Translations under genes and position numbers: made by a program
From: an uncultured Roseburia sp.
Lineage (GTDB): Bacteria; Bacillota; Clostridia; Lachnospirales; Lachnospiraceae
Assembly: GCA_944380515.1 (NCBI GenBank)
Contig: CALWHT010000038.1
Span: 88,536-152,535, forward strand
Direction: 5' to 3'
Length of the DNA stretch: 64,000 nucleotides
Notes under the pieces: model-generated
What the model saw: the letters and a program-made list of their open reading frames with translations, nothing else
The model's database searches: none
What the model was told of the DNA's origin: nothing
Shown here: piece after piece, positions 1 to 64,000 of the stretch
Layout: each line of letters begins with the position of its first letter
Position numbering within the stretch: position 1 is the first letter of the stretch

Positions 1-160
1 GGATTACAATTATGACCTCTCGTGCAGTATGGGGAATCTGGAAATCAACGGAAAAAGCTACTCCAGTATCAACGGCACGAGAGAGGTGCGCAATGAGGGC
101 GCCGTGGGAACGATTACCCTCGATTGCGGTATGGGAAATGTTGAACTCAATATCGAGTAG
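1..160 (+). CDS. C-terminal end of a DUF4097-like beta-repeat protein (partial)
   Basis: The reading frame is open from base 2 to a TAG at 158-160 and gives 52 residues. Two similar strands are visible, CSMGNLEING near the start and DCGMGNVELNIE at the very end. This G-N-(L/V)-E pattern is typical of the repeating beta-strands of DUF4097-type (adhesin-like) putative surface or membrane-associated proteins. The start and any membrane anchor lie outside the window. Its last 14 bases overlap the end of the convergent ECF transporter gene. Family assignment rests on the short repeat pattern only. Confidence 0.6.
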   Translation, partial: DYNYDLSCSMGNLEINGKSYSSINGTREVRNEGAVGTITLDCGMGNVELNIE

Positions 161-725
161 CAGCCACCCACTCGCGGATGTCCGGAATCTTTTTGAGGAT
201 TGGGAGCAAAAGGAGTCCGATTACGATGCCGGTAACTCCCTGCACCGCGTTAAACGGAATACCGGCGGCGGAGGAAACAATCCCCGCGGCAAGCGCCGCG
301 CCGGTGAAGGAGCCGCTGCCGAATGCGGCAAGCGCCGCCTCATAGATAAAGTAGCCGAGAATCATAAGGATTTCTCCGACAATGCCGCTTAACAGGAAAC
401 ACAGGGAGCTGCCTTTTTCCGTCCGAAGGCGTTTCATGCGGTGGAATAAAAAGCCTGCGGTGCCCGCGGTCAACGCTTTGATGATCAGCGTGGCGGGGGC
501 GAAGGAAGCGTACCCGGAAAAGATGTCGGAAAACATAGAGCCGATACCTGCGGCGAGCCCTCCCGTTAAGGGACCGAGCACTGCGCCGCACAGCAGCACA
601 AAGCCGTCTCCGAGATGGATATATCCAAAGGTCGGAGTCGGAAATTTAATCACCATTGTAGCAATGCAGGTCATTGCCGCCATCAGCGCGGCAGTGACCG
701 TTTTTTTCAGATTTGAGCTTTTCAT
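147..725 (-). CDS. ECF transporter S component, substrate unknown
   Basis: A 192-residue, very hydrophobic protein with about six predicted membrane segments. After the first segment comes a GYIHLGDGFVLL stretch, matching the (I/H)LGD loop seen in many ECF S components (vitamin or base-binding subunits of energy-coupling factor importers). The start is well supported by a GGGAGG site about 8 bases upstream on the minus strand. No EcfA or EcfT genes are nearby, so it presumably shares the energising module encoded elsewhere. The vitamin or nucleobase bound cannot be told from the sequence. A minus-strand extended -10 (TGCTATGAT) lies in the spacer shared with capA. The 3' end overlaps the convergent partial gene by 14 bases. 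Confidence 0.8.
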   Translation of the reverse strand: MKSSNLKKTVTAALMAAMTCIATMVIKFPTPTFGYIHLGDGFVLLCGAVLGPLTGGLAAGIGSMFSDIFSGYASFAPATLIIKALTAGTAGFLFHRMKRLRTEKGSSLCFLLSGIVGEILMILGYFIYEAALAAFGSGSFTGAALAAGIVSSAAGIPFNAVQGVTGIVIGLLLLPILKKIPDIREWVAATRY

Positions 726-856
726 CGAAAATCCTCCCTCTTAAAGTAATATTATGTGAAATTCTGTGTGCTTCCAGTATCATAGCACAAAATGGTCTGA
801 TATAAATATCCAGTTATAAGATAATAAACCATACCAGTTTTGCAATTTTGTTTCGA

Positions 857-885
857 TTGACATTTTACGCCGGAATTATTACTAT
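857..885 (+). promoter_or_regulatory. Sigma-A-type promoter of the capA-like gene
   Basis: A perfect -35 TTGACA at 857-862 is followed by a 17-base spacer and -10 TACTAT at 880-885, placing transcription start about 55 bases before the capA-like start codon. The rest of the 224-base divergent spacer is AT-rich and shows no other convincing element. Confidence 0.7.
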
Positions 886-949
886 TAATTTATTATGAGT
901 CAAAAGCTGCTGTGGGAGTATGGCTGCAGCAGACCGGGAAAGGAAAAGT

Positions 950-2179
950 ATGAATAAGACAGTCAGAATCGTATTATATGTCCTCTCGCTTCTTACGGTT
1001 GCCGGAGTGCTCGCGGCGTTTCTTTGGAAGGGAGCAGCCGCGCCGTCGGGAGGAACAGAGGCGGAGGTCATGGCCAATGCGGATACGGAGCAGCCGGCTG
1101 AGTCGGAAGCGCCGACGCAGGATGAAGCGACAGAGACGGAAACCCCGACGGAGGAGGAAGGGGCAATACGGCAGGATGAGGCGGCTGAAATCCCGCAGAC
1201 GGAAGCACCGGCGCAGAGTGAAGTGCCGGAGACGGAGCATACGGGAGATACTACGTTGATTTTTACGGGTGACGTTTTGTTTGCCAACGCATTCCTGGCG
1301 GCGTACGACGCGGGCGGTATCAGCGCCGTGGTGGCGGATGGTCTGAGGGAACAGCTCATCGAAGCGGATATTTTGATGGTAAACAACGAGTTTCCCTTCA
1401 GCGACCGGGGGACGCCGATGGAGGGAAAACAGTATACATTCCGATGCAGTCCTTCCTATGTAAGCGCGCTTACGGAGCTTGGCGTGGATATCGTATCGCT
1501 TGCGAACAACCATACGCTCGATTACGGCAGGGAAGCGCTGACGGATACTTTTGCAGCGCTTGACGGCGCCGGCATTTTGTATGGAGGGGCGGGGGAGAGC
1601 GCAGAGCGAGCCGAGGAGCTTCAGATTATCGAGGTGAACGGCAAAAAATTCGGATTTCTCGCCGTCTCCCGTGTGATACCGGATGTGAGCTGGAAGGTGG
1701 AGAACGCGGTGCCGGGAATTTTTTCGTGCTATGATGAGACAAGACTTTTGGAGCTGGTGCGGGAAGCGAAGGAGCAGTGTGATTTTGTGACGGTATTTCC
1801 GCATTGGGGAACGGAGTACAGCGAGCAGCCGAATGAGGTTCAGAAGCAGATTGCGGAAAAATGCATGGAGGCCGGAGCGGATTTGATTGTCGGCAGCCAT
1901 ACCCACTGTTTGCAGGGCATCGGATATTTTGACGGAAAGCCGGTATTTTACAGCCTTGGGAATTTTATTTTCGGGCAGAGTATTGAGCGCTCGGCGGCGG
2001 TCAGGGTGACGGTGAAGCAGGACGGAAGTACGGAAATTGCATTGATTCCCGTACGCGCGGCGGGGGGACAGACCAGTGAGCTTGCCGGAGAGGAAGCGGC
2101 TGCGGTTTATTCCTATATGGAATCAATCTCTGTCAATGCGGCGGTGGATGAAAACGGTATTGTGACGGAGCGCCGGTGA
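950..2179 (+). CDS. CapA-family membrane-anchored metallophosphatase-like protein
   Basis: A 409-residue protein. Residues 1-25 form an N-terminal membrane anchor, followed by a low-complexity Glu/Thr/Pro/Ala linker to about residue 100 and then a PGA_cap (CapA) domain. Visible motifs are FTGDVLF, NNEFPFSDRG, ANNHTLDYG, FPHWGTEY, GSHTHCLQG and SLGNFIFG, the metal-binding Asp/Asn/His set of the calcineurin-like CapA fold. CapA proteins are linked to poly-gamma-glutamate or other cell-surface polymer handling, and many stand alone with unknown substrate. The start at 950 is preferred over an upstream in-frame ATG at 920 because GGAAAGG lies 6 bases before it and the signal anchor then begins at once. 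It lies 22 bases upstream of the CPBP protease gene and is probably co-transcribed with it. Confidence 0.85.
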   Translation: MNKTVRIVLYVLSLLTVAGVLAAFLWKGAAAPSGGTEAEVMANADTEQPAESEAPTQDEATETETPTEEEGAIRQDEAAEIPQTEAPAQSEVPETEHTGDTTLIFTGDVLFANAFLAAYDAGGISAVVADGLREQLIEADILMVNNEFPFSDRGTPMEGKQYTFRCSPSYVSALTELGVDIVSLANNHTLDYGREALTDTFAALDGAGILYGGAGESAERAEELQIIEVNGKKFGFLAVSRVIPDVSWKVENAVPGIFSCYDETRLLELVREAKEQCDFVTVFPHWGTEYSEQPNEVQKQIAEKCMEAGADLIVGSHTHCLQGIGYFDGKPVFYSLGNFIFGQSIERSAAVRVTVKQDGSTEIALIPVRAAGGQTSELAGEEAAAVYSYMESISVNAAVDENGIVTERR

Positions 2180-2201
2180 GAAAGAAGGAGGGAGCTTACT
2201 T

Positions 2202-3311
2202 ATGAAACAGAAGGTGATGAAACTGCCGCAAGCGGTGGTTGTGATAATCGGAGTTTTCATTCTGGCCGGATTTCTGATCGTGATGAATCTGGTGGGGAGA
2301 GTGGCGGCGGAGATCCCGGCGTTCTTAAGCGGATATACGCTGCAATTTATCTCGGAAGTCGGAGCGGCGGTTTATTCGCTGCTGCTGTTGGCTGCATTCG
2401 GGTATCTTAGAGTGTTAAAGGAAAAGGGAGAGGGCTTTGTAAAGGGCTTTTATTCCGGAGGCTTTATGACGGGCTATTGCGTGATCATGGTAATTGCGCA
2501 GCTGATCGTGCAGCAGACCGTGCCGGATAATACGCTTGTTTCCCCGGGACAGATTGTCATTTTTACGCTGACTGTCTTTCTCGTGGGCTTTAATGAGGAG
2601 ATCCTGGTGCGCGGCATCATATTAAACCTGTTTCTGGATCGCTTTGCCAACACCCGCAGGGGTATGCTGTCCGCTATCGTGCTTTCCAGCCTTATTTTTG
2701 GCTGTGCGCATCTGCCGAATGTCCTCTCCGGCGTTCCGCTTGGCAGCGCACTTATCCAGTCCGTGCAGGCAACGCTGCTCGGTGTTATTTTCGCAGCGGC
2801 CTATCTGCGCAGCGGTAATCTCTGGATTACGATTATCCTTCATGCCGTAACGGATTTTGCGGGCCTGATGGCGAGCGGACTGTATGGAAACGGAACCATG
2901 GTGGACGGAATCGGCAGCCTGTCCGTCATCAATCTGGTGGTTACAGTGCCGTTATTCCTGATTCCCTGTATCGTGCTGCTGCGGCCGGGGAAGCTGGACG
3001 GCATCATCGCCGCGAGGGGAGGCAATCCCCTCCCGCCGACGGCGGAGGACGCGGAGTCCATGGCGGTGACATCCCTGATTCTCGGAGTCTTCGGCATATT
3101 TATGAGCTTTGCCGGATATGGCGCTGGCTTTGCCGTTGTTGGACTGCTCGGAGCCGTTTCATCGAAAAAAATCAAACCGCATCAGAGCGGAATCGCTACG
3201 GCAGGACTTGTGACCTCCATTGTCGGGCTTGTCATCGCGTTGGCGGTGGTGGTTCTGATGCTGCTTGTCCTCCCGCTGCTTGGAATGGACGACCTGATGT
3301 CGATTTTATAG
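2202..3311 (+). CDS. CPBP intramembrane protease fused to a DUF4190-like tail
   Basis: A 369-residue polytopic membrane protein. The central part carries the CPBP/CAAX-protease motifs: NEEILVRG (Glu-Glu and Arg), FGCAHLPN and ILHAVTDF, the likely Glu/His active-site residues of this glutamic intramembrane protease family. After a short cytoplasmic linker, residues from about 280 onward form a separate Gly/Ala-rich two-helix membrane module with the SLILGVFGIF and GIATAGLVTSIVGL pattern of DUF4190. Substrates are unknown; family members process lipidated or bacteriocin-related proteins. The start has a good GAAGGAGGGAG site. It lies directly downstream of the CapA-like gene. Confidence 0.8.
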   Translation: MKQKVMKLPQAVVVIIGVFILAGFLIVMNLVGRVAAEIPAFLSGYTLQFISEVGAAVYSLLLLAAFGYLRVLKEKGEGFVKGFYSGGFMTGYCVIMVIAQLIVQQTVPDNTLVSPGQIVIFTLTVFLVGFNEEILVRGIILNLFLDRFANTRRGMLSAIVLSSLIFGCAHLPNVLSGVPLGSALIQSVQATLLGVIFAAAYLRSGNLWITIILHAVTDFAGLMASGLYGNGTMVDGIGSLSVINLVVTVPLFLIPCIVLLRPGKLDGIIAARGGNPLPPTAEDAESMAVTSLILGVFGIFMSFAGYGAGFAVVGLLGAVSSKKIKPHQSGIATAGLVTSIVGLVIALAVVVLMLLVLPLLGMDDLMSIL

Positions 3312-3353
3312 AAAAACCGATAAAGAGGGATATCAAAAAGCTGCCGTCCGAAA

Positions 3354-4271
3354 TCAGTCGGAGCTCTTTGCGGGGGAGCCGTCCCGGTGCCGTTTGCGGA
3401 ACTGGTGCGGCGAGACCCCGTTTTTTTCTTTAAAGGCGCGGATGAGGTGGCTACAGTCGGAATATCCCGTTTCCTGGCTGATGTAGTTTAAGTCGAAATT
3501 GGTAAACAGCAGCATGTCCTCCACCTTGCAGAGCCGGATAAATTCGATATATTTTTTGCAGGACAGGCCGTAAATCTGACGGAAATTTTTGGCAAAGCAG
3601 GAATAGCTCATATGGCAGAGCGCGGCAATGTCCTCAATGCGTATATGCTCGCAGGCATGGCGGTCGATATATTCCGTAATGGTGTAGATGGTGTTTTCCT
3701 GGGAGAGCGGGGTAAAAAAGCGGTCGGTATCAAAGCCGTTTTGCCGCCAGATGCGCAGAAGCCAGGTCAAAAGCTCCCTGATTTTCGATTGCAGCATTAT
3801 CTGATAGCCGTACTGCATTTCTTCCATCTCGAGGACGCAGTCGCAAAGCAGCGGCAGCACCGGGATATCTTTAAGTGTTTCCTGCGAAAAACAGATATCG
3901 GCATGCTCGCTGTGCACCGCGTTTTTAAACAGTGCGCTGTAATTCCAGCTTCCGCCAAAGCCCGTGCCCGAGGAATCAAGCTGTCCCAGATCAAATTTTA
4001 CGACATAATATTGCAGGGGGATATCGGAGGCCATGTAGACGGCGTGCACCACGGAGGGAAGAGAAAGAATCAGGTCTCCCGCACCTACGATATAGCTCTC
4101 TTCATTTTGGTAGACCAGGGCGGTTCCCTGGGTCACATACAGGATTTCCATGAAATAGTGCCAGTGGGGGCGCACCGGAACCCATTCTTTTGAGGCGTCC
4201 CAGTAAAAACATTCATAGGGATGGTTCAGTTTATCGTTGTATTCAAATAATGCTCTCAAATCATTCTCCAT
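3354..4271 (-). CDS. AraC-family regulator with N-terminal cupin, mannan locus
   Basis: A 305-residue protein. The N-terminal half (about 1-150) looks like an AraC_binding cupin (PHWHYFMEILYV, GAGDLILSLPSVVH), which senses a small sugar ligand. The C-terminal 100 residues hold two helix-turn-helix motifs (IRIEDIAALCHMSYSCFAKNFRQ and NYISQETGYSDCSHLIRAFKE) ending in the SPHQFRKR signature. It is divergent from the GH113 mannanase, with a 126-base shared control region, so control of the mannan genes is a reasonable inference. It could act as activator or repressor. The start has GGAAAAAG just upstream. Confidence 0.88.
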   Translation of the reverse strand: MENDLRALFEYNDKLNHPYECFYWDASKEWVPVRPHWHYFMEILYVTQGTALVYQNEESYIVGAGDLILSLPSVVHAVYMASDIPLQYYVVKFDLGQLDSSGTGFGGSWNYSALFKNAVHSEHADICFSQETLKDIPVLPLLCDCVLEMEEMQYGYQIMLQSKIRELLTWLLRIWRQNGFDTDRFFTPLSQENTIYTITEYIDRHACEHIRIEDIAALCHMSYSCFAKNFRQIYGLSCKKYIEFIRLCKVEDMLLFTNFDLNYISQETGYSDCSHLIRAFKEKNGVSPHQFRKRHRDGSPAKSSD

Positions 4272-4310
4272 TCTTTTTCCGATAGATTTTTACAATTTTG
4301 AACTCGAAAA

Positions 4311-4343
4311 ATTATAGCAGAAATCACTCCGGAATGCTATAGT
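4311..4343. promoter_or_regulatory. Back-to-back overlapping promoters between AraC and GH113 genes
   Basis: A perfect 7-base inverted repeat, TATAGCA at 4313-4319 and TGCTATA at 4335-4341, contains two extended -10 elements facing away from each other. TGCTATAAT reads leftward for the AraC gene (hexamer 4311-4316) and TGCTATAGT reads rightward for GH113 (hexamer 4338-4343). The -35 position of each lies on or next to the other's -10. Whether the repeat is also a regulator operator is open. Confidence 0.55.
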
Positions 4344-4397
4344 CGCGGTAGAAAAAAGAAATTTCTGTTTATTATCATAAAGGAGGAAAGGACTGCG

Positions 4398-5336
4398 ATG
4401 AAATACATTTGCGGAATGACGTTTGCGTCGTTTGCGTGTGCCGGGGAGCTTGGCAAAAAGCAGTCGAAGGAAAGCCTTCGCCTGATGAAGGAGAGAACAG
4501 GGGCCAATTTTGTCATCTTTGCGCCGGGCGGTCTTCAGGAGACGCCGCAATCGGAGAAAATCTGCTATGATTCCAAGGCGACGATGGAGGATGCGGAGCT
4601 GATTGAAATGATAGCGTACGCAAAGGAGCTCGGGCTTCGTGTGGCGTTAAAGCCGACGGTCAACTGCAAAAACGGGACCTGGCGCGCCCACATCAATTTT
4701 TTTGACGAGGACGTACCCTGTGAGCCGAAATGGGGAAACTGGTTTTCGGCCTATACGGATTTCCAGCTTCATTATGCGGCGATTGCCGAAGAGCACGGAT
4801 GTGAAATGTTTATCGCCGGCTGCGAGATGGTGATGAGTGAGCGCAGGGAGGCGGAGTGGAGGAAGCTGATCGCGGATATCCGGCAGGTTTACCATGGACT
4901 CGTTTCCTACAATACCGATAAATATCAGGAGCACCACGTGAAGTGGTGGGACTGTGTGGATGTGATTTCCTCCAGCGGCTATTATCCCATCGGAGACTGG
5001 GAAAACCAGCTCGACCGGATTGAGCATGTGGTACGGCAGTTTGGGAAGCCGTTCTTTTTTGCCGAGGCGGGCTGTATGTCCGTAGAGGGTTCCGCCCGGG
5101 TTCCGAACGACTGGTGCGTGACGGGGGAACCCGACGAGGAAGGGCAGGCGGCCTGGTACCGTGATATGCTTACCGCGTGTGAAAAGCGTGACTGGGTGGG
5201 CGGTATGGCTTTCTGGTCCTGGGGGGCGAAGCTCTACCCGGAAAAGAGTGCCGCCGGGCGTATGGATTACGAAATTTATGCAAAACCGGCGGAGAAAGAA
5301 GTGAGGGAGTACTTTTTGAAGCACGCCGCAAAATAA
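4398..5336 (+). CDS. GH113 endo-beta-1,4-mannanase, intracellular
   Basis: A 312-residue single-domain (beta/alpha)8 enzyme with no signal peptide, so it acts in the cytoplasm. The acid/base is probably Glu143 (AGCEMVMS) and the nucleophile Glu223 (FFFAEAGCMS), placed like the paired glutamates of characterised GH113 mannanases. The conserved WFSAYTDFQLHYA and MAFWSWG segments support the family. It would shorten imported manno-oligosaccharides. It is first in the plus-strand mannan gene series, preceded by AAGGAGGAAAGG, and separated from the next gene by a fresh promoter. Length matches the family. Confidence 0.88.
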   Translation: MKYICGMTFASFACAGELGKKQSKESLRLMKERTGANFVIFAPGGLQETPQSEKICYDSKATMEDAELIEMIAYAKELGLRVALKPTVNCKNGTWRAHINFFDEDVPCEPKWGNWFSAYTDFQLHYAAIAEEHGCEMFIAGCEMVMSERREAEWRKLIADIRQVYHGLVSYNTDKYQEHHVKWWDCVDVISSSGYYPIGDWENQLDRIEHVVRQFGKPFFFAEAGCMSVEGSARVPNDWCVTGEPDEEGQAAWYRDMLTACEKRDWVGGMAFWSWGAKLYPEKSAAGRMDYEIYAKPAEKEVREYFLKHAAK

Positions 5337-5376
5337 GTTAAAATTAGTTTACAAAGAGTTAAAAAAAGACTATAAT
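5336..5376 (+). promoter_or_regulatory. Promoter of the mutase/GH36/LacI unit with flanking repeat boxes
   Basis: A near-consensus promoter: TTTACA at 5348-5353, a 17-base spacer, TATAAT at 5371-5376. Two direct copies of AGTTAAAA (5336-5343 and 5357-5364), 21 bases apart, flank the -35. Related AGCTAAAA boxes stand before the secreted mannanase and the binding protein, which suggests a shared regulator site; this is inference because the DNA is AT-rich. Confidence 0.65.
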
Positions 5377-5421
5377 TTTTGGTATCAGGATTGATTTCCG
5401 AAAAAGCAGAAAAGGAGAAAA

Positions 5422-7143
5422 ATGATGAGCGATTACATGGAGGTCTACAGGCAGTGGTGCACGGATTCCTATTTTGATGCGGATACAAAGGCGGAATTAG
5501 AGGCAATTAAGGATAACAGGGCGGAGATAGAGGATCGTTTTTACCGGCAGCTTGAATTCGGTACCGGAGGTCTGCGCGGAGTCATCGGAGCCGGAACCAA
5601 CCGCATGAATATTTATACGGTGCGCCAGGCAACCCAGGGGCTTGCCAACTATATTATTTCCCAGGGAGGACAGGAAAAAGGCGTTGCGATTGCCCATGAC
5701 TCCCGGAACATGTCGGAGGAATTTACGCAGGAGGCAGCGCTCTGCTTAAACGCAAACGGCATCAAAACCTATGTGTTTGACAGCCTTCGCCCGACGCCGG
5801 AGCTTTCCTTTGCGGTGCGTGAGCTTGGCTGTATTTCCGGTATTGTGATTACCGCAAGCCACAACCCGAGAGAATATAACGGCTATAAGGTATATTGGGA
5901 GGACGGCGCGCAGATTACGCCGCCGCACGATAAAAATATTCTTGCCGAGGTGGCGAAGGTGACATCGTTTGACCAGGTGCGGACCATGGCAAAGGAGGAC
6001 GCCGTAAAGGCGGGGCTTTACTGTGTGATCGGAGCCGAGCTGGACGACCGTTATATGGAGGAATTGAAAAAGCAGTCCATTCATCCCGAAATTATCAAAG
6101 AGATGGCAAAGGATATCAAAATCGTATATACACCGCTTCACGGAACCGGAAATGTGCCGGTGCGCCGTGTGTTAAAGGAGCTTGGATTTGAGCATGTCTA
6201 TGTGGTGAAGGAGCAGGAGCTGCCGGACGGCAATTTCCCGACCGTGGCATACCCGAATCCGGAATCTCCGAAAGCGTTTGAACTTGCATTAAATCTTGCA
6301 AAAGAAGTTGATGCTGACATAGTTCTTGCAACTGACCCGGATGCGGACCGTCTCGGTGTTTACTGTAAGGACACGAAAACCGGGGAATACGTGAGCTTCA
6401 CCGGAAATATGTCCGGCATGCTGATTGCGGAATATATCCTTCGGGAGAGAACTGAAATGGGTACAATGCCCGAAAATCCGGCGCTGGTGGAGACGATTGT
6501 CACAACCGATATGGCAAAGGCAATCGCGGAGGCGTACGGCGTTAAGCTGATTGAGGTGCTCACCGGCTTTAAGTACATCGGGGAACAGATTAAGTTCTTC
6601 GAGCAGCAGCACACGTACAGCTATGTGTTCGGGCTGGAGGAAAGCTATGGCTGTCTGGCCGGCACCTATGCGAGGGACAAGGACGCCTGCGTCGCGGTGA
6701 TGATGCTCTGCGAGGTGGCTTCCTGGTGTAAAAAGCACGGCATGACGCTCTGGGATGAGATGCTCGCGATGTATGAAAAATACGGCTATTATATAGAAGG
6801 ACTTGAGACAAAGACCTTAAAGGGCATCGACGGCGCGGCGCAGATTCAGGAGCTGATGAGCAATTCGAGAAACAATCCGCCGAAGAGCTTGGGCGGCTTT
6901 GAGGTGCTTGCAGTGCGTGACTATAAAGAAGATACCAGAAAGGATATGATGACGGGAGAGGTTACAAAGACGGGACTTCCGCAGTCGAACGTTTTGTATT
7001 ATGAGCTTTCCGACAACGCATGGTGCTGCGTGCGTCCTTCCGGTACGGAGCCTAAGATTAAATATTATTTCGGCGTAAAGGGAGCTTCCCTGCAGGACGC
7101 AAAGGAGAAGCTTGCTGTTTTAAAGGATGACCTGTTAAAATAG
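5422..7143 (+). CDS. Phospho-sugar mutase (phosphomannomutase/phosphoglucomutase type)
   Basis: A 573-residue alpha-D-phosphohexomutase. Visible motifs in order: TASHNPREYNGYK (phosphoserine loop), DPDADRLG (Mg2+ loop), GLEESYGCLAG (sugar-binding GEES-like loop) and RPSGTEPKIKYY (phosphate-binding loop). In this locus it probably converts mannose-1-phosphate, made by the GH130 phosphorylases, to mannose-6-phosphate. Sequence alone does not separate mannose from glucose specificity, and long enzymes of this PgcA-like class often accept both. It has its own promoter and is followed 10 bases later by the GH36 gene. A short stretch around 6280-6345 is AT-richer than the rest of the gene. Confidence 0.9.
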   Translation: MMSDYMEVYRQWCTDSYFDADTKAELEAIKDNRAEIEDRFYRQLEFGTGGLRGVIGAGTNRMNIYTVRQATQGLANYIISQGGQEKGVAIAHDSRNMSEEFTQEAALCLNANGIKTYVFDSLRPTPELSFAVRELGCISGIVITASHNPREYNGYKVYWEDGAQITPPHDKNILAEVAKVTSFDQVRTMAKEDAVKAGLYCVIGAELDDRYMEELKKQSIHPEIIKEMAKDIKIVYTPLHGTGNVPVRRVLKELGFEHVYVVKEQELPDGNFPTVAYPNPESPKAFELALNLAKEVDADIVLATDPDADRLGVYCKDTKTGEYVSFTGNMSGMLIAEYILRERTEMGTMPENPALVETIVTTDMAKAIAEAYGVKLIEVLTGFKYIGEQIKFFEQQHTYSYVFGLEESYGCLAGTYARDKDACVAVMMLCEVASWCKKHGMTLWDEMLAMYEKYGYYIEGLETKTLKGIDGAAQIQELMSNSRNNPPKSLGGFEVLAVRDYKEDTRKDMMTGEVTKTGLPQSNVLYYELSDNAWCCVRPSGTEPKIKYYFGVKGASLQDAKEKLAVLKDDLLK

Positions 7144-7153
7144 GGAGGGACAG

Positions 7154-9352
7154 ATGGGCGCAATTACCTTTTACGAGAAGGAGCGTATATTTCAGCTCGA
7201 CACACCCAAATCCACATATGCCATCGGCATTGTGGATGAAGAGAATTTTGTAGGACATGTATATTACGGAAAAAAATTAAGGGACGGACGCGTGGGCTAT
7301 CTGCTGCGCACCGCGGAGGCGCCCTTTGTGCCGTCGCAAAATAACAGGGAGCGTGTTTCATTTCTGGATTCCTTCCCGATGGAATATCCGGGAAACGGGC
7401 TCGGGGATTACCGCAGGAGCAGTATTGCGGTGCGCACGCAGGGCGGACACGCGGCGGTTTCCCTCTCTTATGTTTCTCATAAGATATATCCGGGAAAGCC
7501 CACGCTTCCCGGTCTGCCCGCTACCTTCGGAGATGAGGAGAGCTGCGAGACGCTTGAGCTGCTCTGCGAGGATGGCGTGCTTGGACTTAAGGTGACGCTG
7601 CTTTATACGGCATTTGCAGATGTGGATGTGATTACAAGGAGTGTCCGTATCGAAAATCAGGGAGAGACGATTTATCTGACAAAAGCCCTGTCGTTTTCGA
7701 TGGATATGGATAACCGGGACTTTTCGCTTTTGACGCTTCACGGCTCCTGGGGCAGGGAGCGCATGATGGAGCGGCGCAGGGTCGGCCACGGCTTTATGGG
7801 CGTGGAGTCGGTGCGCGGGGAATCCTCCCATCAGGATCACCCCTTTATGGCGCTGGAAGCGGAGGGCGCCGGACAGTCCTCCGGCGAAGTGTACGGCATC
7901 CATTTTGTATATTCCGGCAATTTTATCGGCCAGGTGGAATTAAACCAGTTTGATAAGGTGAGGGTTTCCATGGGAATCCATCCCGAGAATTTCTGCTGGA
8001 AATTAGAACGCGGCGCGAGCTTCCAGACGCCGGAGGTCGTTTTGACCTACAGCGATACGGGTTATGACGGAATGACACACAATCTGCACGATTTGTACCG
8101 TTCGCATTTGATCCGGAGCCCCTATAAGGACAAAAAACGGCCGATTCTGATTAACAACTGGGAGGCCACCTACTTTGATTTTGATACCGAAAAGCTGCTC
8201 GCCATCGCAAGGCAGGCGTCGAAGCTTGGAATCGAAATGCTCGTGATGGACGACGGCTGGTTCGGACACCGGAACGACGATGCCTCCAGTCTGGGAGATT
8301 GGTATGTCAATGAAGAAAAGCTAAAGGGCGGCCTGAAATATCTGGTGGATGAGGTAAATAAGCTGGGCATGAAGTTCGGCATCTGGTTTGAGCCCGAGAT
8401 GATTTCCCCGGATTCCGATCTCTACCGCGAGCATCCCGACTGGGCACTTGCGGTTCCGGGACGGACGGGGTCTCTCTGCCGGAATCAGTATGTGCTGGAT
8501 TTGACGAGGCGTGAGGTGTTGGAGCATACCTATGAGAGTGTGGCAAAGATTCTGCGCAGCGCGAATATCGAATATGTCAAGTGGGATATGAACCGTCAGC
8601 TTACCGATATCGGAAGCCTGGGGCTTCCGGCGGACCGACAGGGAGAGATCTATCACCGTTATGTGCTGGCGGTCTATGAGCTGCAGGAGCGTCTGGTAAC
8701 GGAATTTCCGCAGCTTCTGCTGGAAAATTGCTCCGGGGGAGGCGCGCGGTTTGACCCGGGTATGCTCTATTACAGCCCGCAGATTTGGTGCTCTGACGAC
8801 ACGGACGCCATCGAGCGTCTCAAAATCCAGGAGGGAACGGCGCTTATTTATCCGCTCTCTGCAATGGGGGCCCATATTTCCGACTGTCCGAACCATACGG
8901 TCGGCCGGGTGACACCCTTTGAGACAAGGGGGCATGTGGCGCTTGCGGGAACCTTCGGTTATGAGCTTGACATTACCAAAATCCCGGAGGAGGACGTAGG
9001 GCAAATCCCCGGACAGGTGGAAATGTACCATAAATACAACGATTTGGTGCGGTGCGGTGATTATTACCGGCTTGCTTCCTGCGCCGGAAATCATATGTAT
9101 GACTGCTGGGAGGTAGTATCCAAAGACAGGACGGAGGCGCTTGTCACCTTTGTTCAGGTGCTTGGACGGCCGAATCATAAAAGCAGAAGGATTCTGTTAA
9201 AGGGATTGGATGCCGATAAATATTACCGGATAGAGGGGATGGATGGCGTGTATGCCGGAGATACCCTTATGTATGCGGGGATTTTGGTGGAGAATCCATG
9301 GGGAGACTTTCAGTCGAGGCTGTATCATTTAACAGAAGCTTTAAATCAGTAA
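7154..9352 (+). CDS. GH36 alpha-galactosidase, intracellular
   Basis: A 732-residue enzyme of the usual bacterial GH36 length, without a signal peptide. The catalytic nucleophile is Asp478 (EYVKWDMNR) and the acid/base is in SDDTDAIERLKIQ at Asp548; as I recall, the same numbers apply to the Geobacillus enzymes. The WEATYFDF, VMDDGWFG and ENCSGGGARFDPG segments are family landmarks. Its role here is removing alpha-1,6-galactose from galactomannan oligosaccharides. The gene follows the mutase by 10 bases, with GGGAGGG as ribosome site, and precedes the LacI gene by 25 bases, so the three form one operon. Confidence 0.93.
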   Translation: MGAITFYEKERIFQLDTPKSTYAIGIVDEENFVGHVYYGKKLRDGRVGYLLRTAEAPFVPSQNNRERVSFLDSFPMEYPGNGLGDYRRSSIAVRTQGGHAAVSLSYVSHKIYPGKPTLPGLPATFGDEESCETLELLCEDGVLGLKVTLLYTAFADVDVITRSVRIENQGETIYLTKALSFSMDMDNRDFSLLTLHGSWGRERMMERRRVGHGFMGVESVRGESSHQDHPFMALEAEGAGQSSGEVYGIHFVYSGNFIGQVELNQFDKVRVSMGIHPENFCWKLERGASFQTPEVVLTYSDTGYDGMTHNLHDLYRSHLIRSPYKDKKRPILINNWEATYFDFDTEKLLAIARQASKLGIEMLVMDDGWFGHRNDDASSLGDWYVNEEKLKGGLKYLVDEVNKLGMKFGIWFEPEMISPDSDLYREHPDWALAVPGRTGSLCRNQYVLDLTRREVLEHTYESVAKILRSANIEYVKWDMNRQLTDIGSLGLPADRQGEIYHRYVLAVYELQERLVTEFPQLLLENCSGGGARFDPGMLYYSPQIWCSDDTDAIERLKIQEGTALIYPLSAMGAHISDCPNHTVGRVTPFETRGHVALAGTFGYELDITKIPEEDVGQIPGQVEMYHKYNDLVRCGDYYRLASCAGNHMYDCWEVVSKDRTEALVTFVQVLGRPNHKSRRILLKGLDADKYYRIEGMDGVYAGDTLMYAGILVENPWGDFQSRLYHLTEALNQ

Positions 9353-9377
9353 ATATAGAAACAAGAGGGAAATTGTT

Positions 9378-10421
9378 ATGGCGAAAGCAGTAAAACTTGC
9401 GGACATTGCAATGCAGCTTGGCGTCAGCACCGTGACGGTGTCAAAGGCGCTTTCCGGGCAGAAGGGCGTCAGCGAGGCAATGCGGGAGAAGATAAAACAG
9501 CTTGCGGATGAGCTGGGTTATAAGCAACCGTCAGCAGCCAGAAAAGAAAAGGCGGATAAAAGCTATAATATCGGAGTGCTGGTGTCGGAAAAATATCTGG
9601 GCGAATACGCTTCGTTTTATTGGAAGCTGTATCAGAGCGTTGCGACAAGGGCGGTGCAGAAGGAATGTTTTACCATGCTTGAGGTTGTGTCTCAGGAGGA
9701 TGAGGATGCGGCGCGTCTGCCGAAAATCGTTTTGGAGCAGAAGGCCGACGGATTGATTGTCATCGGAAAGCTTCGGAGCGAATATCTCGGGGAACTGCGT
9801 CAGAGTTCCGGAATCCCGGTGGTGTATCTGGATTTCTATGATGAACACCAGATGAGCGACGCGGTGATTTCCAACAGCTATTACGGCACCTATATGCTGA
9901 CAAATTATCTGTTTGATAAGGGGCACAGAAAAATCGCGTATGTGGGGACCCTGCTTGCGACCGCCAGTATTACAGACCGTTATTTCGGATATGCAAAGTC
10001 CATGCTTGAACACGGACAGCAGATTGCCGGGGAGTGGGTGATCCCGGATCGTGATATGCGTTACGGTGTAGTACGGGTGGATATTGACCCGAAAAGCATG
10101 GACGATGCTCCTACGGCGTTTGTGTGCAACTCAGATCTGACGGCGAGTATGCTGATTGGAAGACTCGAAGAACTGGGCTACCGGGTGCCGGAGGATTTCT
10201 CTGTGGTCGGCTTTGACAATTATCTCTATCCGGGGCTCTGCGATGTGGAAATCACCACCTATGAGGTGGATCTCAAGGAGATGGCAGTCATGGCAATCCG
10301 GGTGCTGCTAAAGAAAATGGGAGGCGAGCGCTATAAACAGGGAATTTCCATTATAGAGGGCCGGATGGTCGAGAAGGACAGTGTCAGCATGTGCAGAGAC
10401 GGTAAGTTCTCTGAGACTTAA
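9378..10421 (+). CDS. LacI-family transcriptional regulator of the mannan locus
   Basis: A 347-residue regulator. The N-terminal helix-turn-helix and hinge (VKLADIAMQLGVSTVTVSKALSG ... IKQLADELGY) are classic LacI. A periplasmic-binding-protein-like sensor domain follows from about residue 60 (NIGVLVSEKY, ADGLIVIGK, VVGFDNYLYP). It is the last gene of the mutase-GH36-LacI operon. The likely effector is a mannose- or glucose-containing oligosaccharide, but this is inferred from position. The usual core YP.AL residues of LacI hinge helices are not obvious, so its operator may differ from the CcpA type. Confidence 0.9.
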   Translation: MAKAVKLADIAMQLGVSTVTVSKALSGQKGVSEAMREKIKQLADELGYKQPSAARKEKADKSYNIGVLVSEKYLGEYASFYWKLYQSVATRAVQKECFTMLEVVSQEDEDAARLPKIVLEQKADGLIVIGKLRSEYLGELRQSSGIPVVYLDFYDEHQMSDAVISNSYYGTYMLTNYLFDKGHRKIAYVGTLLATASITDRYFGYAKSMLEHGQQIAGEWVIPDRDMRYGVVRVDIDPKSMDDAPTAFVCNSDLTASMLIGRLEELGYRVPEDFSVVGFDNYLYPGLCDVEITTYEVDLKEMAVMAIRVLLKKMGGERYKQGISIIEGRMVEKDSVSMCRDGKFSET

Positions 10422-10446
10422 TGCGAGAAAAAATAAAACTTTATTT

Positions 10447-10480
10447 AGCTAAAATAACGATAAAGCAAGGACTAAATAAT
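10447..10480 (+). promoter_or_regulatory. Candidate regulator boxes upstream of the secreted mannanase
   Basis: AGCTAAAATAA at 10447-10457 lies inside a near-palindrome centred on TTTAGCTAAA (10444-10453). A related GACTAAATAA follows 23 bases later at 10470. Similar paired boxes precede the binding-protein gene (13208, 13230) and the mutase gene. The surrounding 10422-10560 is extremely A-rich and has no coding potential. Binding by one of the two AraC proteins or LacI is only a hypothesis. Confidence 0.3.
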
Positions 10481-10564
10481 AAAGAAATGGCAAAAATAAA
10501 GAAAAATTGAGAGAGGAAACAAAAAAGTATTAGAAAAAGAAAATAAAAAATATTAAAAATTAAA

Positions 10565-10593
10565 TTGAAAATTAGTCAAAAGTAAAGTATAAT
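10565..10593 (+). promoter_or_regulatory. Promoter of the secreted mannanase gene
   Basis: TTGAAA at 10565-10570, a 17-base spacer and a perfect TATAAT at 10588-10593. The resulting leader is about 100 bases long and contains the inverted repeat at 10620-10660. The gene therefore has its own transcript rather than reading through from the LacI gene. Confidence 0.8.
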
Positions 10594-10619
10594 GCAAATA
10601 AATTTTATGGGGGGGCAAT

Positions 10620-10660
10620 AACAGACGGATTGTTTTCGGACAACAGGAGGGCCGTCTGTT
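10620..10660 (+). promoter_or_regulatory. Stem-loop in the mannanase leader
   Basis: A perfect 9-base inverted repeat, AACAGACGG (10620-10628) and CCGTCTGTT (10652-10660), encloses a 23-base loop with an inner TTGT/ACAA pair. It lies about 20 bases after the expected transcription start, followed by AGAGGAGG. There is no U-run after it, so it is not a standard terminator. It may be an operator or an RNA-stabilising 5' hairpin. Confidence 0.5.
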
Positions 10661-10698
10661 GTGCAATATATCATAATATTTAGAGGAGGTATTACACA

Positions 10699-12111
10699 AT
10701 GCGTAAAAAATGGAACAGGGTTCTTACGCATGCCCTCGCATTTGCATTGCTTTTTACGATGGCTATGGGGGTAGCAGGTGCAGAGGCGAAGGCGGAGAGC
10801 AGCGGGAACTCGGGAAGGTTTGAAACGGTAATCGAGTTTGAGGATGCGAAACGTTTTGAACAGAACGGAAGGAATGAACTGGGTTCATCCAGGTTCTCCG
10901 GTTATTCGGGAAGCGGATACCTGTATCTGGTCTCCGGGTGGGGCGAGGTAGGCTTTACGGTACCGCAGGACGGTGAGTACAGGATTACGGTTGTGTCCAA
11001 TGCGGATACCTACAAAGAGAACTGGCTCTATCTCGACGAGAACAGTGCCGGCACTCTCTATACCGCGGGCAATCGCTGGGAGTCCCACACGGTGACAAGC
11101 TGGCTGTCGGCCGGAGAGCATAAGTTCGGCGTATCGGCAAGCTGGGGATATACGGCACTGGACTATGTGCGGGTAGAGGCTGTCGGCAATTCTTCCGGCG
11201 GCTCACAGGAGCAGCAGGGCAGCGGTATGTATGTGGAAAACGGAAAGCTTTACGCGGCAAACGGCAGTGAGTTTATGCTAAGGGGCGTAAACGTGGCCCA
11301 TGCATGGTATCCCGAGCAGACGCAGACCTCTATCAATGCGATTGCGGATTTAGGCGCAAACAGTGTGCGGGTGGTACTGGCAGACGGATATCAGTGGACG
11401 AAAACGGAATATTCCGAGGTAGAACAGATTATTTCCTGGTGTGAGTCGAGGGGCCTGATCTGTATTCTGGAGGTACATGACCATACGGGACATGATGGGG
11501 AATGGGAATTAAATACCGCGGTGGATTACTGGTGCGGAATGAAGGATTTGCTGAATGAGCACAGCGATTACGTGATTGTCAATATCGCGAACGAATGGCT
11601 GGGAACCTGGGGATACGGCAGTACCTGGGCAAGTGCGTATCAGAATGCGATCCGCACCCTGCGCAATGCCGGGATTGAGAATGTGCTTATGGTGGACGCA
11701 GCCGGTTACGGGCAGGAGACATCGAGCTGTATCAATTATTGTCAGAGCGTCGCATCCGCGGATGTGATGGGCAATACCATGTTTTCCATGCATATGTATT
11801 CGGTAGCTGGGAAAGACGCTTCCACTGTTCGGGGCAATATTGATGCCATGCTTTCCAAAGGTGTGTGCTTCTGCATCGGAGAGTTCGGCGATTACCAGAA
11901 CGGCGGTGATGTGGATGAGACAACCATTATGAGCTACTGTACGGAAAAGGGCGTCGGTTATATGGCGTGGTCCTGGAAGGGCAACGGCGGCTCGGATGCG
12001 ACGCTGGATTTATCGTATGACTGGAACGGGCAGAGCCTCACCGGCTGGGGAAGCTATGTATTTTATGCGAACGGCATCGGTATTCAGGCGACTGCAAAAA
12101 AGGCATATTAA
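10699..12111 (+). CDS. Secreted CBM35-GH5 (subfamily 8-like) endo-beta-1,4-mannanase
   Basis: A 470-residue extracellular enzyme. A signal peptide covers about residues 1-30, ending near AGAEAKAES. Residues about 40-155 form a CBM35-like mannan-binding module (IEFEDAKRF, FSGYSGSGYLYL, TALDYVRVEA). The GH5 catalytic domain runs from about 175 to 470 and resembles Bacillus GH5_8 mannanases (MLRGVNVAHAWY, GANSVRVVLADG). The acid/base is Glu299 (NIANEWLGTW) and the nucleophile Glu395 (CIGEFGDY). No cell-wall anchor (LPXTG, SLH) is seen, so the enzyme may be released or held by unknown means. It makes the oligosaccharides that the adjacent ABC importer takes up. Transcribed alone, it ends at a strong terminator. 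Confidence 0.92.
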   Translation: MRKKWNRVLTHALAFALLFTMAMGVAGAEAKAESSGNSGRFETVIEFEDAKRFEQNGRNELGSSRFSGYSGSGYLYLVSGWGEVGFTVPQDGEYRITVVSNADTYKENWLYLDENSAGTLYTAGNRWESHTVTSWLSAGEHKFGVSASWGYTALDYVRVEAVGNSSGGSQEQQGSGMYVENGKLYAANGSEFMLRGVNVAHAWYPEQTQTSINAIADLGANSVRVVLADGYQWTKTEYSEVEQIISWCESRGLICILEVHDHTGHDGEWELNTAVDYWCGMKDLLNEHSDYVIVNIANEWLGTWGYGSTWASAYQNAIRTLRNAGIENVLMVDAAGYGQETSSCINYCQSVASADVMGNTMFSMHMYSVAGKDASTVRGNIDAMLSKGVCFCIGEFGDYQNGGDVDETTIMSYCTEKGVGYMAWSWKGNGGSDATLDLSYDWNGQSLTGWGSYVFYANGIGIQATAKKAY

Positions 12112-12125
12112 TCGGAATAAGCCGA

Positions 12126-12172
12126 AAACGGCGGCGGAATCGTATACCTCCGGTACGATTCCGCCGCCGTTT
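12126..12172. terminator. Bidirectional terminator between mannanase and AraC genes
   Basis: A perfect 19-base-pair stem, arms 12126-12144 and 12154-12172, with a 9-base loop, sits between two convergent genes. The outer flanks AGCCG and CGGCT extend it, and T-rich sequence follows on the plus strand. It probably ends both transcripts. Confidence 0.85.
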
Positions 12173-12181
12173 GGTTTACGG

Positions 12182-13084
12182 CTATTTTTTGTGCGTCTGC
12201 TGTCTGCGGTACGCGCCCGGCGTCAGGCCGTTTGCCCGCTTGAACAGTGATATAAAATGGTTGGTGGTGTCAAAGCCTACCGATGAAGCGATTTCATGCA
12301 CCGGAATGTCCGTTGTAAGAAGAAGCTCCCTGGCAGCGCTTAAACGCCGCTCGTTTAAATATTGCAGTGGCGAAACGCCGAAGGCGGCGGAAAAATCCCG
12401 GCAAAGACGGTATTTGCTCACATTGAGCGTCTGTTCAAAGTCGGCGAGCGAATAGTGCGCGGCAAAGGAAGTATCGAAGCATTTTTTCATATAGAGAAGA
12501 TGAGGTGCAGGTCCGTCTGCTTCCTCCTGTCTGCCGCGGCAGTCGAGTGCGAGATCGGAAAGAATATTCGTAAAGCATTTTACGTCGAGTACCTCGTTGC
12601 GCCTGAGCGGATTTCGGTTGTTCTTTTCGAGCATCTGCAAATGCCCGGAAATTTCGGAATGGCCCGAAAGGTCAAACGGCATCGTTTTGCTGTCGATCAG
12701 CGGGGAAAATGCAGAAATGGCCGAGCCGGTGAGAAAGTAAAGCTCAAAATTCCAGAAATCCCCGTCGATGGATACGGAGAAGGGCTGCCGGCAGTCAAAA
12801 AAAAGCAATGTCCGCTCTTTTAAGGAAAATTTTCCTTCCCTGCAGTTAAGAGCACCTCTGCCGTTCTTTGTGTAAAGCAGAATATGGCAGCCAAGTGAGC
12901 GGAGCTGCCAGGAAAAGGGCGGGGAGACGGAATGGCTGCCGTAGGCCAGGACCGTTACCAGACCTTCGATTTCGTTTTCCTCATTTGTTTCGTAGACGCT
13001 CCCGAGCAGTGAGGAAAGCTCGGTGTCAGATGTAAGGGACGGCAGGCGTATCAGTGCTGTTCTTAACTCCGCAGTCAGGTTCAT
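12182..13084 (-). CDS. AraC-family transcriptional regulator, second in the mannan locus
   Basis: A 300-residue regulator. The N-terminal part looks like a cupin-type ligand domain (FSWQLRSLGCHILLYTKNGRG, LKERTLLFFD). The C-terminal domain has two helix-turn-helix units (SLADFEQTLNVSKYRLCRDFSAAFGVSPLQYLNERRL and PVHEIASSVGFDTTNHFISLFKRANGLTPGAYRR). It is divergent from the binding-protein gene across a 342-base spacer with repeated AGCTAAAA boxes, so it is a good candidate activator of the importer-to-isomerase operon. It shows no close resemblance by eye to the AraC protein at 3354-4271 outside the DNA-binding domain. Confidence 0.88.
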   Translation of the reverse strand: MNLTAELRTALIRLPSLTSDTELSSLLGSVYETNEENEIEGLVTVLAYGSHSVSPPFSWQLRSLGCHILLYTKNGRGALNCREGKFSLKERTLLFFDCRQPFSVSIDGDFWNFELYFLTGSAISAFSPLIDSKTMPFDLSGHSEISGHLQMLEKNNRNPLRRNEVLDVKCFTNILSDLALDCRGRQEEADGPAPHLLYMKKCFDTSFAAHYSLADFEQTLNVSKYRLCRDFSAAFGVSPLQYLNERRLSAARELLLTTDIPVHEIASSVGFDTTNHFISLFKRANGLTPGAYRRQQTHKK

Positions 13085-13116
13085 GGTTTTCCTCCGTTCT
13101 GAAAAATATTAAAGTT

Positions 13117-13145
13117 ATTATAGGGCCTGGAGAGGTCAAATACAA
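13117..13145 (-). promoter_or_regulatory. Promoter of the second AraC gene
   Basis: On the minus strand, TTGTAT (13145-13140) and TATAAT (13122-13117) are separated by 17 bases, giving a short leader of about 25 bases with a GGAGG ribosome site. Confidence 0.7.
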
Positions 13146-13207
13146 GTCGATGTACCATATATCCTCTTAAAATTGCAGTGCTAATCCGGAAATTAAGTTA
13201 TTTAAAA

Positions 13208-13240
13208 AGCTAAAAAATAAGTAAATATAAGCTAAAATTA
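13208..13240 (+). promoter_or_regulatory. Tandem AGCTAAAA boxes upstream of the importer operon
   Basis: AGCTAAAAAATAA at 13208-13220 and AGCTAAAATTA at 13230-13240 are direct repeats 22 bases apart, about two helical turns, as expected for an AraC-type dimer site. They lie about 100-130 bases upstream of the putative -35. The surrounding 13170-13426 is extremely AT-rich without coding potential. It also contains GTGC/GCAC inverted half-sites at about 13293-13306. Confidence 0.4.
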
Positions 13241-13345
13241 AAAAAAGTGATAGTGATAATACACAAAAAAGAAAGAATAAATTTGGTTATAGTGCGAAAA
13301 TGCACAATATGAGCAAAAATGATACATAAAAAACAAGAATAGATG

Positions 13346-13373
13346 ATGACTAAAAAATGAAATAATATATAAT
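13346..13373 (+). promoter_or_regulatory. Probable promoter of the mannan importer operon
   Basis: ATGACT at 13346-13351 and TATAAT at 13368-13373 are separated by 16 bases, leaving a leader of about 47 bases before the binding-protein gene. The poor -35 suits an activated promoter. Confidence 0.55.
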
Positions 13374-13426
13374 TAAATTAAGTTACAAAACAAGAGTAAC
13401 AAAAAAAGAAGGAGGAAATATTTATT

Positions 13427-14893
13427 ATGAAATTGAAAAAAGTTTTGGCGGTTACACTGATTGCCGCAATGACAGCCGGCATGGCGGCCTGCGGAAACAC
13501 AAACGCAAACACGACGAACAGCGATCAGACGGGCACTACCACAAACAATGCGGCTGATGATGCGGTAGCGGCAACCGAGAGTGGTGACGCAGCGGCTGAT
13601 GACGGTGCTGCTGAAAGCGGTGCATTATCCTACGCTGATATTACATTGGGTGAGGATTACACGGATTTGACAACCACGATTACGGTATTTAACCACAGGA
13701 CAGACCTTCAGTCTGCGGACTACAACGGAACGACCTGGGATGAGTATCTGGCAGCATTCAATGAGATGTATCCGAACATTACGGTAGAAATTACAACAGA
13801 TACCAACTATGCGGACGACGCTCTGATGCATTTACAGTCCGGTGATTATGAGACCATCATGATGATTCCTGCGGTTGACAAGGCAGATTTGAGCAATTAC
13901 TTCCTCTCCTACGGTGATCTGGAGACCATGCAGGGAGAAATCAACTACGCTACCACCTGGGAGTACGGCGGAGAGGTTTACGGAGTACCTTCCACGGCAA
14001 CCACACAGGGAATCGTATACAATAAGAAAGTATTTGAAGAGGCAGGCATCACGGAGCTTCCGACGACTCCGGATGAGTTTATCGCAGCGCTTCAGGCAAT
14101 TAAGGACAACACCGATGCGATCCCGCTTTACACGAACTATGCAGCAGGCTGGACGATGGGCGCATGGGATGCTTACATCGGAAGCAACGCAACCGGCGAC
14201 AATACATACATGAATCAGAAGTTCGTTCATACGGCAAATCCGTTCCAGGATTACGGCGACGGTACACATGCTTATGCGGTTTACAAGATTCTTTACGATG
14301 CAGTTGCAAACGGACTGACCGAGGAAGACTATTCCACGACTGACTGGGAAGGCTGCAAGGGTATGATCAACAACGGTGAAATCGGTTGTATGGTACTTGG
14401 CTCCTGGGCTTATCCGCAGATGGAGGCAGCCGGCGAGAATGCGGCAGATATCGGATATATGCCGTTCCCGATTACCATCAACGGCGAACAGTACGCGGCA
14501 GCAGGCGCTGACTACTCCTACGGTATCAACGTAAACGCTTCCGCTGACGAGCAGGCTGCGGCTATGGTCTTTGTAAAATGGATGACCGAGGAATCGGGAT
14601 TCTCCTACAACGAGGACGGACTTCCGGTTGACGCTGACAGCACCGAGACAAAGCTTTCCTTCGAGGGCGTAACCTTCCTTGAGGACGAACCGGCTGTAGC
14701 AGGCGAGGAGGATTTGTTAAATCAGATGAACACCGAGTCAGAGCTGAATATCAATGCCGGCGGTGATGCTAAGATTCAGTCTATCATCGAGCATGCATTC
14801 AACGGTACGATGACCTTCGACGAGATTATGGATGACTGGAACCAGCGCTGGACTGAGGCACAGGAAGCATTGGAAGTAGAAGTAACACAATAA
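13427..14893 (+). CDS. ABC transporter sugar-binding lipoprotein (manno-oligosaccharide type)
   Basis: A 488-residue family-1 extracellular solute-binding protein. A lipoprotein signal with a MAACG lipobox near residue 20 is followed by an Asn/Thr/Ala/Asp-rich spacer to about residue 65 and then the bilobal binding fold (DLTTTITVFNHRTD ... YGVPSTATTQGIVYNKKVFEEAGI ... LGSWAYPQMEAAG). It should capture beta-manno-oligosaccharides at the cell surface and deliver them to the two permeases just downstream. Substrate is inferred from the locus, as for the Roseburia mannan-binding protein. The ribosome site AAGGAGGAAA is strong, suiting high expression. Codon use favours A/T-ended optimal codons more than its neighbours. 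Confidence 0.88.
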   Translation: MKLKKVLAVTLIAAMTAGMAACGNTNANTTNSDQTGTTTNNAADDAVAATESGDAAADDGAAESGALSYADITLGEDYTDLTTTITVFNHRTDLQSADYNGTTWDEYLAAFNEMYPNITVEITTDTNYADDALMHLQSGDYETIMMIPAVDKADLSNYFLSYGDLETMQGEINYATTWEYGGEVYGVPSTATTQGIVYNKKVFEEAGITELPTTPDEFIAALQAIKDNTDAIPLYTNYAAGWTMGAWDAYIGSNATGDNTYMNQKFVHTANPFQDYGDGTHAYAVYKILYDAVANGLTEEDYSTTDWEGCKGMINNGEIGCMVLGSWAYPQMEAAGENAADIGYMPFPITINGEQYAAAGADYSYGINVNASADEQAAAMVFVKWMTEESGFSYNEDGLPVDADSTETKLSFEGVTFLEDEPAVAGEEDLLNQMNTESELNINAGGDAKIQSIIEHAFNGTMTFDEIMDDWNQRWTEAQEALEVEVTQ

Positions 14894-14902
14894 TGGAAAT
14901 AC

Positions 14903-14926
14903 GGGAGAGGGCCCGTCGGCTCTCCC
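14903..14926 (+). terminator. Intercistronic stem-loop after the binding-protein gene
   Basis: GGGAGAG (14903-14909) and CTCTCCC (14920-14926) form a 7-base-pair stem, followed by a second GCCGG...CCGGC pairing further on. No U-run follows. Its place between a binding protein and its permeases fits an attenuator or 3'-stabilising hairpin that makes the binding protein more abundant. Confidence 0.5.
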
Positions 14927-15026
14927 CATAAGGAAAAAGCCGGGCTTTGGGCTGCCCCCTTTGACAGCTCATGGTCCGGCATAATCCATAAGAACAGGTT
15001 TGAATTTCATATGGAGGAAGTTGGGT

Positions 15027-16064
15027 ATGGCAGCAACAGTTGCAAAAGTAAAAAAAGAGAAAAAACCCTTCCATTTTATGCAATGGGCGAAAAGCAGAAA
15101 GGGACAGCAGGTGCTTATCTGTGTGGCTTTTATGGTAATACCGCTGTTACTTCTGTTTACCTTTACCTATCTGCCCTTTGGCGAAATGGTAAGATTCAGT
15201 TTTTATGATATGAAATATTCCACGCCGGCGGATAAACGGGAGTTTGTCGGTTGGGAAAACTATATCGACGTATTCCGCAGGGACGACTGCTTTGGCGCGT
15301 TAAAGCTGAGTCTCTATTATGTGGTAGGCGCGCTGATACAGCTCGCGCTTGCGTTGTATCTGGCAACAATTTTGAGCTTTAAGGTAAAGGGAGGAAACTT
15401 CTTTAAGGGCTTAATGTTTTTCCCATACTTGATCAGCGGTATTGCAATTGGATTTATCTTTAAATTTTTCTATACCAGAGGCTTCGTATTCGATACGGTG
15501 CTGCAGTGGCTTGGCTTTGAACTCGAAAATCTTCCATACTGGTTGCGGGATCAGTCGATTAATAACTGGTCTCTGGTAGCTACCTCCGTCTGGCGTTATT
15601 TCGGCCAAAATATGGTGCTCTTTATCGGCGCGATTATGTCGGTGGACGCGGATTTATATGAGGCGGCGGAACTGGATGGTGCAAATAAATTTCAGCAGTT
15701 TCGGCATATTATCCTGCCGAGTATCAAGACGATCGTGACCCTGAACGTTATTCTTTCCATCACGGGCTCCCTGAGCGCATTTGAACAGCCGTATGTAATT
15801 ACGGACGGAGCAAACGGAACGGGCACCTATTTCGTAATTATGAACGAGCTGGCACATACGAGCCAGAAGGTCGGCCTTGCGTCGGCAATGGCGGTTGTAT
15901 TGCTTTTGATCATTTTCGCATGTACGATTTTACAGAAGCTGTTCTTTAAGTATATCTTCCGTGACGCCGAGAGCGAGGATGAATCCTACAAGGCAAAACG
16001 GGCAAGGCTGAAAGCGGAGAAGGCAGCCCTCCGCGCCGAGAAGGCAAAGAAAGGGGTGGCGTAA
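15027..16064 (+). CDS. Sugar ABC transporter permease (MalF-like)
   Basis: A 345-residue inner-membrane permease with six predicted membrane segments and the EAA loop (DADLYEAAELDGANKFQQFRHIILPSI) that contacts the ATPase. The C-terminus has a long basic, Ala/Lys-rich tail (KAKRARLKAEKAALRAEKAKK). The start at 15027 is chosen over an in-frame upstream ATG because GGAGGAAG lies 6 bases before it. With the next gene it forms the translocation pore. No ATP-binding gene is in this operon, so a shared MsmK-type ATPase elsewhere is expected. Confidence 0.92.
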   Translation: MAATVAKVKKEKKPFHFMQWAKSRKGQQVLICVAFMVIPLLLLFTFTYLPFGEMVRFSFYDMKYSTPADKREFVGWENYIDVFRRDDCFGALKLSLYYVVGALIQLALALYLATILSFKVKGGNFFKGLMFFPYLISGIAIGFIFKFFYTRGFVFDTVLQWLGFELENLPYWLRDQSINNWSLVATSVWRYFGQNMVLFIGAIMSVDADLYEAAELDGANKFQQFRHIILPSIKTIVTLNVILSITGSLSAFEQPYVITDGANGTGTYFVIMNELAHTSQKVGLASAMAVVLLLIIFACTILQKLFFKYIFRDAESEDESYKAKRARLKAEKAALRAEKAKKGVA

Positions 16065-16067
16065 GCG

Positions 16068-16940
16068 ATGAGAACACATGTAGCGGTACAAAAAAGAAGA
16101 AAACACTATACCGTGGGCGGCATTATCTGGCTGTTCGTGGAGTACGCATCGCTGATTTTCTTCGGCTTTTGCGCGGTGCTCCCGGTAGTATCCTGTGTCA
16201 TTACGGCATTTAAGACAGAGGAGGAATATCAGAGCACGAATGTTATGACCCTGCCGGAGAGCTGGCTGAATTTTGATAATTTTATCAGGGCATTTGAGAC
16301 GGCGGATATGGGGCGTGCATTTTTAAACTCCTTAATCGTCATGGTATCCGTACTGTTGATTTCCATTATCATCGGTACGCAGCTTGCCTATGTATTGAAC
16401 CGTTTTCAGTTTCCGGGAAACGGACTGATCCGTAATCTGTTCCTGTTTGCGTCCCTGCTTCCGGCGGTTGCGATGCAGGTAACGGTTTATAACATCATGA
16501 CAGCCCTTGGGTTTGTCAATCATCTTTACGGCTATATCATCATGATGTGCGGAACTGACGTTATTTCCATTTACATATTCATTCAGTTTATGGAGAACAT
16601 ACCGACTTCGCTTGACGAATCCGCGATTATCGACGGCGCGTCTTACTGGACGATTTACTGGAAGATCATGCTTCCGCTGTTGAAACCGGCGATTGTGACT
16701 TCCTGTATCTTAAAGGGTGTGGGTGTGTACAACGAATACTACTGTGCAAACCTGTACCTTCAGAGACCGGAGCTGCACACGATAGCGACCTCGCTGTACA
16801 CCTTCGTCGGCCCGATGGGAAGCCAGTATAACCTGATTTGCGCGGGTGTTATCATCTCCCTGCTTCCGGCACTGATTGTATTTATTCTCTGCCAGAAACA
16901 GATTTACAGCGGCATCGCGGCCGGTGCGGTTAAGGGTTAA
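16068..16940 (+). CDS. Sugar ABC transporter permease (MalG-like)
   Basis: A 290-residue membrane permease with about six segments and an EAA-type loop (ESAIIDGASYWTIYWKIMLPLLKPAI). It starts 3 bases after the previous permease stop, and translation is probably coupled. It completes the membrane part of the manno-oligosaccharide importer. The C-terminus ends in the usual GAVKG pattern of MalG-type carbohydrate permeases. Confidence 0.93.
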   Translation: MRTHVAVQKRRKHYTVGGIIWLFVEYASLIFFGFCAVLPVVSCVITAFKTEEEYQSTNVMTLPESWLNFDNFIRAFETADMGRAFLNSLIVMVSVLLISIIIGTQLAYVLNRFQFPGNGLIRNLFLFASLLPAVAMQVTVYNIMTALGFVNHLYGYIIMMCGTDVISIYIFIQFMENIPTSLDESAIIDGASYWTIYWKIMLPLLKPAIVTSCILKGVGVYNEYYCANLYLQRPELHTIATSLYTFVGPMGSQYNLICAGVIISLLPALIVFILCQKQIYSGIAAGAVKG

Positions 16941-16969
16941 ATGAATAACAGAAAAAGAGGATTACGGCA

Positions 16970-18205
16970 ATGAATAGTCTTTTACAACTTGCAGAGGAAA
17001 CAAAAAAGGAGTTGCTGTACCATATTATTCCCTTTTGGATGAGCCTTCGGGACGAGCGGTACGGGGGATATTACGGATGGCTTTCCTATGATTTAAAGCT
17101 TGATAAGCAGGCGGAAAAGGGCTGTATCTTAAACAGCCGCATCACCTGGTTTTTTGCCAATGCCTATATGCTTTACAAGGACGGCGGCATCACCGGGGAG
17201 GAATGTCAGGCGGCGGGCTACAGTCCCGAGCGCCTGCTCGAGGAGGCAAAGCACGGGTATGCATTTCTGACGGAGCATTGCATCGACAGGGAAAACGGCG
17301 GGATTTACTGGTCCTTAAATTACGACGGGACACCGCTTGATACGACAAAGCATACCTACAATCAGGCGTTTTGTATTTATGCGCTGTCCTCCTATTATGA
17401 GGCGTCGGGAGAGAAAGAGGCGCTTGCGCTTGCGCTGGAGCTGTTTGACATCATTGAAAAACGCTGTACGGATGAGGTCGGATATCTTGAAGCGTTTACA
17501 AGAGACTTTCGGCCCGAATCCAACGAGAAGCTTTCGGAGAACGGAGTGCTTGCCGATAAGACCATGAATACGCTGCTTCATGTATTTGAAGCGTACACGG
17601 AGCTGTACCGGGTATCCGGAGAGCCAAAGGTCAGAGAGCGCCTTACCTGGATGCTTGGGATTTTTGCGGAAAAGGTGTACAATCCGGCGAAGCACCGTCA
17701 GGAGGTGTTCTTTGACGCGCAGTACCGCACGATTCTCGATTTACATTCCTACGGACATGACATTGAGACGGCGTGGCTGATGGATAGAGGTCTTGACGTT
17801 TTGGATGAGACGGCATGGCGGGAGCGGATGTCTCCGATCACCGCGGACCTTGTTGCAGAGGTGTACCGCACGGCGTTTAACGGTGAGTCGTTTGCCAACG
17901 AGTGCGAGAAGGGCGTCGTGAATACGCACCGTATCTGGTGGGTGCAGGCGGAAGCGCTGGTAGGCTTTTTGAACGCCTGGCAGAGGATGCCGGAGCATGA
18001 GGAGTATTTAAAGGCGGCGCTTTGCCAGTGGGAATTTATCAAAAAATATGTCATCGACGGCCGCGACGGCTCCGAGTGGTTCTGGGAGGTAAACGAGGAC
18101 GGAAGCCCGATTCTTGGGCGGCCCATCGTAGAGCCCTGGAAATGCCCGTATCATAACGGACGGATGTGCATAGAGGTCATCAGACGGGCCTCTGCAAACT
18201 TATGA
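16970..18205 (+). CDS. AGE-family cellobiose/mannobiose 2-epimerase
   Basis: A 411-residue cytoplasmic (alpha/alpha)6-barrel enzyme. Family landmarks are LPFWMSLRDERYGGYYGWLSYD-like opening residues, NSRITWFFANAY, TKHTYNQAFCIYALSSYY, YGHDIETAWLMDRGL and NTHRIWWVQAEALVGFLNA; the conserved His residues in the last two are candidate catalytic bases. The enzyme should convert the reducing-end mannose of mannobiose to glucose, giving Man-beta-1,4-Glc for the downstream GH130 phosphorylase. Position immediately before two GH130 genes supports this rather than a role on cellobiose. Confidence 0.9.
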   Translation: MNSLLQLAEETKKELLYHIIPFWMSLRDERYGGYYGWLSYDLKLDKQAEKGCILNSRITWFFANAYMLYKDGGITGEECQAAGYSPERLLEEAKHGYAFLTEHCIDRENGGIYWSLNYDGTPLDTTKHTYNQAFCIYALSSYYEASGEKEALALALELFDIIEKRCTDEVGYLEAFTRDFRPESNEKLSENGVLADKTMNTLLHVFEAYTELYRVSGEPKVRERLTWMLGIFAEKVYNPAKHRQEVFFDAQYRTILDLHSYGHDIETAWLMDRGLDVLDETAWRERMSPITADLVAEVYRTAFNGESFANECEKGVVNTHRIWWVQAEALVGFLNAWQRMPEHEEYLKAALCQWEFIKKYVIDGRDGSEWFWEVNEDGSPILGRPIVEPWKCPYHNGRMCIEVIRRASANL

Positions 18206-18229
18206 AAATCAGACAGGATGGTGAAACAT

Positions 18230-19408
18230 ATGCTGCATGAAAGATATTATGTGGAAAAAGCAAAGCAGGAAAAGCTGCTGGAAAGAAAAAATGTAAAATC
18301 CGATTTTTATAACGGCGTGTTTGAACGGTACGAATATCCGGTGCTGACCAGGGAGCATATCCCGCTGACCTGGCGGTATGATTTAAATCCCGCGACAAAT
18401 CCTTATTTTATGGAGCGCCTTGGCATTAACGCGGTGATGAATTCCGGAGCGATTGAGCTGAACGGAAAATACTACCTGGTTGCGAGAATCGAGGGGAATG
18501 ACAGAAAATCCTTTTTCGGCGTGGCGGAGAGTGACAACGGAATCGACGGCTTCCGCTTCTGGGATTATCCGGTAGAGCTTCCGGATACCTGCCCGGAGGA
18601 GACGAATGTCTATGATATGCGGTTGACGAAGCATGAGGACGGTTATATCTACGGTGTGTTCTGCTCCGAGAGCAAGGATAAAAGTGTGAATGACCTGTCG
18701 GCGGCGGTGGCGGCGGCAGGAATCGTGCGCACGAAGGACTTAAAAAACTGGGAGCGTCTGCCGAACCTTGTGACGCTTCATTCACCGCAGCAGAGAAACG
18801 TCGTGCTTCATCCGGAATTTGTGAACGGGAAGTATGCGTTTTATACCAGACCGATGGATGATTTCATCGACACGGGTTCGGGCGGCGGCATCGGTTTCGG
18901 ACTTTGCGACGATATTACGCACGCGGTGATTGACGAAGAAAAAATGACGAGCCTGCGTAAGTATCATACCATCACCGAGGCGAAGAACGGCGCCGGAGCG
19001 ACGCCGATAAAAACGGAGCGGGGCTGGATCCATATCGCCCACGGCGTCAGAAACACGGCGGCGGGACTGCGCTATGTCATCTATGCGTTTGCAACGGATT
19101 TAAACGACCCGTCGCAGGTGATCGCGGAGCCGTCCGGTCTTTTGATCGGGCCGAGGGAGGCAGAGAGAGTCGGTGACGTCAGCAATGTCGTATTCACCAA
19201 CGGCGCGATCGTCAACGAAAAGAATGAGGTATTTATTTATTATGCATCCTCCGATACCAGGATGCACGTGGCGACGACAACGCTGGAGCGATTGGTGGAT
19301 TATGTATTTTCCACGCCGGAGGATCCGGGACGCAGCGCGACCTGCGTGCAGCAGAGGTGCGATCTGATTCGAAGGAATCTGGAGTTTTTAAAAGGAGAGG
19401 AAAAATAA
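18230..19408 (+). CDS. GH130 mannosylglucose phosphorylase (subfamily 1 type)
   Basis: A 392-residue five-bladed beta-propeller phosphorylase with the GH130 landmarks [66 protein letters not shown] and [12 protein letters not shown]. The length and N-terminal extension match the GH130_1 type, which phosphorolyses 4-O-beta-mannosyl-glucose to mannose-1-phosphate and glucose. The start at 18230 is preferred to 18218 because AGGATGG lies 8 bases before it. It pairs with the epimerase immediately upstream and the second GH130 downstream. Confidence 0.9.
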
Positions 19409-19445
19409 AAAATGCCGCTTAAGCTGCGGCGGAAAGAGGAAGAAC

Positions 19446-20468
19446 ATGAGTAAGTATACAATGGTGAGCCCCAAGGTGCCGAATGTGCCGTGGCAGGAGC
19501 GTCCCGAAAATCTGAGCGGGGCGCCGGTATGGAGATATAAGGAGAACCCGATCATCGGACGCAATCCGGTAAAAGGCGTTGCAAGAATTTTCAACAGTGC
19601 GGTAATGCCTTACGGCGACGGCTTTATCGGCGTGTTCCGCGGGGAGCAGACGAACGGGATTCCCTATATTTATCTGGGAAGAAGCGAGGATGCGATTCAC
19701 TGGAATTTTGAGGAAAATAAAATTGATTTCGTGGATGAGGAAGGAAAGCCGTTTATGCCGGTATATGCCTACGACCCGCGTCTGGTGAAGGTGGAGGACA
19801 CCTACTATATCATCTGGTGCCAGGATTTCTACGGAGCGGCGATCGGAATGGCAAAAACGACGGATTTTAAGACCTTTACGAGAATCGAGAATCCGTTCCT
19901 TCCGTTTAACAGGAACGCGGTATTGTTCCCGCGCAAAATCCACGGAAACTATATGCTGCTTTCCCGTCCTTCCGACAGCGGACACACGCCGTTTGGCGAT
20001 ATTTTCTTAAGTGAGAGCCCGGATTTGGTGTACTGGGGCAAGCACAGACATGTGATGGGCAAGAGCTCGGAATGGTGGGAATCGTTAAAAATCGGCGGCG
20101 GTGCAGCTCCGATTGAGACCTCCGAGGGCTGGCTTTTGTTCTACCACGGGGTAAGCGGAACCTGCAACGGCTATGTGTACTCCATCGGCGGTGCGATTTT
20201 GGATATCGACAATCCTTCAATCGTAAAATACCGCTGTGAGACATTTCTGCTCACGCCGGAAGAATGGTATGAGGAGCGCGGCTTTGTGCCGAACGTCTGC
20301 TTCCCGTGCGCAACGATCCATGATTCAGAAACAGGAAGAATCGCCATTTATTACGGCGCTGCCGACAGCTATGTAGGGCTTGCGTTTACAGAGCTGGACG
20401 ATATCATTGATTATATCAAAGAGCACAGTGTTGTGACCGCTGCGGACACGGAGATTGGAAGACGTTAA
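19446..20468 (+). CDS. GH130 beta-1,4-manno-oligosaccharide phosphorylase (subfamily 2 type)
   Basis: A 340-residue GH130 enzyme, shorter than its neighbour, with AYDPRLVKVEDTYYIIW (likely catalytic Asp region), RIFNSAVMPYGDGFIGVFRGE, IGGGAAPIETSEGWLLFYHG and YYGAADSYVGLAF. It fits GH130_2 enzymes that remove mannose from the non-reducing end of beta-1,4-manno-oligosaccharides as mannose-1-phosphate. Two adjacent GH130 genes of different subtype are the hallmark of Roseburia-type mannan loci. Subfamily is judged from length and motifs, so exact specificity is inferred. Confidence 0.9.
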   Translation: MSKYTMVSPKVPNVPWQERPENLSGAPVWRYKENPIIGRNPVKGVARIFNSAVMPYGDGFIGVFRGEQTNGIPYIYLGRSEDAIHWNFEENKIDFVDEEGKPFMPVYAYDPRLVKVEDTYYIIWCQDFYGAAIGMAKTTDFKTFTRIENPFLPFNRNAVLFPRKIHGNYMLLSRPSDSGHTPFGDIFLSESPDLVYWGKHRHVMGKSSEWWESLKIGGGAAPIETSEGWLLFYHGVSGTCNGYVYSIGGAILDIDNPSIVKYRCETFLLTPEEWYEERGFVPNVCFPCATIHDSETGRIAIYYGAADSYVGLAFTELDDIIDYIKEHSVVTAADTEIGRR

Positions 20469-20505
20469 ATAGCCTTCTTACTATATTTGATCATATAAAT
20501 TCACG

Positions 20506-20549
20506 CATGACAGGGCTGCTGCAGGTTATTTTGCGGTAGCCCTGTCATG
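20506..20549 (+). terminator. Strong intercistronic stem-loop before the CE2 gene
   Basis: CATGACAGGGCT (20506-20517) and AGCCCTGTCATG (20538-20549) form a perfect 12-base-pair stem that extends inward by five further pairs including two wobbles. The ribosome site CGGAGGG follows within 10 bases. No U-run of note follows, so it may be a partial terminator, an RNase block or a translation modulator splitting the operon before the esterases. Confidence 0.6.
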
Positions 20550-20566
20550 TTTCGGAGGGAAGATTC

Positions 20567-21628
20567 ATGTTAGTATTACCGAATCAAAAGGAGCTGCAAT
20601 ACAGCGGGAGGATTGATTTTGAGGATCCGCTTGCGCCTGTCCTGATTTATGCGTGCAGCTCCGTAAAAATAAGATTTACAGGCACATCAGTAAAGACGGT
20701 CATCGAGAATCATCACGCCTACTGGACCAACCGGCTCGGATATATCCTGGACGGGGAGCAGGGCTGCTTCGTGCTGCCGGACGCGGAGGGGAAACAGGTG
20801 TATACGCTCGCGGAAAATCTGGCAGAGGGAGAGCATGAGCTGCTTTTGTTTAAACGGATGGATTCCTGCCATACGATTACCTTTTTCGGATTTGAGCTGG
20901 ATGAGGGGGCAAAGGTGCTTGCGCTGCCGCAAAAGCCGTCCCGCAGGATGGAGTTTTTTGGTGACAGCGTTTCCTGCGGAGAGGTTTCCGAGGCGGTCGC
21001 GTACGCAGGGAAGGAGGACCCGGAGCATGACGGGGAATATTCCAACAGCTGGTATTCCTATGCATGGATGACGGCGCGCAGACTCGGCGCGGAAATTCAC
21101 GATACCTCACAGGGGGGAATCGCCCTGTTAAGCGGAACCGGCTGGTTTGCGGCGCCCGGATATCTGGGAATGGAAGACTGTTATGATAAGCTGGAATACA
21201 ATCCTGATTTGGGAGTGACAAAGCAGTGGGATTTTTCAAAATATACCCCGCAGGTGGTCGTGGTGGCAATCGGACAGAATGACAACCATCCCGAGGATTA
21301 TATGGCGGAAAATTATGACGGCGAAAAGGCTGTATACTGGCGGAAACATTACCGGATGTTTATCGAGCGCCTTATGGAGCTTTACCCGGGAGCGCAGATC
21401 ATTCTTGCGACGACGATTCTGGAGCACGACGCGTCCTGGGACAGGGCGATTGGGGAGGTATGCAAAGAAATCGGAAGCGGCAGGGTACATCATTTTCTGT
21501 ACAGCAAAAACGGCTGCGGTACGCCGGGGCATATCCGTATTCCCGAGGCCAGGCAGATGGCGGAAGAACTGACAGGATTTATCGAGACGCTCGGAGACGG
21601 GATTTGGGCAGAGGAAAAAGGAGAATAG
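20567..21628 (+). CDS. CE2-type acetyl esterase, acetyl-mannan deacetylation
   Basis: A 353-residue cytoplasmic two-domain esterase: an N-terminal jelly-roll (about 1-115) and a C-terminal SGNH hydrolase. SGNH blocks seen: EFFGDSVSCGE (nucleophile Ser), TSQGGIALLSG, VVVVAIGQNDNHPED and GTPGHIRIPEAR (His). The lack of a signal peptide agrees with intracellular deacetylation of imported acetylated manno-oligosaccharides, as in the Roseburia CE2 enzyme. It is followed directly by another esterase, and the two probably remove acetyl groups from different positions. Confidence 0.87.
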   Translation: MLVLPNQKELQYSGRIDFEDPLAPVLIYACSSVKIRFTGTSVKTVIENHHAYWTNRLGYILDGEQGCFVLPDAEGKQVYTLAENLAEGEHELLLFKRMDSCHTITFFGFELDEGAKVLALPQKPSRRMEFFGDSVSCGEVSEAVAYAGKEDPEHDGEYSNSWYSYAWMTARRLGAEIHDTSQGGIALLSGTGWFAAPGYLGMEDCYDKLEYNPDLGVTKQWDFSKYTPQVVVVAIGQNDNHPEDYMAENYDGEKAVYWRKHYRMFIERLMELYPGAQIILATTILEHDASWDRAIGEVCKEIGSGRVHHFLYSKNGCGTPGHIRIPEARQMAEELTGFIETLGDGIWAEEKGE

Positions 21629-21630
21629 AG

Positions 21631-22749
21631 ATGGAGTATCGGATTGATTATGAACGTGGAATCGCAAACAGAGGAAATCTTTTCCGGCTGAAGCGGCTGA
21701 TGGAACGGGCAGAGCGGGGAGAGGAAGTAAGGATTGGCTTTATCGGCGGCTCCATCACGCAGGGGAGCCTGGCGACCAGCCCCGAGCTGTGCTATGCTCA
21801 CCGGGTCTATGAATGGTGGGAAAAGACATTTCCGCAGGCCAAGTTTACTTATATCAATGCCGGCATCGGAGGGACGACCTCGCAGTTCGGCGCTGCCCGC
21901 GTGGAGGACGATTTGCTTTCAAAGGAGCCGGATTTTGTTTTGATCGAATTTTCCGTCAATGACGAGAGCACGGAGCATTTCATGGAGACCTATGAGGGGC
22001 TGGTGCGCAGGGTCTATCTGTCGCAGAAGAAACCGGCGGTGCTTCTGGCGCACAACGTTTATTATCACAACGGGGCGAATGCGCAGGTGATGCACGGGCG
22101 GATTGCAAGGCACTATGACCTGCCCTCGGTCAGCATGCAGAGCAGCATCTATCCGGAGGTTGTGGCGGGACATATCGAAAACAGGACAATCACGCCGGAC
22201 GATTTGCACCCGAACGATGAGGGGCATGCGCTTGTGGCGTCTGTCATCACTTATTTTCTGGAAAAGGTGCGCGGGGAAGGAACGACGGGCGAAACTGAGC
22301 CGGCATGCCCGCAGCCTCTGACGGAAAACGCCTACGAATGTTCTGACCGTTACCGCAATGACAATTCCGCGCCGAAGCTTTCCGGCTTTACGGCGGATTT
22401 AAGCCCGCAGCGGGATATTACGGACTGCTTTAAGCGAGGCTGGATTGCTTCGGAAAAAGGAGACGCCATTACGTTTTCGGTGCGGGGAAGCGGAATTGCC
22501 GTTCAGTACCGCAAATCCGTAAAACTGCCTGCCCCGGTTGCCGAAGTCGTCGTGGACGGCGATGACGCCCATGCCATGAGGCTGGATGCAAACTTTGACG
22601 AGACCTGGGGAGATAAGCTGGAGCTTGACACTGTTTTGGAGCACGGGGAATATAAGGAGCACGAGGTTGAGGTGCGTCTGATCGAGACGCATGAAAATGA
22701 CGCGGTTCCGTTTTATCTTGTTTCCGTGATTGGCTCCGCGCGGCCGTAA
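21631..22749 (+). CDS. CE17-type acetyl-mannan esterase with C-terminal CBM35-like domain
   Basis: A 372-residue intracellular protein. The N-terminal SGNH hydrolase (about 1-215) shows FIGGSITQGS (Ser), NAGIGGTTSQFGA, IEFSVNDES and DDLHPNDEGH (Asp-His). The C-terminal part (about 240-372) is a beta-sandwich of CBM35-like type. This Ser hydrolase plus CBM35 arrangement matches the CE17 family first described from Roseburia intestinalis, which removes 2-O-acetyl groups from mannose. The true start at 21631, with AAGGAGAAT in front, follows the previous stop by 2 bases, so translation is coupled. Confidence 0.85.
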   Translation: MEYRIDYERGIANRGNLFRLKRLMERAERGEEVRIGFIGGSITQGSLATSPELCYAHRVYEWWEKTFPQAKFTYINAGIGGTTSQFGAARVEDDLLSKEPDFVLIEFSVNDESTEHFMETYEGLVRRVYLSQKKPAVLLAHNVYYHNGANAQVMHGRIARHYDLPSVSMQSSIYPEVVAGHIENRTITPDDLHPNDEGHALVASVITYFLEKVRGEGTTGETEPACPQPLTENAYECSDRYRNDNSAPKLSGFTADLSPQRDITDCFKRGWIASEKGDAITFSVRGSGIAVQYRKSVKLPAPVAEVVVDGDDAHAMRLDANFDETWGDKLELDTVLEHGEYKEHEVEVRLIETHENDAVPFYLVSVIGSARP

Positions 22750-22806
22750 AGGTGGAGTGTCGGAAATCTGTGATTTGTGGAATATTTACAGGAAGGGAGA
22801 AGGAAC

Positions 22807-25116
22807 ATGTTTCGAGATGATTTTGTCTGGGGCGTGGCAAGCAGCGCCTATCAGGTGGAGGGGAGCGACCCTGCGGACGGCAGGGGCAAGACGGTCTGGG
22901 ACGCGTTTACGGAGGACGGGAGGATATTTGAGGGGCAGAACGCCTATACGAGCTGTGACCACCTGCACCGTTACCGGGACGATTACGCGCTTATGAGAAA
23001 CCTTGGCATTAAGGCATACCGTTTCTCTTTAAACTGGGCGCGGATTCTGCCCGAGGGAACCGGGAAGGTCAATGAAAAGGCCGTTGCCATGTACCGTGAT
23101 ATGATTCTGGCGATGAAGGAAAACGGGATTACGCCCTATCTTACGCTGTTTCACTGGGAGTTCCCGCTGGCGCTTTATGAGCGGGGCGGCTGGCTGAATC
23201 CTGATGTTGTGGAGTGGTTCGGAGAATACGCGAAGGTGGTGGCGGAGCGCTTTTCCGATCTTTGCGAATACTTTATTACCATCAATGAGCCGCAGTGCGT
23301 TGTCGGTCTCGGGCATTTGAGCGGCGTGCACGCGCCGGGACTTAAGCTTTCCGTGCGGGAGACCTTTCAGGTTGCCCATAATCTGTTAAAGGCGCACGGA
23401 CAGGCGGTCAAAAGTCTGCGCAAATACGCAGTGCGCCCGATTCAAATCGGTTATGCGCCGACGGGCGGCGTGGCCTATCCCTACACGGACGCGCCCGAGG
23501 ATATCGAGGCTGCAAAAAAGGTATATTTCGGGTTTTATAATCCGATGAGTAATTGGAGCTGGAATGTGGCGTGGTTTTCGGACCCGGTCTTTCTGGGACA
23601 TTACCCGAAGGAGGGGCTTTTAAAGTTTGCGGAATATCTGCCTGAAATTACCCCGGAGGATATGGAACTGATTCATCAGCCGCTGGACTTTATGGGACAG
23701 AATATATATAATGGTTACTATGTACGGGCGGGCAAAGACGGAGAGCCGGAATTTGTCAGCCGTGCGCCGGGATTTCCGAAGACGGCGGCGGACTGGCCCG
23801 TCACGCCGGAGGCATTTTACTACGGCATCAAATTTTTAACGGAGCGCTATCCGCTGCCGCTTTATATTACGGAAAACGGAATGTCCTGCCATGACAATGT
23901 CGCTGCTGACGGCAGGGTGCATGATGCGGACCGTATTACGTTTTTGGATTCCTATATCGGGGCCATGCAGCGCGCGTGCAGCGAGGGGGCCGATGTGCGG
24001 GGATATTTCCTGTGGACCTTTCTGGATAATTTCGAGTGGTCCGACGGCTACCGGCAGCGGTTTGGAATCATTTATGTGGATTTTGCGACGCAAAAGCGAA
24101 TTGTGAAGGATTCTGCGTTCTGGTATCAGAAAATCATTGAGACGAATGGAGAAAGTTTAAGTATGAATCAGTCAAACAGAGAAATTTTATTCCTCAATCC
24201 GGTCTGCACGCACAATATCTGGGGCGGAACAAGACTGCGGGAGGAGTTCGGCTACCCGGTGGAAGGGGACGACATCGGCGAGTGCTGGGGCATTTCCGCT
24301 CATCCGAACGGGGATGGAACCGTCCGTGAGGGAGCGTTTGCCGGAAAGAAGCTGTCCTGGGTATGGGAAAATCATCCCGAGGTATTCGGTAACCTGGCGT
24401 ATGACCGTTTCCCGCTTTTGACCAAAATTATCGACGCGAGAGACGATCTGAGCATTCAGGTGCATCCCGATGATGCCTATGCGAAGGAACACGAGAACGG
24501 CTCCTTCGGCAAGACGGAATGCTGGTATATCATGGACGCGCCCGAGGGAGCGGCGCTTGTGATCGGACACAACGCGAAGACCAGGGAAGAACTTTCGGAT
24601 ATGATACATCAGGGCAGATGGAAGGAATTTATCCGTGAGCTTCCGGTGAAAAAGGGAGATTTTATCCAGATTGACCCCGGGACAGTTCACGCCATCAAGG
24701 GCGGACTGCTGATTTTGGAGACGCAGCAGAACAGCGACATTACCTACCGTGTTTATGATTATGACAGGCTTTCCGGCGGAAAACCGAGAGAGCTGCATGT
24801 GGAAAAGAGTATCGACGTGATTACGGTTCCGGCAAAATCCGCTGCCGACAGTGTGAAGTCTGCTCTGGGGCTTCCGGTGAATCAGCTGAATGAGCTGTAT
24901 TCCTGCGGCTATTACACGATTTTTAAGGTTGATGTGGACGGAAAGCTGTCGTTTGCGCAGGACTATCCGTTTCTGCTCTGTTCGGTGCTCGAGGGTGACG
25001 GCATCGTAAACAGCCACCCGGTGAAAAAAGGCGACCATTTTATTTTACCGAAGGATTTCGGGGAGGTTGAAATGCAGGGTGCGATGAGCCTTATTTTATC
25101 GACCGTGCAGGCATAG
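22807..25116 (+). CDS. Fusion of GH1 beta-glucosidase and class I mannose-6-phosphate isomerase
   Basis: A continuous 769-codon frame holds two complete enzymes. Residues 1 to about 451 are a full-length GH1 beta-glycosidase: FVWGVASSAYQVEG opening, acid/base Glu161 in ITINEPQ, nucleophile Glu356 in YITENGMS, and the usual C-terminal AFWYQKIIETNGE. Residues 453-769 are a full-length class I phosphomannose isomerase starting MNQSNREILFLNPV, with zinc-site motifs IQVHPDDAYAKEHE, KTECWYIM, GTVHAIKGG and ITYRVYDYDR. GH1 would remove non-reducing glucose from glucomannan oligosaccharides and the isomerase converts mannose-6-phosphate to fructose-6-phosphate. There is no linker between them; see the internal start at 24163. 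The start at 22807 has GGGAGAAGGA in front. It is last in the operon. Confidence 0.85.
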   Translation: MFRDDFVWGVASSAYQVEGSDPADGRGKTVWDAFTEDGRIFEGQNAYTSCDHLHRYRDDYALMRNLGIKAYRFSLNWARILPEGTGKVNEKAVAMYRDMILAMKENGITPYLTLFHWEFPLALYERGGWLNPDVVEWFGEYAKVVAERFSDLCEYFITINEPQCVVGLGHLSGVHAPGLKLSVRETFQVAHNLLKAHGQAVKSLRKYAVRPIQIGYAPTGGVAYPYTDAPEDIEAAKKVYFGFYNPMSNWSWNVAWFSDPVFLGHYPKEGLLKFAEYLPEITPEDMELIHQPLDFMGQNIYNGYYVRAGKDGEPEFVSRAPGFPKTAADWPVTPEAFYYGIKFLTERYPLPLYITENGMSCHDNVAADGRVHDADRITFLDSYIGAMQRACSEGADVRGYFLWTFLDNFEWSDGYRQRFGIIYVDFATQKRIVKDSAFWYQKIIETNGESLSMNQSNREILFLNPVCTHNIWGGTRLREEFGYPVEGDDIGECWGISAHPNGDGTVREGAFAGKKLSWVWENHPEVFGNLAYDRFPLLTKIIDARDDLSIQVHPDDAYAKEHENGSFGKTECWYIMDAPEGAALVIGHNAKTREELSDMIHQGRWKEFIRELPVKKGDFIQIDPGTVHAIKGGLLILETQQNSDITYRVYDYDRLSGGKPRELHVEKSIDVITVPAKSAADSVKSALGLPVNQLNELYSCGYYTIFKVDVDGKLSFAQDYPFLLCSVLEGDGIVNSHPVKKGDHFILPKDFGEVEMQGAMSLILSTVQA
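24148..24165 (+). promoter_or_regulatory. manA: Internal ribosome site and ATG at the isomerase start inside the fusion
   Basis: GGAGAAAG at 24148-24155, seven bases, then ATG at 24163, exactly where phosphomannose isomerase homologues begin. An out-of-frame TAA sits at 24158-24160. A separate isomerase polypeptide (317 residues, to 25116) could be made from here as well as, or instead of, the fused protein. Confidence 0.6.
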
Positions 25117-25118
25117 GC

Positions 25119-25145
25119 GAGCAAAGTGCTCTTTTCACTTTGCTC
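25119..25145 (+). terminator. Terminator-like hairpin ending the mannan operon
   Basis: A perfect 10-base-pair stem, GAGCAAAGTG (25119-25128) and CACTTTGCTC (25136-25145), with a T-rich loop, begins 3 bases after the isomerase stop. The U-run after the stem is missing, so termination may be partial. Confidence 0.6.
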
Positions 25146-25165
25146 TGGAAAAAAGAGACCGCGTT

Positions 25166-25174
25166 TGCTATAAT
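25166..25174 (+). promoter_or_regulatory. Extended -10 promoter of the GH3 gene
   Basis: TGCTATAAT at 25166-25174 is a perfect extended -10 element; no good -35 is seen. It gives the GH3 gene a transcript of its own just after the mannan operon terminator. Confidence 0.6.
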
Positions 25175-25204
25175 GTCTAAAAAAGCAGTACAAGAGGAAA
25201 GAGA

Positions 25205-26497
25205 ATGTCAATGAATCGCGAAGAAAGAAGACAAAAGAGACAGGAAGACACAAAGCAGGCGGCGGTTGTGGTTGTTATATTTATTCTGGCACTTGCGGCG
25301 GTGATCGCGGCAGCGGCGTTTGCCGTTTATCGGTTTTGGCCGAGGAACGAAACACCGGCGCAGACGCCGGATACCCAGCAGACGGAGAGTGTTTTGGATA
25401 CCCAGGAGCCGGAGAGCGAGGCGCCGGAAGCGGCCGTTGACCCTCTGACGGAACAGGCACAGCAGGTAGTATCAGGCATGACGTTGGAGGACAAGCTCGC
25501 CCAGATGTTTGTGATCACGCCGGAGGCACTGACCGGCTACGCGAACGTGACGGCGGCCGGGGATACCACAAAGGAGGCTTATAACAGCCGGCCGGTGGGC
25601 GGTATTATCTATATGCAGGAAAATCTTCTGGGCACGGAGCAGGTGACGGAAATGCTCACCAATATGCAGAATATTGCCATTGAGCGCACCGGGCTTCCGG
25701 CGTTTTTAAGCGTGGACGAGGAGGGCGGTACGGTAACCCGTATTGCCGGAAATGAAGCCTTCGGTGTCAACGACGTGGGCAATATGAGCGACATCGGGGC
25801 GACCGGGGATTCCCAGAACGCCTACAATGCGGGAAGCACGATCGGCGGATATCTAAAGAATCTCGGGTTTAATGTGGATTTCGCGCCGGTGGCGGATGTA
25901 CTCACCAATTCGGCCAATACGGCAATCGGCACCCGTTCGTTCGGCTCGGATGCCAATGTGGTGGCGGATATGGTAAGCGCGGAGCTTGAGGGATTATTAA
26001 GCCAGGGCGTTTACGGCGTTGTGAAGCATTTTCCGGGGCACGGCGGAACCGACGGCGATTCCCATGACGGGGCCGTGACGCTGGATAAGACGCTCGAGGA
26101 GCTGACGGCGGCGGAGCTGGTTCCGTTCCAGCGCGCGGTGGATGACGGCGTGTCCTTTGTGATGGTCGGCCACATTTCAGTTCCGCAGGTAGTCGGGGAT
26201 AATACGCCGGCATCCCTGTCGCAGCGGATGGTGACGGGCGTTCTGCGGGAGCAGCTCGGCTATCAGGGAATCGTGATTACCGATGCCATGAATATGGTAG
26301 CGGTCACAAACAGCTATACGGCGGATCAGGCGGCGGTGATGGCGGTCAATGCAGGAGTGGATATGATTCTGATGCCCCAGGATTATGAGACTGCCTACAA
26401 CGGGCTTTTAGCGGCGGTGCAGGACGGTACGATCACACAGGAACGCATCGACGAATCCGTGGTGCGGATTGTTAAGATAAAATTGCAGATGCAGTAA
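25205..26497 (+). CDS. Membrane-anchored GH3 beta-N-acetylhexosaminidase (NagZ-like)
   Basis: A 430-residue protein. Residues about 20-42 form a single membrane anchor, followed by a Gln/Pro/Glu-rich linker to about 80 and a GH3 catalytic domain. The NagZ signature KHFPGHGGTDGDSH (Asp-His acid/base dyad) and the nucleophile Asp360 in VITDAMNM are present, as is VDEEGGTVTRI. This points to N-acetylglucosaminidase activity on cell-wall muropeptides outside the membrane rather than beta-glucosidase. It has its own promoter after the mannan operon, so a mannan role is not implied. Length matches Gram-positive NagZ-like proteins without the extra C-terminal domain. Confidence 0.85.
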   Translation: MSMNREERRQKRQEDTKQAAVVVVIFILALAAVIAAAAFAVYRFWPRNETPAQTPDTQQTESVLDTQEPESEAPEAAVDPLTEQAQQVVSGMTLEDKLAQMFVITPEALTGYANVTAAGDTTKEAYNSRPVGGIIYMQENLLGTEQVTEMLTNMQNIAIERTGLPAFLSVDEEGGTVTRIAGNEAFGVNDVGNMSDIGATGDSQNAYNAGSTIGGYLKNLGFNVDFAPVADVLTNSANTAIGTRSFGSDANVVADMVSAELEGLLSQGVYGVVKHFPGHGGTDGDSHDGAVTLDKTLEELTAAELVPFQRAVDDGVSFVMVGHISVPQVVGDNTPASLSQRMVTGVLREQLGYQGIVITDAMNMVAVTNSYTADQAAVMAVNAGVDMILMPQDYETAYNGLLAAVQDGTITQERIDESVVRIVKIKLQMQ

Positions 26498-26517
26498 AAA
26501 ATAATATTTTTTGGAAA

Positions 26518-26543
26518 AGAGCGCAACCATTCGGCTGCGCTCT
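26518..26543 (+). terminator. Terminator after the GH3 gene
   Basis: AGAGCGCA (26518-26525) and TGCGCTCT (26536-26543) form an 8-base-pair stem with a 10-base loop, followed by the T-rich GCGTCTTTCTTT. The serpin gene starts 50 bases later. Confidence 0.7.
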
Positions 26544-26592
26544 GCGTCTTTCTTTATGAAAAGAGAAAAAATCTTTTTAAGGAGGGAGAGCC

Positions 26593-27870
26593 ATGAAAAA
26601 GAGTTTTTATCGAAGCACGGCGGCTGTTCTGGCTGCAGGTATTTGTACCGCGGCGCTTGCCGGCTGTACAACGGGCGATGCGGGCTTATCAAAGGGGACA
26701 AAAAGCCTGACCGAGGGGTATGAGACCGCAGCGGCGGATACAGGAGCCACCTTGGAGGAAAGCTTTCGGGAGAGCTATGCGGATTTTGCCCTGCGGCTGT
26801 TTCAGAAAAGCTATGATTCCGAACAGAACACGATGATTTCCCCGTATTCGGTGATGATGGCGCTTGCCATGGCGGCAAACGGGGCGCAGGGAGAGACGCT
26901 TGCCCAGATGGAGCGGGTACTGGGCGGGGAGACTGCCCTGGAAGACTTAAGCGGACAGCTTTCTCTGTTAAAATCCCGGATGCCGGACGGGGAAGGGGGA
27001 CGGCTTTTAACGGCCAATTCCATCTGGTACCGCAGCAATGATGATAATTTTGAGCCCAGGGAGGATTTTCTTTCCTATAATGCAAAGCATTACGGGGCGG
27101 AGATTTTTGCGGCGGAGTTTGACGGGGATACGCTTGACGATATAAACCGGTGGGTGTCAGAGCACACGGATGGTATGATTGGGGACATCTTAGACAGGAT
27201 TCCCGATGATGCGCTGATGTATCTGATCAATGCGGTGGCCTTTGATGCGGAATGGGAGGATGCGTATGAGACAAATCAGATTCACGACGCGCAGTTTTCG
27301 GGTGCGGATGGGACAGTGACCACCGTGCCGATGATGTATTCGGAGGAAAACGGGTACTTGAAGGAGGAGCATGCAAGCGGCTTTATTAAGCCTTATCGGG
27401 AGGGCTACCGCTTTGTGGCGCTTCTGCCCGAGGAGGGAATGGAGCTTGGCGACTATATCAGCCAAATGAGCGGAGAGACGTTTTTAGAGACAATCGCCAA
27501 TGCGGATAATATCGCGGTGGAGGCAGGGCTGCCGAAGTTTGAGGCAGAGACAAAGCTGGAGCTTTCGAAGCTTCTTGCGGCGCTTGGCATGGCGGACGCC
27601 TTTGATGAGGAAAATGCGGACTTTTCCGGTATGGGTTCCTGCAAGGACGGCTCGAATATTTATATCAGCCGGGTGATTCACCAGACGCATATCAGCGTGG
27701 ATGAGCTCGGCACAAAAGCGGGTGCGGCCACTGCGGTGGAAATGGTGGGAGAAGCGGCGATGCTGGAGACGGAGCAGGTGATTTTGGATCGTCCGTTTGT
27801 ATATGCCATCGTGGAGAACGAATCAAACCTTCCGGTATTTATCGGAGCCGTGGACGCGATAGGGGAGTAA
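26593..27870 (+). CDS. Serpin (serine protease inhibitor) lipoprotein
   Basis: A 425-residue protein. The signal peptide ends in a LAGC lipobox (Cys near residue 25), so it should be lipid-anchored on the outer membrane face. A complete serpin fold follows (NTMISPYSVMMALAMAANGAQGETLAQM, LINAVAFDAEWED, FVALLPEEG, ISRVIHQTHISVDELGTKAGAATAVEMV, RPFVYAIVENESNLPVFIGAVD). The hinge GTKAGAATA has small residues as in inhibitory serpins, although P13 is Lys. Counting from the hinge puts P1 near the Glu of MVGEAA; this is uncertain by a few residues. Gut clostridial serpins (siropins of Eubacterium siraeum) inhibit host neutrophil proteases. Next gene begins 2 bases after the stop. Confidence 0.9.
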   Translation: MKKSFYRSTAAVLAAGICTAALAGCTTGDAGLSKGTKSLTEGYETAAADTGATLEESFRESYADFALRLFQKSYDSEQNTMISPYSVMMALAMAANGAQGETLAQMERVLGGETALEDLSGQLSLLKSRMPDGEGGRLLTANSIWYRSNDDNFEPREDFLSYNAKHYGAEIFAAEFDGDTLDDINRWVSEHTDGMIGDILDRIPDDALMYLINAVAFDAEWEDAYETNQIHDAQFSGADGTVTTVPMMYSEENGYLKEEHASGFIKPYREGYRFVALLPEEGMELGDYISQMSGETFLETIANADNIAVEAGLPKFEAETKLELSKLLAALGMADAFDEENADFSGMGSCKDGSNIYISRVIHQTHISVDELGTKAGAATAVEMVGEAAMLETEQVILDRPFVYAIVENESNLPVFIGAVDAIGE

Positions 27871-27872
27871 GC

Positions 27873-28082
27873 ATGGAAGATGAAAAAATCATTGATTTAT
27901 ATTGGGAAAAAACGCTGCGCCGGGAAAACAGGATGATTTTTGTGCGGAGATATTGGTATATGGATAGTATCGCGGACATTGCCGGAAGGTTCGGTATCAG
28001 CGAGAGCAGTGTAAAGTCTTCACTGTTTCGCGTAAGAAACCGGTTCCGGGAGCATTTGGCGCGGGAAGGAATCGAGGTGTGA
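27873..28082 (+). CDS. Internally deleted sigma-70-like factor: N-terminal tip plus region 4 only
   Basis: A 69-residue protein. Its first residues, MEDEKIIDLYWEK, match the usual N-terminus of full-length (about 170-180 residue) Lachnospiraceae sigma factors. The next residues, TLRRENRMIFVRRYWYMDSI, match the beginning of their region 4, which continues with a helix-turn-helix (IADIAGRFGISESSVKSSLFRVRNRF) to the natural C-terminus. Regions 2 and 3 (about 100 residues), which bind the -10 element and core polymerase, are missing in frame. The serpin gene ends 2 bases upstream, so the missing part is not in another frame nearby. It could be a decayed gene, a split-sigma subunit like RsoA/SigO pairs, or a DNA-binding adaptor. 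It is followed by a membrane partner gene 4 bases later. Confidence 0.75.
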   Translation: MEDEKIIDLYWEKTLRRENRMIFVRRYWYMDSIADIAGRFGISESSVKSSLFRVRNRFREHLAREGIEV

Positions 28083-28086
28083 GGCG

Positions 28087-28881
28087 ATGAGACTGGACGA
28101 TTTGGTGGATGCAATCGGGAAAATAAATCCCAGGTATGTAAAGGAAGCGGAGGAAGGCGGGAAAAAGAAAAGAATATCTGCCCCGGTATGGCTTTCTCTT
28201 GCCGCCTGTCTGGCGCTGGTGCTGACCGGGAGCTATCTCGGGCTGCGTTTCGGCGGTGAGGCGGGCGGCGGGGCGCCGGAGGGAAGTCCCGCAGCTTCCG
28301 GCGTGCCGGAAAACCAGGCAGCAGAAGCGGATGCCGTGTCGGATGAGGCGATTGACGGGGCAGCAGCGCCCGAAGAAGCGCCGGAACTGATATATAATGA
28401 AATCAGAGAGCTGGAGTACATGATCGTGGATATGGAAGCGCCCGCGCGCATCGAACAGGTTGACGCGGAGGGACTCGAGGCGTATTTTGCCGTTCCCATT
28501 CTGCCGGGGGTTCTGCCGGAGGACCTTTCCTTGCAGGCGGAAGAGTTTGCAATAGGCTATAATGAGGAAGGAGCGGCAATCGACGATAACAATGAGCTTT
28601 TGTATGCGGACGCGTCGAAAGAGCGCAGTCTTACCGTGGGTGTCCGGACGACGGAGTCGGGGGAAATTACACGGTTTGCCGATTCGGATTTGGAAACCTC
28701 AGAGGTCTGCGGCGTGGAGGTGACGGCCGCGCATTACAGGAACGGAGAGAAAGAAGACTGCTATATCGCGCAGTTTGAGAGGGGCGGAGTCATGTTTACG
28801 GTGCAGAGTGAAAATCTCAGCGAGGATGACTTTACGGCGGCGGTGTGCAGTCTGTTGGAACAGGCAGAGTCAGGAAACTGA
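28087..28881 (+). CDS. Single-pass membrane protein, presumed anti-sigma or sigma-partner
   Basis: A 264-residue protein. The N-terminal 34 residues (RLDDLVDAIGKINPRYVKEAEE) are cytoplasmic and resemble the short sigma-contacting tails of clostridial proteins encoded beside such sigma genes. A single membrane segment follows (VWLSLAACLALVLTGSYLGL), then a Gly/Pro/Ala/Glu linker and an extracytoplasmic alpha/beta domain with no family I recognise. The position 4 bases after the truncated sigma gene suggests a partner, but the remaining sigma fragment has lost the parts an anti-sigma usually grips. The last codons form the 5' arm of the operon terminator. Confidence 0.65.
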   Translation: MRLDDLVDAIGKINPRYVKEAEEGGKKKRISAPVWLSLAACLALVLTGSYLGLRFGGEAGGGAPEGSPAASGVPENQAAEADAVSDEAIDGAAAPEEAPELIYNEIRELEYMIVDMEAPARIEQVDAEGLEAYFAVPILPGVLPEDLSLQAEEFAIGYNEEGAAIDDNNELLYADASKERSLTVGVRTTESGEITRFADSDLETSEVCGVEVTAAHYRNGEKEDCYIAQFERGGVMFTVQSENLSEDDFTAAVCSLLEQAESGN

Positions 28882-28892
28882 CTCTGCCTGTT
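28859..28892 (+). terminator. Terminator overlapping the end of the membrane-partner gene
   Basis: A perfect 15-base-pair stem (28859-28873 with 28878-28892) with a GAAA tetraloop is followed by TTG. Its 5' arm encodes the last residues of the upstream gene and the stop codon TGA (28879-28881) lies in the 3' arm. It ends the serpin-sigma-membrane protein operon. Confidence 0.85.
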
Positions 28893-28931
28893 TTGTACGG
28901 CGGATACCGTTTTGCCGAAAACGTAAAAGGA

Positions 28932-29438
28932 TTACCGTGCGAGAATATCGATGACTTCCGCGATATACATTGTGTGCATATCCTTATCTTTGTACCATTT
29001 GTCCGCAAGCTCCGGAAGGAGGAAGGAGTCCTCGGTGATTCTGGTAGAGGACATCTTTTTGCAGAGAAGGATGAGATTTCCCTCGTCGACGAAGGGGATG
29101 CTGTGACGGAAGGCGGGAGTCAGCCCTGCGCCTGCAAATTTATCGCCCTCGCGCCCGGAATGGCTCCCGCAGTAATTTAACGCCGGACGGTAATCTTCGC
29201 TCAAAAAGCTTAAGGAGAAAAATTCTCCGTTGTCAATCAGTTCTTTGGTGTAGCGCGAATCACGCACAAAGACGAAAACGACGTTTTTGCCCCACATCAC
29301 GCCGACACCGCCCCAGCTGATGGTCATGGTGTTCGCTTTTGCCTTTGAGCCTGCCGTAAGCAGCGCCCACTCTTTTCCGATTTTTGTAAACGGGTCAAAC
29401 TCCAGCATATCCGCCGGTAAAGGTTGAAATGTATGCAT
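28932..29438 (-). CDS. Flavin reductase-like FMN-binding protein
   Basis: A 168-residue soluble protein of the flavin reductase/flavoredoxin type. Landmarks: KEWALLTAGSKAKANTMTISWGGVGVMWGKNVVFVFVRDSRYTKELI (flavin-binding split barrel) and the GREGDKFAGAGLTP segment. It probably binds FMN and handles electrons or reduces a small substrate; the partner is unknown. It has its own promoter on the minus strand, divergent from the ECF S component gene. Confidence 0.85.
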   Translation of the reverse strand: MHTFQPLPADMLEFDPFTKIGKEWALLTAGSKAKANTMTISWGGVGVMWGKNVVFVFVRDSRYTKELIDNGEFFSLSFLSEDYRPALNYCGSHSGREGDKFAGAGLTPAFRHSIPFVDEGNLILLCKKMSSTRITEDSFLLPELADKWYKDKDMHTMYIAEVIDILAR

Positions 29439-29476
29439 TGTATACTCCTTTTCCTTTTTTTGTTATTCCTGTAGTT

Positions 29477-29505
29477 ATTATAAGAGTTATCAGGGGAAAT
29501 GGCAA
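29477..29505 (-). promoter_or_regulatory. Promoter of the flavin reductase-like gene
   Basis: On the minus strand, TTGCCA (29505-29500), a 17-base spacer and TATAAT (29482-29477). It lies back to back with the plus-strand promoter at 29514. Confidence 0.75.
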
Positions 29506-29513
29506 GCCGGGGG

Positions 29514-29543
29514 TTGACTTTTGCCTCCCTTTTATACTATGCT
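29514..29543 (+). promoter_or_regulatory. Promoter and short leader hairpin of the second ECF S gene
   Basis: TTGACT at 29514-29519, an 18-base spacer and TATGCT at 29538-29543. Just downstream, GGGCGC/GCGCCC (29549-29566) forms a perfect 6-base-pair hairpin at the expected 5' end of the RNA. I could not match the 70-base leader to a known vitamin riboswitch. Confidence 0.6.
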
Positions 29544-29615
29544 TACCGGGGCGCATTTAAGCGCCCGATTCTTATGGAAAGACATTTGTCTGAACAACGA
29601 GAGGAGAGAACTATC

Positions 29616-30044
29616 ATGAAAATTTCAACAAAACAAATTACAACCACGGCGGTACTTTTGGCAATCTGTATCGTAAGTCAGTTTTTTAAGAACGCCAGCG
29701 TTTATATCACAGGCCCGATTATCAACGCCTGTCTGATCCTTGCGGTGCTCAGTGTCGGGACGGCATGCGGTCTGATTCTTGCGGTCGTTGTGCGTCTGAT
29801 TACACGCAAAGTCAAAGGAAACGGCGGCCTCATTGCGGGGATGGCGGCAGGCTCCGTGTTAAAAGCCCTGTTTATGGGAATTGTCATATCGTTGATTTTA
29901 ATCCCGGCCCTGCTTCCCGAAGCGATGCTGCCGAATATGGCCGTATTCCAGACCACATTTTCAGTGACACAGCTTATTACCTCGCTTATCGGCAGCGTTT
30001 ACGCCTATATTATCTGGATTCCGCTGAAAAAGGTGATGGCATAA
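29616..30044 (+). CDS. Small ECF transporter S component, substrate unknown
   Basis: A 142-residue, five- or six-segment membrane protein opening MKISTKQITTTAVLLAICIVSQFFKN, typical of short ECF substrate-specific components (PF12822-like). The start at 29616 is set by GAGGAGAG 8 bases upstream. The conserved N-terminal Ala-Leu-rich helix that contacts EcfT is visible. No module genes are nearby and the ligand is not known. The gene is separate from, and not closely similar to, the S component at 147-725. Confidence 0.75.
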   Translation: MKISTKQITTTAVLLAICIVSQFFKNASVYITGPIINACLILAVLSVGTACGLILAVVVRLITRKVKGNGGLIAGMAAGSVLKALFMGIVISLILIPALLPEAMLPNMAVFQTTFSVTQLITSLIGSVYAYIIWIPLKKVMA

Positions 30045-30113
30045 CAGATAATTATAATTAAAGGAAAGTTCCATAACCAAATGGAATGGCAAATATAAGC
30101 CTTCGGAATAATC

Positions 30114-30142
30114 TTGACACTAAAAAAAGAAAGTATCATAAT
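30114..30142 (+). promoter_or_regulatory. Promoter of the branched-chain aminotransferase gene
   Basis: TTGACA at 30114-30119, a 17-base spacer and CATAAT at 30137-30142, 43 bases before the start codon. Confidence 0.8.
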
Positions 30143-30185
30143 GGTTTGCAGAAACAGGAAATCGATTGGAATCGGAGGCGAGGTT

Positions 30186-31250
30186 ATGGATATCAGATTC
30201 GTAAAAAGAGATAAGTTAAAGGAAAAACCGGATCAGAAACATCTCGGTTTTGGTAAATACATGACGGACTATATGTTCGTGATGGATTGGACGAAGGAGG
30301 AAGGCTGGAAGGATGCGAGAATCGTGCCGTATGAGCCGATTACGCTGGATCCCGCGTGCGTGACGCTGCATTATGCGCAGGAGACCTTTGAGGGGTTGAA
30401 GGCGTACCGTACCGCCGAGGGCAAAATTCAGCTTTTCCGCCCGGAGATGAACGCAAAGAGAATGATCCGCTCCAACGAGCGGCTTTGTATGCCGGCATTT
30501 CCGGTTGATATGTTTGTAGAGGCCATTGAGGAACTTGTGAAGGTAGAGCGTGACTGGGTTCCGTCGGAGCCGGAGACCTCCCTTTATATCCGTCCGTTTA
30601 TGTTTGCGACGGAGTCGGCGCTCGGCGTACATATGGCTACCGCATATAAGTTTATGGTAATCTGCTGCCCGGTCGGCGCTTACTATGCGGAGGGCATCAA
30701 TCCGGTTAAGATTCTTGTGGAGGACGAGCTGGTGCGCGCCGTAAAGGGCGGCACAGGCTTTACCAAGTGCGGCGGCAATTATGCCGGATCTATTTTAGGA
30801 CAGGTAAAGGCGGAAAAGATGGGATACTCCCAGGTGCTCTGGCTCGACGGCGAGCACCGCAAATATGTCGAGGAAGTGGGAACCATGAACATTATGTTCA
30901 AGATTGCGGGCGAGATTTACACCGCTCCTATCGAGGGAACCGTACTTGCCGGCGTGACGAGGGATTCCATGATTCATATATTGAAGGATTGGGGCTATAA
31001 GGTAAACGAGACGAGGCTGTCTATCGACGATCTGATGAGGGCGGGACATGACGGAACGCTCGAGGAGGTATTCGGAACGGGAACGGCGGCCGTGATTTCG
31101 CCGGTCGGAGAGCTCCGTTATAAGGATGACGTGGTGACGGTCAATGACTTTAAAATCGGCGAGCTGACACAGAAGCTTTACGATACCCTTACCGGAATCC
31201 AGTGGGGCAAGCTGCCGGACAAATACGGCTGGACAGTAGAAGTAAAATAA
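30186..31250 (+). CDS. ilvE: Branched-chain amino acid aminotransferase
   Basis: A 354-residue class IV PLP aminotransferase of the longer (BCAT type II) form. The PLP lysine lies in GGTGFTKCGGNYAGSI, and EEVGTMNIMFKI and LAGVTRDSMIHI are standard BCAT motifs, as are the N-terminal LHYAQETFEGLKAYRT and YIRPFMFATE. It makes or degrades leucine, isoleucine and valine with glutamate/2-oxoglutarate. The start at 30186 follows GGAGGCGAGG. It is monocistronic between its own promoter and terminator. Confidence 0.95.
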   Translation: MDIRFVKRDKLKEKPDQKHLGFGKYMTDYMFVMDWTKEEGWKDARIVPYEPITLDPACVTLHYAQETFEGLKAYRTAEGKIQLFRPEMNAKRMIRSNERLCMPAFPVDMFVEAIEELVKVERDWVPSEPETSLYIRPFMFATESALGVHMATAYKFMVICCPVGAYYAEGINPVKILVEDELVRAVKGGTGFTKCGGNYAGSILGQVKAEKMGYSQVLWLDGEHRKYVEEVGTMNIMFKIAGEIYTAPIEGTVLAGVTRDSMIHILKDWGYKVNETRLSIDDLMRAGHDGTLEEVFGTGTAAVISPVGELRYKDDVVTVNDFKIGELTQKLYDTLTGIQWGKLPDKYGWTVEVK

Positions 31251-31268
31251 AAAATACGGAAAGCGCAG

Positions 31269-31315
31269 GGGCGTCCTGACGAAGCTGTAAATGCTTCCGA
31301 CAGGGCGCCCTTTTT
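31269..31315 (+). terminator. Terminator of the aminotransferase gene
   Basis: GGGCGTCCTG (31269-31278) pairs with CAGGGCGCCC (31301-31310) with one G-U; an inner GAAGC/GCTTC pair follows, then TTTTT at 31311-31315. Confidence 0.85.
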
Positions 31316-31523
31316 GCGTGATACGGAAATGTACGGGCCAAGTAGAGTGAGATAGTGAGAATGGGCACAATGACGTAGTATAAAAAAGAAAAAATAATAT
31401 CTGAAAGTCAAACTGCATAATAAACAAGGATATTAATTGTAAATATTGACTATTCTATACAAAGAAAAAGAAGAATTTTCAAGGAAGACAGAAGAATATT
31501 GTATGTTTTTTTCAATCTGCCGT

Positions 31524-31532
31524 TGCTATAAT
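31524..31532 (+). promoter_or_regulatory. Extended -10 promoter of the mgl-type operon
   Basis: TGCTATAAT at 31524-31532 is a perfect extended -10 without a clear -35, suiting control by an activator such as the YesN-like regulator downstream. The rest of 31316-31523 is AT-rich and I see no coding sequence or clear operator in it; a weak TTGT/ACAA inverted repeat lies at about 31537-31549. Confidence 0.55.
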
Positions 31533-31586
31533 GCGTTTGTAACCGACAAGGAGTTACGACAATTCTAACAACGGGAGGTTTTTGTG

Positions 31587-32720
31587 ATGAAAAAGAAAGT
31601 AGTAAGTGTAATTTTAGCAACGGCAATGGTAGCTTCCATGGCGATGGGCTGCGGCGGAAACAACACAGCATCGACTAACAACGGCGCGGCGGCTGCGGAT
31701 AATGGAGCAACCACGGATAATGCGGCGGATGATGCGGCTACAGAAGCTGCGGACGCCGGAGCTGCGGCTACGGAGGCGGTGAGCGGAGACCTTGCGGATA
31801 AAAAGGTTGGTGTCTGCATTTATCAGTTTTCGGATAACTTTATGACGCTGTTCCGTACCGAGCTTGAGAGCTATTTAATCAGCCAGGGCTTTTCTCAGGA
31901 GAATATTACCATCGTTGACGGTGCGAATGACCAGGCAACGCAGACCGGACAGATTGACAGCTTTATTGCAGAGGGCGTGGATGTCCTGATTATCAACCCG
32001 GTAAACTCATCCTCCGCAGAGACGATTACAGATAAAGTAGTAGGCGCGGGAATCCCGCTGGTATATATCAACCGTGAGCCGGATGAGACAGAGCAGCAGA
32101 GATGGGAGGACAACAACTGGGATGTTACATATGTCGGCTGTGACGCACGTCAGTCCGGTACCTTCCAGGGCGAAATGATTGTAGACCTCGGACTTGACGC
32201 GGTAGACTTAAACGGAAACGGAAAAGTAGACTACGTTATGGTAGAGGGCGATCCGGAGAATATCGATGCGCAGTACCGTACCGAGTATTCTATCAAAGCA
32301 CTTGAGGATGCGGGCTGGGAAGTAAATTGTCTGTCTGACCAGGTTGGAAACTGGGCACAGGATCAGGCACAGACGATTGTTGCGAACGCGCTCGGTCAGT
32401 ACGGCACGGACGTAGAGGTTGTATTCTGTAATAATGACGCGATGGCACTTGGCGCATTGCAGGCAATCCAGAGTGCAGGACGTACGGTTGGAACGGACAT
32501 TTATCTGGTAGGTGTTGATGCATTATCCGAGGCTTTGGAGAATGTTATCAACGGAACGATGACCGGTACCGTATTCAACGACCACTTCTCACAGTCCCAC
32601 AGTGCTGCGGATGCGGCGATCAATTACCTGACAGGCGCAGGCAACGAGCACTACATCGGCTGTGATTACATCAAGGTAACCCAGGAAAATGCACAGGAAA
32701 CGCTTGACTTAGTAAAATAA
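31587..32720 (+). CDS. Galactose-type ABC transporter binding lipoprotein (MglB-like)
   Basis: A 377-residue sugar-binding lipoprotein. The lipobox MAMGCGG ends the signal peptide, and an Asn/Ala/Asp/Glu spacer runs to about residue 65. The domain follows the galactose/glucose-binding protein pattern, including the Ca2+ loop DLNGNGKVDYVMVEGDPENIDAQYRTEY, CNNDAMALGALQAIQSAG and VGVDALSEALENVINGTMTGTVFNDH. It should bind glucose or galactose-like monosaccharides. It is first in a four-gene import unit; the strong ribosome site GGGAGG and the following intercistronic hairpin suit high expression. Exact sugar is not determined by sequence. Confidence 0.9.
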   Translation: MKKKVVSVILATAMVASMAMGCGGNNTASTNNGAAAADNGATTDNAADDAATEAADAGAAATEAVSGDLADKKVGVCIYQFSDNFMTLFRTELESYLISQGFSQENITIVDGANDQATQTGQIDSFIAEGVDVLIINPVNSSSAETITDKVVGAGIPLVYINREPDETEQQRWEDNNWDVTYVGCDARQSGTFQGEMIVDLGLDAVDLNGNGKVDYVMVEGDPENIDAQYRTEYSIKALEDAGWEVNCLSDQVGNWAQDQAQTIVANALGQYGTDVEVVFCNNDAMALGALQAIQSAGRTVGTDIYLVGVDALSEALENVINGTMTGTVFNDHFSQSHSAADAAINYLTGAGNEHYIGCDYIKVTQENAQETLDLVK

Positions 32721-32730
32721 TGAAAGAAAA

Positions 32731-32768
32731 AGCGGTGCGGGGGATGCGGCAGACGCACCCCCGCCGCT
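32731..32768 (+). terminator. GC-rich intercistronic stem-loop between mglB-like and mglA-like genes
   Basis: AGCGG..CGGGGG pairs with CCCCCGCCGCT (arms 32731-32743 and 32758-32768, a 2-base bulge), with an inner TGCG/CGCA pair. No U-run follows. Such elements after binding-protein genes usually stabilise the upstream RNA and reduce readthrough. Confidence 0.65.
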
Positions 32769-32931
32769 TGCTGATAACGGGAATCCCACGGTTCCTGACT
32801 TTAAACGGCATAGCTGTGCCGGATATGAAATATTGGCAGAGAAAGGCGTGATGTCAGTATCGCGCAAAAGATGAAAATGGCAAATAACAGGCCGGGCAGT
32901 TTGGCCTGTCAGATATAGAAGGAGGAGAAAA

Positions 32932-34437
32932 ATGGCTGAGTATAAACTGGAGCTGAAGGGTGTCTGCAAATCCTTCCCGGGCGTAAAGGCGCTTGACAAC
33001 GTACAGTTATCCCTCCGTCCGGGAACCGTTCATGCCCTGATGGGAGAAAACGGCGCTGGAAAATCGACCCTGATGAAATGTCTGTTCGGCATTTACAAGA
33101 TGGATGCGGGAGAGATTTTTCTGGACGGCCAGAAAATTGAGGTAAACAATCCGGATGAGGCAATGAAATACGGAATTGCTATGGTGCATCAGGAGCTTCA
33201 GCCGGTTCCGGCAAGAAGTGTGGCGGAGAACCTCTACCTCGGAAGGTTCCCGACAAAATTCGGACCGCTGAAAATCATTGACCACAAGAAAATGTATGAG
33301 GACACCGAGAAGTGGTTAAAGGAAGTAAAGATGGATTTTGACCCGAAGGCGCAGCTTGGAACCCTCTCCATCGGGCAGATGCAGTCCGTGGAGATTGCCA
33401 AGGCGGTCTCCCAGCAGGCGAAGGTCGTGATATTTGATGAGCCGACCTCCTCCCTTTCCGACAACGAGGTGGAGGCACTGTTCCGTATCATGAATGATTT
33501 GAGGGACCGCGGAGTCGCGATGGTTTACATTTCCCATAAGATGGATGAGATCAAGCGCATTGCCGACGATATCACAATTATGCGTGACGGAACCTATGTG
33601 GGAACCTGGCCGGCGGCGGAGATGACGACGGATGACATCATCAAAAATATGGTCGGCAGGGAGCTGACCAACGTATATCCGGAGAAACATACGAAGCCGG
33701 GTGAGGTGGTCATGGAGGTGAAAAATCTTTGCTCCATCCACGAAAAATCCTTCCAGAATGTGAGCTTTACGCTCCGTAAGGGAGAAATTCTCGGTTTCGG
33801 CGGACTGGTAGGCGCACAGAGAACCGAGCTGATGGAGGGAATCTTCGGAATCCGCGGCGTGGCGTCCGGAGAGATATATATGCACGGGAAAAAGGTCAAA
33901 ATCAAGCATCCGATTGACGCGATGAACGCGGGAATCGGGCTGATTACCGAGGATCGAAGGGGAAACGGTATTTTCGGCTGTCTTTCCATCAAGGACAATG
34001 TAGGCGTATCGATTTACAATAAGTATCTGAAGGCGCGGATGGTGCTGGATCATAAGAAAATAAATGAGATTGTGGATGACAGCATCAAAAAGCTGAGCAT
34101 CAAAACGCCGAGCATGAAGGAGCATATCGCCAACTTATCCGGTGGTAATCAGCAGAAGGTTATCGTTGCGAGATGGCTTGCGAACGACCCGGATGTACTG
34201 ATTATGGATGAGCCTACCCGCGGTATCGATGTAGGCGCAAAGCATGAAATCTACGAAATTATGAATGACCTTGCCGCACAGGGCAAAGCGATTATCATGA
34301 TTTCGTCTGAGATGTCGGAGCTTTTGGGTATGGCGGACCGCATCTGCGTTATGTGCAACGGCAAACTGACCGGTGAAATCGACCAGCCGGAGGAAATGAC
34401 GCAGGCGAATGTTATGAACTATGCGACACAGTTCTGA
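32932..34437 (+). CDS. Sugar ABC transporter ATPase with two ABC domains (MglA-like)
   Basis: A 501-residue tandem ABC ATPase. The N-terminal cassette shows Walker A GENGAGKST, signature LSIGQMQSVEIAKA and Walker B VVIFDEPTSSL. The C-terminal cassette has a degenerate Walker A (GLVGAQRTELMEG), the signature LSGGNQQKVIVARW and DVLIMDEPTRGID. This asymmetry is normal for the MglA/RbsA/XylG class that energises monosaccharide uptake. It follows the mglB-like gene after a 211-base spacer with a hairpin. Confidence 0.95.
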   Translation: MAEYKLELKGVCKSFPGVKALDNVQLSLRPGTVHALMGENGAGKSTLMKCLFGIYKMDAGEIFLDGQKIEVNNPDEAMKYGIAMVHQELQPVPARSVAENLYLGRFPTKFGPLKIIDHKKMYEDTEKWLKEVKMDFDPKAQLGTLSIGQMQSVEIAKAVSQQAKVVIFDEPTSSLSDNEVEALFRIMNDLRDRGVAMVYISHKMDEIKRIADDITIMRDGTYVGTWPAAEMTTDDIIKNMVGRELTNVYPEKHTKPGEVVMEVKNLCSIHEKSFQNVSFTLRKGEILGFGGLVGAQRTELMEGIFGIRGVASGEIYMHGKKVKIKHPIDAMNAGIGLITEDRRGNGIFGCLSIKDNVGVSIYNKYLKARMVLDHKKINEIVDDSIKKLSIKTPSMKEHIANLSGGNQQKVIVARWLANDPDVLIMDEPTRGIDVGAKHEIYEIMNDLAAQGKAIIMISSEMSELLGMADRICVMCNGKLTGEIDQPEEMTQANVMNYATQF

Positions 34438-34514
34438 CGCCCGAGGACACGACGGATAAAAGACTTCAACCATGGAATGTAATGCGTGCCCGGCACGCGG
34501 ATAGGAGTGGGAAA

Positions 34515-35504
34515 ATGGTAAAAACAAATCAGCAGAAAATCAAAGATTTCTTAATCAATAACGGAGTTATCATCGTTATGTTTATCCTGGTGATTTATAC
34601 GGGGTTAACCTCGAATAACTTCTTCACCGGAAACAATCTGATGAATATTCTGACGAATATGAGCTCCAGACTGGTCATTGCACTTGGTATTGCGGGCTGT
34701 GTTATCACCGCGGGCTGTGACCTTTCCGCAGGACGTATGATTGGTTTCGGCGGCTGTATCGCAGGTACGCTGCTTCAGCGTATGGACTATTCCGGAAAAT
34801 TCTTCCCGGATATGGAGCCGCTCAATGTATTTGTAGCGCTGCTTATCGTTATGGTAATCTGTGCCGCGTTCGGTACGATTACGGGATTCTTTATCGCGTA
34901 TTTAAGCGTGCCTCCGTTTATCGCAACGCTGGCAATGATGGAAATTGTTTACGGTATTTCCTTAATCTATACCAATGCGACGCCGCTCGGCGGATATGTG
35001 CAGGAGTATACGAACATTGCAAACGGCAAATTCCTCGGCATTAACTACTTAATCTGGATCGCAATTATCGTGGCAGCCATCACCTGGTTTATTTTCAACA
35101 TGACGCGCCATGGAAAATATATGTATGCCATCGGCGGCAACCCGCAGGCGGCTGAGGTTGCGGGTGTTCCGGTGAAAAAGACGTTAATCCTCATCTACAT
35201 GAAGGCGGCGGCAATGTACGGACTGGCGGGCTTTATGCTTGGCGCAAGGGCAGGAGGCGCATCGGTACAGCTCGGTTACGGCTATGAGATGGAGGCAATC
35301 GCGGCATGTACCATCGGCGGCGTATCCGTTACGGGCGGCCGGGGACGTGTTTCCTCCGCAATCATCGGTGTCGCGGTGTTTGAGCTGTTAAAGGTTGCTC
35401 TGCAATACCTGGGTGTGGACGCAAATGCGCAGTACATCGCAATCGGTATTGTTATCTTCGTGGCTATTTCGCTTGACATCAGGAAATATATAGCAAAGAA
35501 ATAG
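34515..35504 (+). CDS. Sugar ABC transporter permease (MglC-like)
   Basis: A 329-residue permease of the BPD_transp_2 type with about nine to ten membrane segments. Landmarks: MSSRLVIALGIAGCVITAGCDLSAGRMIGFG, ARAGGASVQLGYGYEMEAIAACTIGGVSVTGGRGRV and AIIGVAVFELLKVALQYLG. The start at 34515 has AGGAGTGGG in front. It completes the mglBAC-type importer for a hexose. Confidence 0.93.
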   Translation: MVKTNQQKIKDFLINNGVIIVMFILVIYTGLTSNNFFTGNNLMNILTNMSSRLVIALGIAGCVITAGCDLSAGRMIGFGGCIAGTLLQRMDYSGKFFPDMEPLNVFVALLIVMVICAAFGTITGFFIAYLSVPPFIATLAMMEIVYGISLIYTNATPLGGYVQEYTNIANGKFLGINYLIWIAIIVAAITWFIFNMTRHGKYMYAIGGNPQAAEVAGVPVKKTLILIYMKAAAMYGLAGFMLGARAGGASVQLGYGYEMEAIAACTIGGVSVTGGRGRVSSAIIGVAVFELLKVALQYLGVDANAQYIAIGIVIFVAISLDIRKYIAKK

Positions 35505-35526
35505 AGATTGTTGTATAATGAATTAC

Positions 35527-35556
35527 AGCGGCTGGGAGCGTTGCGGACCAGCCGCT
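35527..35556 (+). terminator. Hairpin terminator after the mglC-like gene
   Basis: AGCGGCTGG (35527-35535) and CCAGCCGCT (35548-35556) form a perfect 9-base-pair stem followed by ATTTTGCC. A TATAAT sits just before it at 35514-35519 with no partner -35. Readthrough to the sensor genes may occur. Confidence 0.6.
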
Positions 35557-35613
35557 ATTTTGCCTTACGTCAGAAAATGGTGAACGGTAAATTTGTTATA
35601 GTGGAGGAAACAT

Positions 35614-35925
35614 ATGAGTGCAGAGCAATTTTTAGAGTTGGCAGGGATTCCGCTGCTATTGTTTGTAATCTTGATGTACTACGGAATGAGATTGTGGATT
35701 ATGAAGGATATTACTGCAATCCGGGGCAAGAATAAGCCGCCGGTGAAGGACGAGGCGGCGTACGCGAAAGCAGCGGGACAGCTTATGGTCTTTTTTGCAG
35801 TGGCGACGCTTTTGATGATGGTGCTTTTATTCTGGAATCTTTACGCGGCGGTGGCGGAAATCGTTGTCTGCACTGTGATTCTGGGAATTTTATGGAGCCG
35901 CATGAATAAAAAATATGGAGAATAG
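35614..35925 (+). CDS. Small two-segment membrane protein, function unknown
   Basis: A 103-residue protein with one membrane segment near residues 10-30 (IPLLLFVILMYYGMRLWI), a short charged loop and a hydrophobic hairpin at about 55-95. It has a good GTGGAGGAAAC ribosome site. I recognise no family. Its end overlaps the ribosome site of the response regulator gene, so they are translated together, and it may be a membrane accessory of the sensor or importer. Confidence 0.7.
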   Translation: MSAEQFLELAGIPLLLFVILMYYGMRLWIMKDITAIRGKNKPPVKDEAAYAKAAGQLMVFFAVATLLMMVLLFWNLYAAVAEIVVCTVILGILWSRMNKKYGE

Positions 35926-35929
35926 AGCA

Positions 35930-37543
35930 ATGAGTCAGTATTCCATTTTGCTGGTGGACGACGAGGAGGAGGTTTTCTCTGTCATAATGAAAAAGCTCGA
36001 CTGGGAAAATATGGGCTTTCGGATTGCCGGGTACGCGAGAAACGGTGTAGAGGCCTTAGAACTGGCGGAGGAGCTTTTGCCGGACATCGTGATGACCGAC
36101 ATCAAAATGCCTTATATGGACGGTCTTACCTTAAGCAGGAAGCTAAAGGAGCTTTATCAGAATATTAAAATCATTATATTTTCCGGATTTGATGAATTTG
36201 AATATGCGAAAGAGGCAATCAAAATCGAGGCGGAGGAGTACATATTAAAACCTATCAACGCCAATGAGCTGCGGGAGGTTTTTACGCGCATCGGGGCAAA
36301 TCTCGACAGAGAGCTGGATGAAAAACGCAATATCGAGAAGCTGCGTCAATATTATATGGAAAGCCTTCCGGTACTGCAGGAAAATTTTTACGCAGCGCTG
36401 ATAGAGGGACGGATTCCCGAACAGGATATCGGGAAGTTTTTAAGCAGCTATGGGATTACATTTGCCGGTCCGCGGTATGTGGTGACGGCGCTTCATATCA
36501 GCACGCCCGAGCCCCAGCTCGGCATCGACCCGATTCTTCTGGCTGTTTCCGTGAAAAAGCTGGCGGAGGAGCAGTTTTCTAATAAATGGAGAAGCAATGT
36601 ATTTTCATATCTCGGAGATATTATCGTAATTTCCCAGCTCGCGGAGGAGGGCGAGCTTACGGGCTATACCGATGCTATGGATAAATTCTGCCGGCTGGCG
36701 AAGCGTGTCTGCGGCGCGCGGGTGACGGCCGGAATCGGGCACAGCTGCGGGGAGTTAAGCGAGCTGCATCTCTCCTGGCAGGGAGCGCGCAACGCGGTTT
36801 CGTACCGGGTGCTCTATGGCAATACGCGCGCCATTAACATTGCGGAAATCGACCCGCAGGAGCATGCGGACAAAACGTGGGAAGAGCAGTCCATTCAGAA
36901 GATTTTTAAAAAAATTAAGACAGGAGACGAACACTCGCTTCTGGAGGCGGTGTCGGACTGCGTGGGTCGTTTTTCCGGGAGAGGCGCGTCTCTTCAGAAA
37001 TACAGGATGTTTATTATGGAGCTGATTGCGGAGATTTTCCGTTTCGGAAATAATAACGACCTGAATATGGACGAAATATTCGGAGAGAATGCCGATGCCT
37101 ACAGTGAGGCCTTACAGCTCGATTCGCCGGAGGCGTTAAAGGACTGGCTCGTTTCCGTCGGAGGCAAGATGCAGGCGCAGGTGCAGAAACGGGCAACCGA
37201 CACGACGAAAACCTTTGTCAGGCGGGCGGAGGAATACGTCCGGGAGCATTATGCGGAGCAGAGCCTGTCCGTCGAGACCGTGTGCAGGAACTTAGGCGTC
37301 AGCGCCGCTTATTTTTCTACGGTGTTTAAAAAGGAGACAGGCAAAACCTTCATCAATTATCTGACGGATTACCGGATGGAGCAGGCGGTGGAGCTGCTGC
37401 TGGCGGGAGACGAAAAAACCTATGTGGTCGCGCAGCGGGTGGGATATTCGGACCCCAATTATTTCAGCTATGTATTTAAGAAGCAGTTCGGAGTGTCTCC
37501 GTCGAAGTATAAAGCAGAAAAGCTGGGTGGGCAGAAAAAGTAA
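35930..37543 (+). CDS. YesN-like response regulator with AraC output domain
   Basis: A 537-residue protein. The receiver domain (1-120) has LLVDDEEEV, the phosphoacceptor Asp in DIVMTDIKMPYMDG and the Lys in YILKPINANE. A middle segment of about 280 residues resembles the variable sensor-like region of YesN proteins. The C-terminal AraC helix-turn-helix pair (VETVCRNLGVSAAYFSTVFKKETGKTF and VVAQRVGYSDPNYFSYVFKKQFGVSPSKYK) binds DNA. An upstream in-frame ATG at 35915 is possible, but GGAG lies 9 bases before 35930. It starts 5 bases after the small membrane protein and 4 bases before the kinase. Confidence 0.92.
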   Translation: MSQYSILLVDDEEEVFSVIMKKLDWENMGFRIAGYARNGVEALELAEELLPDIVMTDIKMPYMDGLTLSRKLKELYQNIKIIIFSGFDEFEYAKEAIKIEAEEYILKPINANELREVFTRIGANLDRELDEKRNIEKLRQYYMESLPVLQENFYAALIEGRIPEQDIGKFLSSYGITFAGPRYVVTALHISTPEPQLGIDPILLAVSVKKLAEEQFSNKWRSNVFSYLGDIIVISQLAEEGELTGYTDAMDKFCRLAKRVCGARVTAGIGHSCGELSELHLSWQGARNAVSYRVLYGNTRAINIAEIDPQEHADKTWEEQSIQKIFKKIKTGDEHSLLEAVSDCVGRFSGRGASLQKYRMFIMELIAEIFRFGNNNDLNMDEIFGENADAYSEALQLDSPEALKDWLVSVGGKMQAQVQKRATDTTKTFVRRAEEYVREHYAEQSLSVETVCRNLGVSAAYFSTVFKKETGKTFINYLTDYRMEQAVELLLAGDEKTYVVAQRVGYSDPNYFSYVFKKQFGVSPSKYKAEKLGGQKK

Positions 37544-37546
37544 ACG

Positions 37547-39382
37547 ATGGGCAGAATCAGAGAAGAATGGGAAAAAATAATTACATACATAAACCGCTAC
37601 AGGAAGACCTACAGCATACAGGTAACGATTTCGATTTCCTTTACGGTGCTTTCGGTGTGCAGTATGTGTTTTCTCGGCATTATGCTTTACGAGCAGTTCG
37701 TCAGCAGGATGGAGCGCACGGCGGTGGAGAGCACGGGGCAGCTTCTTGGTCAGACGGCGATTAACCTCGAGGACTATCTGCGGAATATGCGCCGTATTTC
37801 CGACGCCATGTATTACAGCGTCATCAAGGACAAGGATTTGTCGGTTGAGGGACTGGATGAGGAAATGAATCTGCTCTACGAGGCAAATAAGGACAATCTG
37901 ATCAGTATTGCCTGCTACACGAATGACGGGGAGCTTGTGGCGGCGGCCCCGGTGGCAACGGAAAAGCAGGATGTGGATATTGTCGGACAGCAATGGTTTA
38001 TTGACGCGGTGGAACAGATGGAAAATCTTCATTTTTCTACGCCTCACGTGCAGAATCTGTTTGACGATACCTCCTATCGTTATTACTGGGTTGTTTCCCT
38101 AAGCCGCGCGGTAGAGCTGACCGAGAGCGGAAATTCAGCGCTTGGCGTGCTTCTGGTTGACATGAATTACAGCAGTATCGAGCAGCTTTTGGCGAAGGCG
38201 AACACGGATAATTCCAGGGAGTATGTCTATCTGATGGACAGTGAAGGGGAAATTATCTATCATCCCAAGCAGAAGCTGATTTATACGGGGCTTTACGAGG
38301 AAAATAATTTAGAGCAGGTTACGCACGAGGACGGCAGCTACGAGGAGGAATTCCAGGGGGAGAAGCGTCTGATTACGGTAAAGACAATCAGCTATACCGG
38401 CTGGAAGCTTGTGAGCGTCGTGCCGATGAGTTCCTTTGATATGGGACTTGAGGAGATGCGGTATTTTGTGATTATGCTGGTGACTGTCTCTCTGCTGGCG
38501 GTTATGATCTTAAATCAGCTTGTGTCGGCACGGATTGCAAAGCCGCTGCAAAAGCTCAACGATTCCGTGAAGGAATGGGAGGAGGGAAACTTAAATCCTG
38601 CCATTTATGTTGGAGGCTCCATGGAGGTGGAGCACCTGGGAAGGACGCTGCGCTCTACGGTAGAGCAGATTCGGCAGCTCATGCAGGATATTGTGGTAGA
38701 GCAGGAGGAAAAAAGAAAGAGTGAGCTGGATGCCCTGCAATCCCAGATTAACCCCCATTTTCTGTATAATACGCTGGATTCCATCGTCTGGATGATTGAG
38801 GGAGGGCGCTGCGATGACGCGGTGTTTATGATTACGCAGCTTGCAAGCCTGTTCCGTATCAGCCTAAGCAGGGGTAAGACTGTAATCTCCGTGGAGGATG
38901 AGATACGTCATGCGCGCAATTACATGAACATCCAGAAGATACGCTATAAAAATCTTTTCCGGGTAACCTTTGACGTCGATTCGGAAATCCTTTCATGCTG
39001 CACCGTAAAGCTGGTGGTCCAGCCGCTGCTTGAAAACGCGATTTATTACGGCGTGGAGTGTATGGACGGAGACGGTGAGATTTCGGTATCGGGACACCGC
39101 AGCGGGGAGGATGTTTACATTGAGGTCAGGGACAACGGGCTCGGTATGCCGGAGGAGGAAGTGGCGCAGCTTTTAAAGGAGAACAACAGAGCGCCAAGGC
39201 ACGGCTCGGGCGTGGGACTTTTGAATGTGCACAACCGGATTAAGCTCAGGTTTGGACCGCAGTACGGGCTTGAAATCGAAAGCGTTCCGGACGAGGGAAC
39301 GACGGTCCGCATTCATCTTCCCTATATCCCCTTTACACCGGAAACGCAGGAATGGCTGGAGTCCGGGAAAAAGCAGATTTAA
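37547..39382 (+). CDS. YesM-like sensor histidine kinase
   Basis: A 611-residue membrane sensor. A first membrane segment lies at about 25-45, followed by a large extracytoplasmic dCache-like sensor region, a second segment at about 305-325 and a HAMP-like linker (VSARIAKPLQKLNDSVKEWEEGNL). The catalytic part has His_kinase (LQSQINPHFLYNTLDSIVWM, phosphorylated His) and HATPase_c (VVQPLLENAIYYG, EVRDNGLGMP, GSGVGLLNVHNRIKLRFG). It pairs with the upstream YesN-like regulator and probably controls the mgl-type importer in response to sugar presented by the two downstream binding proteins. Confidence 0.93.
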   Translation: MGRIREEWEKIITYINRYRKTYSIQVTISISFTVLSVCSMCFLGIMLYEQFVSRMERTAVESTGQLLGQTAINLEDYLRNMRRISDAMYYSVIKDKDLSVEGLDEEMNLLYEANKDNLISIACYTNDGELVAAAPVATEKQDVDIVGQQWFIDAVEQMENLHFSTPHVQNLFDDTSYRYYWVVSLSRAVELTESGNSALGVLLVDMNYSSIEQLLAKANTDNSREYVYLMDSEGEIIYHPKQKLIYTGLYEENNLEQVTHEDGSYEEEFQGEKRLITVKTISYTGWKLVSVVPMSSFDMGLEEMRYFVIMLVTVSLLAVMILNQLVSARIAKPLQKLNDSVKEWEEGNLNPAIYVGGSMEVEHLGRTLRSTVEQIRQLMQDIVVEQEEKRKSELDALQSQINPHFLYNTLDSIVWMIEGGRCDDAVFMITQLASLFRISLSRGKTVISVEDEIRHARNYMNIQKIRYKNLFRVTFDVDSEILSCCTVKLVVQPLLENAIYYGVECMDGDGEISVSGHRSGEDVYIEVRDNGLGMPEEEVAQLLKENNRAPRHGSGVGLLNVHNRIKLRFGPQYGLEIESVPDEGTTVRIHLPYIPFTPETQEWLESGKKQI

Positions 39383-39393
39383 GGAGCGGCGGT

Positions 39394-40362
39394 ATGAAGA
39401 AAAACAGTATTTATTTTGGCATATTGGTTGCGGTTATGCTCGGCGTCACGGCGTTCGCTACCTACGGGATGCTCAATACCGGCAGGGAGGGAGAGGAATA
39501 TCAGGTATCCGTGATTGTCAGCAACAGCAGCAGCGACCGCTGGATTGCCTTTCGTGAGGGATTAAAGCAGGGAGCCGCTGACAATCATATTCAGCTCAAT
39601 ATCGTTTCCACCGTAGAGTTTACAGGGCTCTCCGAGGAATGTCAGATTATTCGGCGTGAGTTTGAAAACGGGGCGAAGGGTGTCATTGTGGAGCCCTGTT
39701 CCAGCCAGGATGAGGAGGGGCTTCTTTCCGGGGAGGTTTCAGAGGGCGCTGTTATTTTTGTCGGAACGGACGTGATGCCGGAGGGACTTCACACGGTTGT
39801 GATGCCGGATCATTATGAGGTCGGCAGTGCGATTGCGGGAGAATTGCTCAAAGATTACGAGGGGAGGACCGAGGGGCTGACTGTCGGGATTCTTTGCGGA
39901 AACCAGGAGCAGCTGTCCATGCAGAAGCGGCTTTCCGGTTTTTTGGACGCGTTGGAAGGAACAGGCATTGAGGTGGTATGGACGGCAGCAGAGGAAGGCG
40001 ATGGGGTCAGGAAGCTTAAGAGCTTTCAGGAGGAGCAGCCGGCGGAGGTGTTGATTACGCTGGAAAACGACGAGACTGAGCTGGCAGTGGATTATCTGCT
40101 GACGGAGGAAAACAGCTCCTGCGTTTTGTACGGCGAGGGCTGTTCGGAAAAGGCAGTATACTATCTGGATAAGGGGCTGATTCAGGGTCTGATCGTTCCG
40201 AATGAGTTCCATATGGGGTATCTGAGTATGGAGGAAATTGCAAAGCAGCTTTTATACGGCACTTCCCCGGCCCAAAACCGGGAGATAGAATTTTTGACTA
40301 TAAACAAGGAAAATCTTTACGATGTGGAAAGCCAGAAAATATTATTTCCCATCGTCCAGTGA
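39394..40362 (+). CDS. Membrane-anchored sugar-binding protein of the sensor cluster
   Basis: A 322-residue periplasmic-binding-protein-like (Peripla_BP_4) protein. It has an uncleaved-looking N-terminal membrane segment (SIYFGILVAVMLGVTAFATYGML) with no lipobox, so it is probably anchored. The fold motifs are VSVIVSNSSSDRWIAFREGLKQGAADNHIQLNIVS and GAKGVIVEPCSS. It lacks the Ca2+ loop of the MglB-like proteins. Located 11 bases after the kinase, with AAGGAGCGG in front, it is more likely a ligand-presenting co-sensor for the kinase than a transport subunit. Confidence 0.8.
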   Translation: MKKNSIYFGILVAVMLGVTAFATYGMLNTGREGEEYQVSVIVSNSSSDRWIAFREGLKQGAADNHIQLNIVSTVEFTGLSEECQIIRREFENGAKGVIVEPCSSQDEEGLLSGEVSEGAVIFVGTDVMPEGLHTVVMPDHYEVGSAIAGELLKDYEGRTEGLTVGILCGNQEQLSMQKRLSGFLDALEGTGIEVVWTAAEEGDGVRKLKSFQEEQPAEVLITLENDETELAVDYLLTEENSSCVLYGEGCSEKAVYYLDKGLIQGLIVPNEFHMGYLSMEEIAKQLLYGTSPAQNREIEFLTINKENLYDVESQKILFPIVQ

Positions 40363-40427
40363 CAATATGCCTTGCAGTGGCAACGCCTCGCGCGGCGGCA
40401 GTATGCTGCCGCTGTAAGGCGGGAGAT

Positions 40428-41510
40428 ATGGGGGATGAGCGAGTGAGAGTGAGAAGGAAAATGAGAGCCTGTGTGTTACTGTTTTCGGGCCTTATGGCGG
40501 CCGGCGCGGGCATGACTGCCGTCGGCTGCTCCGGCGGGGAACAGGAAATTAAGAGCATTAAAATCGGTGTGACCGTGTACGACCAGTACGATACCTTTGT
40601 GGCGCAGCTGATGACGGAATTTGACCGTTATGCCGCAATAAAGGAGGAGGAGACCGGAGTGGCGGTCAATGTGGAGGTTTATAATGCGGCGGATTCGCAG
40701 TCTACGCAGAACGGGCAGGTAGAGTCGATGATAGAAGAGGGCTGCAATGTAATCTGTGTGAATCTGGTAGACAGGACCGATCCGACCACGATTATTGATA
40801 TGGCGGAGAAAAGCAATGTGCCGATTATCTTTTTTAACCGGGAGCTGGTGGAGGAGGATTTGGAACGCTGGGAGCATCTTTACTATGTTGGCGCGGAAGC
40901 GTTTGAGTCCGGTATTATGGAGGGTGAACTGGCGGCGGAAGCGTTTGCGGAGGATGCGTCCCTGGATAAGAACGGCGACGGCGTATTTCAGTATGTGGTG
41001 CTCGAGGGGGAAGCGGGGCATCAGGATGCCATCGTGCGCACGGAATACTCGGTCAGCACTATTGTGCAAAACGGAGTCGAGGTGGAGAAGCTGGGCTATG
41101 CAATCGCAAACTGGAACCGGGCACAGGCACAGACGAAAATGGCGCAGCTTCTGTCGGAGTACGGGGATGCCATCGAGCTTGTGCTTGCCAATAACGACGA
41201 TATGGCGCTCGGGGCCATTGATGCCTTAAAGGCAGCGGATATCCCAAGGGAGGAGTGGCCGGCGGTCGTCGGCATCGACGGAACGGATGTCGGTCTTGAG
41301 GCGGTAAAAAACGGGGAAATGATTGGAACCGTATATAATGACAAGGAGGGGCAGGCGCTCGCCATGCTTGAACTTGCCTATGGACTTTCGACCGGAGGAG
41401 ATTTGTCGGATTTGGAGCTTTTGGAAGGCAAATACATCCGCCTGCCCTATTCAAAGGTCACGGCGGATGTGGTGGATGATTATATCAAAAATTCTGATGC
41501 GGAGGAATAG
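40428..41510 (+). CDS. Second galactose-type sugar-binding lipoprotein of the sensor cluster
   Basis: About 360 residues. The lipobox AVGCSGG follows a basic n-region (MRACVLLFSGLMAAGAGMT). The body is MglB-like, with Ca2+ loop DKNGDGVFQYVVLEGEAGHQDAIVRTEY, ANNDDMALGAIDALKAADIP and VVGIDGTDVGLEAVKNGEMIGTVYNDK. The start is uncertain: 40428, 40443 (GTG) or 40461 are all in frame. It is a paralogue of the importer's binding protein at 31587 but is placed with the two-component system. It may detect sugar for signalling or share the importer. Its 3' end overlaps the convergent gene by 26 bases. Confidence 0.82.
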   Translation: MGDERVRVRRKMRACVLLFSGLMAAGAGMTAVGCSGGEQEIKSIKIGVTVYDQYDTFVAQLMTEFDRYAAIKEEETGVAVNVEVYNAADSQSTQNGQVESMIEEGCNVICVNLVDRTDPTTIIDMAEKSNVPIIFFNRELVEEDLERWEHLYYVGAEAFESGIMEGELAAEAFAEDASLDKNGDGVFQYVVLEGEAGHQDAIVRTEYSVSTIVQNGVEVEKLGYAIANWNRAQAQTKMAQLLSEYGDAIELVLANNDDMALGAIDALKAADIPREEWPAVVGIDGTDVGLEAVKNGEMIGTVYNDKEGQALAMLELAYGLSTGGDLSDLELLEGKYIRLPYSKVTADVVDDYIKNSDAEE

Positions 41511-42162
41511 AAGGCGGGAGGGCGTCCCAGTATGCCCTGCCGTTTTCGATTTTTTGGCAGAAGGTGTCCGCCATAATCCGCCGAAACGGAAGCAGCGCTT
41601 CCTCCAGTCCGAACTGCGCGGGATAGAGCCGGGTGACGAGGTCGATGTCCGCGGCTATTTTTTCGGCGACGGCGGACTCCCGGATGGGTACGATGCCGAA
41701 CAGCGTGGAGCGGTAGCCCTTGCTGTCGACGCACGAGGCAAGAAAAACATCCGCAAAGTTCTGCCATTCCTCTGTCAGAACCGTCAGAGCCGCTTCTGTC
41801 CTGGCAAACGGCATGAGAGAACTCTCGCCGCCGTCAGCCGGATTCGTAATGCCAAGCTGTGCGAGATAACCGCACAGTTCTTTTTTTTGCCGTTTTTTCC
41901 GTAAACGGGAAATGCCGGCGGCGCTTGCCGCTTTTATCATCATAAATGCATTCAGAAAGGCGTCCGGCCGCTCTTTGGATTTTGTATCCCCGAAACGCAT
42001 TTTCAGCAGAGACAGCCGCAGGGGGTCATGCTCCGGATCCAGTTCTTTTTCGATGGCGAGCAGCAGTATGCGCTGCCGTTCGTTGATATCTTCTATTTCA
42101 TAATAGTGTGCCGGCCAGTCTGCAAGGTAATCTGTGCCGGCGGCGTTATTTTTCATCAGCAT
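41485..42162 (-). CDS. Conserved hypothetical protein, Lachnospiraceae type
   Basis: A 225-residue soluble, helix-rich protein that I do not recognise with confidence; it may belong to a DUF found mainly in Lachnospiraceae (DUF6553-like). Features are an N-terminal WPAHYYEIEDINERQRILLLAIEKELDPEHDPLRLSLLKMRFG segment, a basic KKRQKKE patch in the middle, and no membrane segment or catalytic motif. AAGGAG lies 6 bases before the start. Monocistronic, convergent with the binding protein upstream on the plus strand. Confidence 0.7.
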   Translation of the reverse strand: MLMKNNAAGTDYLADWPAHYYEIEDINERQRILLLAIEKELDPEHDPLRLSLLKMRFGDTKSKERPDAFLNAFMMIKAASAAGISRLRKKRQKKELCGYLAQLGITNPADGGESSLMPFARTEAALTVLTEEWQNFADVFLASCVDSKGYRSTLFGIVPIRESAVAEKIAADIDLVTRLYPAQFGLEEALLPFRRIMADTFCQKIENGRAYWDALPPSIPPHQNF

Positions 42163-42229
42163 AGGCGTCTCCTTTATCCGAAGGTTTGCTTTGATTATAA
42201 TACAGAATGAGGCGCAAGGGAAGAAATCC

Positions 42230-42258
42230 TGGACTTTTTGTGCATATCATAGTATAGT
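42230..42258 (+). promoter_or_regulatory. Promoter of the glmS transcript
   Basis: TGGACT at 42230-42235, 17 bases, TATAGT at 42253-42258. The leader before the ribozyme is about 120 bases with no coding potential and ends in a perfect 6-base-pair hairpin AGGCGT/ACGCCT at 42364-42379, just before the cleavage site. A second TATAAT at 42545-42550 after the ribozyme lacks a -35. Confidence 0.6.
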
Positions 42259-42384
42259 AATTACGTTGCACATTGAAAAGTAAACAGTGTTTTATGTTCA
42301 GATATGCGGTTTGGCCTGTGTTCTGCGGGACAATAAATTTTCCGTTTTTATAAAAATAATTTGAGGCGTTAAGACGCCTTAGAA

Positions 42385-42532
42385 GCGCCATGCACCTGAA
42401 ACGGACGGAAAGCGCCGGCCTTTGGCGGGCGCGGTTCAGGTTAACGAGGAGGAGAGTAATCGAAATTTCGGCGGATGCTCTCCCGTACCGCTTCCAGTGC
42501 GAGATATACCGGCAAATATGCGGGTAACTGCA
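42385..42532 (+). ncRNA. glmS ribozyme (glucosamine-6-phosphate-activated self-cleaving RNA)
   Basis: The 5' end AGCGCC (42384-42389) matches the cleavage-site strand, with cleavage expected between A42384 and G42385. The core AACGAGGAGGAGAGTAATCG (42443-42462), then AAATTTCGGCGGATGCTCTCC (42463-42483, first base shared by the loop), matches the conserved pseudoknot and ligand-binding core of glmS ribozymes as remembered from Bacillus. The peripheral P3/P4 region runs to about 42532. It lies in the expected place, 70 bases upstream of glmS, and provides feedback control by glucosamine-6-phosphate. Confidence 0.93.
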
Positions 42533-42600
42533 AAACAAATACGGTATAATGGAAGACCAGAAAATAAAAACAGAATTCAGATAGAGAAAGAGGAAAATTT

Positions 42601-44421
42601 ATGTGTGGAATTATCGGTTATACAGGCAGTGAAAGCGTAAAGGATGTGCTGCTGGATGCATTGGAGCTGTTGGAGTACCGGGGCTATGACAGCGCGGGAA
42701 TCGCGGTGGAGGATGACGAAATAAAGCAGGCAAAGGTATATAAATGTGCGGGGAGAGTCCGTGATCTAAGGGCAATCTGCGAGTCGGAAAAGCTGCTTAC
42801 CTCCTGCGGAATCGGGCATACGAGATGGGCAACCCACGGCGGCGTCAGCGATGAGAACGCACATCCGCATCAGGTCGGGAAGGTGACGCTGGTGCATAAT
42901 GGCATTATTGAAAATTACCGTGAGCTTACGGCGGATTATGATTTGGGAGACAGTCTGGTATCTGAGACGGACAGCGAGGTGGCGGCTGCGCTTTTGAACC
43001 GTTTTTATGAGGGGAACCCCGAGGAGGCGATCAAAAAAACCGTTTCCAAGCTGAAGGGAACCTTCGCGCTTGTCATTTTATTTTCCGACCATCCGGGAGA
43101 GATTTATTCGATCAGAAATGTCAGCCCGATTGTGGCGACCTTATGTGAACAGGGCGCGATGCTTGCCTCGGATTTGACGGCGCTCTGCCGTTTTACGAAT
43201 CGTTATTTTGTGGTTCCGGAATATCATGTGTTAAAGCTGCGCCGGGACGGGATTTGCCTGACAGATTTGGACGGAAAGGAAAAGCAGCCGCAATACCTTA
43301 CGGTGGACTGGGAATTAAACAACGCGGGAAAGAACGGCTATCCGTTTTATATGGAAAAAGAGATTATGGAGCAGCCGGATGCAGTGGAGCGCACGATTGC
43401 GGAGCGTATCCGGGGAGGCCTGCCTGATTTTAGCGCGGACGGAGTGCCGGATGAATTATTTACAGGCTGCGACCGAATCAATATCATAGCCTGCGGGACG
43501 GCGATGCATGCCGGGCTGGTTGCGCAGGCGCTGGTGAAATCGCTGCTTCATATGCACATCGATGTGGATATGGCGTCGGAGTTTATGTATTCCGATCCGG
43601 TGATCGACAAAAAGACGCTCGTGATTGCGGTGTCGCAGTCGGGAGAGACGATTGATACCTTAGAGGCGGTGAAGTATGCAAAAAAACGGGGGGCAAAATG
43701 CCTATCCATCATCAACGTGAAGGGTTCTTCGATCGCAAGGGAGAGCGATTATGTGCTTTATACCAACGCAGGACCGGAGATTGCGGTTGCGAGCACCAAG
43801 GCATATACGACCCAGCTTTCCATATTTTACCTGATTGTCGCAAAGATGGCGCATTTGCGCGGCGTGTTTACGACGGAGGATACGCAGAGCTTTGTGCGGG
43901 AGCTTCAGAGAGTGCCCGAGGTGATGCAGAGAGTGCTTAAGGAGCGCAGGGAGATTCATGTGCTTGCGAGCAGGGTGCTTGAGGCGAAAGATTTATTTAT
44001 GATCGGGCGCGGGCTGGACTACTCCATTCTTCTGGAGGGCTCCTTAAAGCTGAAGGAGGTTTCCTATATTCATTCCGAGGCATATGCCTCCGGGGAGCTA
44101 AAGCACGGGCCGATTGCGCTGATTACGCAGGATACGCCGGTGGTGGCGGCGGTGACGCAGGAAAAATTAAGGTCAAAGGAGCTTTCCAATATCAAGGAGG
44201 TAAAATCCAGGGGCGCGGATATTGTGCTTTTCATTAAGGAAAGCCTTGCGGGTGATGTTGACAGTGCGTATGAGACCTTCCTTTTGCCGGATATGAGGGA
44301 TGAGTTTATGGTAATGCCGGCTTCAGTGGCCCTGCAGCTCTTGGCGTATTACGTTTCCTCCGACAAGGGATTTGACGTGGATAAGCCGAGGAATCTTGCG
44401 AAGGTCGTGACAGTAGAATAA
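42601..44421 (+). CDS. glmS: Glutamine-fructose-6-phosphate aminotransferase (isomerizing)
   Basis: A 606-residue enzyme making glucosamine-6-phosphate for cell-wall synthesis. Cys2 (MCGIIGYTG) is the N-terminal nucleophile of the glutaminase domain (1-240), with HTRWATHG and DSEVAAALL motifs. Two SIS sugar-isomerase domains follow (IIACGTAMHAGLVA, VSQSGETIDTLEAV; IGRGLDYSILLEGSLKLKEVSYIHSEAYASGELKHGPIALI), ending in the conserved DKPRNLAKVVTVE. Regulated by the ribozyme upstream. Full length. Confidence 0.97.
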   Translation: MCGIIGYTGSESVKDVLLDALELLEYRGYDSAGIAVEDDEIKQAKVYKCAGRVRDLRAICESEKLLTSCGIGHTRWATHGGVSDENAHPHQVGKVTLVHNGIIENYRELTADYDLGDSLVSETDSEVAAALLNRFYEGNPEEAIKKTVSKLKGTFALVILFSDHPGEIYSIRNVSPIVATLCEQGAMLASDLTALCRFTNRYFVVPEYHVLKLRRDGICLTDLDGKEKQPQYLTVDWELNNAGKNGYPFYMEKEIMEQPDAVERTIAERIRGGLPDFSADGVPDELFTGCDRINIIACGTAMHAGLVAQALVKSLLHMHIDVDMASEFMYSDPVIDKKTLVIAVSQSGETIDTLEAVKYAKKRGAKCLSIINVKGSSIARESDYVLYTNAGPEIAVASTKAYTTQLSIFYLIVAKMAHLRGVFTTEDTQSFVRELQRVPEVMQRVLKERREIHVLASRVLEAKDLFMIGRGLDYSILLEGSLKLKEVSYIHSEAYASGELKHGPIALITQDTPVVAAVTQEKLRSKELSNIKEVKSRGADIVLFIKESLAGDVDSAYETFLLPDMRDEFMVMPASVALQLLAYYVSSDKGFDVDKPRNLAKVVTVE

Positions 44422-44478
44422 GGAGAAGGGATTGTCCGCGCGGGAAACGGGCAGGACCGTGTATCTGAGCATAAAATG

Positions 44479-44514
44479 AAAAAAGAATTTCACGGGCGTG
44501 GGATTCTTTTTTTT
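44479..44514 (+). terminator. Terminator of glmS
   Basis: A 15-base-pair stem with two U-G wobbles (arms 44479-44493 and 44498-44512) and a GGGC loop, merging into a run of eight T at 44507-44514. Confidence 0.9.
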
Positions 44515-44569
44515 GCACATTTCCGGGGAAGACGCATAGGATATACCGAGTGAATATATGAGGTTTTTC

Positions 44570-45829
44570 ATGTCAGATATTGCCTATACACAAAATAATG
44601 TGGATCAGGGAACATTGCGGGTGCAGGTCACCGGTCGTCAGGGTAATGAGCCGATTCCTGATGCAAAGATTTCGATTTCCTACTCCGGTGATCCGGAGGG
44701 AACCATAGAGGAGGTGAATACAAATTCATCTGGAATGTCCGAGCAAATTACGCTTGATACGCCTCCGCTTGAATACTCAATGGAGCCGGGAGAAAACCAG
44801 CCGTTCTCGCAATATACTGTTCGGGTTACTGCGGAGGGATATCGCCCGTTCACTGTGTCGGGAATTGAACTGTTTGCGGAACAGCTTGCGATTCAGGAAA
44901 TCAGGATGGACCGGGTGGAAACACCGGGGAACCAGGTAGATTCGATTGTCATTCCGGTCAATACCCTGTGGGGAGATTTTCCGCCGAAGATTGCCGAATC
45001 GGAAATCAAGCCGATTCCGGAAACCGGGGAAATCGTTTTAAGCAGGGTTGTGATCCCTGAATATGTTGTAGTGCATGACGGGCCTCCCTCGGATACGGCG
45101 GCAAGAGATTATTATGTCCGTTATAAGGATTACATCAAAAACGTGGCGTCCAGCGAAATATATTCCACCTGGCCGGATGCGACGCTGCGCGCCAACATTC
45201 TTGCAATTATGTCGTTTACCTTAAACCGGGTCTACACGGAGTGGTACCGCAACAAGGGCTACAACTTTACAATTACATCGTCAACGGCTTATGACCAGAA
45301 GTTTACGTACGGAAGAAATATTTTCCAGAATATCTCCAATATTGTGGATGAGATGTTCCAGAATTATCTGTCGAGGCCCAATGTTACTCAGCCGATTCTG
45401 ACGCAGTACTGCGACGGACAGCGTGTGACCTGCAGCAACTGGCTCAGCCAGTGGGGCAGCAAGTTCTTGGGTGACCAGAATTACAGCACCATCGAAATCC
45501 TGCGCTACTATTACGGAAACAACATGTATATCAATACGGCGGAGGAGGTGTCCGGCATACCGGCATCCTGGCCGAGGATGGATTTGACTGTCGGCTCCAC
45601 AGGAGAGAAGGTACGCCAGATTCAGGAGGAGCTCGTGAGGATTTCCCAGTCTTACCCGGCGATTCCGAGGATCACGCCCGACGGCATTTTCGGGCCTGCA
45701 ACCAGGGAGGCGGTCGAGGTATTCCAAAGCGTATTCGGGCTTCCGGTCACAGGTGTTATCGATTACCGGACCTGGTATAAAATTTCCGAAATCTATGTCG
45801 GAGTATCCAGAATCGCAGAGCTTGTTTAA
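44570..45829 (+). CDS. SleC-like spore cortex-lytic protein with peptidoglycan-binding domain
   Basis: A 419-residue protein. An N-terminal beta-sandwich (LRVQVTGRQGNEPIPDAKISIS) is followed by the SleC/SpoIID-like core (DYIKNVASSEIYSTWPDATLRANILAIMSFTLNRVYTEWYRNKGYNFTITSS, YCDGQRVTCSNWLSQWGSKFLG) and a C-terminal PG_binding_1 repeat (VGSTGEKVRQIQEELVRI, ITPDGIFGPATREAVEVFQSVFGLPVTGVID). SleC of clostridia is a cortex-lytic enzyme used in spore germination; relatives may act elsewhere on peptidoglycan. No signal peptide is visible. The start at 44570 is chosen for GAGG 6 bases upstream; 44558 is an alternative. Monocistronic. Confidence 0.75.
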   Translation: MSDIAYTQNNVDQGTLRVQVTGRQGNEPIPDAKISISYSGDPEGTIEEVNTNSSGMSEQITLDTPPLEYSMEPGENQPFSQYTVRVTAEGYRPFTVSGIELFAEQLAIQEIRMDRVETPGNQVDSIVIPVNTLWGDFPPKIAESEIKPIPETGEIVLSRVVIPEYVVVHDGPPSDTAARDYYVRYKDYIKNVASSEIYSTWPDATLRANILAIMSFTLNRVYTEWYRNKGYNFTITSSTAYDQKFTYGRNIFQNISNIVDEMFQNYLSRPNVTQPILTQYCDGQRVTCSNWLSQWGSKFLGDQNYSTIEILRYYYGNNMYINTAEEVSGIPASWPRMDLTVGSTGEKVRQIQEELVRISQSYPAIPRITPDGIFGPATREAVEVFQSVFGLPVTGVIDYRTWYKISEIYVGVSRIAELV

Positions 45830-45831
45830 AC

Positions 45832-45860
45832 TTGGTTTTTTCCGTGAAATGTGATAAACT
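45832..45860 (+). promoter_or_regulatory. Promoter of truA
   Basis: TTGGTT at 45832-45837, a 17-base spacer and TAAACT at 45855-45860, starting 3 bases after the previous gene. Confidence 0.7.
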
Positions 45861-45921
45861 GTACAGATAGCGGTATGCGCGTCCCGGTGCTGGGGCGCGC
45901 AGAAACGGGAAGGGAAACGCC

Positions 45922-46665
45922 ATGGCAAATTACAAAATCGTACTTCAATATGATGGGACACGCTATAAGGGATGGCAGATATTAAAGGACACGGAGCTTA
46001 CCATACAGGGAAAGCTCAGCGCGGTGCTTCATCGGATGGCGGGACATCCCGTAGAGGTCATCGGTTCGGGCAGGACAGATGCGGGCGTACACGCATTGGG
46101 ACAGACGGCAAATTTTCATCTGGAAGAAAGCCGTCCGGTGGAGGAAATACTTTCCTGTCTGAATCGGTATCTACCGGAGGATATTGCCGTCATTTCCGCA
46201 GAGGAGGTGGACGAGCGTTTTCACAGCCGTTATCACGCGGTGGAAAAGACTTATCTCTACCGGATCCATACGGGAGCGATACCGAACGTTTTTGAACGCA
46301 GATATCTCTATGATTATTCCGTGCCGCTGGATGTAGAGCGTATGAGGGAGGCGGCGAGCTTTTTGTGCGGCACGCATGATTTTAAATCCTTCTGCGCAAA
46401 CAAAAAAATGAAAAAATCCACGGTCCGTACGATTTTTCGGATCGAATTTGAGGAGCGGCCGGACGAGCTTCGGATTTTTTATACCGGCAGCGGTTTTTTG
46501 CAGGGAATGGTACGCATTTTAACCGGAACGCTCATCGAGGTCGGTGACGGCCGGAGAAATCCTTCGGAGCTGCCTGCGATATTGGAGGCGGGAAACAGGG
46601 AGGCTGCCGGATATACGGCACCGGCCTGCGGACTTGCGCTGCTTTCCGTGTCCTACGACAAATAA
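45922..46665 (+). CDS. truA: tRNA pseudouridine(38-40) synthase
   Basis: A 247-residue enzyme of standard TruA length. The catalytic Asp is in GSGRTDAGVHALGQTANF; the opening YKIVLQYDGTRYKGWQ, YRIHTGAIPNVFERRYLYDY and GSGFLQGMVRILTGTLIEVG are family landmarks. It modifies the anticodon stem-loop of tRNAs. It has its own promoter and is followed by a long hairpin at 46709. Confidence 0.96.
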   Translation: MANYKIVLQYDGTRYKGWQILKDTELTIQGKLSAVLHRMAGHPVEVIGSGRTDAGVHALGQTANFHLEESRPVEEILSCLNRYLPEDIAVISAEEVDERFHSRYHAVEKTYLYRIHTGAIPNVFERRYLYDYSVPLDVERMREAASFLCGTHDFKSFCANKKMKKSTVRTIFRIEFEERPDELRIFYTGSGFLQGMVRILTGTLIEVGDGRRNPSELPAILEAGNREAAGYTAPACGLALLSVSYDK

Positions 46666-46708
46666 GGAGCGGTCTGTAGATACAGTGAAAGATAAAAGAC
46701 AGAAAGTA

Positions 46709-46842
46709 GTGTGAAAAATAAGCTTGATAGCTTATTTTTCACACGCAAATTTGTTTGCGTTGGCTATATTGTGCCAGAGCGTCACAAATAAGCCCTGATG
46801 GCAGACGCAAATTTGAGATTTGCGATTTTCTGAAAGAAAATC
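46709..46842. repeat. Cluster of four palindromes between truA and recJ
   Basis: Four perfect hairpins in 134 bases: a 15-base-pair stem (46709-46723/46730-46744), CGCAAA/TTTGCG (46744-46759), CGCAAAT/ATTTGCG (46806-46824) and GATTTTC/GAAAATC (46824-46842). The second and third share the 10-base direct repeat CGCAAATTTG. The first may end truA, but no U-run follows. The arrangement looks like a non-autonomous intergenic repeat element; whether copies exist elsewhere cannot be seen here. Confidence 0.6.
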
Positions 46843-46880
46843 TGCCCGATCGCGCAAAACGCTCCGGAATGGAGATTAAT

Positions 46881-48638
46881 ATGGAAAATTGGTTTGTAAT
46901 AAATAAAAGAGCCGATTTCGCCGGAATCGCGCAGAAATTCGGTATCAGTCCGGTGACGGCGCGTCTGCTGCGCAACCGTGACATCATCGGAGACGAGGCC
47001 ATCCGGAGGTATTTATACGGGGGAATCCAGGAGCTTTACAGTCCCCATCTGCTAAAGGACGCTGATTTGCTTGCGGAGATTCTGCTTCGAAAAATCAGGG
47101 AAAAGAAACGCATACGAATCATCGGCGATTATGATATTGACGGGGTTATGTCAACCTATATTCTCTACCGTGGAATGAAAGCCTGCGGCGGCGAGGCGGA
47201 TTTTCAGATTCCGGACCGCATGAAGGACGGCTACGGCATCAATGATCATCTGATTGAAAACGCTCACGCGGCGGGCATTGACACGATTGTGACCTGTGAT
47301 AACGGGATTGCCGCAATAGATGAGATTGCCCATGCAAAGGCGTATGGCATGACGGTTCTGGTGACAGATCACCATGAGATTCCCTATACGGAAGAAAACG
47401 GGGAAAGGCATTACATAAAGAGCGCCGCGGACGCCGTGGTCAATCCGAAACAGCCGGATTGTCCCTATCCTTATAAGGGACTCTGCGGGGCGGCGGTGGC
47501 GTTTAAGGTCATACAGGTGCTTTATGAGAAAACGGGAGCGTCCCCGGAGGCGGCATATGAATTTCTGGAAAATGTTGCCTTTGCCACGGTCGGGGACGTT
47601 ATGGATTTGACGGATGAAAACAGGATTTTGGTAAAGGAAGGCTTAAAGAGAATCCGCTTCACGGCCAATCCGGGTATGCGCGCGCTGATTCTGCAAAACG
47701 GGCTTTTGCCGGAGCAGGTAACCGCCTATCATTTTGGGTTTGTGCTCGGTCCCTGCGTCAATGCCAGCGGGCGGCTTGAGACGGCCCGGCTTGCGCTGCA
47801 GCTCTTTTTACAGGAGGATGCCGTAAAGGCGGCGGAGCTTGCGGCGAAGCTGGTGGAACTCAACGCCCAGCGGAAGGATATGACGGCGGAGGGGGTAAAG
47901 CTTGCCGCAGAGGCGGTAGAAGAAGGCGGCGCGGGGCAAAAGGTACTGGTGATTTATCTTCCCGAAGTCCATGAAAGCCTTGCGGGGATTATCGCGGGGA
48001 GAATCCGGGAGCTTTATCACCGTCCGGTGTTTGTACTGACCAGAAGCGAGGATGGCGTAAAAGGCTCGGGCAGGTCTGTGGAGTGCTATTCCATGTATGA
48101 CGAGCTGTGCAAGTGCCGGGAGTTTTTTACAAAATTCGGCGGCCATCCGATGGCGGCGGGGCTTTCCATGCAGGAAAAGGATGTGGCGGCCTTTCGTCGG
48201 AAAATAAACGCCTGCTGCGGGTTGACAGAAGAAGACTTTATTCCTAAGATAAAAATAGACATCGCCATGCCGGCGGATTATCCGGGGCTTGATTTTGCCC
48301 GGGAACTTGAGATTTTGGAGCCGTTTGGCAAGGGAAACATCAAGCCGCAGTTTGCGGACAGGAATCTTAAGCTCGCGCGCGCGGCGGTGGTCGGGAAAAA
48401 CCGGAATGTCATAAGGCTCTGGCTTCGGACGGAGCAGGACCATCCGGTGTCCGCGGTGTATTTCGGGGATGCGGAGGCATTTTTGAATTATTACCGGGAA
48501 AAATACGGGGAGTCCGAGGTGGAACGCGCGCTTTCGGGAAAGGAAAACGGGATTCTTATGTCGGTCGTTTTCTATCCGCAGCTCAATGAGTACCAGGGCA
48601 CAGAAAGCGTTCAGCTTGTCATACGCAATTACAGGTAA
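46881..48638 (+). CDS. recJ: Single-stranded-DNA-specific exonuclease
   Basis: A 585-residue DHH/DHHA1 phosphoesterase. Motifs: GDYDIDGVMSTYILYRG, TCDNGIAAIDE, VTDHHEIP, NPKQPDCPYPYKGLCGAAVAFK, and the DHHA1 motif GSGRSVECYSMYDEL...FGGHPMAAGLSM, followed by the OB-fold. RecJ degrades 5' single-stranded ends in recombination and mismatch repair. Length is that of a full RecJ core. The start at 46881 is preferred to 46869 because GGAG lies 6 bases upstream. Confidence 0.93.
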   Translation: MENWFVINKRADFAGIAQKFGISPVTARLLRNRDIIGDEAIRRYLYGGIQELYSPHLLKDADLLAEILLRKIREKKRIRIIGDYDIDGVMSTYILYRGMKACGGEADFQIPDRMKDGYGINDHLIENAHAAGIDTIVTCDNGIAAIDEIAHAKAYGMTVLVTDHHEIPYTEENGERHYIKSAADAVVNPKQPDCPYPYKGLCGAAVAFKVIQVLYEKTGASPEAAYEFLENVAFATVGDVMDLTDENRILVKEGLKRIRFTANPGMRALILQNGLLPEQVTAYHFGFVLGPCVNASGRLETARLALQLFLQEDAVKAAELAAKLVELNAQRKDMTAEGVKLAAEAVEEGGAGQKVLVIYLPEVHESLAGIIAGRIRELYHRPVFVLTRSEDGVKGSGRSVECYSMYDELCKCREFFTKFGGHPMAAGLSMQEKDVAAFRRKINACCGLTEEDFIPKIKIDIAMPADYPGLDFARELEILEPFGKGNIKPQFADRNLKLARAAVVGKNRNVIRLWLRTEQDHPVSAVYFGDAEAFLNYYREKYGESEVERALSGKENGILMSVVFYPQLNEYQGTESVQLVIRNYR

Positions 48639-48656
48639 AATCGGGAGGTTATCAGG

Positions 48657-49559
48657 ATGTTTGGAGGAAAAAGGGAACGGGTATTGGAGGAGGAGCTTTC
48701 GGCGGTACAAAGAAGGCTTTCGGATGGCAGAGAGCGGGCAAAGGAAAGATTTGCCGAGCTGACCGCGTCCTGTGCCCAGATGGAGAAAAGCCTCAGGCAG
48801 ATAGAGGAAAATATGGATTGCGCTGCGCGGCTTGAGCCGGAAGAAGGGACGGAGGCTGTGGACCTCCATAACGCTATGATAGAGGCTCATAACGCGGTGG
48901 AATCCTTTGGCGCAAATCACGCGGTGTTTCTCAGCCAGCTCAAAAAGCAAAACGAACAGACTACAGAGCTGATTGAGCGGCAGAGGGCGCTGCAGGCACC
49001 GGTTCTGGCGGCATCAGAGGCCGAAGCAGGGCTTCGGGACACGCATGAGCTGTTAAAAGAAAACGCGGCAAGGATGCAAAAAGACGCAAGGTCGATGGGA
49101 GTCCTGGCGCTTCATGCCGCGATTGAGGCGGGGAGAATGGGGCAGGATGGCGCTGCGTTTATCGGCGCGGCGGAGGAAATCCGACAGACTGCCGAAAAAT
49201 ACGAGGCGGATGCAAAGGAAGTCTGTGAACGTCTCGAGGCGGCGGGTGAGCAGCTTGCCGGATTAAAGGAGCAGTTAACTGCGCTGGAGGGGCTCGTAAA
49301 GGAAGCGCTCATGTTCACCGGAAAGCTCTGCAGCGGAAGCATACAGACAATTTCTTCCTATGAGGCCGGTCAGATTGACTTAAGAAACAGCATACCCTTT
49401 GAAGCGGTGACGGAGAGCGCCGGGAAACGGCAGTCGGGGGACGAGCTTGCGCGTATCCGAAAGGAGACGGAGGAGGAACTGAAAAAGGTGCAGGCGGAGC
49501 TGAGACAGCAGAGGGAGTGTGCCGGGGGTCTGGAGGATATTTTTCGTGCCCTTGGATAA
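48657..49559 (+). CDS. Soluble coiled-coil protein with chemoreceptor-like signalling hairpin
   Basis: A 300-residue, almost wholly helical cytoplasmic protein. The segment MGVLALHAAIEAGRMGQDGAAFIGAAEEIRQTAEKYEADA resembles the hairpin tip of methyl-accepting chemotaxis proteins (LNAAIEAARAGE..GFAVVAEEIRKLA). There is no membrane segment, HAMP or ligand domain; flanking regions are long Glu/Lys/Gln heptads. It could interact with CheA/CheW-like partners or be a scaffold derived from a receptor. It follows recJ by 18 bases and precedes a hydrolase; neighbours do not explain it. Confidence 0.65.
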   Translation: MFGGKRERVLEEELSAVQRRLSDGRERAKERFAELTASCAQMEKSLRQIEENMDCAARLEPEEGTEAVDLHNAMIEAHNAVESFGANHAVFLSQLKKQNEQTTELIERQRALQAPVLAASEAEAGLRDTHELLKENAARMQKDARSMGVLALHAAIEAGRMGQDGAAFIGAAEEIRQTAEKYEADAKEVCERLEAAGEQLAGLKEQLTALEGLVKEALMFTGKLCSGSIQTISSYEAGQIDLRNSIPFEAVTESAGKRQSGDELARIRKETEEELKKVQAELRQQRECAGGLEDIFRALG

Positions 49560-49603
49560 AGGGGTGCTGACTGGCCTTAAACGGCAGGAGGGAGGCAGCA
49601 GAT

Positions 49604-50551
49604 ATGGCAAAAGAGGAACAGTTTGGTTTTTTATCGGCGGACGGAATGACACAGATACATGCGGTAAGATGGTTGCCGGATGATGGGAAGTATGAGGCGG
49701 TTTTACAGATTACACACGGTATGATCGAGTACATAGAGCGCTACCGCGGTTTCGCGGAGTATCTCACGGAACGAGGTTTTCTGGTGGTGGGGCATGATCA
49801 TCTCGGGCACGGAGCGTCCGTGCGCAGCGAGGACGATTGGGGCTATTTTGCCAAAGACCATCCCAGCGATACGCTTGTGGAGGATATGCACAGGCTGCGT
49901 CAGACGGTGCAGTCGGAAAACCCGGGGATTCCGTATTTTATGCTGGGGCACAGTATGGGTTCCTACATGCTGCGGAAATATCTCTGTATTCATCCCGAGG
50001 GCGTAAGCGGGGCCATTTTGATGGGGACGGGCTGTGTGCCGGACTCCACCACGAAGCTTGGGATGTTTTTCTGCAAGCTGTTTGCGGCGTTTCGGGGCTG
50101 GCATTACAGGAGCAGGTTTATGCAGCGGCTTTCCTACAGCAAACCTTATAGAAAATTTGACTTATACGGTAAGGATGAGACAAACAGCTGGCTGACGAAA
50201 GAGGTTTCGTTTGTAAAGCAATATTATGCGGAGCCGAGATGTACCTTTGTATTCACGTTAAACGGCTATCTGGGGCTGATGGAAGCGGTATATTTTGACA
50301 ACCAGATGGAAAATATAAAAAAAGTACCGAAGGAGCTGCCCATTTTCCTGGTTTCCGGCCAGGACGACCCGGTCGGGGATTTGGGCGAGGGCGTGAAAAA
50401 GGTATATCATATGTATGAAGAAGCGGGAATCGAGGATTTGACCTACCGCCTCTATGAAAACGACAGACATGAGATTATCAATGAGACAGACCGCGAACAG
50501 GTATTTTCAGATATCTGTTCCTGGATGAAGGTGAGGATAGAAATAAAATGA
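49604..50551 (+). CDS. Alpha/beta hydrolase, monoacylglycerol lipase-like
   Basis: A 315-residue cytoplasmic serine hydrolase (Hydrolase_4/S33 type). The nucleophile elbow is GHSMGS; LQITHGMIEYIERYRGFAEYLTERGFLVVGHDHLGHGAS gives the oxyanion strand, QDDPVGDLG the Asp and NDRHEIINE the His. Such lysophospholipase or monoglyceride lipase-like enzymes act on lipid esters; the real substrate is unknown. The stop overlaps the start of the next gene (ATGA), showing translational coupling to the DUF1002 protein. Confidence 0.87.
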   Translation: MAKEEQFGFLSADGMTQIHAVRWLPDDGKYEAVLQITHGMIEYIERYRGFAEYLTERGFLVVGHDHLGHGASVRSEDDWGYFAKDHPSDTLVEDMHRLRQTVQSENPGIPYFMLGHSMGSYMLRKYLCIHPEGVSGAILMGTGCVPDSTTKLGMFFCKLFAAFRGWHYRSRFMQRLSYSKPYRKFDLYGKDETNSWLTKEVSFVKQYYAEPRCTFVFTLNGYLGLMEAVYFDNQMENIKKVPKELPIFLVSGQDDPVGDLGEGVKKVYHMYEEAGIEDLTYRLYENDRHEIINETDREQVFSDICSWMKVRIEIK

Positions 50552-51738
50552 AAAAAAAGACAGTAATTAAAATCATTAGTTTGCTGCTGGCCGCGTCCAT
50601 GGCTTTTACACCGGCCCAGGTGCTTATGGCAGCGCAGACGGAGACGGTGGAAACGGGAACCGAGCTGCCCGAGGAGCAGACCGAAGCTGCGGAGACGCAG
50701 GACGATGCGTCACAGACCCGGGAGGAATCGTCGCAGGAGCAGGAGGAAGCGGGAACGTCGGAGACGCAGGATGACGCGGCGGCAGACCCGGAGGGAAGCA
50801 TTCAGTATCTGGACGATGACAACGCGCAGGAGCAGGAAACGTCAGATGACGGGTCGCAGGAGACCATGGGAACGATTCAGGACAACGAGCAGGGTGACGA
50901 TGTGGAAATAAAACAGGACGATAAGCCCTATCTTTCCCTGGGTGCGGACTTAAACGACAGCCAGAGAGCAACTGTCCTTTCGATTATGGGTATTGACCCG
51001 GCGAATCTCGACAGCTATGACGTGGTTTATGTGACGAATGAGGAGGAGCATCAGTATCTGGACGCTTACATTTCCTCGGATCAGATTGGAAGCCGCTCTC
51101 TTTCCTCGGTAGTGATTGTGCAGCGTGAGGAAGGCAACGGATTAAATATATCTACAACAAATATTACCTACTGTACGGTTGGTATGTATAAAAACGCCCT
51201 GACAACGGCCGGGGTGACGGACGCCGATATCATCGTGGCGGGACCGACCGGAATTTCCGGCACGGCGGCGCTTGTGGGTATATTAAAGGCGTATCAGCAG
51301 ATGACGGGAGAAAATATCAGCGAAGATGTCATGGACGCGGCGCTTAATGAGCTGGTCATTACCGGACAGCTGGAGGAATCTCTGGAGGGAGTGACCGACG
51401 AGGAGGTCGAGGAATTTTTTGCGTATCTGAAATCCCTGATCGCGAAGGACGACCTGACCGACGAGGAAGGCATCAACGGAGCGATTGACGAGGCCTGCGA
51501 GAGATACGGCGTGACGCTCTCGGAGACGGAACGCCAGCAGATTGTAGATCTTCTGCTGAAAATCACCTCGCTGGGAATTGACCTGAACGGTCTGGTAGAA
51601 TATGCGGAGTCCCTCTATGATTCATTCCGGAACGGGGACGGTATTGATACCTCCGGCGGAATATTTGAGAGCATCGGCAATTTTTTTGGAGAGGTATTCT
51701 CGTCGATTGGCGACTTCTTCCGAAATCTGTTTTCGTAA
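50548..51738 (+). CDS. Secreted DUF1002 protein with acidic linker
   Basis: A 396-residue exported protein. The signal peptide covers about 1-30 (LLLAASMAFTPAQVLMAA). Residues 30-125 are an extremely Glu/Gln/Thr/Asp-rich low-complexity region. The DUF1002 domain (YpuA-like) follows with LSLGADLNDSQRATVLSIMG, YTNEEEHQYLD-like residues and NITYCTVGMYKNALTTAGVTDADIIVAGPTGISGTAALVGI. A C-terminal amphipathic helix (ESIGNFFGEVFSSIGDFFRNLFS) may touch membranes. Function of DUF1002 is unknown; it is cell-envelope associated in Firmicutes. Coupled to the upstream lipase-like gene. Confidence 0.88.
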   Translation: MKKKTVIKIISLLLAASMAFTPAQVLMAAQTETVETGTELPEEQTEAAETQDDASQTREESSQEQEEAGTSETQDDAAADPEGSIQYLDDDNAQEQETSDDGSQETMGTIQDNEQGDDVEIKQDDKPYLSLGADLNDSQRATVLSIMGIDPANLDSYDVVYVTNEEEHQYLDAYISSDQIGSRSLSSVVIVQREEGNGLNISTTNITYCTVGMYKNALTTAGVTDADIIVAGPTGISGTAALVGILKAYQQMTGENISEDVMDAALNELVITGQLEESLEGVTDEEVEEFFAYLKSLIAKDDLTDEEGINGAIDEACERYGVTLSETERQQIVDLLLKITSLGIDLNGLVEYAESLYDSFRNGDGIDTSGGIFESIGNFFGEVFSSIGDFFRNLFS

Positions 51739-51777
51739 GATGCGTATTTATAAAATAGTTTTGGCACGGAGAAACAA

Positions 51778-52464
51778 ATGACAGGAACAATCATCAATAC
51801 CGCCGCGATACTTGCCGGAAGCGTCATCGGAAGTGTAGTAAAAAAAGGAATCGGTGAAAAATATCAGAATGCGCTTTTTACGGCGATGGGACTTGCGGCG
51901 GCGGCAATCGGCATTCATGCAGCGGTTGCCAACATGGATAAAAGCACCTATCCGGTGCTTTTTATTGTGAGCCTTGCCGTCGGAAGCCTTGTGGGGACGG
52001 TATTGGATTTGGATGGGAGGTTTATGCGCCTTTCGGCGGGGCTCTCCAAATCCAATCTCGGGGAAGGACTGGGGACCGGGATCCTGCTTTACTGTATCGG
52101 AACGCTTTCCATTCTCGGGCCGGTGATGAGCGCAATCTATGGAGACCACACGTATCTGTTTACCAACGCGGCGCTCGACTTTGTGACATCCACAGTGCTG
52201 GCGTCCACCTACGGCATCGGCATGGCGCTGGCTGCGCCGGTTCTGTTTTGCTGGCAGGGAGCGATTTATCTGACGGCGAAATATTTATCGGCATCATTTT
52301 TTTCGGAGGAGCTTTTGACAGAGCTTTCCATTGTGGGAGGTATTTTGATTGCCGCCTCGGGGATTGGGATTTTAAAGATCAGGGACTGCAAGACAATGAA
52401 TCTGTTGCCGTCGCTTGCCGTACCGATTTTGTTTTTTGTGGGAAAAAGGCTGTTTGGGCTGTAA
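51778..52464 (+). CDS. DUF554 (YqgA-like) membrane protein
   Basis: A 228-residue membrane protein with about seven segments. DUF554 landmarks: MTGTIINTAAILAGSVIGSVVKKGIGEKY, GSLVGTVLDLDGRF and LGTGILLYCIGTLSILGP. It is probably a transporter or permease of unknown substrate. The gene ends 20 bases before the amidohydrolase gene, so they may be co-transcribed. Confidence 0.88.
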   Translation: MTGTIINTAAILAGSVIGSVVKKGIGEKYQNALFTAMGLAAAAIGIHAAVANMDKSTYPVLFIVSLAVGSLVGTVLDLDGRFMRLSAGLSKSNLGEGLGTGILLYCIGTLSILGPVMSAIYGDHTYLFTNAALDFVTSTVLASTYGIGMALAAPVLFCWQGAIYLTAKYLSASFFSEELLTELSIVGGILIAASGIGILKIRDCKTMNLLPSLAVPILFFVGKRLFGL

Positions 52465-52484
52465 TCATTTCACAGGGAGGGAGC

Positions 52485-54080
52485 ATGCAGAAGCTGTATT
52501 ACGGGGGAGACATCCTGACGATGGTACGAAAGACAGACGCGCCGGAGGCGCTTTTGGTGGAGGACGGAAGAATCCGGTTTGTCGGAGGGCTCACAGAGGC
52601 AAAAGCATTGTGCGGGGCAAAGGCCGAATTTGTCAATCTCGGCGGAAGGGCGTTGCTTCCATCCTTTATTGACGGACACAGCCATATTTCCCTGTATGCA
52701 AAGTTTGCTTCCTTTCCGGATGCATCGGGCTGCACGTCATTTGCGGAGCTTGCCTTGTTTTTGAAAAATTGCTTAAAGGAACAGGCAGAGTGCGATGTGC
52801 TGCTGGCGGTCGGCTATGACCACAATTTCCTTAAGGAAGGGGTGCATCCGACGAGAGAGCTTTTGGATGAGGTCTCTGAAACGGTTCCGATTTGCCTGTA
52901 CCATTCGTCGGGTCACATGTGCGTTGTCAACACGGCAATGCTGCGTCAGGCGGGAATTACGGAGCGCGCCGCGGATCCCAGGGGCGGACATTACGGCAGA
53001 TACGGGGACGGGACGTTAAACGGCTATCTGGAGGAACCGGCGGCTTTTGCCCCGGTGCTTCTGTGGGTGTTTAAACGGATTGGACAAGACCCCGTGAGAC
53101 AGCTTCACGAGGTTCAGGAGATTTACCTGAAATACGGGATTACGACCGTACAGGACGGTGGAACCTCGGCTGAGACGTTAAAGGAATTGTCTGCTGCGGC
53201 GGATGCGGGGTGTTTTCGGGTGGATGTCGTGGCATATCCGCTGTTTCGGGAAGGTACAGAGCAGCTTCTCGTGGAGTACGGCCGATATTTCAGGCGCTAT
53301 CAAAACCGACTTAAGGTGGCCGGGACAAAAATTTTTCTGGACGGCTCTCCGCAGGGGAAATCGGCGTGGCTGACCCGTCCCTACGAGGGGGAGGAAAGCT
53401 ATTGCGGGTATCCGACCGAGGAGGATTCCTTTGTGACGGAGGCGGCAAAAAGCGCAATCAAGCAAGGCTGCCAGCTTTTGGCCCACTGCAACGGGGACGC
53501 GGCGTCCGACCAGTATATCCGGTGCTATAAGAGAGCCCTTAAGGAGGCAGGCGGCGGAACGGATTTGCGGCCTGTTATGATTCACTGCCAGACGGTTCGG
53601 GATGACCAGCTTAGGGAGATGGCGGACATCGGAATGCTGCCGTCCATATTTGTGGCGCACACGTATTACTGGGGAGACGTTCACCTGAAAAACCTGGGAG
53701 CGGAGCGCGGGGCGCGCATCAGCCCGGTAAAGTCGGCGCTGGACTGCGGCCTTCGTTATAATTTCCATCAGGACTGCCCGGTGCTTGCCCCGGATATGAT
53801 GAAAACCGTCTGGTGCGCGGTCAACCGCGTCACCCGGAAGGGAATAAAAATCGGGGAAGAACAGGCCGTAGACGTATTTGACGCGTTAAAAGGGATTACC
53901 GTCAACGCGGCCTACGCCTACCATGAGGAGCACAAAAAGGGGACATTGGAGTCCGGAAAACTCGCCGATATGGTCATCCTCGAGGAAAATCCGTTAAAGG
54001 CCGACTGTGCGAAGCTGGCCGATATCCGGGTGTGCGAGACGATAAAGGAAGGGAAAACACTCTACAGAAAAGAAGCATAG
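52485..54080 (+). CDS. YtcJ-like amidohydrolase
   Basis: A 531-residue Amidohydro_3 metal-dependent hydrolase. Visible metal and active-site motifs: FIDGHSHISLY (HxH), KIFLDGSPQGKSAWL, LLAHCNGDAASDQYI, MIHCQTVRDDQLREMADIGMLPSIFVAHTYYWGD and RYNFHQDCPVLAPDMM. The C-terminal GTLESGKLADMVILEENPL closes the family. Substrates are usually N-acyl or amide compounds; it is not predictable here. The start at 52485 has GGGAGGGAG in front. Confidence 0.9.
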   Translation: MQKLYYGGDILTMVRKTDAPEALLVEDGRIRFVGGLTEAKALCGAKAEFVNLGGRALLPSFIDGHSHISLYAKFASFPDASGCTSFAELALFLKNCLKEQAECDVLLAVGYDHNFLKEGVHPTRELLDEVSETVPICLYHSSGHMCVVNTAMLRQAGITERAADPRGGHYGRYGDGTLNGYLEEPAAFAPVLLWVFKRIGQDPVRQLHEVQEIYLKYGITTVQDGGTSAETLKELSAAADAGCFRVDVVAYPLFREGTEQLLVEYGRYFRRYQNRLKVAGTKIFLDGSPQGKSAWLTRPYEGEESYCGYPTEEDSFVTEAAKSAIKQGCQLLAHCNGDAASDQYIRCYKRALKEAGGGTDLRPVMIHCQTVRDDQLREMADIGMLPSIFVAHTYYWGDVHLKNLGAERGARISPVKSALDCGLRYNFHQDCPVLAPDMMKTVWCAVNRVTRKGIKIGEEQAVDVFDALKGITVNAAYAYHEEHKKGTLESGKLADMVILEENPLKADCAKLADIRVCETIKEGKTLYRKEA

Positions 54081-54147
54081 AAGGGCCGTTGTATTTCCTG
54101 CGGTAATGTGATAAAGTAGAGAAAGATCAGAAAAAGAGGTAACAGCT

Positions 54148-55356
54148 ATGGTTTCAAAAAAGATACAAAAGGCTTTGGAGGGAAATTCCGCCATCCGCGC
54201 AATGTTTGTGGAGGGGATGGAAATGGCGGAAAAATACGGAGCGGAAAATGTATATGACTTTTCCCTGGGCAATCCGGCAACGCCTGCCCCGGCGGCGCTC
54301 AACCAGAGTGTCCGCGCGCTTTTGGACGAGGCGGACGCCGCGGGGGCGGAGGGCTCTCTTCGTCTCCACGGCTATATGGAGAACGCCGGATATGCCGATG
54401 TCCGTGAGGCGATCGCACAGAATTTAAACCGGCGGTTCGGCACATCGTTTGCCGCGCGCAACATCGTAATGACCGTGGGGGCCGCGGGCGGATTGAACAT
54501 TATTTTTAAGACGATTCTCAATCCGGGGGACGAGGTCATTGTATTTGCTCCGTTTTTCGGGGAATACCGGCAGTATGCGGCGAATTTTGACGCGGAGGTC
54601 GTGGCGGTGCGGCCGGATTTGGAAACCTTTCAGCCGGATTTGGAGGACTTTGAGGCGAAGCTCACCGAAAAAACGAAGGCGCTCATTGTCAATACGCCGA
54701 ACAACCCGACGGGCGTGATTTATAAGCCCGATACGATGAGGCGTATTGCGGCAATCCTTAAGAAAAAGGAGGCGGAGTACGGACACGCGATTTATCTGAT
54801 TTCCGACGAGCCGTACCGTGAACTGGTATATGACGGAAACACCGAAGACTTTTTAACAAAGTACTATGAAGATACGATTGTGGGATATTCCTTCAGCAAG
54901 TCCTTATCCTTGCCGGGTGAGCGCATCGGCTATGTGGCAGTGCCCGACGAGGCGGAGGATTCCGAAAATCTGCTGCGTGGGATTGAGATTTCGAACCGGA
55001 CGCTCGGTTTTGTCAACGCGCCGTCCCTGATGCAGAAGGCGGTGGCACGCTGCCTGGACGAAAAGACTGATGTCGCGTTTTATGACGAGAACCGCAGGCT
55101 GCTCTACGAGGGCTTAACGGAGCTTGGATTTACCTGCGTGAAGCCGGAGGGTGCTTTTTATCTGTGGGTGAAATCTCCGGTCAAGGATGAGACGGTGTTT
55201 GTCAACGAGGGAAAGAAGCTTCATATTCTGATGGTTCCGGGGAGTTCTTTCGGCTGTGGCGGCTTCGTGCGCCTCGCCTATTGTGTGTCCCATGCCACGG
55301 TGAAAAACGCCCTGCCCGCGTTTGGAAAGCTTGCCGAAAGCTACGGTCTGCGTTAG
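54148..55356 (+). CDS. Class I PLP-dependent aminotransferase (aspartate aminotransferase-like)
   Basis: A 402-residue fold-type I aminotransferase. The PLP lysine lies in VGYSFSKSLSLPGERIGY; NTPNNPTGVIY, LISDEPYRELVYDG and MVPGSSFGCGGFVRLAYC (Arg for carboxylate) are standard. The N-terminal KALEGNSAIRAMFVEGMEMAEKYGAENVYDFSLGNP is typical of clostridial YbdL/AspB-like enzymes. Substrate uncertain. Followed by hisC after about 100 bases. Confidence 0.9.
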   Translation: MVSKKIQKALEGNSAIRAMFVEGMEMAEKYGAENVYDFSLGNPATPAPAALNQSVRALLDEADAAGAEGSLRLHGYMENAGYADVREAIAQNLNRRFGTSFAARNIVMTVGAAGGLNIIFKTILNPGDEVIVFAPFFGEYRQYAANFDAEVVAVRPDLETFQPDLEDFEAKLTEKTKALIVNTPNNPTGVIYKPDTMRRIAAILKKKEAEYGHAIYLISDEPYRELVYDGNTEDFLTKYYEDTIVGYSFSKSLSLPGERIGYVAVPDEAEDSENLLRGIEISNRTLGFVNAPSLMQKAVARCLDEKTDVAFYDENRRLLYEGLTELGFTCVKPEGAFYLWVKSPVKDETVFVNEGKKLHILMVPGSSFGCGGFVRLAYCVSHATVKNALPAFGKLAESYGLR

Positions 55357-55456
55357 CGTGTCCCGCTTTGAAAATCTGAGGTACATATGACAGAGCCGTG
55401 CCGGGGCCAAATATCGGAGAAAAGTATGCGCGGGGCGCAGGAAGACGAGGAGAATG

Positions 55457-56515
55457 ATGAGTAACTGGGAAAATTATGTAAGAAAGGTAGTGCCCTATGT
55501 TCCGGGAGAGCAGCCGGGAGGCGGGCACATCATAAAATTAAATACCAATGAGAATCCATACCCGCCTGCTCCGGGCGTGCAGCGGGCTTTGCGTGAATTT
55601 GACGCGGGGACGCTGCGGCTTTATCCGGAACCAACCTGTAAGTCATTGACGGATGCCATTGCGGAGTATTATGGACTAAGGTCGGAACAGGTATTTGTCG
55701 GAGTCGGCTCGGATGATGTTTTGGCTATGATATTTCTCACCTTTTTTAATTCCGGGCTTCCGATTTTGTTTCCGGATATTACATACTCGTTTTATCCTGT
55801 GTGGGCGGATATGCTTCGGATTCCGTATGAGGAAAAGCCGCTTGACGGACAGTTTCTGATTCGGAAGGAGGACTATTACGGCGAAAACGGCGGGGTCATC
55901 TTCCCCAATCCAAACGCCCCGACGGGAATTCTGATGGAGCTTTCCGAGATAGAGGATATCGTAGCGCATAACAGGGATGTCATAGTCGTGGTGGACGAGG
56001 CGTACATTGATTTCGGCGGGGTCAGTGCCCTGCCGTTGATTGAGAAATACGACAACCTTCTCGTGGTACAGACTTTTTCAAAATCCAGGTCGATGGCCGG
56101 AATGCGTATCGGCTATGCGATGGGAAATGAAAGGCTTATTCGCTATATCAGCGATGTGAAGTATTCCTTTAATTCCTATACCATGAACCGGACCGCCCTT
56201 GTGCTTGGCGTGGAGGCCATAAAGGACGCGGCGTATTTTAAGGAAACGACGGAGAAGGTGATTGCCGTGCGGGAATGGACGAAGCGTGAGCTTACAAAGC
56301 TCGGTTTCTCCTTCGGTGATTCGATGAGCAATTTTATCTTTGCCACGCATGCGTGGGCACCGGCGAAGGAGCTGTTTGAGGCGCTGAAAAAGGAAGGTAT
56401 TTTTGTGCGGTATTTTTCGCAGAAGCGGATTTCCAATTATCTGCGCATCAGCATCGGAACACAAGAGGAGATGAAGACGCTGATTTCGTTTTTACGCGGT
56501 TATCTGCAGCGGTAA
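55457..56515 (+). CDS. hisC: Histidinol-phosphate aminotransferase-like enzyme
   Basis: A 352-residue fold-type I aminotransferase with HisC features: IIKLNTNENPYPPAPGV, VGVGSDDVLAMIFLTFF, NPNAPTGILM, VVVDEAYIDFGG and VVQTFSKSRSMAGMRIGYAMG (PLP lysine in TFSKSRS). It would convert imidazole-acetol phosphate to histidinol phosphate. No other his genes are nearby, so a related aromatic role is possible. The second of two adjacent ATGs is preferred for ribosome-site spacing. Its 3' end overlaps the convergent CPBP gene by 16 bases. Confidence 0.85.
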   Translation: MSNWENYVRKVVPYVPGEQPGGGHIIKLNTNENPYPPAPGVQRALREFDAGTLRLYPEPTCKSLTDAIAEYYGLRSEQVFVGVGSDDVLAMIFLTFFNSGLPILFPDITYSFYPVWADMLRIPYEEKPLDGQFLIRKEDYYGENGGVIFPNPNAPTGILMELSEIEDIVAHNRDVIVVVDEAYIDFGGVSALPLIEKYDNLLVVQTFSKSRSMAGMRIGYAMGNERLIRYISDVKYSFNSYTMNRTALVLGVEAIKDAAYFKETTEKVIAVREWTKRELTKLGFSFGDSMSNFIFATHAWAPAKELFEALKKEGIFVRYFSQKRISNYLRISIGTQEEMKTLISFLRGYLQR

Positions 56516-57348
56516 TAAGCGTCCCTCTTTTGGACCCCGAGCGAGAACACGGCAAGACCGCCGACGGTCATGACAAGACCGAACATAAACCAGAAGATAA
56601 AGGAAAACAGCGTGTTTTCTATGGATATGAATGCGCTGAGCACCGTTCCCCAGAAATTGAACAGCAGGTGGAACAGGATTGCGGAATAAATACTTCCACC
56701 CTTTTCACATACATATCCGAGCACAAGCCCGAGGAAAAAGGCGTATATGCCCTGAATGATATTCATATGGAATACGCCGAATAAAACTGCCTGCAAAATA
56801 TTTGCCGCCCAAAAAGGCGCATATCTTTTTGCCTGATGCATGGTCACTCCGCGAAATACAAGCTCCTCACCGATGGGGGCAAGCAATACGGAGTAGACGA
56901 ACATTCCAACGGAAATGGTACTGTCGAGTCCCGCGCTTTCCAGAAGTTCATCGTAGGCCTGCAGCCACTGCGGGAAAATTGAAGCGATAAAGGAAATCAG
57001 ATAACTGATCAGGTACTGCATACCGGCAACCAGCATAAGGATGCCGATCACAGACAGCGGATGAAAAACAAGGGCAGGCTTCGTCAGATAATTTCCGCCG
57101 TATTTCGCATAATACCAGATGCCAAATACGGAAATAGACAGCAGGGAATAGATAATCATAATGCCGGTGTTAAAATCAAGGGATACCCAAAGCTCGGATA
57201 AATCTGCAAAGGCATTCATGGAAGCACCTTTGATGAGAAATTCCCACAGCATGGAAACGCCCATGGCAAAAAAGGTGGCGAGAAACTGAATCCCTATCAC
57301 AAGTAACAACGGTAAAAAGGTAAAGAAAAACTGTCCGACTTTTTTCAT
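56500..57348 (-). CDS. CPBP-family intramembrane protease
   Basis: A 282-residue membrane protein with about seven to eight segments. CPBP motifs are GEELVFRGVTMHQAKR (Glu-Glu/Arg), FGVFHMN and ILFHLLFNFWG. Family members are glutamic intramembrane proteases or bacteriocin-immunity-like proteins; no partner is seen. It differs from the CPBP-DUF4190 protein at 2202 in lacking the tail. Has its own promoter on the minus strand. Confidence 0.87.
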   Translation of the reverse strand: MKKVGQFFFTFLPLLLVIGIQFLATFFAMGVSMLWEFLIKGASMNAFADLSELWVSLDFNTGIMIIYSLLSISVFGIWYYAKYGGNYLTKPALVFHPLSVIGILMLVAGMQYLISYLISFIASIFPQWLQAYDELLESAGLDSTISVGMFVYSVLLAPIGEELVFRGVTMHQAKRYAPFWAANILQAVLFGVFHMNIIQGIYAFFLGLVLGYVCEKGGSIYSAILFHLLFNFWGTVLSAFISIENTLFSFIFWFMFGLVMTVGGLAVFSLGVQKRDAYYRCR

Positions 57349-57391
57349 AAATAATCCTCATGCTCCATTCCGGTTTGTTTGTAGTGTTACC

Positions 57392-57420
57392 ATTATAACA
57401 ATGGCGGAGGGGGATTGCAA
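57392..57420 (-). promoter_or_regulatory. Promoter of the CPBP protease gene
   Basis: On the minus strand, TTGCAA (57420-57415), 17 bases and TATAAT (57397-57392). Confidence 0.8.
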
Positions 57421-57498
57421 GCTTGATAACGGATATGGGATATTTCGCGGGAAAGGAACTGTCCGCATCCCGCGCACAAACGGAGTGAAAAAATGGTA

Positions 57499-57527
57499 TT
57501 TACTTTAAAACTTTAATATGCTAAAAT
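57499..57527 (+). promoter_or_regulatory. Promoter of the YerC-like gene
   Basis: TTTACT at 57499-57504, a 17-base spacer and TAAAAT at 57522-57527. Confidence 0.7.
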
Positions 57528-57564
57528 TTAGGACAGGTTATAAATAAAAAAAGGAGAAAGGTGT

Positions 57565-57870
57565 ATGAGTAAGAAGCTTAGGACAGAAGCAGTGGATCAT
57601 CTTTTTGACGCTATTTTGAGTCTTGAGAACAGGGAAGAATGCTATACGTTTTTTGAAGATGTCTGCACTGTAAATGAGTTGCTTTCTTTATCGCAGAGAT
57701 TTGAAGTGGCAAAGATGCTCAGGGATCAGAAAACATATCTGGACATTGCCGAAAAGACCGGTGCGTCGACCGCAACCATCAGCCGTGTGAACCGCTCGTT
57801 AAATTACGGAAACGACGGCTATGATATGGTGTTTTCCAGAATGCAGGCAAAGGATTCGGATAAAGAATAG
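57565..57870 (+). CDS. YerC/YecD-family TrpR-like DNA-binding protein
   Basis: A 101-residue protein of the Trp repressor superfamily, YerC/YecD subgroup. The helix-turn-helix is YLDIAEKTGASTATISRVNRSLNYGNDGY, after FFEDVCTVNELLSLSQRFEVAKML. YerC proteins are widespread in Firmicutes as small putative regulators; ligand and targets are unknown. It has its own promoter and a strong terminator. Confidence 0.9.
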   Translation: MSKKLRTEAVDHLFDAILSLENREECYTFFEDVCTVNELLSLSQRFEVAKMLRDQKTYLDIAEKTGASTATISRVNRSLNYGNDGYDMVFSRMQAKDSDKE

Positions 57871-57885
57871 AGATAGAAAATAACC

Positions 57886-57935
57886 GGGGACGGCGTTCCT
57901 TTTTCCAGTGGAAAGTGGAACGGCCGTCCCTTTTT
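57886..57935. terminator. Terminator between YerC-like and DUF1836 genes
   Basis: GGGACGGC-GTTCC pairs with GGAAC-G-GCCGTCCC (one bulged G), followed by TTTTT. The genes converge, so it may serve both strands. Confidence 0.85.
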
Positions 57936-57949
57936 GTGCCGTAAAACTG

Positions 57950-58567
57950 TTATTTTTTTGCGTCCGATGCCGGCGGAGCCGCCTGGTCGATGATTTTTTC
58001 TATGAGAGTCTTTTTGATATAGACGTCAAAGCTTAACATACAGATAAAGCTGAAGGTGCGTAAAAGCTCGGCATCCTCCTCATCGGCGTCCGGAAACGTC
58101 TGCATCGCGGTGTTGAACTTTTTGGCGAGGTCTTTGATGATGTTCTGCGTTTCCTGGTGCTCCAGCCCGAAAACCTCCCGGTAAATATCCTCCAGCCGGT
58201 AGTCGGCGTCTTTCCCGAAATACCGCTCCGTAATCGGGTTTAAGATGCTTTGTATATCGCTGATGCTTAAGATGTTTTTGAAGTAGTAGATAAATATCAG
58301 CGTCAGCACGTGCTCCTTTGTATATTTTTTCTTGGCCGGCGGCGGGAGCAGATTATTTTTTGCGTAGTTGTTAATCATGGTTTTGGTCAGAATTTTATCG
58401 TCCGCATACCGCTTGGAAGCGGCGAGCTGTGAATCCATGAAAGTCGTGATCTGATCCATATATAAATCAATATTCGGAATGTCTTCCGGTTTCACATAAT
58501 CAATTTTCCGCAGATCCTCAAGGATGCTGCTCAGAAACTTCTTCGTATTCGTATCCATTTGTGTCAC
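57950..58567 (-). CDS. DUF1836 protein, MerR-like putative regulator
   Basis: A 205-residue soluble, helical protein of the DUF1836 family. The helix-turn-helix-like part is LTKTMINNYAKNNLLPPPAKKKYTKEHVLTLIFIYYFKNILSISDIQSILN, resembling a MerR winged helix. The partner ligand is unknown. A good AGAGGTGACAC ribosome site precedes the start. Confidence 0.88.
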   Translation of the reverse strand: MTQMDTNTKKFLSSILEDLRKIDYVKPEDIPNIDLYMDQITTFMDSQLAASKRYADDKILTKTMINNYAKNNLLPPPAKKKYTKEHVLTLIFIYYFKNILSISDIQSILNPITERYFGKDADYRLEDIYREVFGLEHQETQNIIKDLAKKFNTAMQTFPDADEEDAELLRTFSFICMLSFDVYIKKTLIEKIIDQAAPPASDAKK

Positions 58568-58647
58568 CTCTTATCACATTATATAGTTTTTGATACTAGA
58601 TGACAAGATGTAAAAACAGGAAAATGCCTTTCGGTAGAGATAAATGA

Positions 58648-58776
58648 AAAAATTTAGTACAGAAAGTGAGAGAGGCGGCAAGAGAGACGATAAAGACGGT
58701 GAAGGACGCGGTAGTATCGGGAGTTAGAAATGTGTGGGATGGTATCAAAAGCTTTGCAAGCGGATTGTTTTGCTGA
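58648..58776 (+). pseudogene. Possible C-terminal remnant of a lost gene
   Basis: An open stretch of 42 codons ending in TGA at 58774-58776 reads as a helical tail (REAARETIKTVKDAVVSGVR, then NVWDGIKSFASGLFC). It resembles the repeating ends of phage tape-measure or polymorphic-toxin-like proteins. There is no ATG and the only GTG (58666) has no ribosome site, so it looks like a leftover end rather than a working gene. It may mark an earlier insertion next to the toxin-antitoxin pair. The rest of 58568-58887 holds only the promoter below. Confidence 0.3.
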
Positions 58777-58802
58777 TGGTAAAAAGTAAGGATAAAAACA
58801 GC

Positions 58803-58831
58803 TTGTTGGTGCGGAGTATTTATGTTAAACT
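58803..58831 (+). promoter_or_regulatory. Promoter of the toxin-antitoxin pair
   Basis: TTGTTG at 58803-58808, 17 bases and TAAACT at 58826-58831. No clear palindromic autoregulatory operator was seen around it. Confidence 0.65.
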
Positions 58832-58887
58832 GAGACTAAAGAAAGTTAAATTGCATAAATATCATTGGTAGGAATGGAGTGATAATT

Positions 58888-59061
58888 ATGGCATGGGCAG
58901 GAGCAGATAAAGAAAAATTGCATAAAGCGGAAGAAAATGACTTTCTTCGAAGGCTGGATAGGGGCATTGATGATATGGAAGCGGGGAGAGAACTGTCGTT
59001 GGAAGAGGCGTTCCAAAAGATAAATGAATTGAGGTCGATTAGGAGAGATGCCAGAGTATAA
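58888..59061 (+). CDS. Putative type II antitoxin
   Basis: A 57-residue, highly charged helical protein. It has no visible ribbon-helix-helix or helix-turn-helix, only a C-terminal toxin-wrapping-like helix (RELSLEEAFQKINELRSIRR). The start at 58888 has GGAG 9 bases before it; a GTG at 58879 is in frame. The end overlaps the toxin start by 14 bases, the classic antitoxin-toxin arrangement. Confidence 0.7.
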   Translation: MAWAGADKEKLHKAEENDFLRRLDRGIDDMEAGRELSLEEAFQKINELRSIRRDARV

Positions 59062-59389
59062 AGTTATTTTGACATGGGAAGCCGTCTACGATGTGACAGA
59101 TATCGCAGAGTATATTGAGGCAGAGTTTGGGAAAACACGGGCAGATCGCTTTCAGTCCGATATCCAAAAAGAGTTGGCAAAACTGGAATATATGGGGAGT
59201 ATATTTCCAGAAACACAGATTTGGTACAGAGGTTATGCGATACATAAAAAGCTGTTTTCACCGTCCATTATTTTTTATGTTTTTAAGGAAGCAGAGAAGG
59301 AAGTGCATGTTCTGAGAGTTTTGCGGGAGGAACAGGACTGGGAGCATATACTAAGTGAAAAGCGGGAGTATACCTATCCGGATGAATAA
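59048..59389 (+). CDS. RelE/ParE-family toxin
   Basis: A 113-residue protein with the RelE/ParE fold pattern: EYKVILTWEAVYDVTDIAEYIEAEFGKTRADRFQSDIQKELAKLEYMGSIFP, then YRGYAIHKKLFSPSIIFYVFKEAEKEVHVLRVLREEQDWEHIL. These toxins block translation or gyrase; which is not clear. It is slightly longer at the C-terminus than the core family. Followed by a terminator. Confidence 0.85.
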   Translation: MPEYKVILTWEAVYDVTDIAEYIEAEFGKTRADRFQSDIQKELAKLEYMGSIFPETQIWYRGYAIHKKLFSPSIIFYVFKEAEKEVHVLRVLREEQDWEHILSEKREYTYPDE

Positions 59390-59406
59390 AAGGAAAGATA
59401 AGAGAT

Positions 59407-59434
59407 AAAGACGGGCAGCAGTTGTCCGTCTTTT
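59407..59434 (+). terminator. Terminator of the toxin-antitoxin operon
   Basis: AAAGACGG (59407-59414) and CCGTCTTT (59426-59433) form an 8-base-pair stem followed by T. The next 180 bases hold the pcrA promoter (extended -10 TGATATAAT at 59503-59511) and leader only. Confidence 0.75.
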
Positions 59435-59617
59435 ATTGAAAAGAGAGATAAAGTAAAGAACAGGCAAACAGGTGAAATTTAATTCTTTTTTCCGGATATA
59501 TGTGATATAATCTATATGCTTGTGAAAAAGTGAGGAACTGTGCGCGGGAGAGAACGAAATGAAATTAAGCGTGCACGGCTGCCTCCACATATTACGATTA
59601 GGAAAAGGAAAAATTTT

Positions 59618-61858
59618 ATGAGTATTTATGATACCCTGAATGAACAGCAGCGGCTTGGTGTGACGACGACGGAGGGGCCGGTGCTCATTCTGGCGGGCGC
59701 GGGTTCCGGAAAGACGCGTGTGCTGACCCACAGAACCGCCTATCTGATAGAAGAAGCAGGCGTGAATCCCTACCACATCATGGCGATTACCTTTACGAAT
59801 AAGGCGGCGGGAGAGATGCGGGAGCGGATTGACCGGCTGGTCGGCCATGGCTCCGAGAGTATCTGGGTGTCGACCTTTCATTCGAGCTGTGTGCGGATTT
59901 TAAGGCGCTATATCGACCGTATTAATTTTGGTACAAACTTTACGATTTACGACGCGGACGATTCGAAAACGCTGATGAAGGATATTTGCAAGCGCCTGAA
60001 TATCGACACGAAAATTTATAAGGAGCGCAGCTTTCTGGCGGCGATTTCCTCGGCGAAGGATGAACTGATTTCACCGGCGGAGTTTATGAAGCGCGCGCTG
60101 GTTTCCGCTGATTTTGCAAAAAGGAAGCAGGCGGAGGTTTATCAGGAGTATCAGGAGGCGCTGAGAAAAAATAACGCGCTGGATTTTGACGATTTGATTA
60201 TGAAAACGGTGGAACTGCTTCAGACGGACGCCGAGGTGCTTGCTTCCTATCAGGAGCGCTTCCGCTACATCATGGTGGACGAGTATCAGGACACGAACAC
60301 GGCGCAGTTTGAGCTGATTCGGCTTCTGGCGGGGAAATACAAGAATCTGTGCGTGGTCGGGGACGACGACCAGTCCATTTATAAGTTCCGTGGAGCCAAC
60401 ATTTATAATATTTTGAATTTTGAAAAATATTTCCCGGAGGCGGTGACGATTAAGCTGGAGCAGAATTATCGTTCTACCCAGAATATTTTAAATGCCGCAA
60501 ACCATGTGATTGCCAATAATGTGGGGAGAAAGAAAAAAACGCTCTGGACGGATAACGACGAGGGGAGAAAGATTGTTTTTAAGCAGTTTGATACCGGCTA
60601 TGACGAAGCGGATTACGTTGCGCGCGATATTCTTTCGGGCGTGAAAAACGGGAATTACCGTTACGGGGATTACGCGGTTTTATACCGCACCAATGCGCAG
60701 TCCCGATTGTTTGAGGAGCGTTTCGTCGTCTCGAATATCCCGTATAAGATTGTGGGCGGTGTAAACTTTTACGCGCGCAGGGAGATTAAGGATTTGCTCG
60801 CGTACTTAAAAACCGTTGACAATGGCAGGGACGATTTGGCTGTGCGCAGGATTTTGAATGTACCAAAGCGCGGCATCGGCGCGACGACAGTAACCCGTGT
60901 TTCCGATTACGCGGACGCGTACGGCATCAGCTTTTATGAGTCCCTAAAGCGGGCGGACGAGATTCCTTCTATAGGAAAGGCCGCGGCGAAAATCAGGCCC
61001 TTTGTGAATTTTATCCAGATGCTCCGCAGTAAGCAGGAATTTCTCAGTGTTTCCCAGCTTTTAAAGGAGATTATCGAGGAAACCGGCTATGTCAGGGAGC
61101 TTGAAGCAGAGGGAACGGATGAGGCAGAGGCCCGTATCGAAAATATTGACGAATTAATCAGCAAGGCCGCGGCATATGAGGAAGCGCAGGAGCAGCCGAC
61201 CTTAAGCGGATTTTTGGAGGAGGTTGCGCTTGTTGCGGACATTGACGGTCTGGAGGAGGGCAGTGACTATGTCGTATTGATGACGCTGCACAGCGCCAAG
61301 GGACTGGAGTTCCCCAAGGTGTATCTTGTCGGCATGGAGGACGGACTGTTTCCGAGTTATATGTCGATTACGTCCGACGACGCGCCGCAGGAACTCGAGG
61401 AGGAGCGCCGTCTTGCTTATGTCGGGATTACAAGGGCGATGAAGGAGCTTGCAGTCACCTGTGCGAAAACGCGCATGGTCCGGGGAGAGACCCGTTACAA
61501 TGCCGTGTCGCGTTTTGTAAAGGAAATCCCGTCCGAGCTTTTGGAAGGAGAAATAAGCCGACCCGCTGCCCGCAAAGAAAAAAAGGAGGACAGAGAGGTA
61601 TTTGTGCGTCCGAAGCGTCCCACCATGCGGCAGCAGCCGTCGGGTCAGAGTATGCAGGCGCGCGCGTTTGCTTCTGTCAACACGATGCCCGGAAGTCTTT
61701 CCTACGGAGTGGGAGACAGGGTGCTGCATATCAAATTCGGCGAGGGCACGGTGAAGGCCATTGTCGAGGGAGGACGTGACTTTGAGGTGACGGTGGATTT
61801 TGATACCGCCGGAACGAAAAAAATGTTTGCTGCATTTGCAAAATTAAAAAAAATATAA
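59618..61858 (+). CDS. pcrA: ATP-dependent DNA helicase, UvrD/PcrA type
   Basis: A 746-residue superfamily 1A helicase. Motifs in order: LNEQQRLGV (Q motif), AGAGSGKTRVLTHR (Walker A), FTNKAAGEMRERI, STFHSSCVRILRR, VDEYQDTN (Walker B), VGDDDQSIYKFRGA, LEQNYRSTQNIL, VVLMTLHSAKGLEFPKVYL and RRLAYVGITRAMKEL. The C-terminal GDRVLHIKFGEGTVKAIV is the Tudor-like RNA polymerase-binding domain of PcrA. It acts in repair and conflict resolution between replication and transcription. The start at 59618 follows AGGAAAAGGA. Confidence 0.95.
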   Translation: MSIYDTLNEQQRLGVTTTEGPVLILAGAGSGKTRVLTHRTAYLIEEAGVNPYHIMAITFTNKAAGEMRERIDRLVGHGSESIWVSTFHSSCVRILRRYIDRINFGTNFTIYDADDSKTLMKDICKRLNIDTKIYKERSFLAAISSAKDELISPAEFMKRALVSADFAKRKQAEVYQEYQEALRKNNALDFDDLIMKTVELLQTDAEVLASYQERFRYIMVDEYQDTNTAQFELIRLLAGKYKNLCVVGDDDQSIYKFRGANIYNILNFEKYFPEAVTIKLEQNYRSTQNILNAANHVIANNVGRKKKTLWTDNDEGRKIVFKQFDTGYDEADYVARDILSGVKNGNYRYGDYAVLYRTNAQSRLFEERFVVSNIPYKIVGGVNFYARREIKDLLAYLKTVDNGRDDLAVRRILNVPKRGIGATTVTRVSDYADAYGISFYESLKRADEIPSIGKAAAKIRPFVNFIQMLRSKQEFLSVSQLLKEIIEETGYVRELEAEGTDEAEARIENIDELISKAAAYEEAQEQPTLSGFLEEVALVADIDGLEEGSDYVVLMTLHSAKGLEFPKVYLVGMEDGLFPSYMSITSDDAPQELEEERRLAYVGITRAMKELAVTCAKTRMVRGETRYNAVSRFVKEIPSELLEGEISRPAARKEKKEDREVFVRPKRPTMRQQPSGQSMQARAFASVNTMPGSLSYGVGDRVLHIKFGEGTVKAIVEGGRDFEVTVDFDTAGTKKMFAAFAKLKKI

Positions 61859-62003
61859 AATCTGTTATTTTATAAATTTTTTATAGGCGAAATGGGAAAC
61901 ATATGTTATAATCAAACATAAGAAAACGGGTTCTGGCGGGATGTCTGATCCTGCGATAAGAGCGCGTCAGGGCGTGTATGAATAAAGAGGAGGAGTGACA
62001 GCC

Positions 62004-62300
62004 ATGAACAAGATGGAGGATTTAATCAGTATGAGTAAATGGAATGACTTGCTGAACAAGAAGGAAGCCGAAGAAGACAAGAAAGTTTCCAAGGTTGTAT
62101 GGGTTTTTGCGATTATCGGTATTATAGTTGCGGTAGCGGCTGCGATTTACGGGCTTTACCGTTTCTTTGCACCGGATTATTTAGAGGACTTTGAGGACGA
62201 CTTCGAGGATGATTTTGAGGATGATTTCTTCGAGGACGAGGAAGACGACGAGGATGACAAGGAGCCGGCAAAACCAGCAGAGAAAAAAACGGAAGACTAA
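62004..62300 (+). CDS. Small membrane protein with acidic repeat tail
   Basis: A 98-residue protein: a short cytoplasmic N-terminus (MEDLISMSKWNDLLNKKEAEEDKK), one membrane helix (VVWVFAIIGIIVAVAAAIYGLYRFF) and a C-terminal tail of Asp/Glu/Phe with four tandem (E/D)D(F) units (EDFEDDFEDDFEDDFFED), then Lys/Pro. GAGGAGGAG precedes the start; an extended -10 TGTTATAAT lies at 61904-61912. Similar small proteins occur next to Lachnospiraceae genes of many kinds; function unknown. Confidence 0.75.
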   Translation: MNKMEDLISMSKWNDLLNKKEAEEDKKVSKVVWVFAIIGIIVAVAAAIYGLYRFFAPDYLEDFEDDFEDDFEDDFFEDEEDDEDDKEPAKPAEKKTED

Positions 62301-62314
62301 TTGTTGTATTTTCA

Positions 62315-62344
62315 GGGGGCTGCAGTTCTGCAGCCTCTTTTTTG
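62315..62344 (+). terminator. Terminator of the acidic-tail gene
   Basis: GGGGCTGCAG and CTGCAGCCTC pair around a GTTC turn and are followed by TTTTTT. Confidence 0.8.
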
Positions 62345-62391
62345 GTGTGACAGGAAAATGCAAGGTAATTTTTTTGATAAAGGAGAGCAGT

Positions 62392-64000
62392 GTGAAAAAG
62401 GGACAGGTAGTAGAGGGAATGATTGAGCGTGTGGATTTTCCGAATCGGGGAATTCTTCGGGCCGAGGACGGAAAACAGGTTGTTGTCAAAAACAGTATTA
62501 CCGGACAGAAGGTGTCCGCGGTCATCCAAAAGGCGAGAAAGGGAAAATGTGAGGGACGGCTTCTGGAGATTTTGGAAAAATCTCCGCTCGAGCTGAAAGA
62601 ACCGGGATGTATTCACTACGGAGTCTGCGGCGGCTGTACCTTCCAGAGCCTTCCTTATGAGGAACAGCTTTCGATGAAGGAGCGTCAGGTCAAAACACTG
62701 CTCGATGAGGCGATAGTCCAGGAAAACAGGGACTATGCGTTTCTTCCCATCAAGGCGAGCCCCAGAGAGAGGGAATACCGCAACAAAATGGAATTTTCCT
62801 TCGGGGACGCGTATAAGGACGGGCCGCTCGCCCTCGGGATGCATAAAAGGGGGAGCTTTTATGACATTGTGGATGTGCCGGAATGTCAGATTGTCGATGA
62901 GGATTTCCGCCGGGTGCTTCGCGTAACGCAGAGCTATTTCGGGGGCAGGGAAATTCCGTATTTTCACAAGCTGCGCCACACCGGCTATCTGCGCCATCTT
63001 TTGGTGCGCAAGGCAGTGAAGACCGGCGAGATTCTTGTGGATTTGGTGACCACGACACAGACGGAAAGGCTGTGCGAGCAGGAGCTTTTGGACGGCTTTT
63101 GCAGGGAGCTGCTTGCGGTTTCCTACGACGGGGTGATGAAAGGAATCCTTCACACAAAAAATGACAGCGTTGCGGATATGATTAAAAACGAGGGAACGGA
63201 TATTTTATTCGGTCAGGATTTCTTTTACGAGGAATTACTCGGATTGAAGTTCCAGATTACGCCGTTTTCCTTTTTCCAGACCAATTCCCTGGGAGCGGAG
63301 GTGCTTTATGAGACCGCGCGGGAATGGATTGGTGATTCTCTGCGCGCACCGGGGAAGACGGTTTTCGATCTTTATTCCGGTACGGGCACCATTGCGCAGA
63401 TGCTCGCCCCTGTGGCGAAAAAGGTAATCGGTATTGAGATTATACCGGAGGCGGTGGAGGCGGCGCGGGAAAACGCACGTTTAAACGGTCTTACGAACTG
63501 TGAGTTTCTGGCGGGTGATGTGCTAAAGGTCATCGACGACCTTCAGGAGAAACCGGATTATATCGTTCTCGACCCGCCGCGAGACGGAATCCATCCCAAA
63601 GCGCTGGAAAAGATTATCTCCTACGGCGTTCCGCAGATGCTCTATATTTCCTGTAAGCCGACCAGTCTCGCGAGGGACCTTGCGGTCTTGCAGGAGCGGG
63701 GATACCGGGTGGAGAAGGCGCAGTGCGTGGATATGTTTCCGGCGACCGGGAATGTGGAGACGGTAGTTCTTTTGTCCCACAAAAAGCCAGACAGTTATAT
63801 CCACATTGATGTGGAGTTTGGCGAGGGCGAAGGCAAGATTCCAGTGGATAAAATTGTCCAGAGAGCGGAGAAGTATAAGCCAAAAGAACGTGTTACTTAC
63901 AAAAGAATCAAGGAATATGTTCTTGAAAAGTATGGCTTTAAGGTTCATACCGCTTATATTGCAGAGGTAAAGCGAAGTTTAGGACTTCCTATGTATGATG
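62392..64000 (+). CDS. rlmD: 23S rRNA (uracil-C5) methyltransferase, 3' end beyond the window
   Basis: Starts with GTG at 62392, 6 bases after AAGGAG, and stays open to the window end. The N-terminal TRAM domain is followed by an iron-sulfur cluster set (CIHYGVCGGC, then Cys in VPECQI), the methyltransferase motifs DLYSGTGTIAQ, LDPPRDG and the catalytic Cys in YISCKPTSLARDL, and NVETVVLLSHKKP. It methylates a 23S rRNA uracil (RlmD/RumA class). After the usual end (about 63790) the frame continues into an extra module (VTYKRIKEYVLEKYGFKVHTAYIAEVKRSLGL) known as a C-terminal appendage in clostridial methyltransferases. That part is AT-richer with different codon use. Confidence 0.88.
   Translation, partial: MKKGQVVEGMIERVDFPNRGILRAEDGKQVVVKNSITGQKVSAVIQKARKGKCEGRLLEILEKSPLELKEPGCIHYGVCGGCTFQSLPYEEQLSMKERQVKTLLDEAIVQENRDYAFLPIKASPREREYRNKMEFSFGDAYKDGPLALGMHKRGSFYDIVDVPECQIVDEDFRRVLRVTQSYFGGREIPYFHKLRHTGYLRHLLVRKAVKTGEILVDLVTTTQTERLCEQELLDGFCRELLAVSYDGVMKGILHTKNDSVADMIKNEGTDILFGQDFFYEELLGLKFQITPFSFFQTNSLGAEVLYETAREWIGDSLRAPGKTVFDLYSGTGTIAQMLAPVAKKVIGIEIIPEAVEAARENARLNGLTNCEFLAGDVLKVIDDLQEKPDYIVLDPPRDGIHPKALEKIISYGVPQMLYISCKPTSLARDLAVLQERGYRVEKAQCVDMFPATGNVETVVLLSHKKPDSYIHIDVEFGEGEGKIPVDKIVQRAEKYKPKERVTYKRIKEYVLEKYGFKVHTAYIAEVKRSLGLPMYD

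What the first reader, a model, noticed from the sequence alone, without database searches (positions are those of the whole stretch)
22807..25116. GH1 glucosidase fused in frame to mannose-6-phosphate isomerase, with the old start signals intact
Both enzymes are complete and abut without a linker at residue 452. The isomerase keeps its own GGAGAAAG ribosome site and ATG (24163). An out-of-frame TAA lies at 24158-24160. Removing one A from the GAAAG run at 24151-24155 would make the frame read GAA GTT TAA, restoring a normal GH1 stop followed by a separate isomerase. So this is either a very recent natural fusion by one-base insertion, a gene that gives both fused and free isomerase, or a homopolymer sequencing error. 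If real, it joins glucose trimming to the last step of mannose catabolism in one polypeptide.
Basis: partly seen in the sequence, partly recalled or inferred. Interest (0 to 1): 0.75.

Follow-up and report, generated by a model that had tools for sequence, protein, structure and literature searches.

The report
Old GH1–mannose-6-phosphate isomerase fusion enzyme
A gut bacterium carries a sugar-cutting enzyme joined to a mannose-6-phosphate isomerase in one long protein; the join is real, old, shared by many related gut bacteria and already in print, so it is neither a sequencing slip nor a new event.

Summary
In detail: window 22807-25116 is one open frame of 769 codons, a complete GH1 beta-glucosidase (452) running straight into a complete type I mannose-6-phosphate isomerase (317). 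The same stop-free join stands in 96 distinct ORFs (57-100% identity), so it is neither a homopolymer error nor a recent one-base insertion. The "old start signals" are not generally kept: codon 453 is a possible start in 41 of 96 (ATG 25). It is the GH1-isomerase of the beta-mannan locus published for Roseburia intestinalis (RiGH1) and R. hominis (RhGH1-M6P).

What is added here: (1) the published "inactive glucosidase domain" (residues 1-246) ends inside the GH1 barrel, before the catalytic nucleophile, so its inactivity says little; (2) relatives show other pairings: CE17-isomerase, GH1-CE2, isomerase-ROK kinase, and GH1 carrying only the isomerase's C-terminal cupin; (3) start codon and Shine-Dalgarno-like motif go together in some lineages, a suggestive but unproven sign of free isomerase from internal initiation. 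Verdict: a new member of a known kind.

The parts
22807..24162 (+). GH1 beta-glucosidase module, residues 1-452
   Evidence: PF00232 E 5.6e-138; TIGR03356 above cut-off; the model's best PDB match is beta-glucosidase Ks5A7 (9l0n), TM-score by target 0.97, 51% identity
23287..23289 (+). E161, GH1 acid/base (role recalled from the family)
   Evidence: E in 97 of 97 aligned rows, one row being a duplicate of the window
23872..23874 (+). E356, GH1 nucleophile (role recalled from the family)
   Evidence: E in 96 of 97 rows; K in L087
24148..24162 (+). Join: SD-like GGAG and out-of-frame TAA (24158-24160) within the coding sequence
   Evidence: not generally conserved as a start signal
24163..25116 (+). 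Type I mannose-6-phosphate isomerase module, residues 453-769, with stop
   Evidence: PF20511 and PF21621; TIGR00218 manA above cut-off; PDB 1qwr, mannose-6-phosphate isomerase, E 7.3e-100
24457..24690 (+). Q551, H553, E571 and H628, metal ligands of type I isomerases (role recalled)
   Evidence: 97 of 97 rows for each, one row a duplicate
24901..25104 (+). C-terminal cupin of the isomerase; the piece that stays on GH1 in L189, L214 and, weakly, L023
   Evidence: PF21621 residues 699-766; profile search of the tails
21631..22749 (+). CE17-like acetylesterase gene just upstream (CE17 name by likeness to the published locus)
   Evidence: Lipase_GDSL_2 (searched from 21634, one codon inside); ATG at 21631; relatives of it are the nearest upstream locus gene within 400 nt in 43 of 80 fused loci
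4398..21628 (+). Rest of the mannan locus: GH113, phosphomannomutase-like, GH36, LacI, GH5, solute-binding protein, two permeases, epimerase, two GH130, CE2 (one AraC-like gene on the minus strand at 12182-13084)
   Evidence: Pfam for GH113 and GH5, GH130 and CE2; the others named by eye from translations and locus order and by likeness to the published loci

Best explanation
It is an old, fixed, bifunctional, probably cytosolic enzyme of the Lachnospiraceae beta-mannan utilisation locus. The N-terminal GH1 module most likely removes beta-linked glucose (or a related sugar) from imported gluco-manno-oligosaccharides. The C-terminal module turns mannose-6-phosphate, made by the mutase from the mannose-1-phosphate of the GH130 phosphorylases, into fructose-6-phosphate for glycolysis. 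The two modules follow each other without a disordered linker; nothing suggests chemical channelling, so the gain is probably co-expression at 1:1 and shared folding. Shown: the frame, its conservation, intact catalytic residues, locus context, and (by others, in R. intestinalis) isomerase activity of the C-terminal part. Inferred: location, GH1 activity and substrate, and the benefit of the join.
For: 96 distinct stop-free fused ORFs with the same join. Fused over the full length in 19 of 194 genomes including the window's own, 17 of 397 drawn from the family, own included, and 4 of 391 drawn from the class, own included, all four in the same family. Three fused relatives lie in genomes held as one or two contigs (G052, G035, G054). 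The 99% relative is a separate assembly with identical DNA over the 45 bases shown at the join. Catalytic residues kept. Mannan genes in the held flank of 75 of 80 fused loci. Only type I isomerase found in this genome by two searches. AlphaFold2 model pLDDT 93.1, pTM 0.87, block 451-460 pLDDT 90. Published: RiGH1_D2 converts M6P and F6P (PMC6385246, passages); RhGH1-M6P (PMC9784577, passages).
Against: In the one published test that I saw, the N-terminal piece was inactive on all substrates tried (but it was residues 1-246, half a barrel). The join is not indispensable: standalone isomerases sit among fused ones in the tree (12 changes), and some have GH1 remnants upstream. It is patchy: most genomes searched lack it. 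A single origin is neither shown nor rejected. No reads were available for the window itself.
Confidence: 0.9

Rival explanations
1. One gene, two products: in the window's lineage and some others, ribosomes also start at codon 453 and make free isomerase beside the fusion.
For: Start codon and SD-like motif go together: SD-like energy in 29 of 41 with a start against 13 of 55 without; glycine 448 is GGA/GGG in 39 of 41 against 26 of 55. In 38 start-type ORFs mean energy -8.1 against -6.25 for synonymous shuffles and -2.7 before other internal ATGs; in 49 others -4.46 against -4.36. On 11 independent pairs the two go the same way 4.9 times against 0.4. Among start-type ORFs the 8-codon window from residue 452 is in the top 1% of synonymous identity (but it holds codon 453, by which the group was chosen). 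Standalone isomerases L114 and L115, with a GH1 scrap upstream, match from the residue-453 equivalent, an ATG.
Against: Sign test median p 0.125; 0.625 and 0.5 in the smaller set of 87. The windows over the SD-like stretch itself show no excess of synonymous identity (starts 439-447: 24% to 69% of windows score as high). Only 3 of 38 reach the 5% level against synonymous shuffles, and the window itself does not (0.41). The window's value is matched by 15% of its ATGs.
Confidence: 0.25
2. Very recent fusion by one-base insertion in this lineage.
For: The frame arithmetic works.
Against: The fusion is shared down to 57% identity with no stop at the join.
Confidence: 0.01
3. Homopolymer sequencing error joining two genes.
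For: The window lies in a draft assembly (66 contigs).
Against: 96 distinct ORFs agree on the frame while the letters at the join differ widely.
Confidence: 0.01
4. The GH1 module has lost catalysis and serves as a scaffold for the isomerase.
For: Published N-terminal construct inactive (PMC6385246); one ORF (L087) has K for the nucleophile; isomerases without GH1 occur among fused ones.
Against: Acid/base and nucleophile kept in 97 and 96 of 97 rows; the published construct lacks the nucleophile; GH1 also stands without the isomerase's catalytic part.
Confidence: 0.07

Closest known systems
RiGH1 (ROSINTL182_05469/70), Roseburia intestinalis mannan locus MULL, PMC6385246
   Same: Same two modules, near-identical length (768) and same kind of locus; isomerase activity shown there
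   Different: Published boundary is residue 246/247; here GH1 runs to about 448-452. L004 (single 4,493,348-bp contig, 768 aa; R. [quoted passage not shown]
RhGH1-M6P, Roseburia hominis A2-183, PMC9784577
   Same: Described as bifunctional GH1 plus mannose 6-phosphate isomerase in the mannan-oligosaccharide locus
   Different: Prediction only in the passages seen; another species
FpGH1 'GH1 isomerase', Faecalibacterium prausnitzii, PMC8262883
   Same: Same role assigned in an equivalent locus
   Different: Whether it is fused was not tested here; no fused ORF appeared outside the window's family in a draw of 391 class genomes, whose names are not given
Mannose-6-phosphate isomerase 1qwr (from Bacillus subtilis, recalled)
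   Same: Residues 5-314 of the C-terminal module
   Different: Standalone, 319 residues

Membership tests
GH1 beta-glucosidase (TIGR03356, PF00232) | Curated score cut-off | tested here: met
   496.9 against 478.5 bits; 460.6 against 22.6
GH1 beta-glucosidase (TIGR03356, PF00232) | Two catalytic glutamates (recalled) | tested here: met
   E161 97 of 97, E356 96 of 97 rows
GH1 beta-glucosidase (TIGR03356, PF00232) | Hydrolysis of beta-glucosides | not testable with these tools
   Published construct 1-246 inactive, but it lacks E356
6-phospho-beta-glucosidase/galactosidase | Curated score cut-off | tested here: not met
   best 323.8 against 610 bits
Type I mannose-6-phosphate isomerase (TIGR00218) | Curated score cut-off and metal ligands (ligands recalled) | tested here: met
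   205.3 against 116.2 bits; Q551, H553, E571, H628 in 97 of 97 rows
Type I mannose-6-phosphate isomerase (TIGR00218) | M6P/F6P interconversion | not testable with these tools
   Shown by others for RiGH1_D2 (PMC6385246, passage)
RiGH1-type GH1-isomerase of mannan loci | Both modules in one frame, in a locus with GH130, epimerase and CE2/CE17 | tested here: met
RiGH1-type GH1-isomerase of mannan loci | Single evolutionary origin | tested here: inconclusive
   33 of 36 fused representatives in one 100/99 GH1 clade, three deep ones outside it with weak support; holding all 43 fused and interleaved rows together is not rejected, p-AU 0.438. The p-AU 0.025 left out two rows nested in the clade (L188, L190) and so tests something else

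The most novel reading that the evidence does not exclude
The mannan locus of Lachnospiraceae is a fusion hub: enzymes of one intracellular pathway (GH1, CE2, CE17, the isomerase, a ROK kinase) are joined and re-joined in different pairs, with the isomerase's C-terminal cupin kept as a structural part of GH1; and some lineages, the window's among them, also make free isomerase from an internal start inside the fused gene.
Probability: 0.25. Interest if true: 0.55.

Novelty: new member of a known kind. Interest (0 to 1): 0.3.

Why it matters
It settles that the fusion is biology and not an artefact. It shows that the only activity test of the GH1 half that I found used a construct cut inside the barrel, so the glucosidase should be retested whole. 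The other pairings in relatives (CE17-isomerase, GH1-CE2, GH1-cupin, isomerase-ROK) make a natural set for asking why enzymes of one pathway get tied together.

Tried and rejected
Sequencing error and recent insertion: rejected on the relatives. Relic start signal as a general feature: rejected. 6-phospho-glycosidase: cut-offs not met. Single fusion origin: a first tree put all 39 fused GH1 rows in one 100% clade with L022 and L023; with deeper fused rows three fall outside (its bootstrap had not settled). A first one-clade test gave p-AU 0.025 but left out L188 and L190, which lie inside the clade; with them in, p-AU is 0.438. So one origin is neither shown nor rejected. L022/L120 was first taken for GH1 with a decayed isomerase; three-frame reading past its stop shows no isomerase that I could recognise, though the trees carry the label 'decayedMPI'. 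For the cupin tails, Pfam's own model reaches its cut-off only for L189; L023 stays below it (E 0.072) and L214 is not listed; the profile made here finds all three.

Papers: searches held nothing; 48 and 9 led to the papers cited; two listed 1 and 2 papers with titles on other subjects, not opened. PMC13278490 (passages) has no 'isomerase' in its text. Passages only were seen in all five papers opened.

Rows left out and biases: one search kept the best 80 of 254, which favours full-length fusions. ORF counts need one tblastn match from residue 5 or earlier to 755 or later, so frame-broken or contig-edge copies (L021/L122, L024, L123, L130, L213) are not in the 96; identical cores were merged; L186 and L235 (the same place in G338) were dropped for internal stops. 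One search has 97 rows, one (L002) a duplicate of the window; one search uses 96. Trees used thinned sets: 39 of 87, 36 of 96, with standalone rows of my choosing. Structure alignments held 78 (A1) and 39 (A2) rows. SD energies use one anti-SD string recalled from memory. In one search the CE17 start was taken one codon late.

Full report
Observation. Window 22807-25116 is one reading frame of 769 codons. Residues 2-448 match GH1 over nearly the whole model, and the rest holds the catalytic and cupin domains of type I mannose-6-phosphate isomerase. Both halves pass NCBI's equivalog cut-offs, as GH1 beta-glucosidase and as manA; the 6-phospho-glycosidase models stay far below theirs. The SD-like GGAG, the ATG at 24163 and the out-of-frame TAA are as described.

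Is it real and how old. The fusion was found stop-free over the full length in 19 of 194 genomes including the window's own, 17 of 397 drawn from the family and 4 of 391 drawn from the class, own included each time; those four are all of the same family. The 80 loci kept from the genome-contig scan match over residues 1 or 2 to 760 or beyond at 66-99% identity; they are the best 80 of 254, so the set leans towards fusions. Named records include Roseburia faecis M72, R. hominis An869 and Pseudobutyrivibrio xylanivorans DSM 14809. After removal of duplicates there are 96 distinct fused ORFs, the window's included. The nearest relative, a separate metagenome assembly at 99%, has the same 45 bases at the join. 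A homopolymer error or a recent insertion is excluded.

The junction. Among 96 ORFs codon 453 is ATG in 25 and a possible start (ATG or GTG) in 41; the others encode mostly Ile, Val and Cys. A stop in the +1 frame near the join occurs in 39 of 96. The 'ribosome site' lies in the coding of a conserved Asn-Gly-x tail. Yet ORFs with a start codon more often have the stronger SD-like motif (29 of 41 against 13 of 55), and their Gly-448 codon is GGA or GGG in 39 of 41 against 26 of 55. Relatedness explains an unknown part of this: over 11 independent pairs the two traits go the same way 4.9 times and opposite 0.4 times, median p 0.125; in the smaller set of 87, median p 0.625 and 0.5. Synonymous identity over the SD-like stretch is not raised; the window just after it is (top 1% from residue 452), but it includes the codon by which the group was chosen. 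Internal initiation in some lineages is open, not shown.

Function. The locus resembles the beta-mannan utilisation loci described in R. intestinalis and R. hominis: GH113, mutase, GH36, LacI, transporter, epimerase, two GH130, CE2 and CE17-like esterases, then this gene. Of 80 fused loci, 75 have GH130, CE2, CE17, epimerase, GH113 or GH36 relatives in the stretch held. In R. intestinalis GH130 phosphorylases give mannose-1-phosphate, the mutase mannose-6-phosphate, and the isomerase fructose-6-phosphate (PMC6385246, passages). In the window's genome this is the only type I isomerase found; other isomerase types were not searched for. The GH1 half keeps both catalytic glutamates, and its best solved match is beta-glucosidase Ks5A7, TM-score 0.97 by target. 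The full model has pLDDT 93.1 and pTM 0.87 with an ordered join, which suggests a defined packing of the two modules; coordinates could not be inspected.

The published construct. PMC6385246 (passages) divides the R. intestinalis protein into D1 (1-246), inactive, and D2 (247-768), an active isomerase. The single-contig relative L004, which also encodes 768 residues, has Met at 247 and its TENG nucleophile motif at 355-358. D1 thus lacks the nucleophile and the second half of the barrel. [quoted passage not shown] I infer that the D1/D2 border comes from two locus tags, and that GH1 activity has not been fairly tested.

Evolution. In the GH1 tree 33 of 36 fused representatives fall in one clade (100/99) with four module-swapped rows (L187, L189, L214, L023) and three GH1 without isomerase (L022, L188, L190); three deep fused rows (L181, L182, L184) lie outside with weak support. 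Holding all 43 together is not rejected (p-AU 0.438). In the isomerase tree standalone and fused rows are mixed (12 changes). Some standalone isomerases have GH1 remnants upstream: L112 (31 residues at 61%, E 9e-7, and a tail of the join), L114 and L115 (11 of 11 residues, E 0.001 and 0.002); L113, L116, L118 and L119 show none beyond chance. So GH1 has been lost from fused genes at least there; whether other standalone rows are losses or separate origins is open.

Module exchange. CE17-isomerase fusions occur in G050, G448 and G917, with esterase motifs and all four isomerase ligands in place. GH1-CE2 occurs in two of four genomes of one genus (G424, G916), with GH1 and esterase motifs in place. 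GH1 with only the isomerase's C-terminal cupin occurs in G442 (E 9.8e-22), G911 (6.8e-8) and, weakly, G048 (0.006; best of 1000 shuffled tails 0.17); Pfam's own cut-off is met only by the first. The G911 tail is modelled as folded (pLDDT 78-92). In G338 a GH1 gene is followed after about 80 nt by an isomerase-ROK gene. Isomerase-GH5, isomerase-PHP and GH1-GH5 frames also occur. I found nothing in print on CE17-isomerase or GH1-CE2 in searches (three papers listed in 74; passages seen in two, PMC8262883 and PMC7666174); that is a narrow search of open-licence papers only.

Verdict. A real, old bifunctional enzyme, already in print as a kind. Its new sides are the domain-border correction, the module-exchange pattern and an untested chance of internal initiation.

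Noticed in passing
L232:5946-8015, L219:1603-3705, L244: CE17 esterase fused in frame to the isomerase in three genomes (G050, G448, G917).
   Followed up: partly
L187:1477-3918, L238: GH1 fused in frame to CE2 esterase in place of the isomerase, in two of four genomes of one genus.
   Followed up: partly
L189, L214, L023: GH1 keeps only the C-terminal cupin of the isomerase (L023 weakly); the catalytic part is gone.
   Followed up: partly
L186:592-3966 (same place as L235): Separate GH1 gene about 80 nt before an isomerase-ROK kinase fusion; a possible ancestral-like order.
   Followed up: partly
L220:3261-5765, L222:1402-3384, L228:1717-3978: Further long frames: isomerase-GH5, isomerase-PHP, GH1-GH5.
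   Followed up: no
L188 (G413): GH1 ends with two stops right at the usual join; no isomerase match follows in the stretch held.
   Followed up: no
L087:1245-3560: The only one of 97 fused rows with Lys in place of the GH1 nucleophile (TKNG for TENG).
   Followed up: no
L122 (G034): Fused gene broken by a frame change around residue 520 in a draft genome.
   Followed up: no
window:26593-27870: Serpin gene (PF00079, E 9e-88) with a lipoprotein-like N-terminus (by eye), two genes after the fusion.
   Followed up: partly
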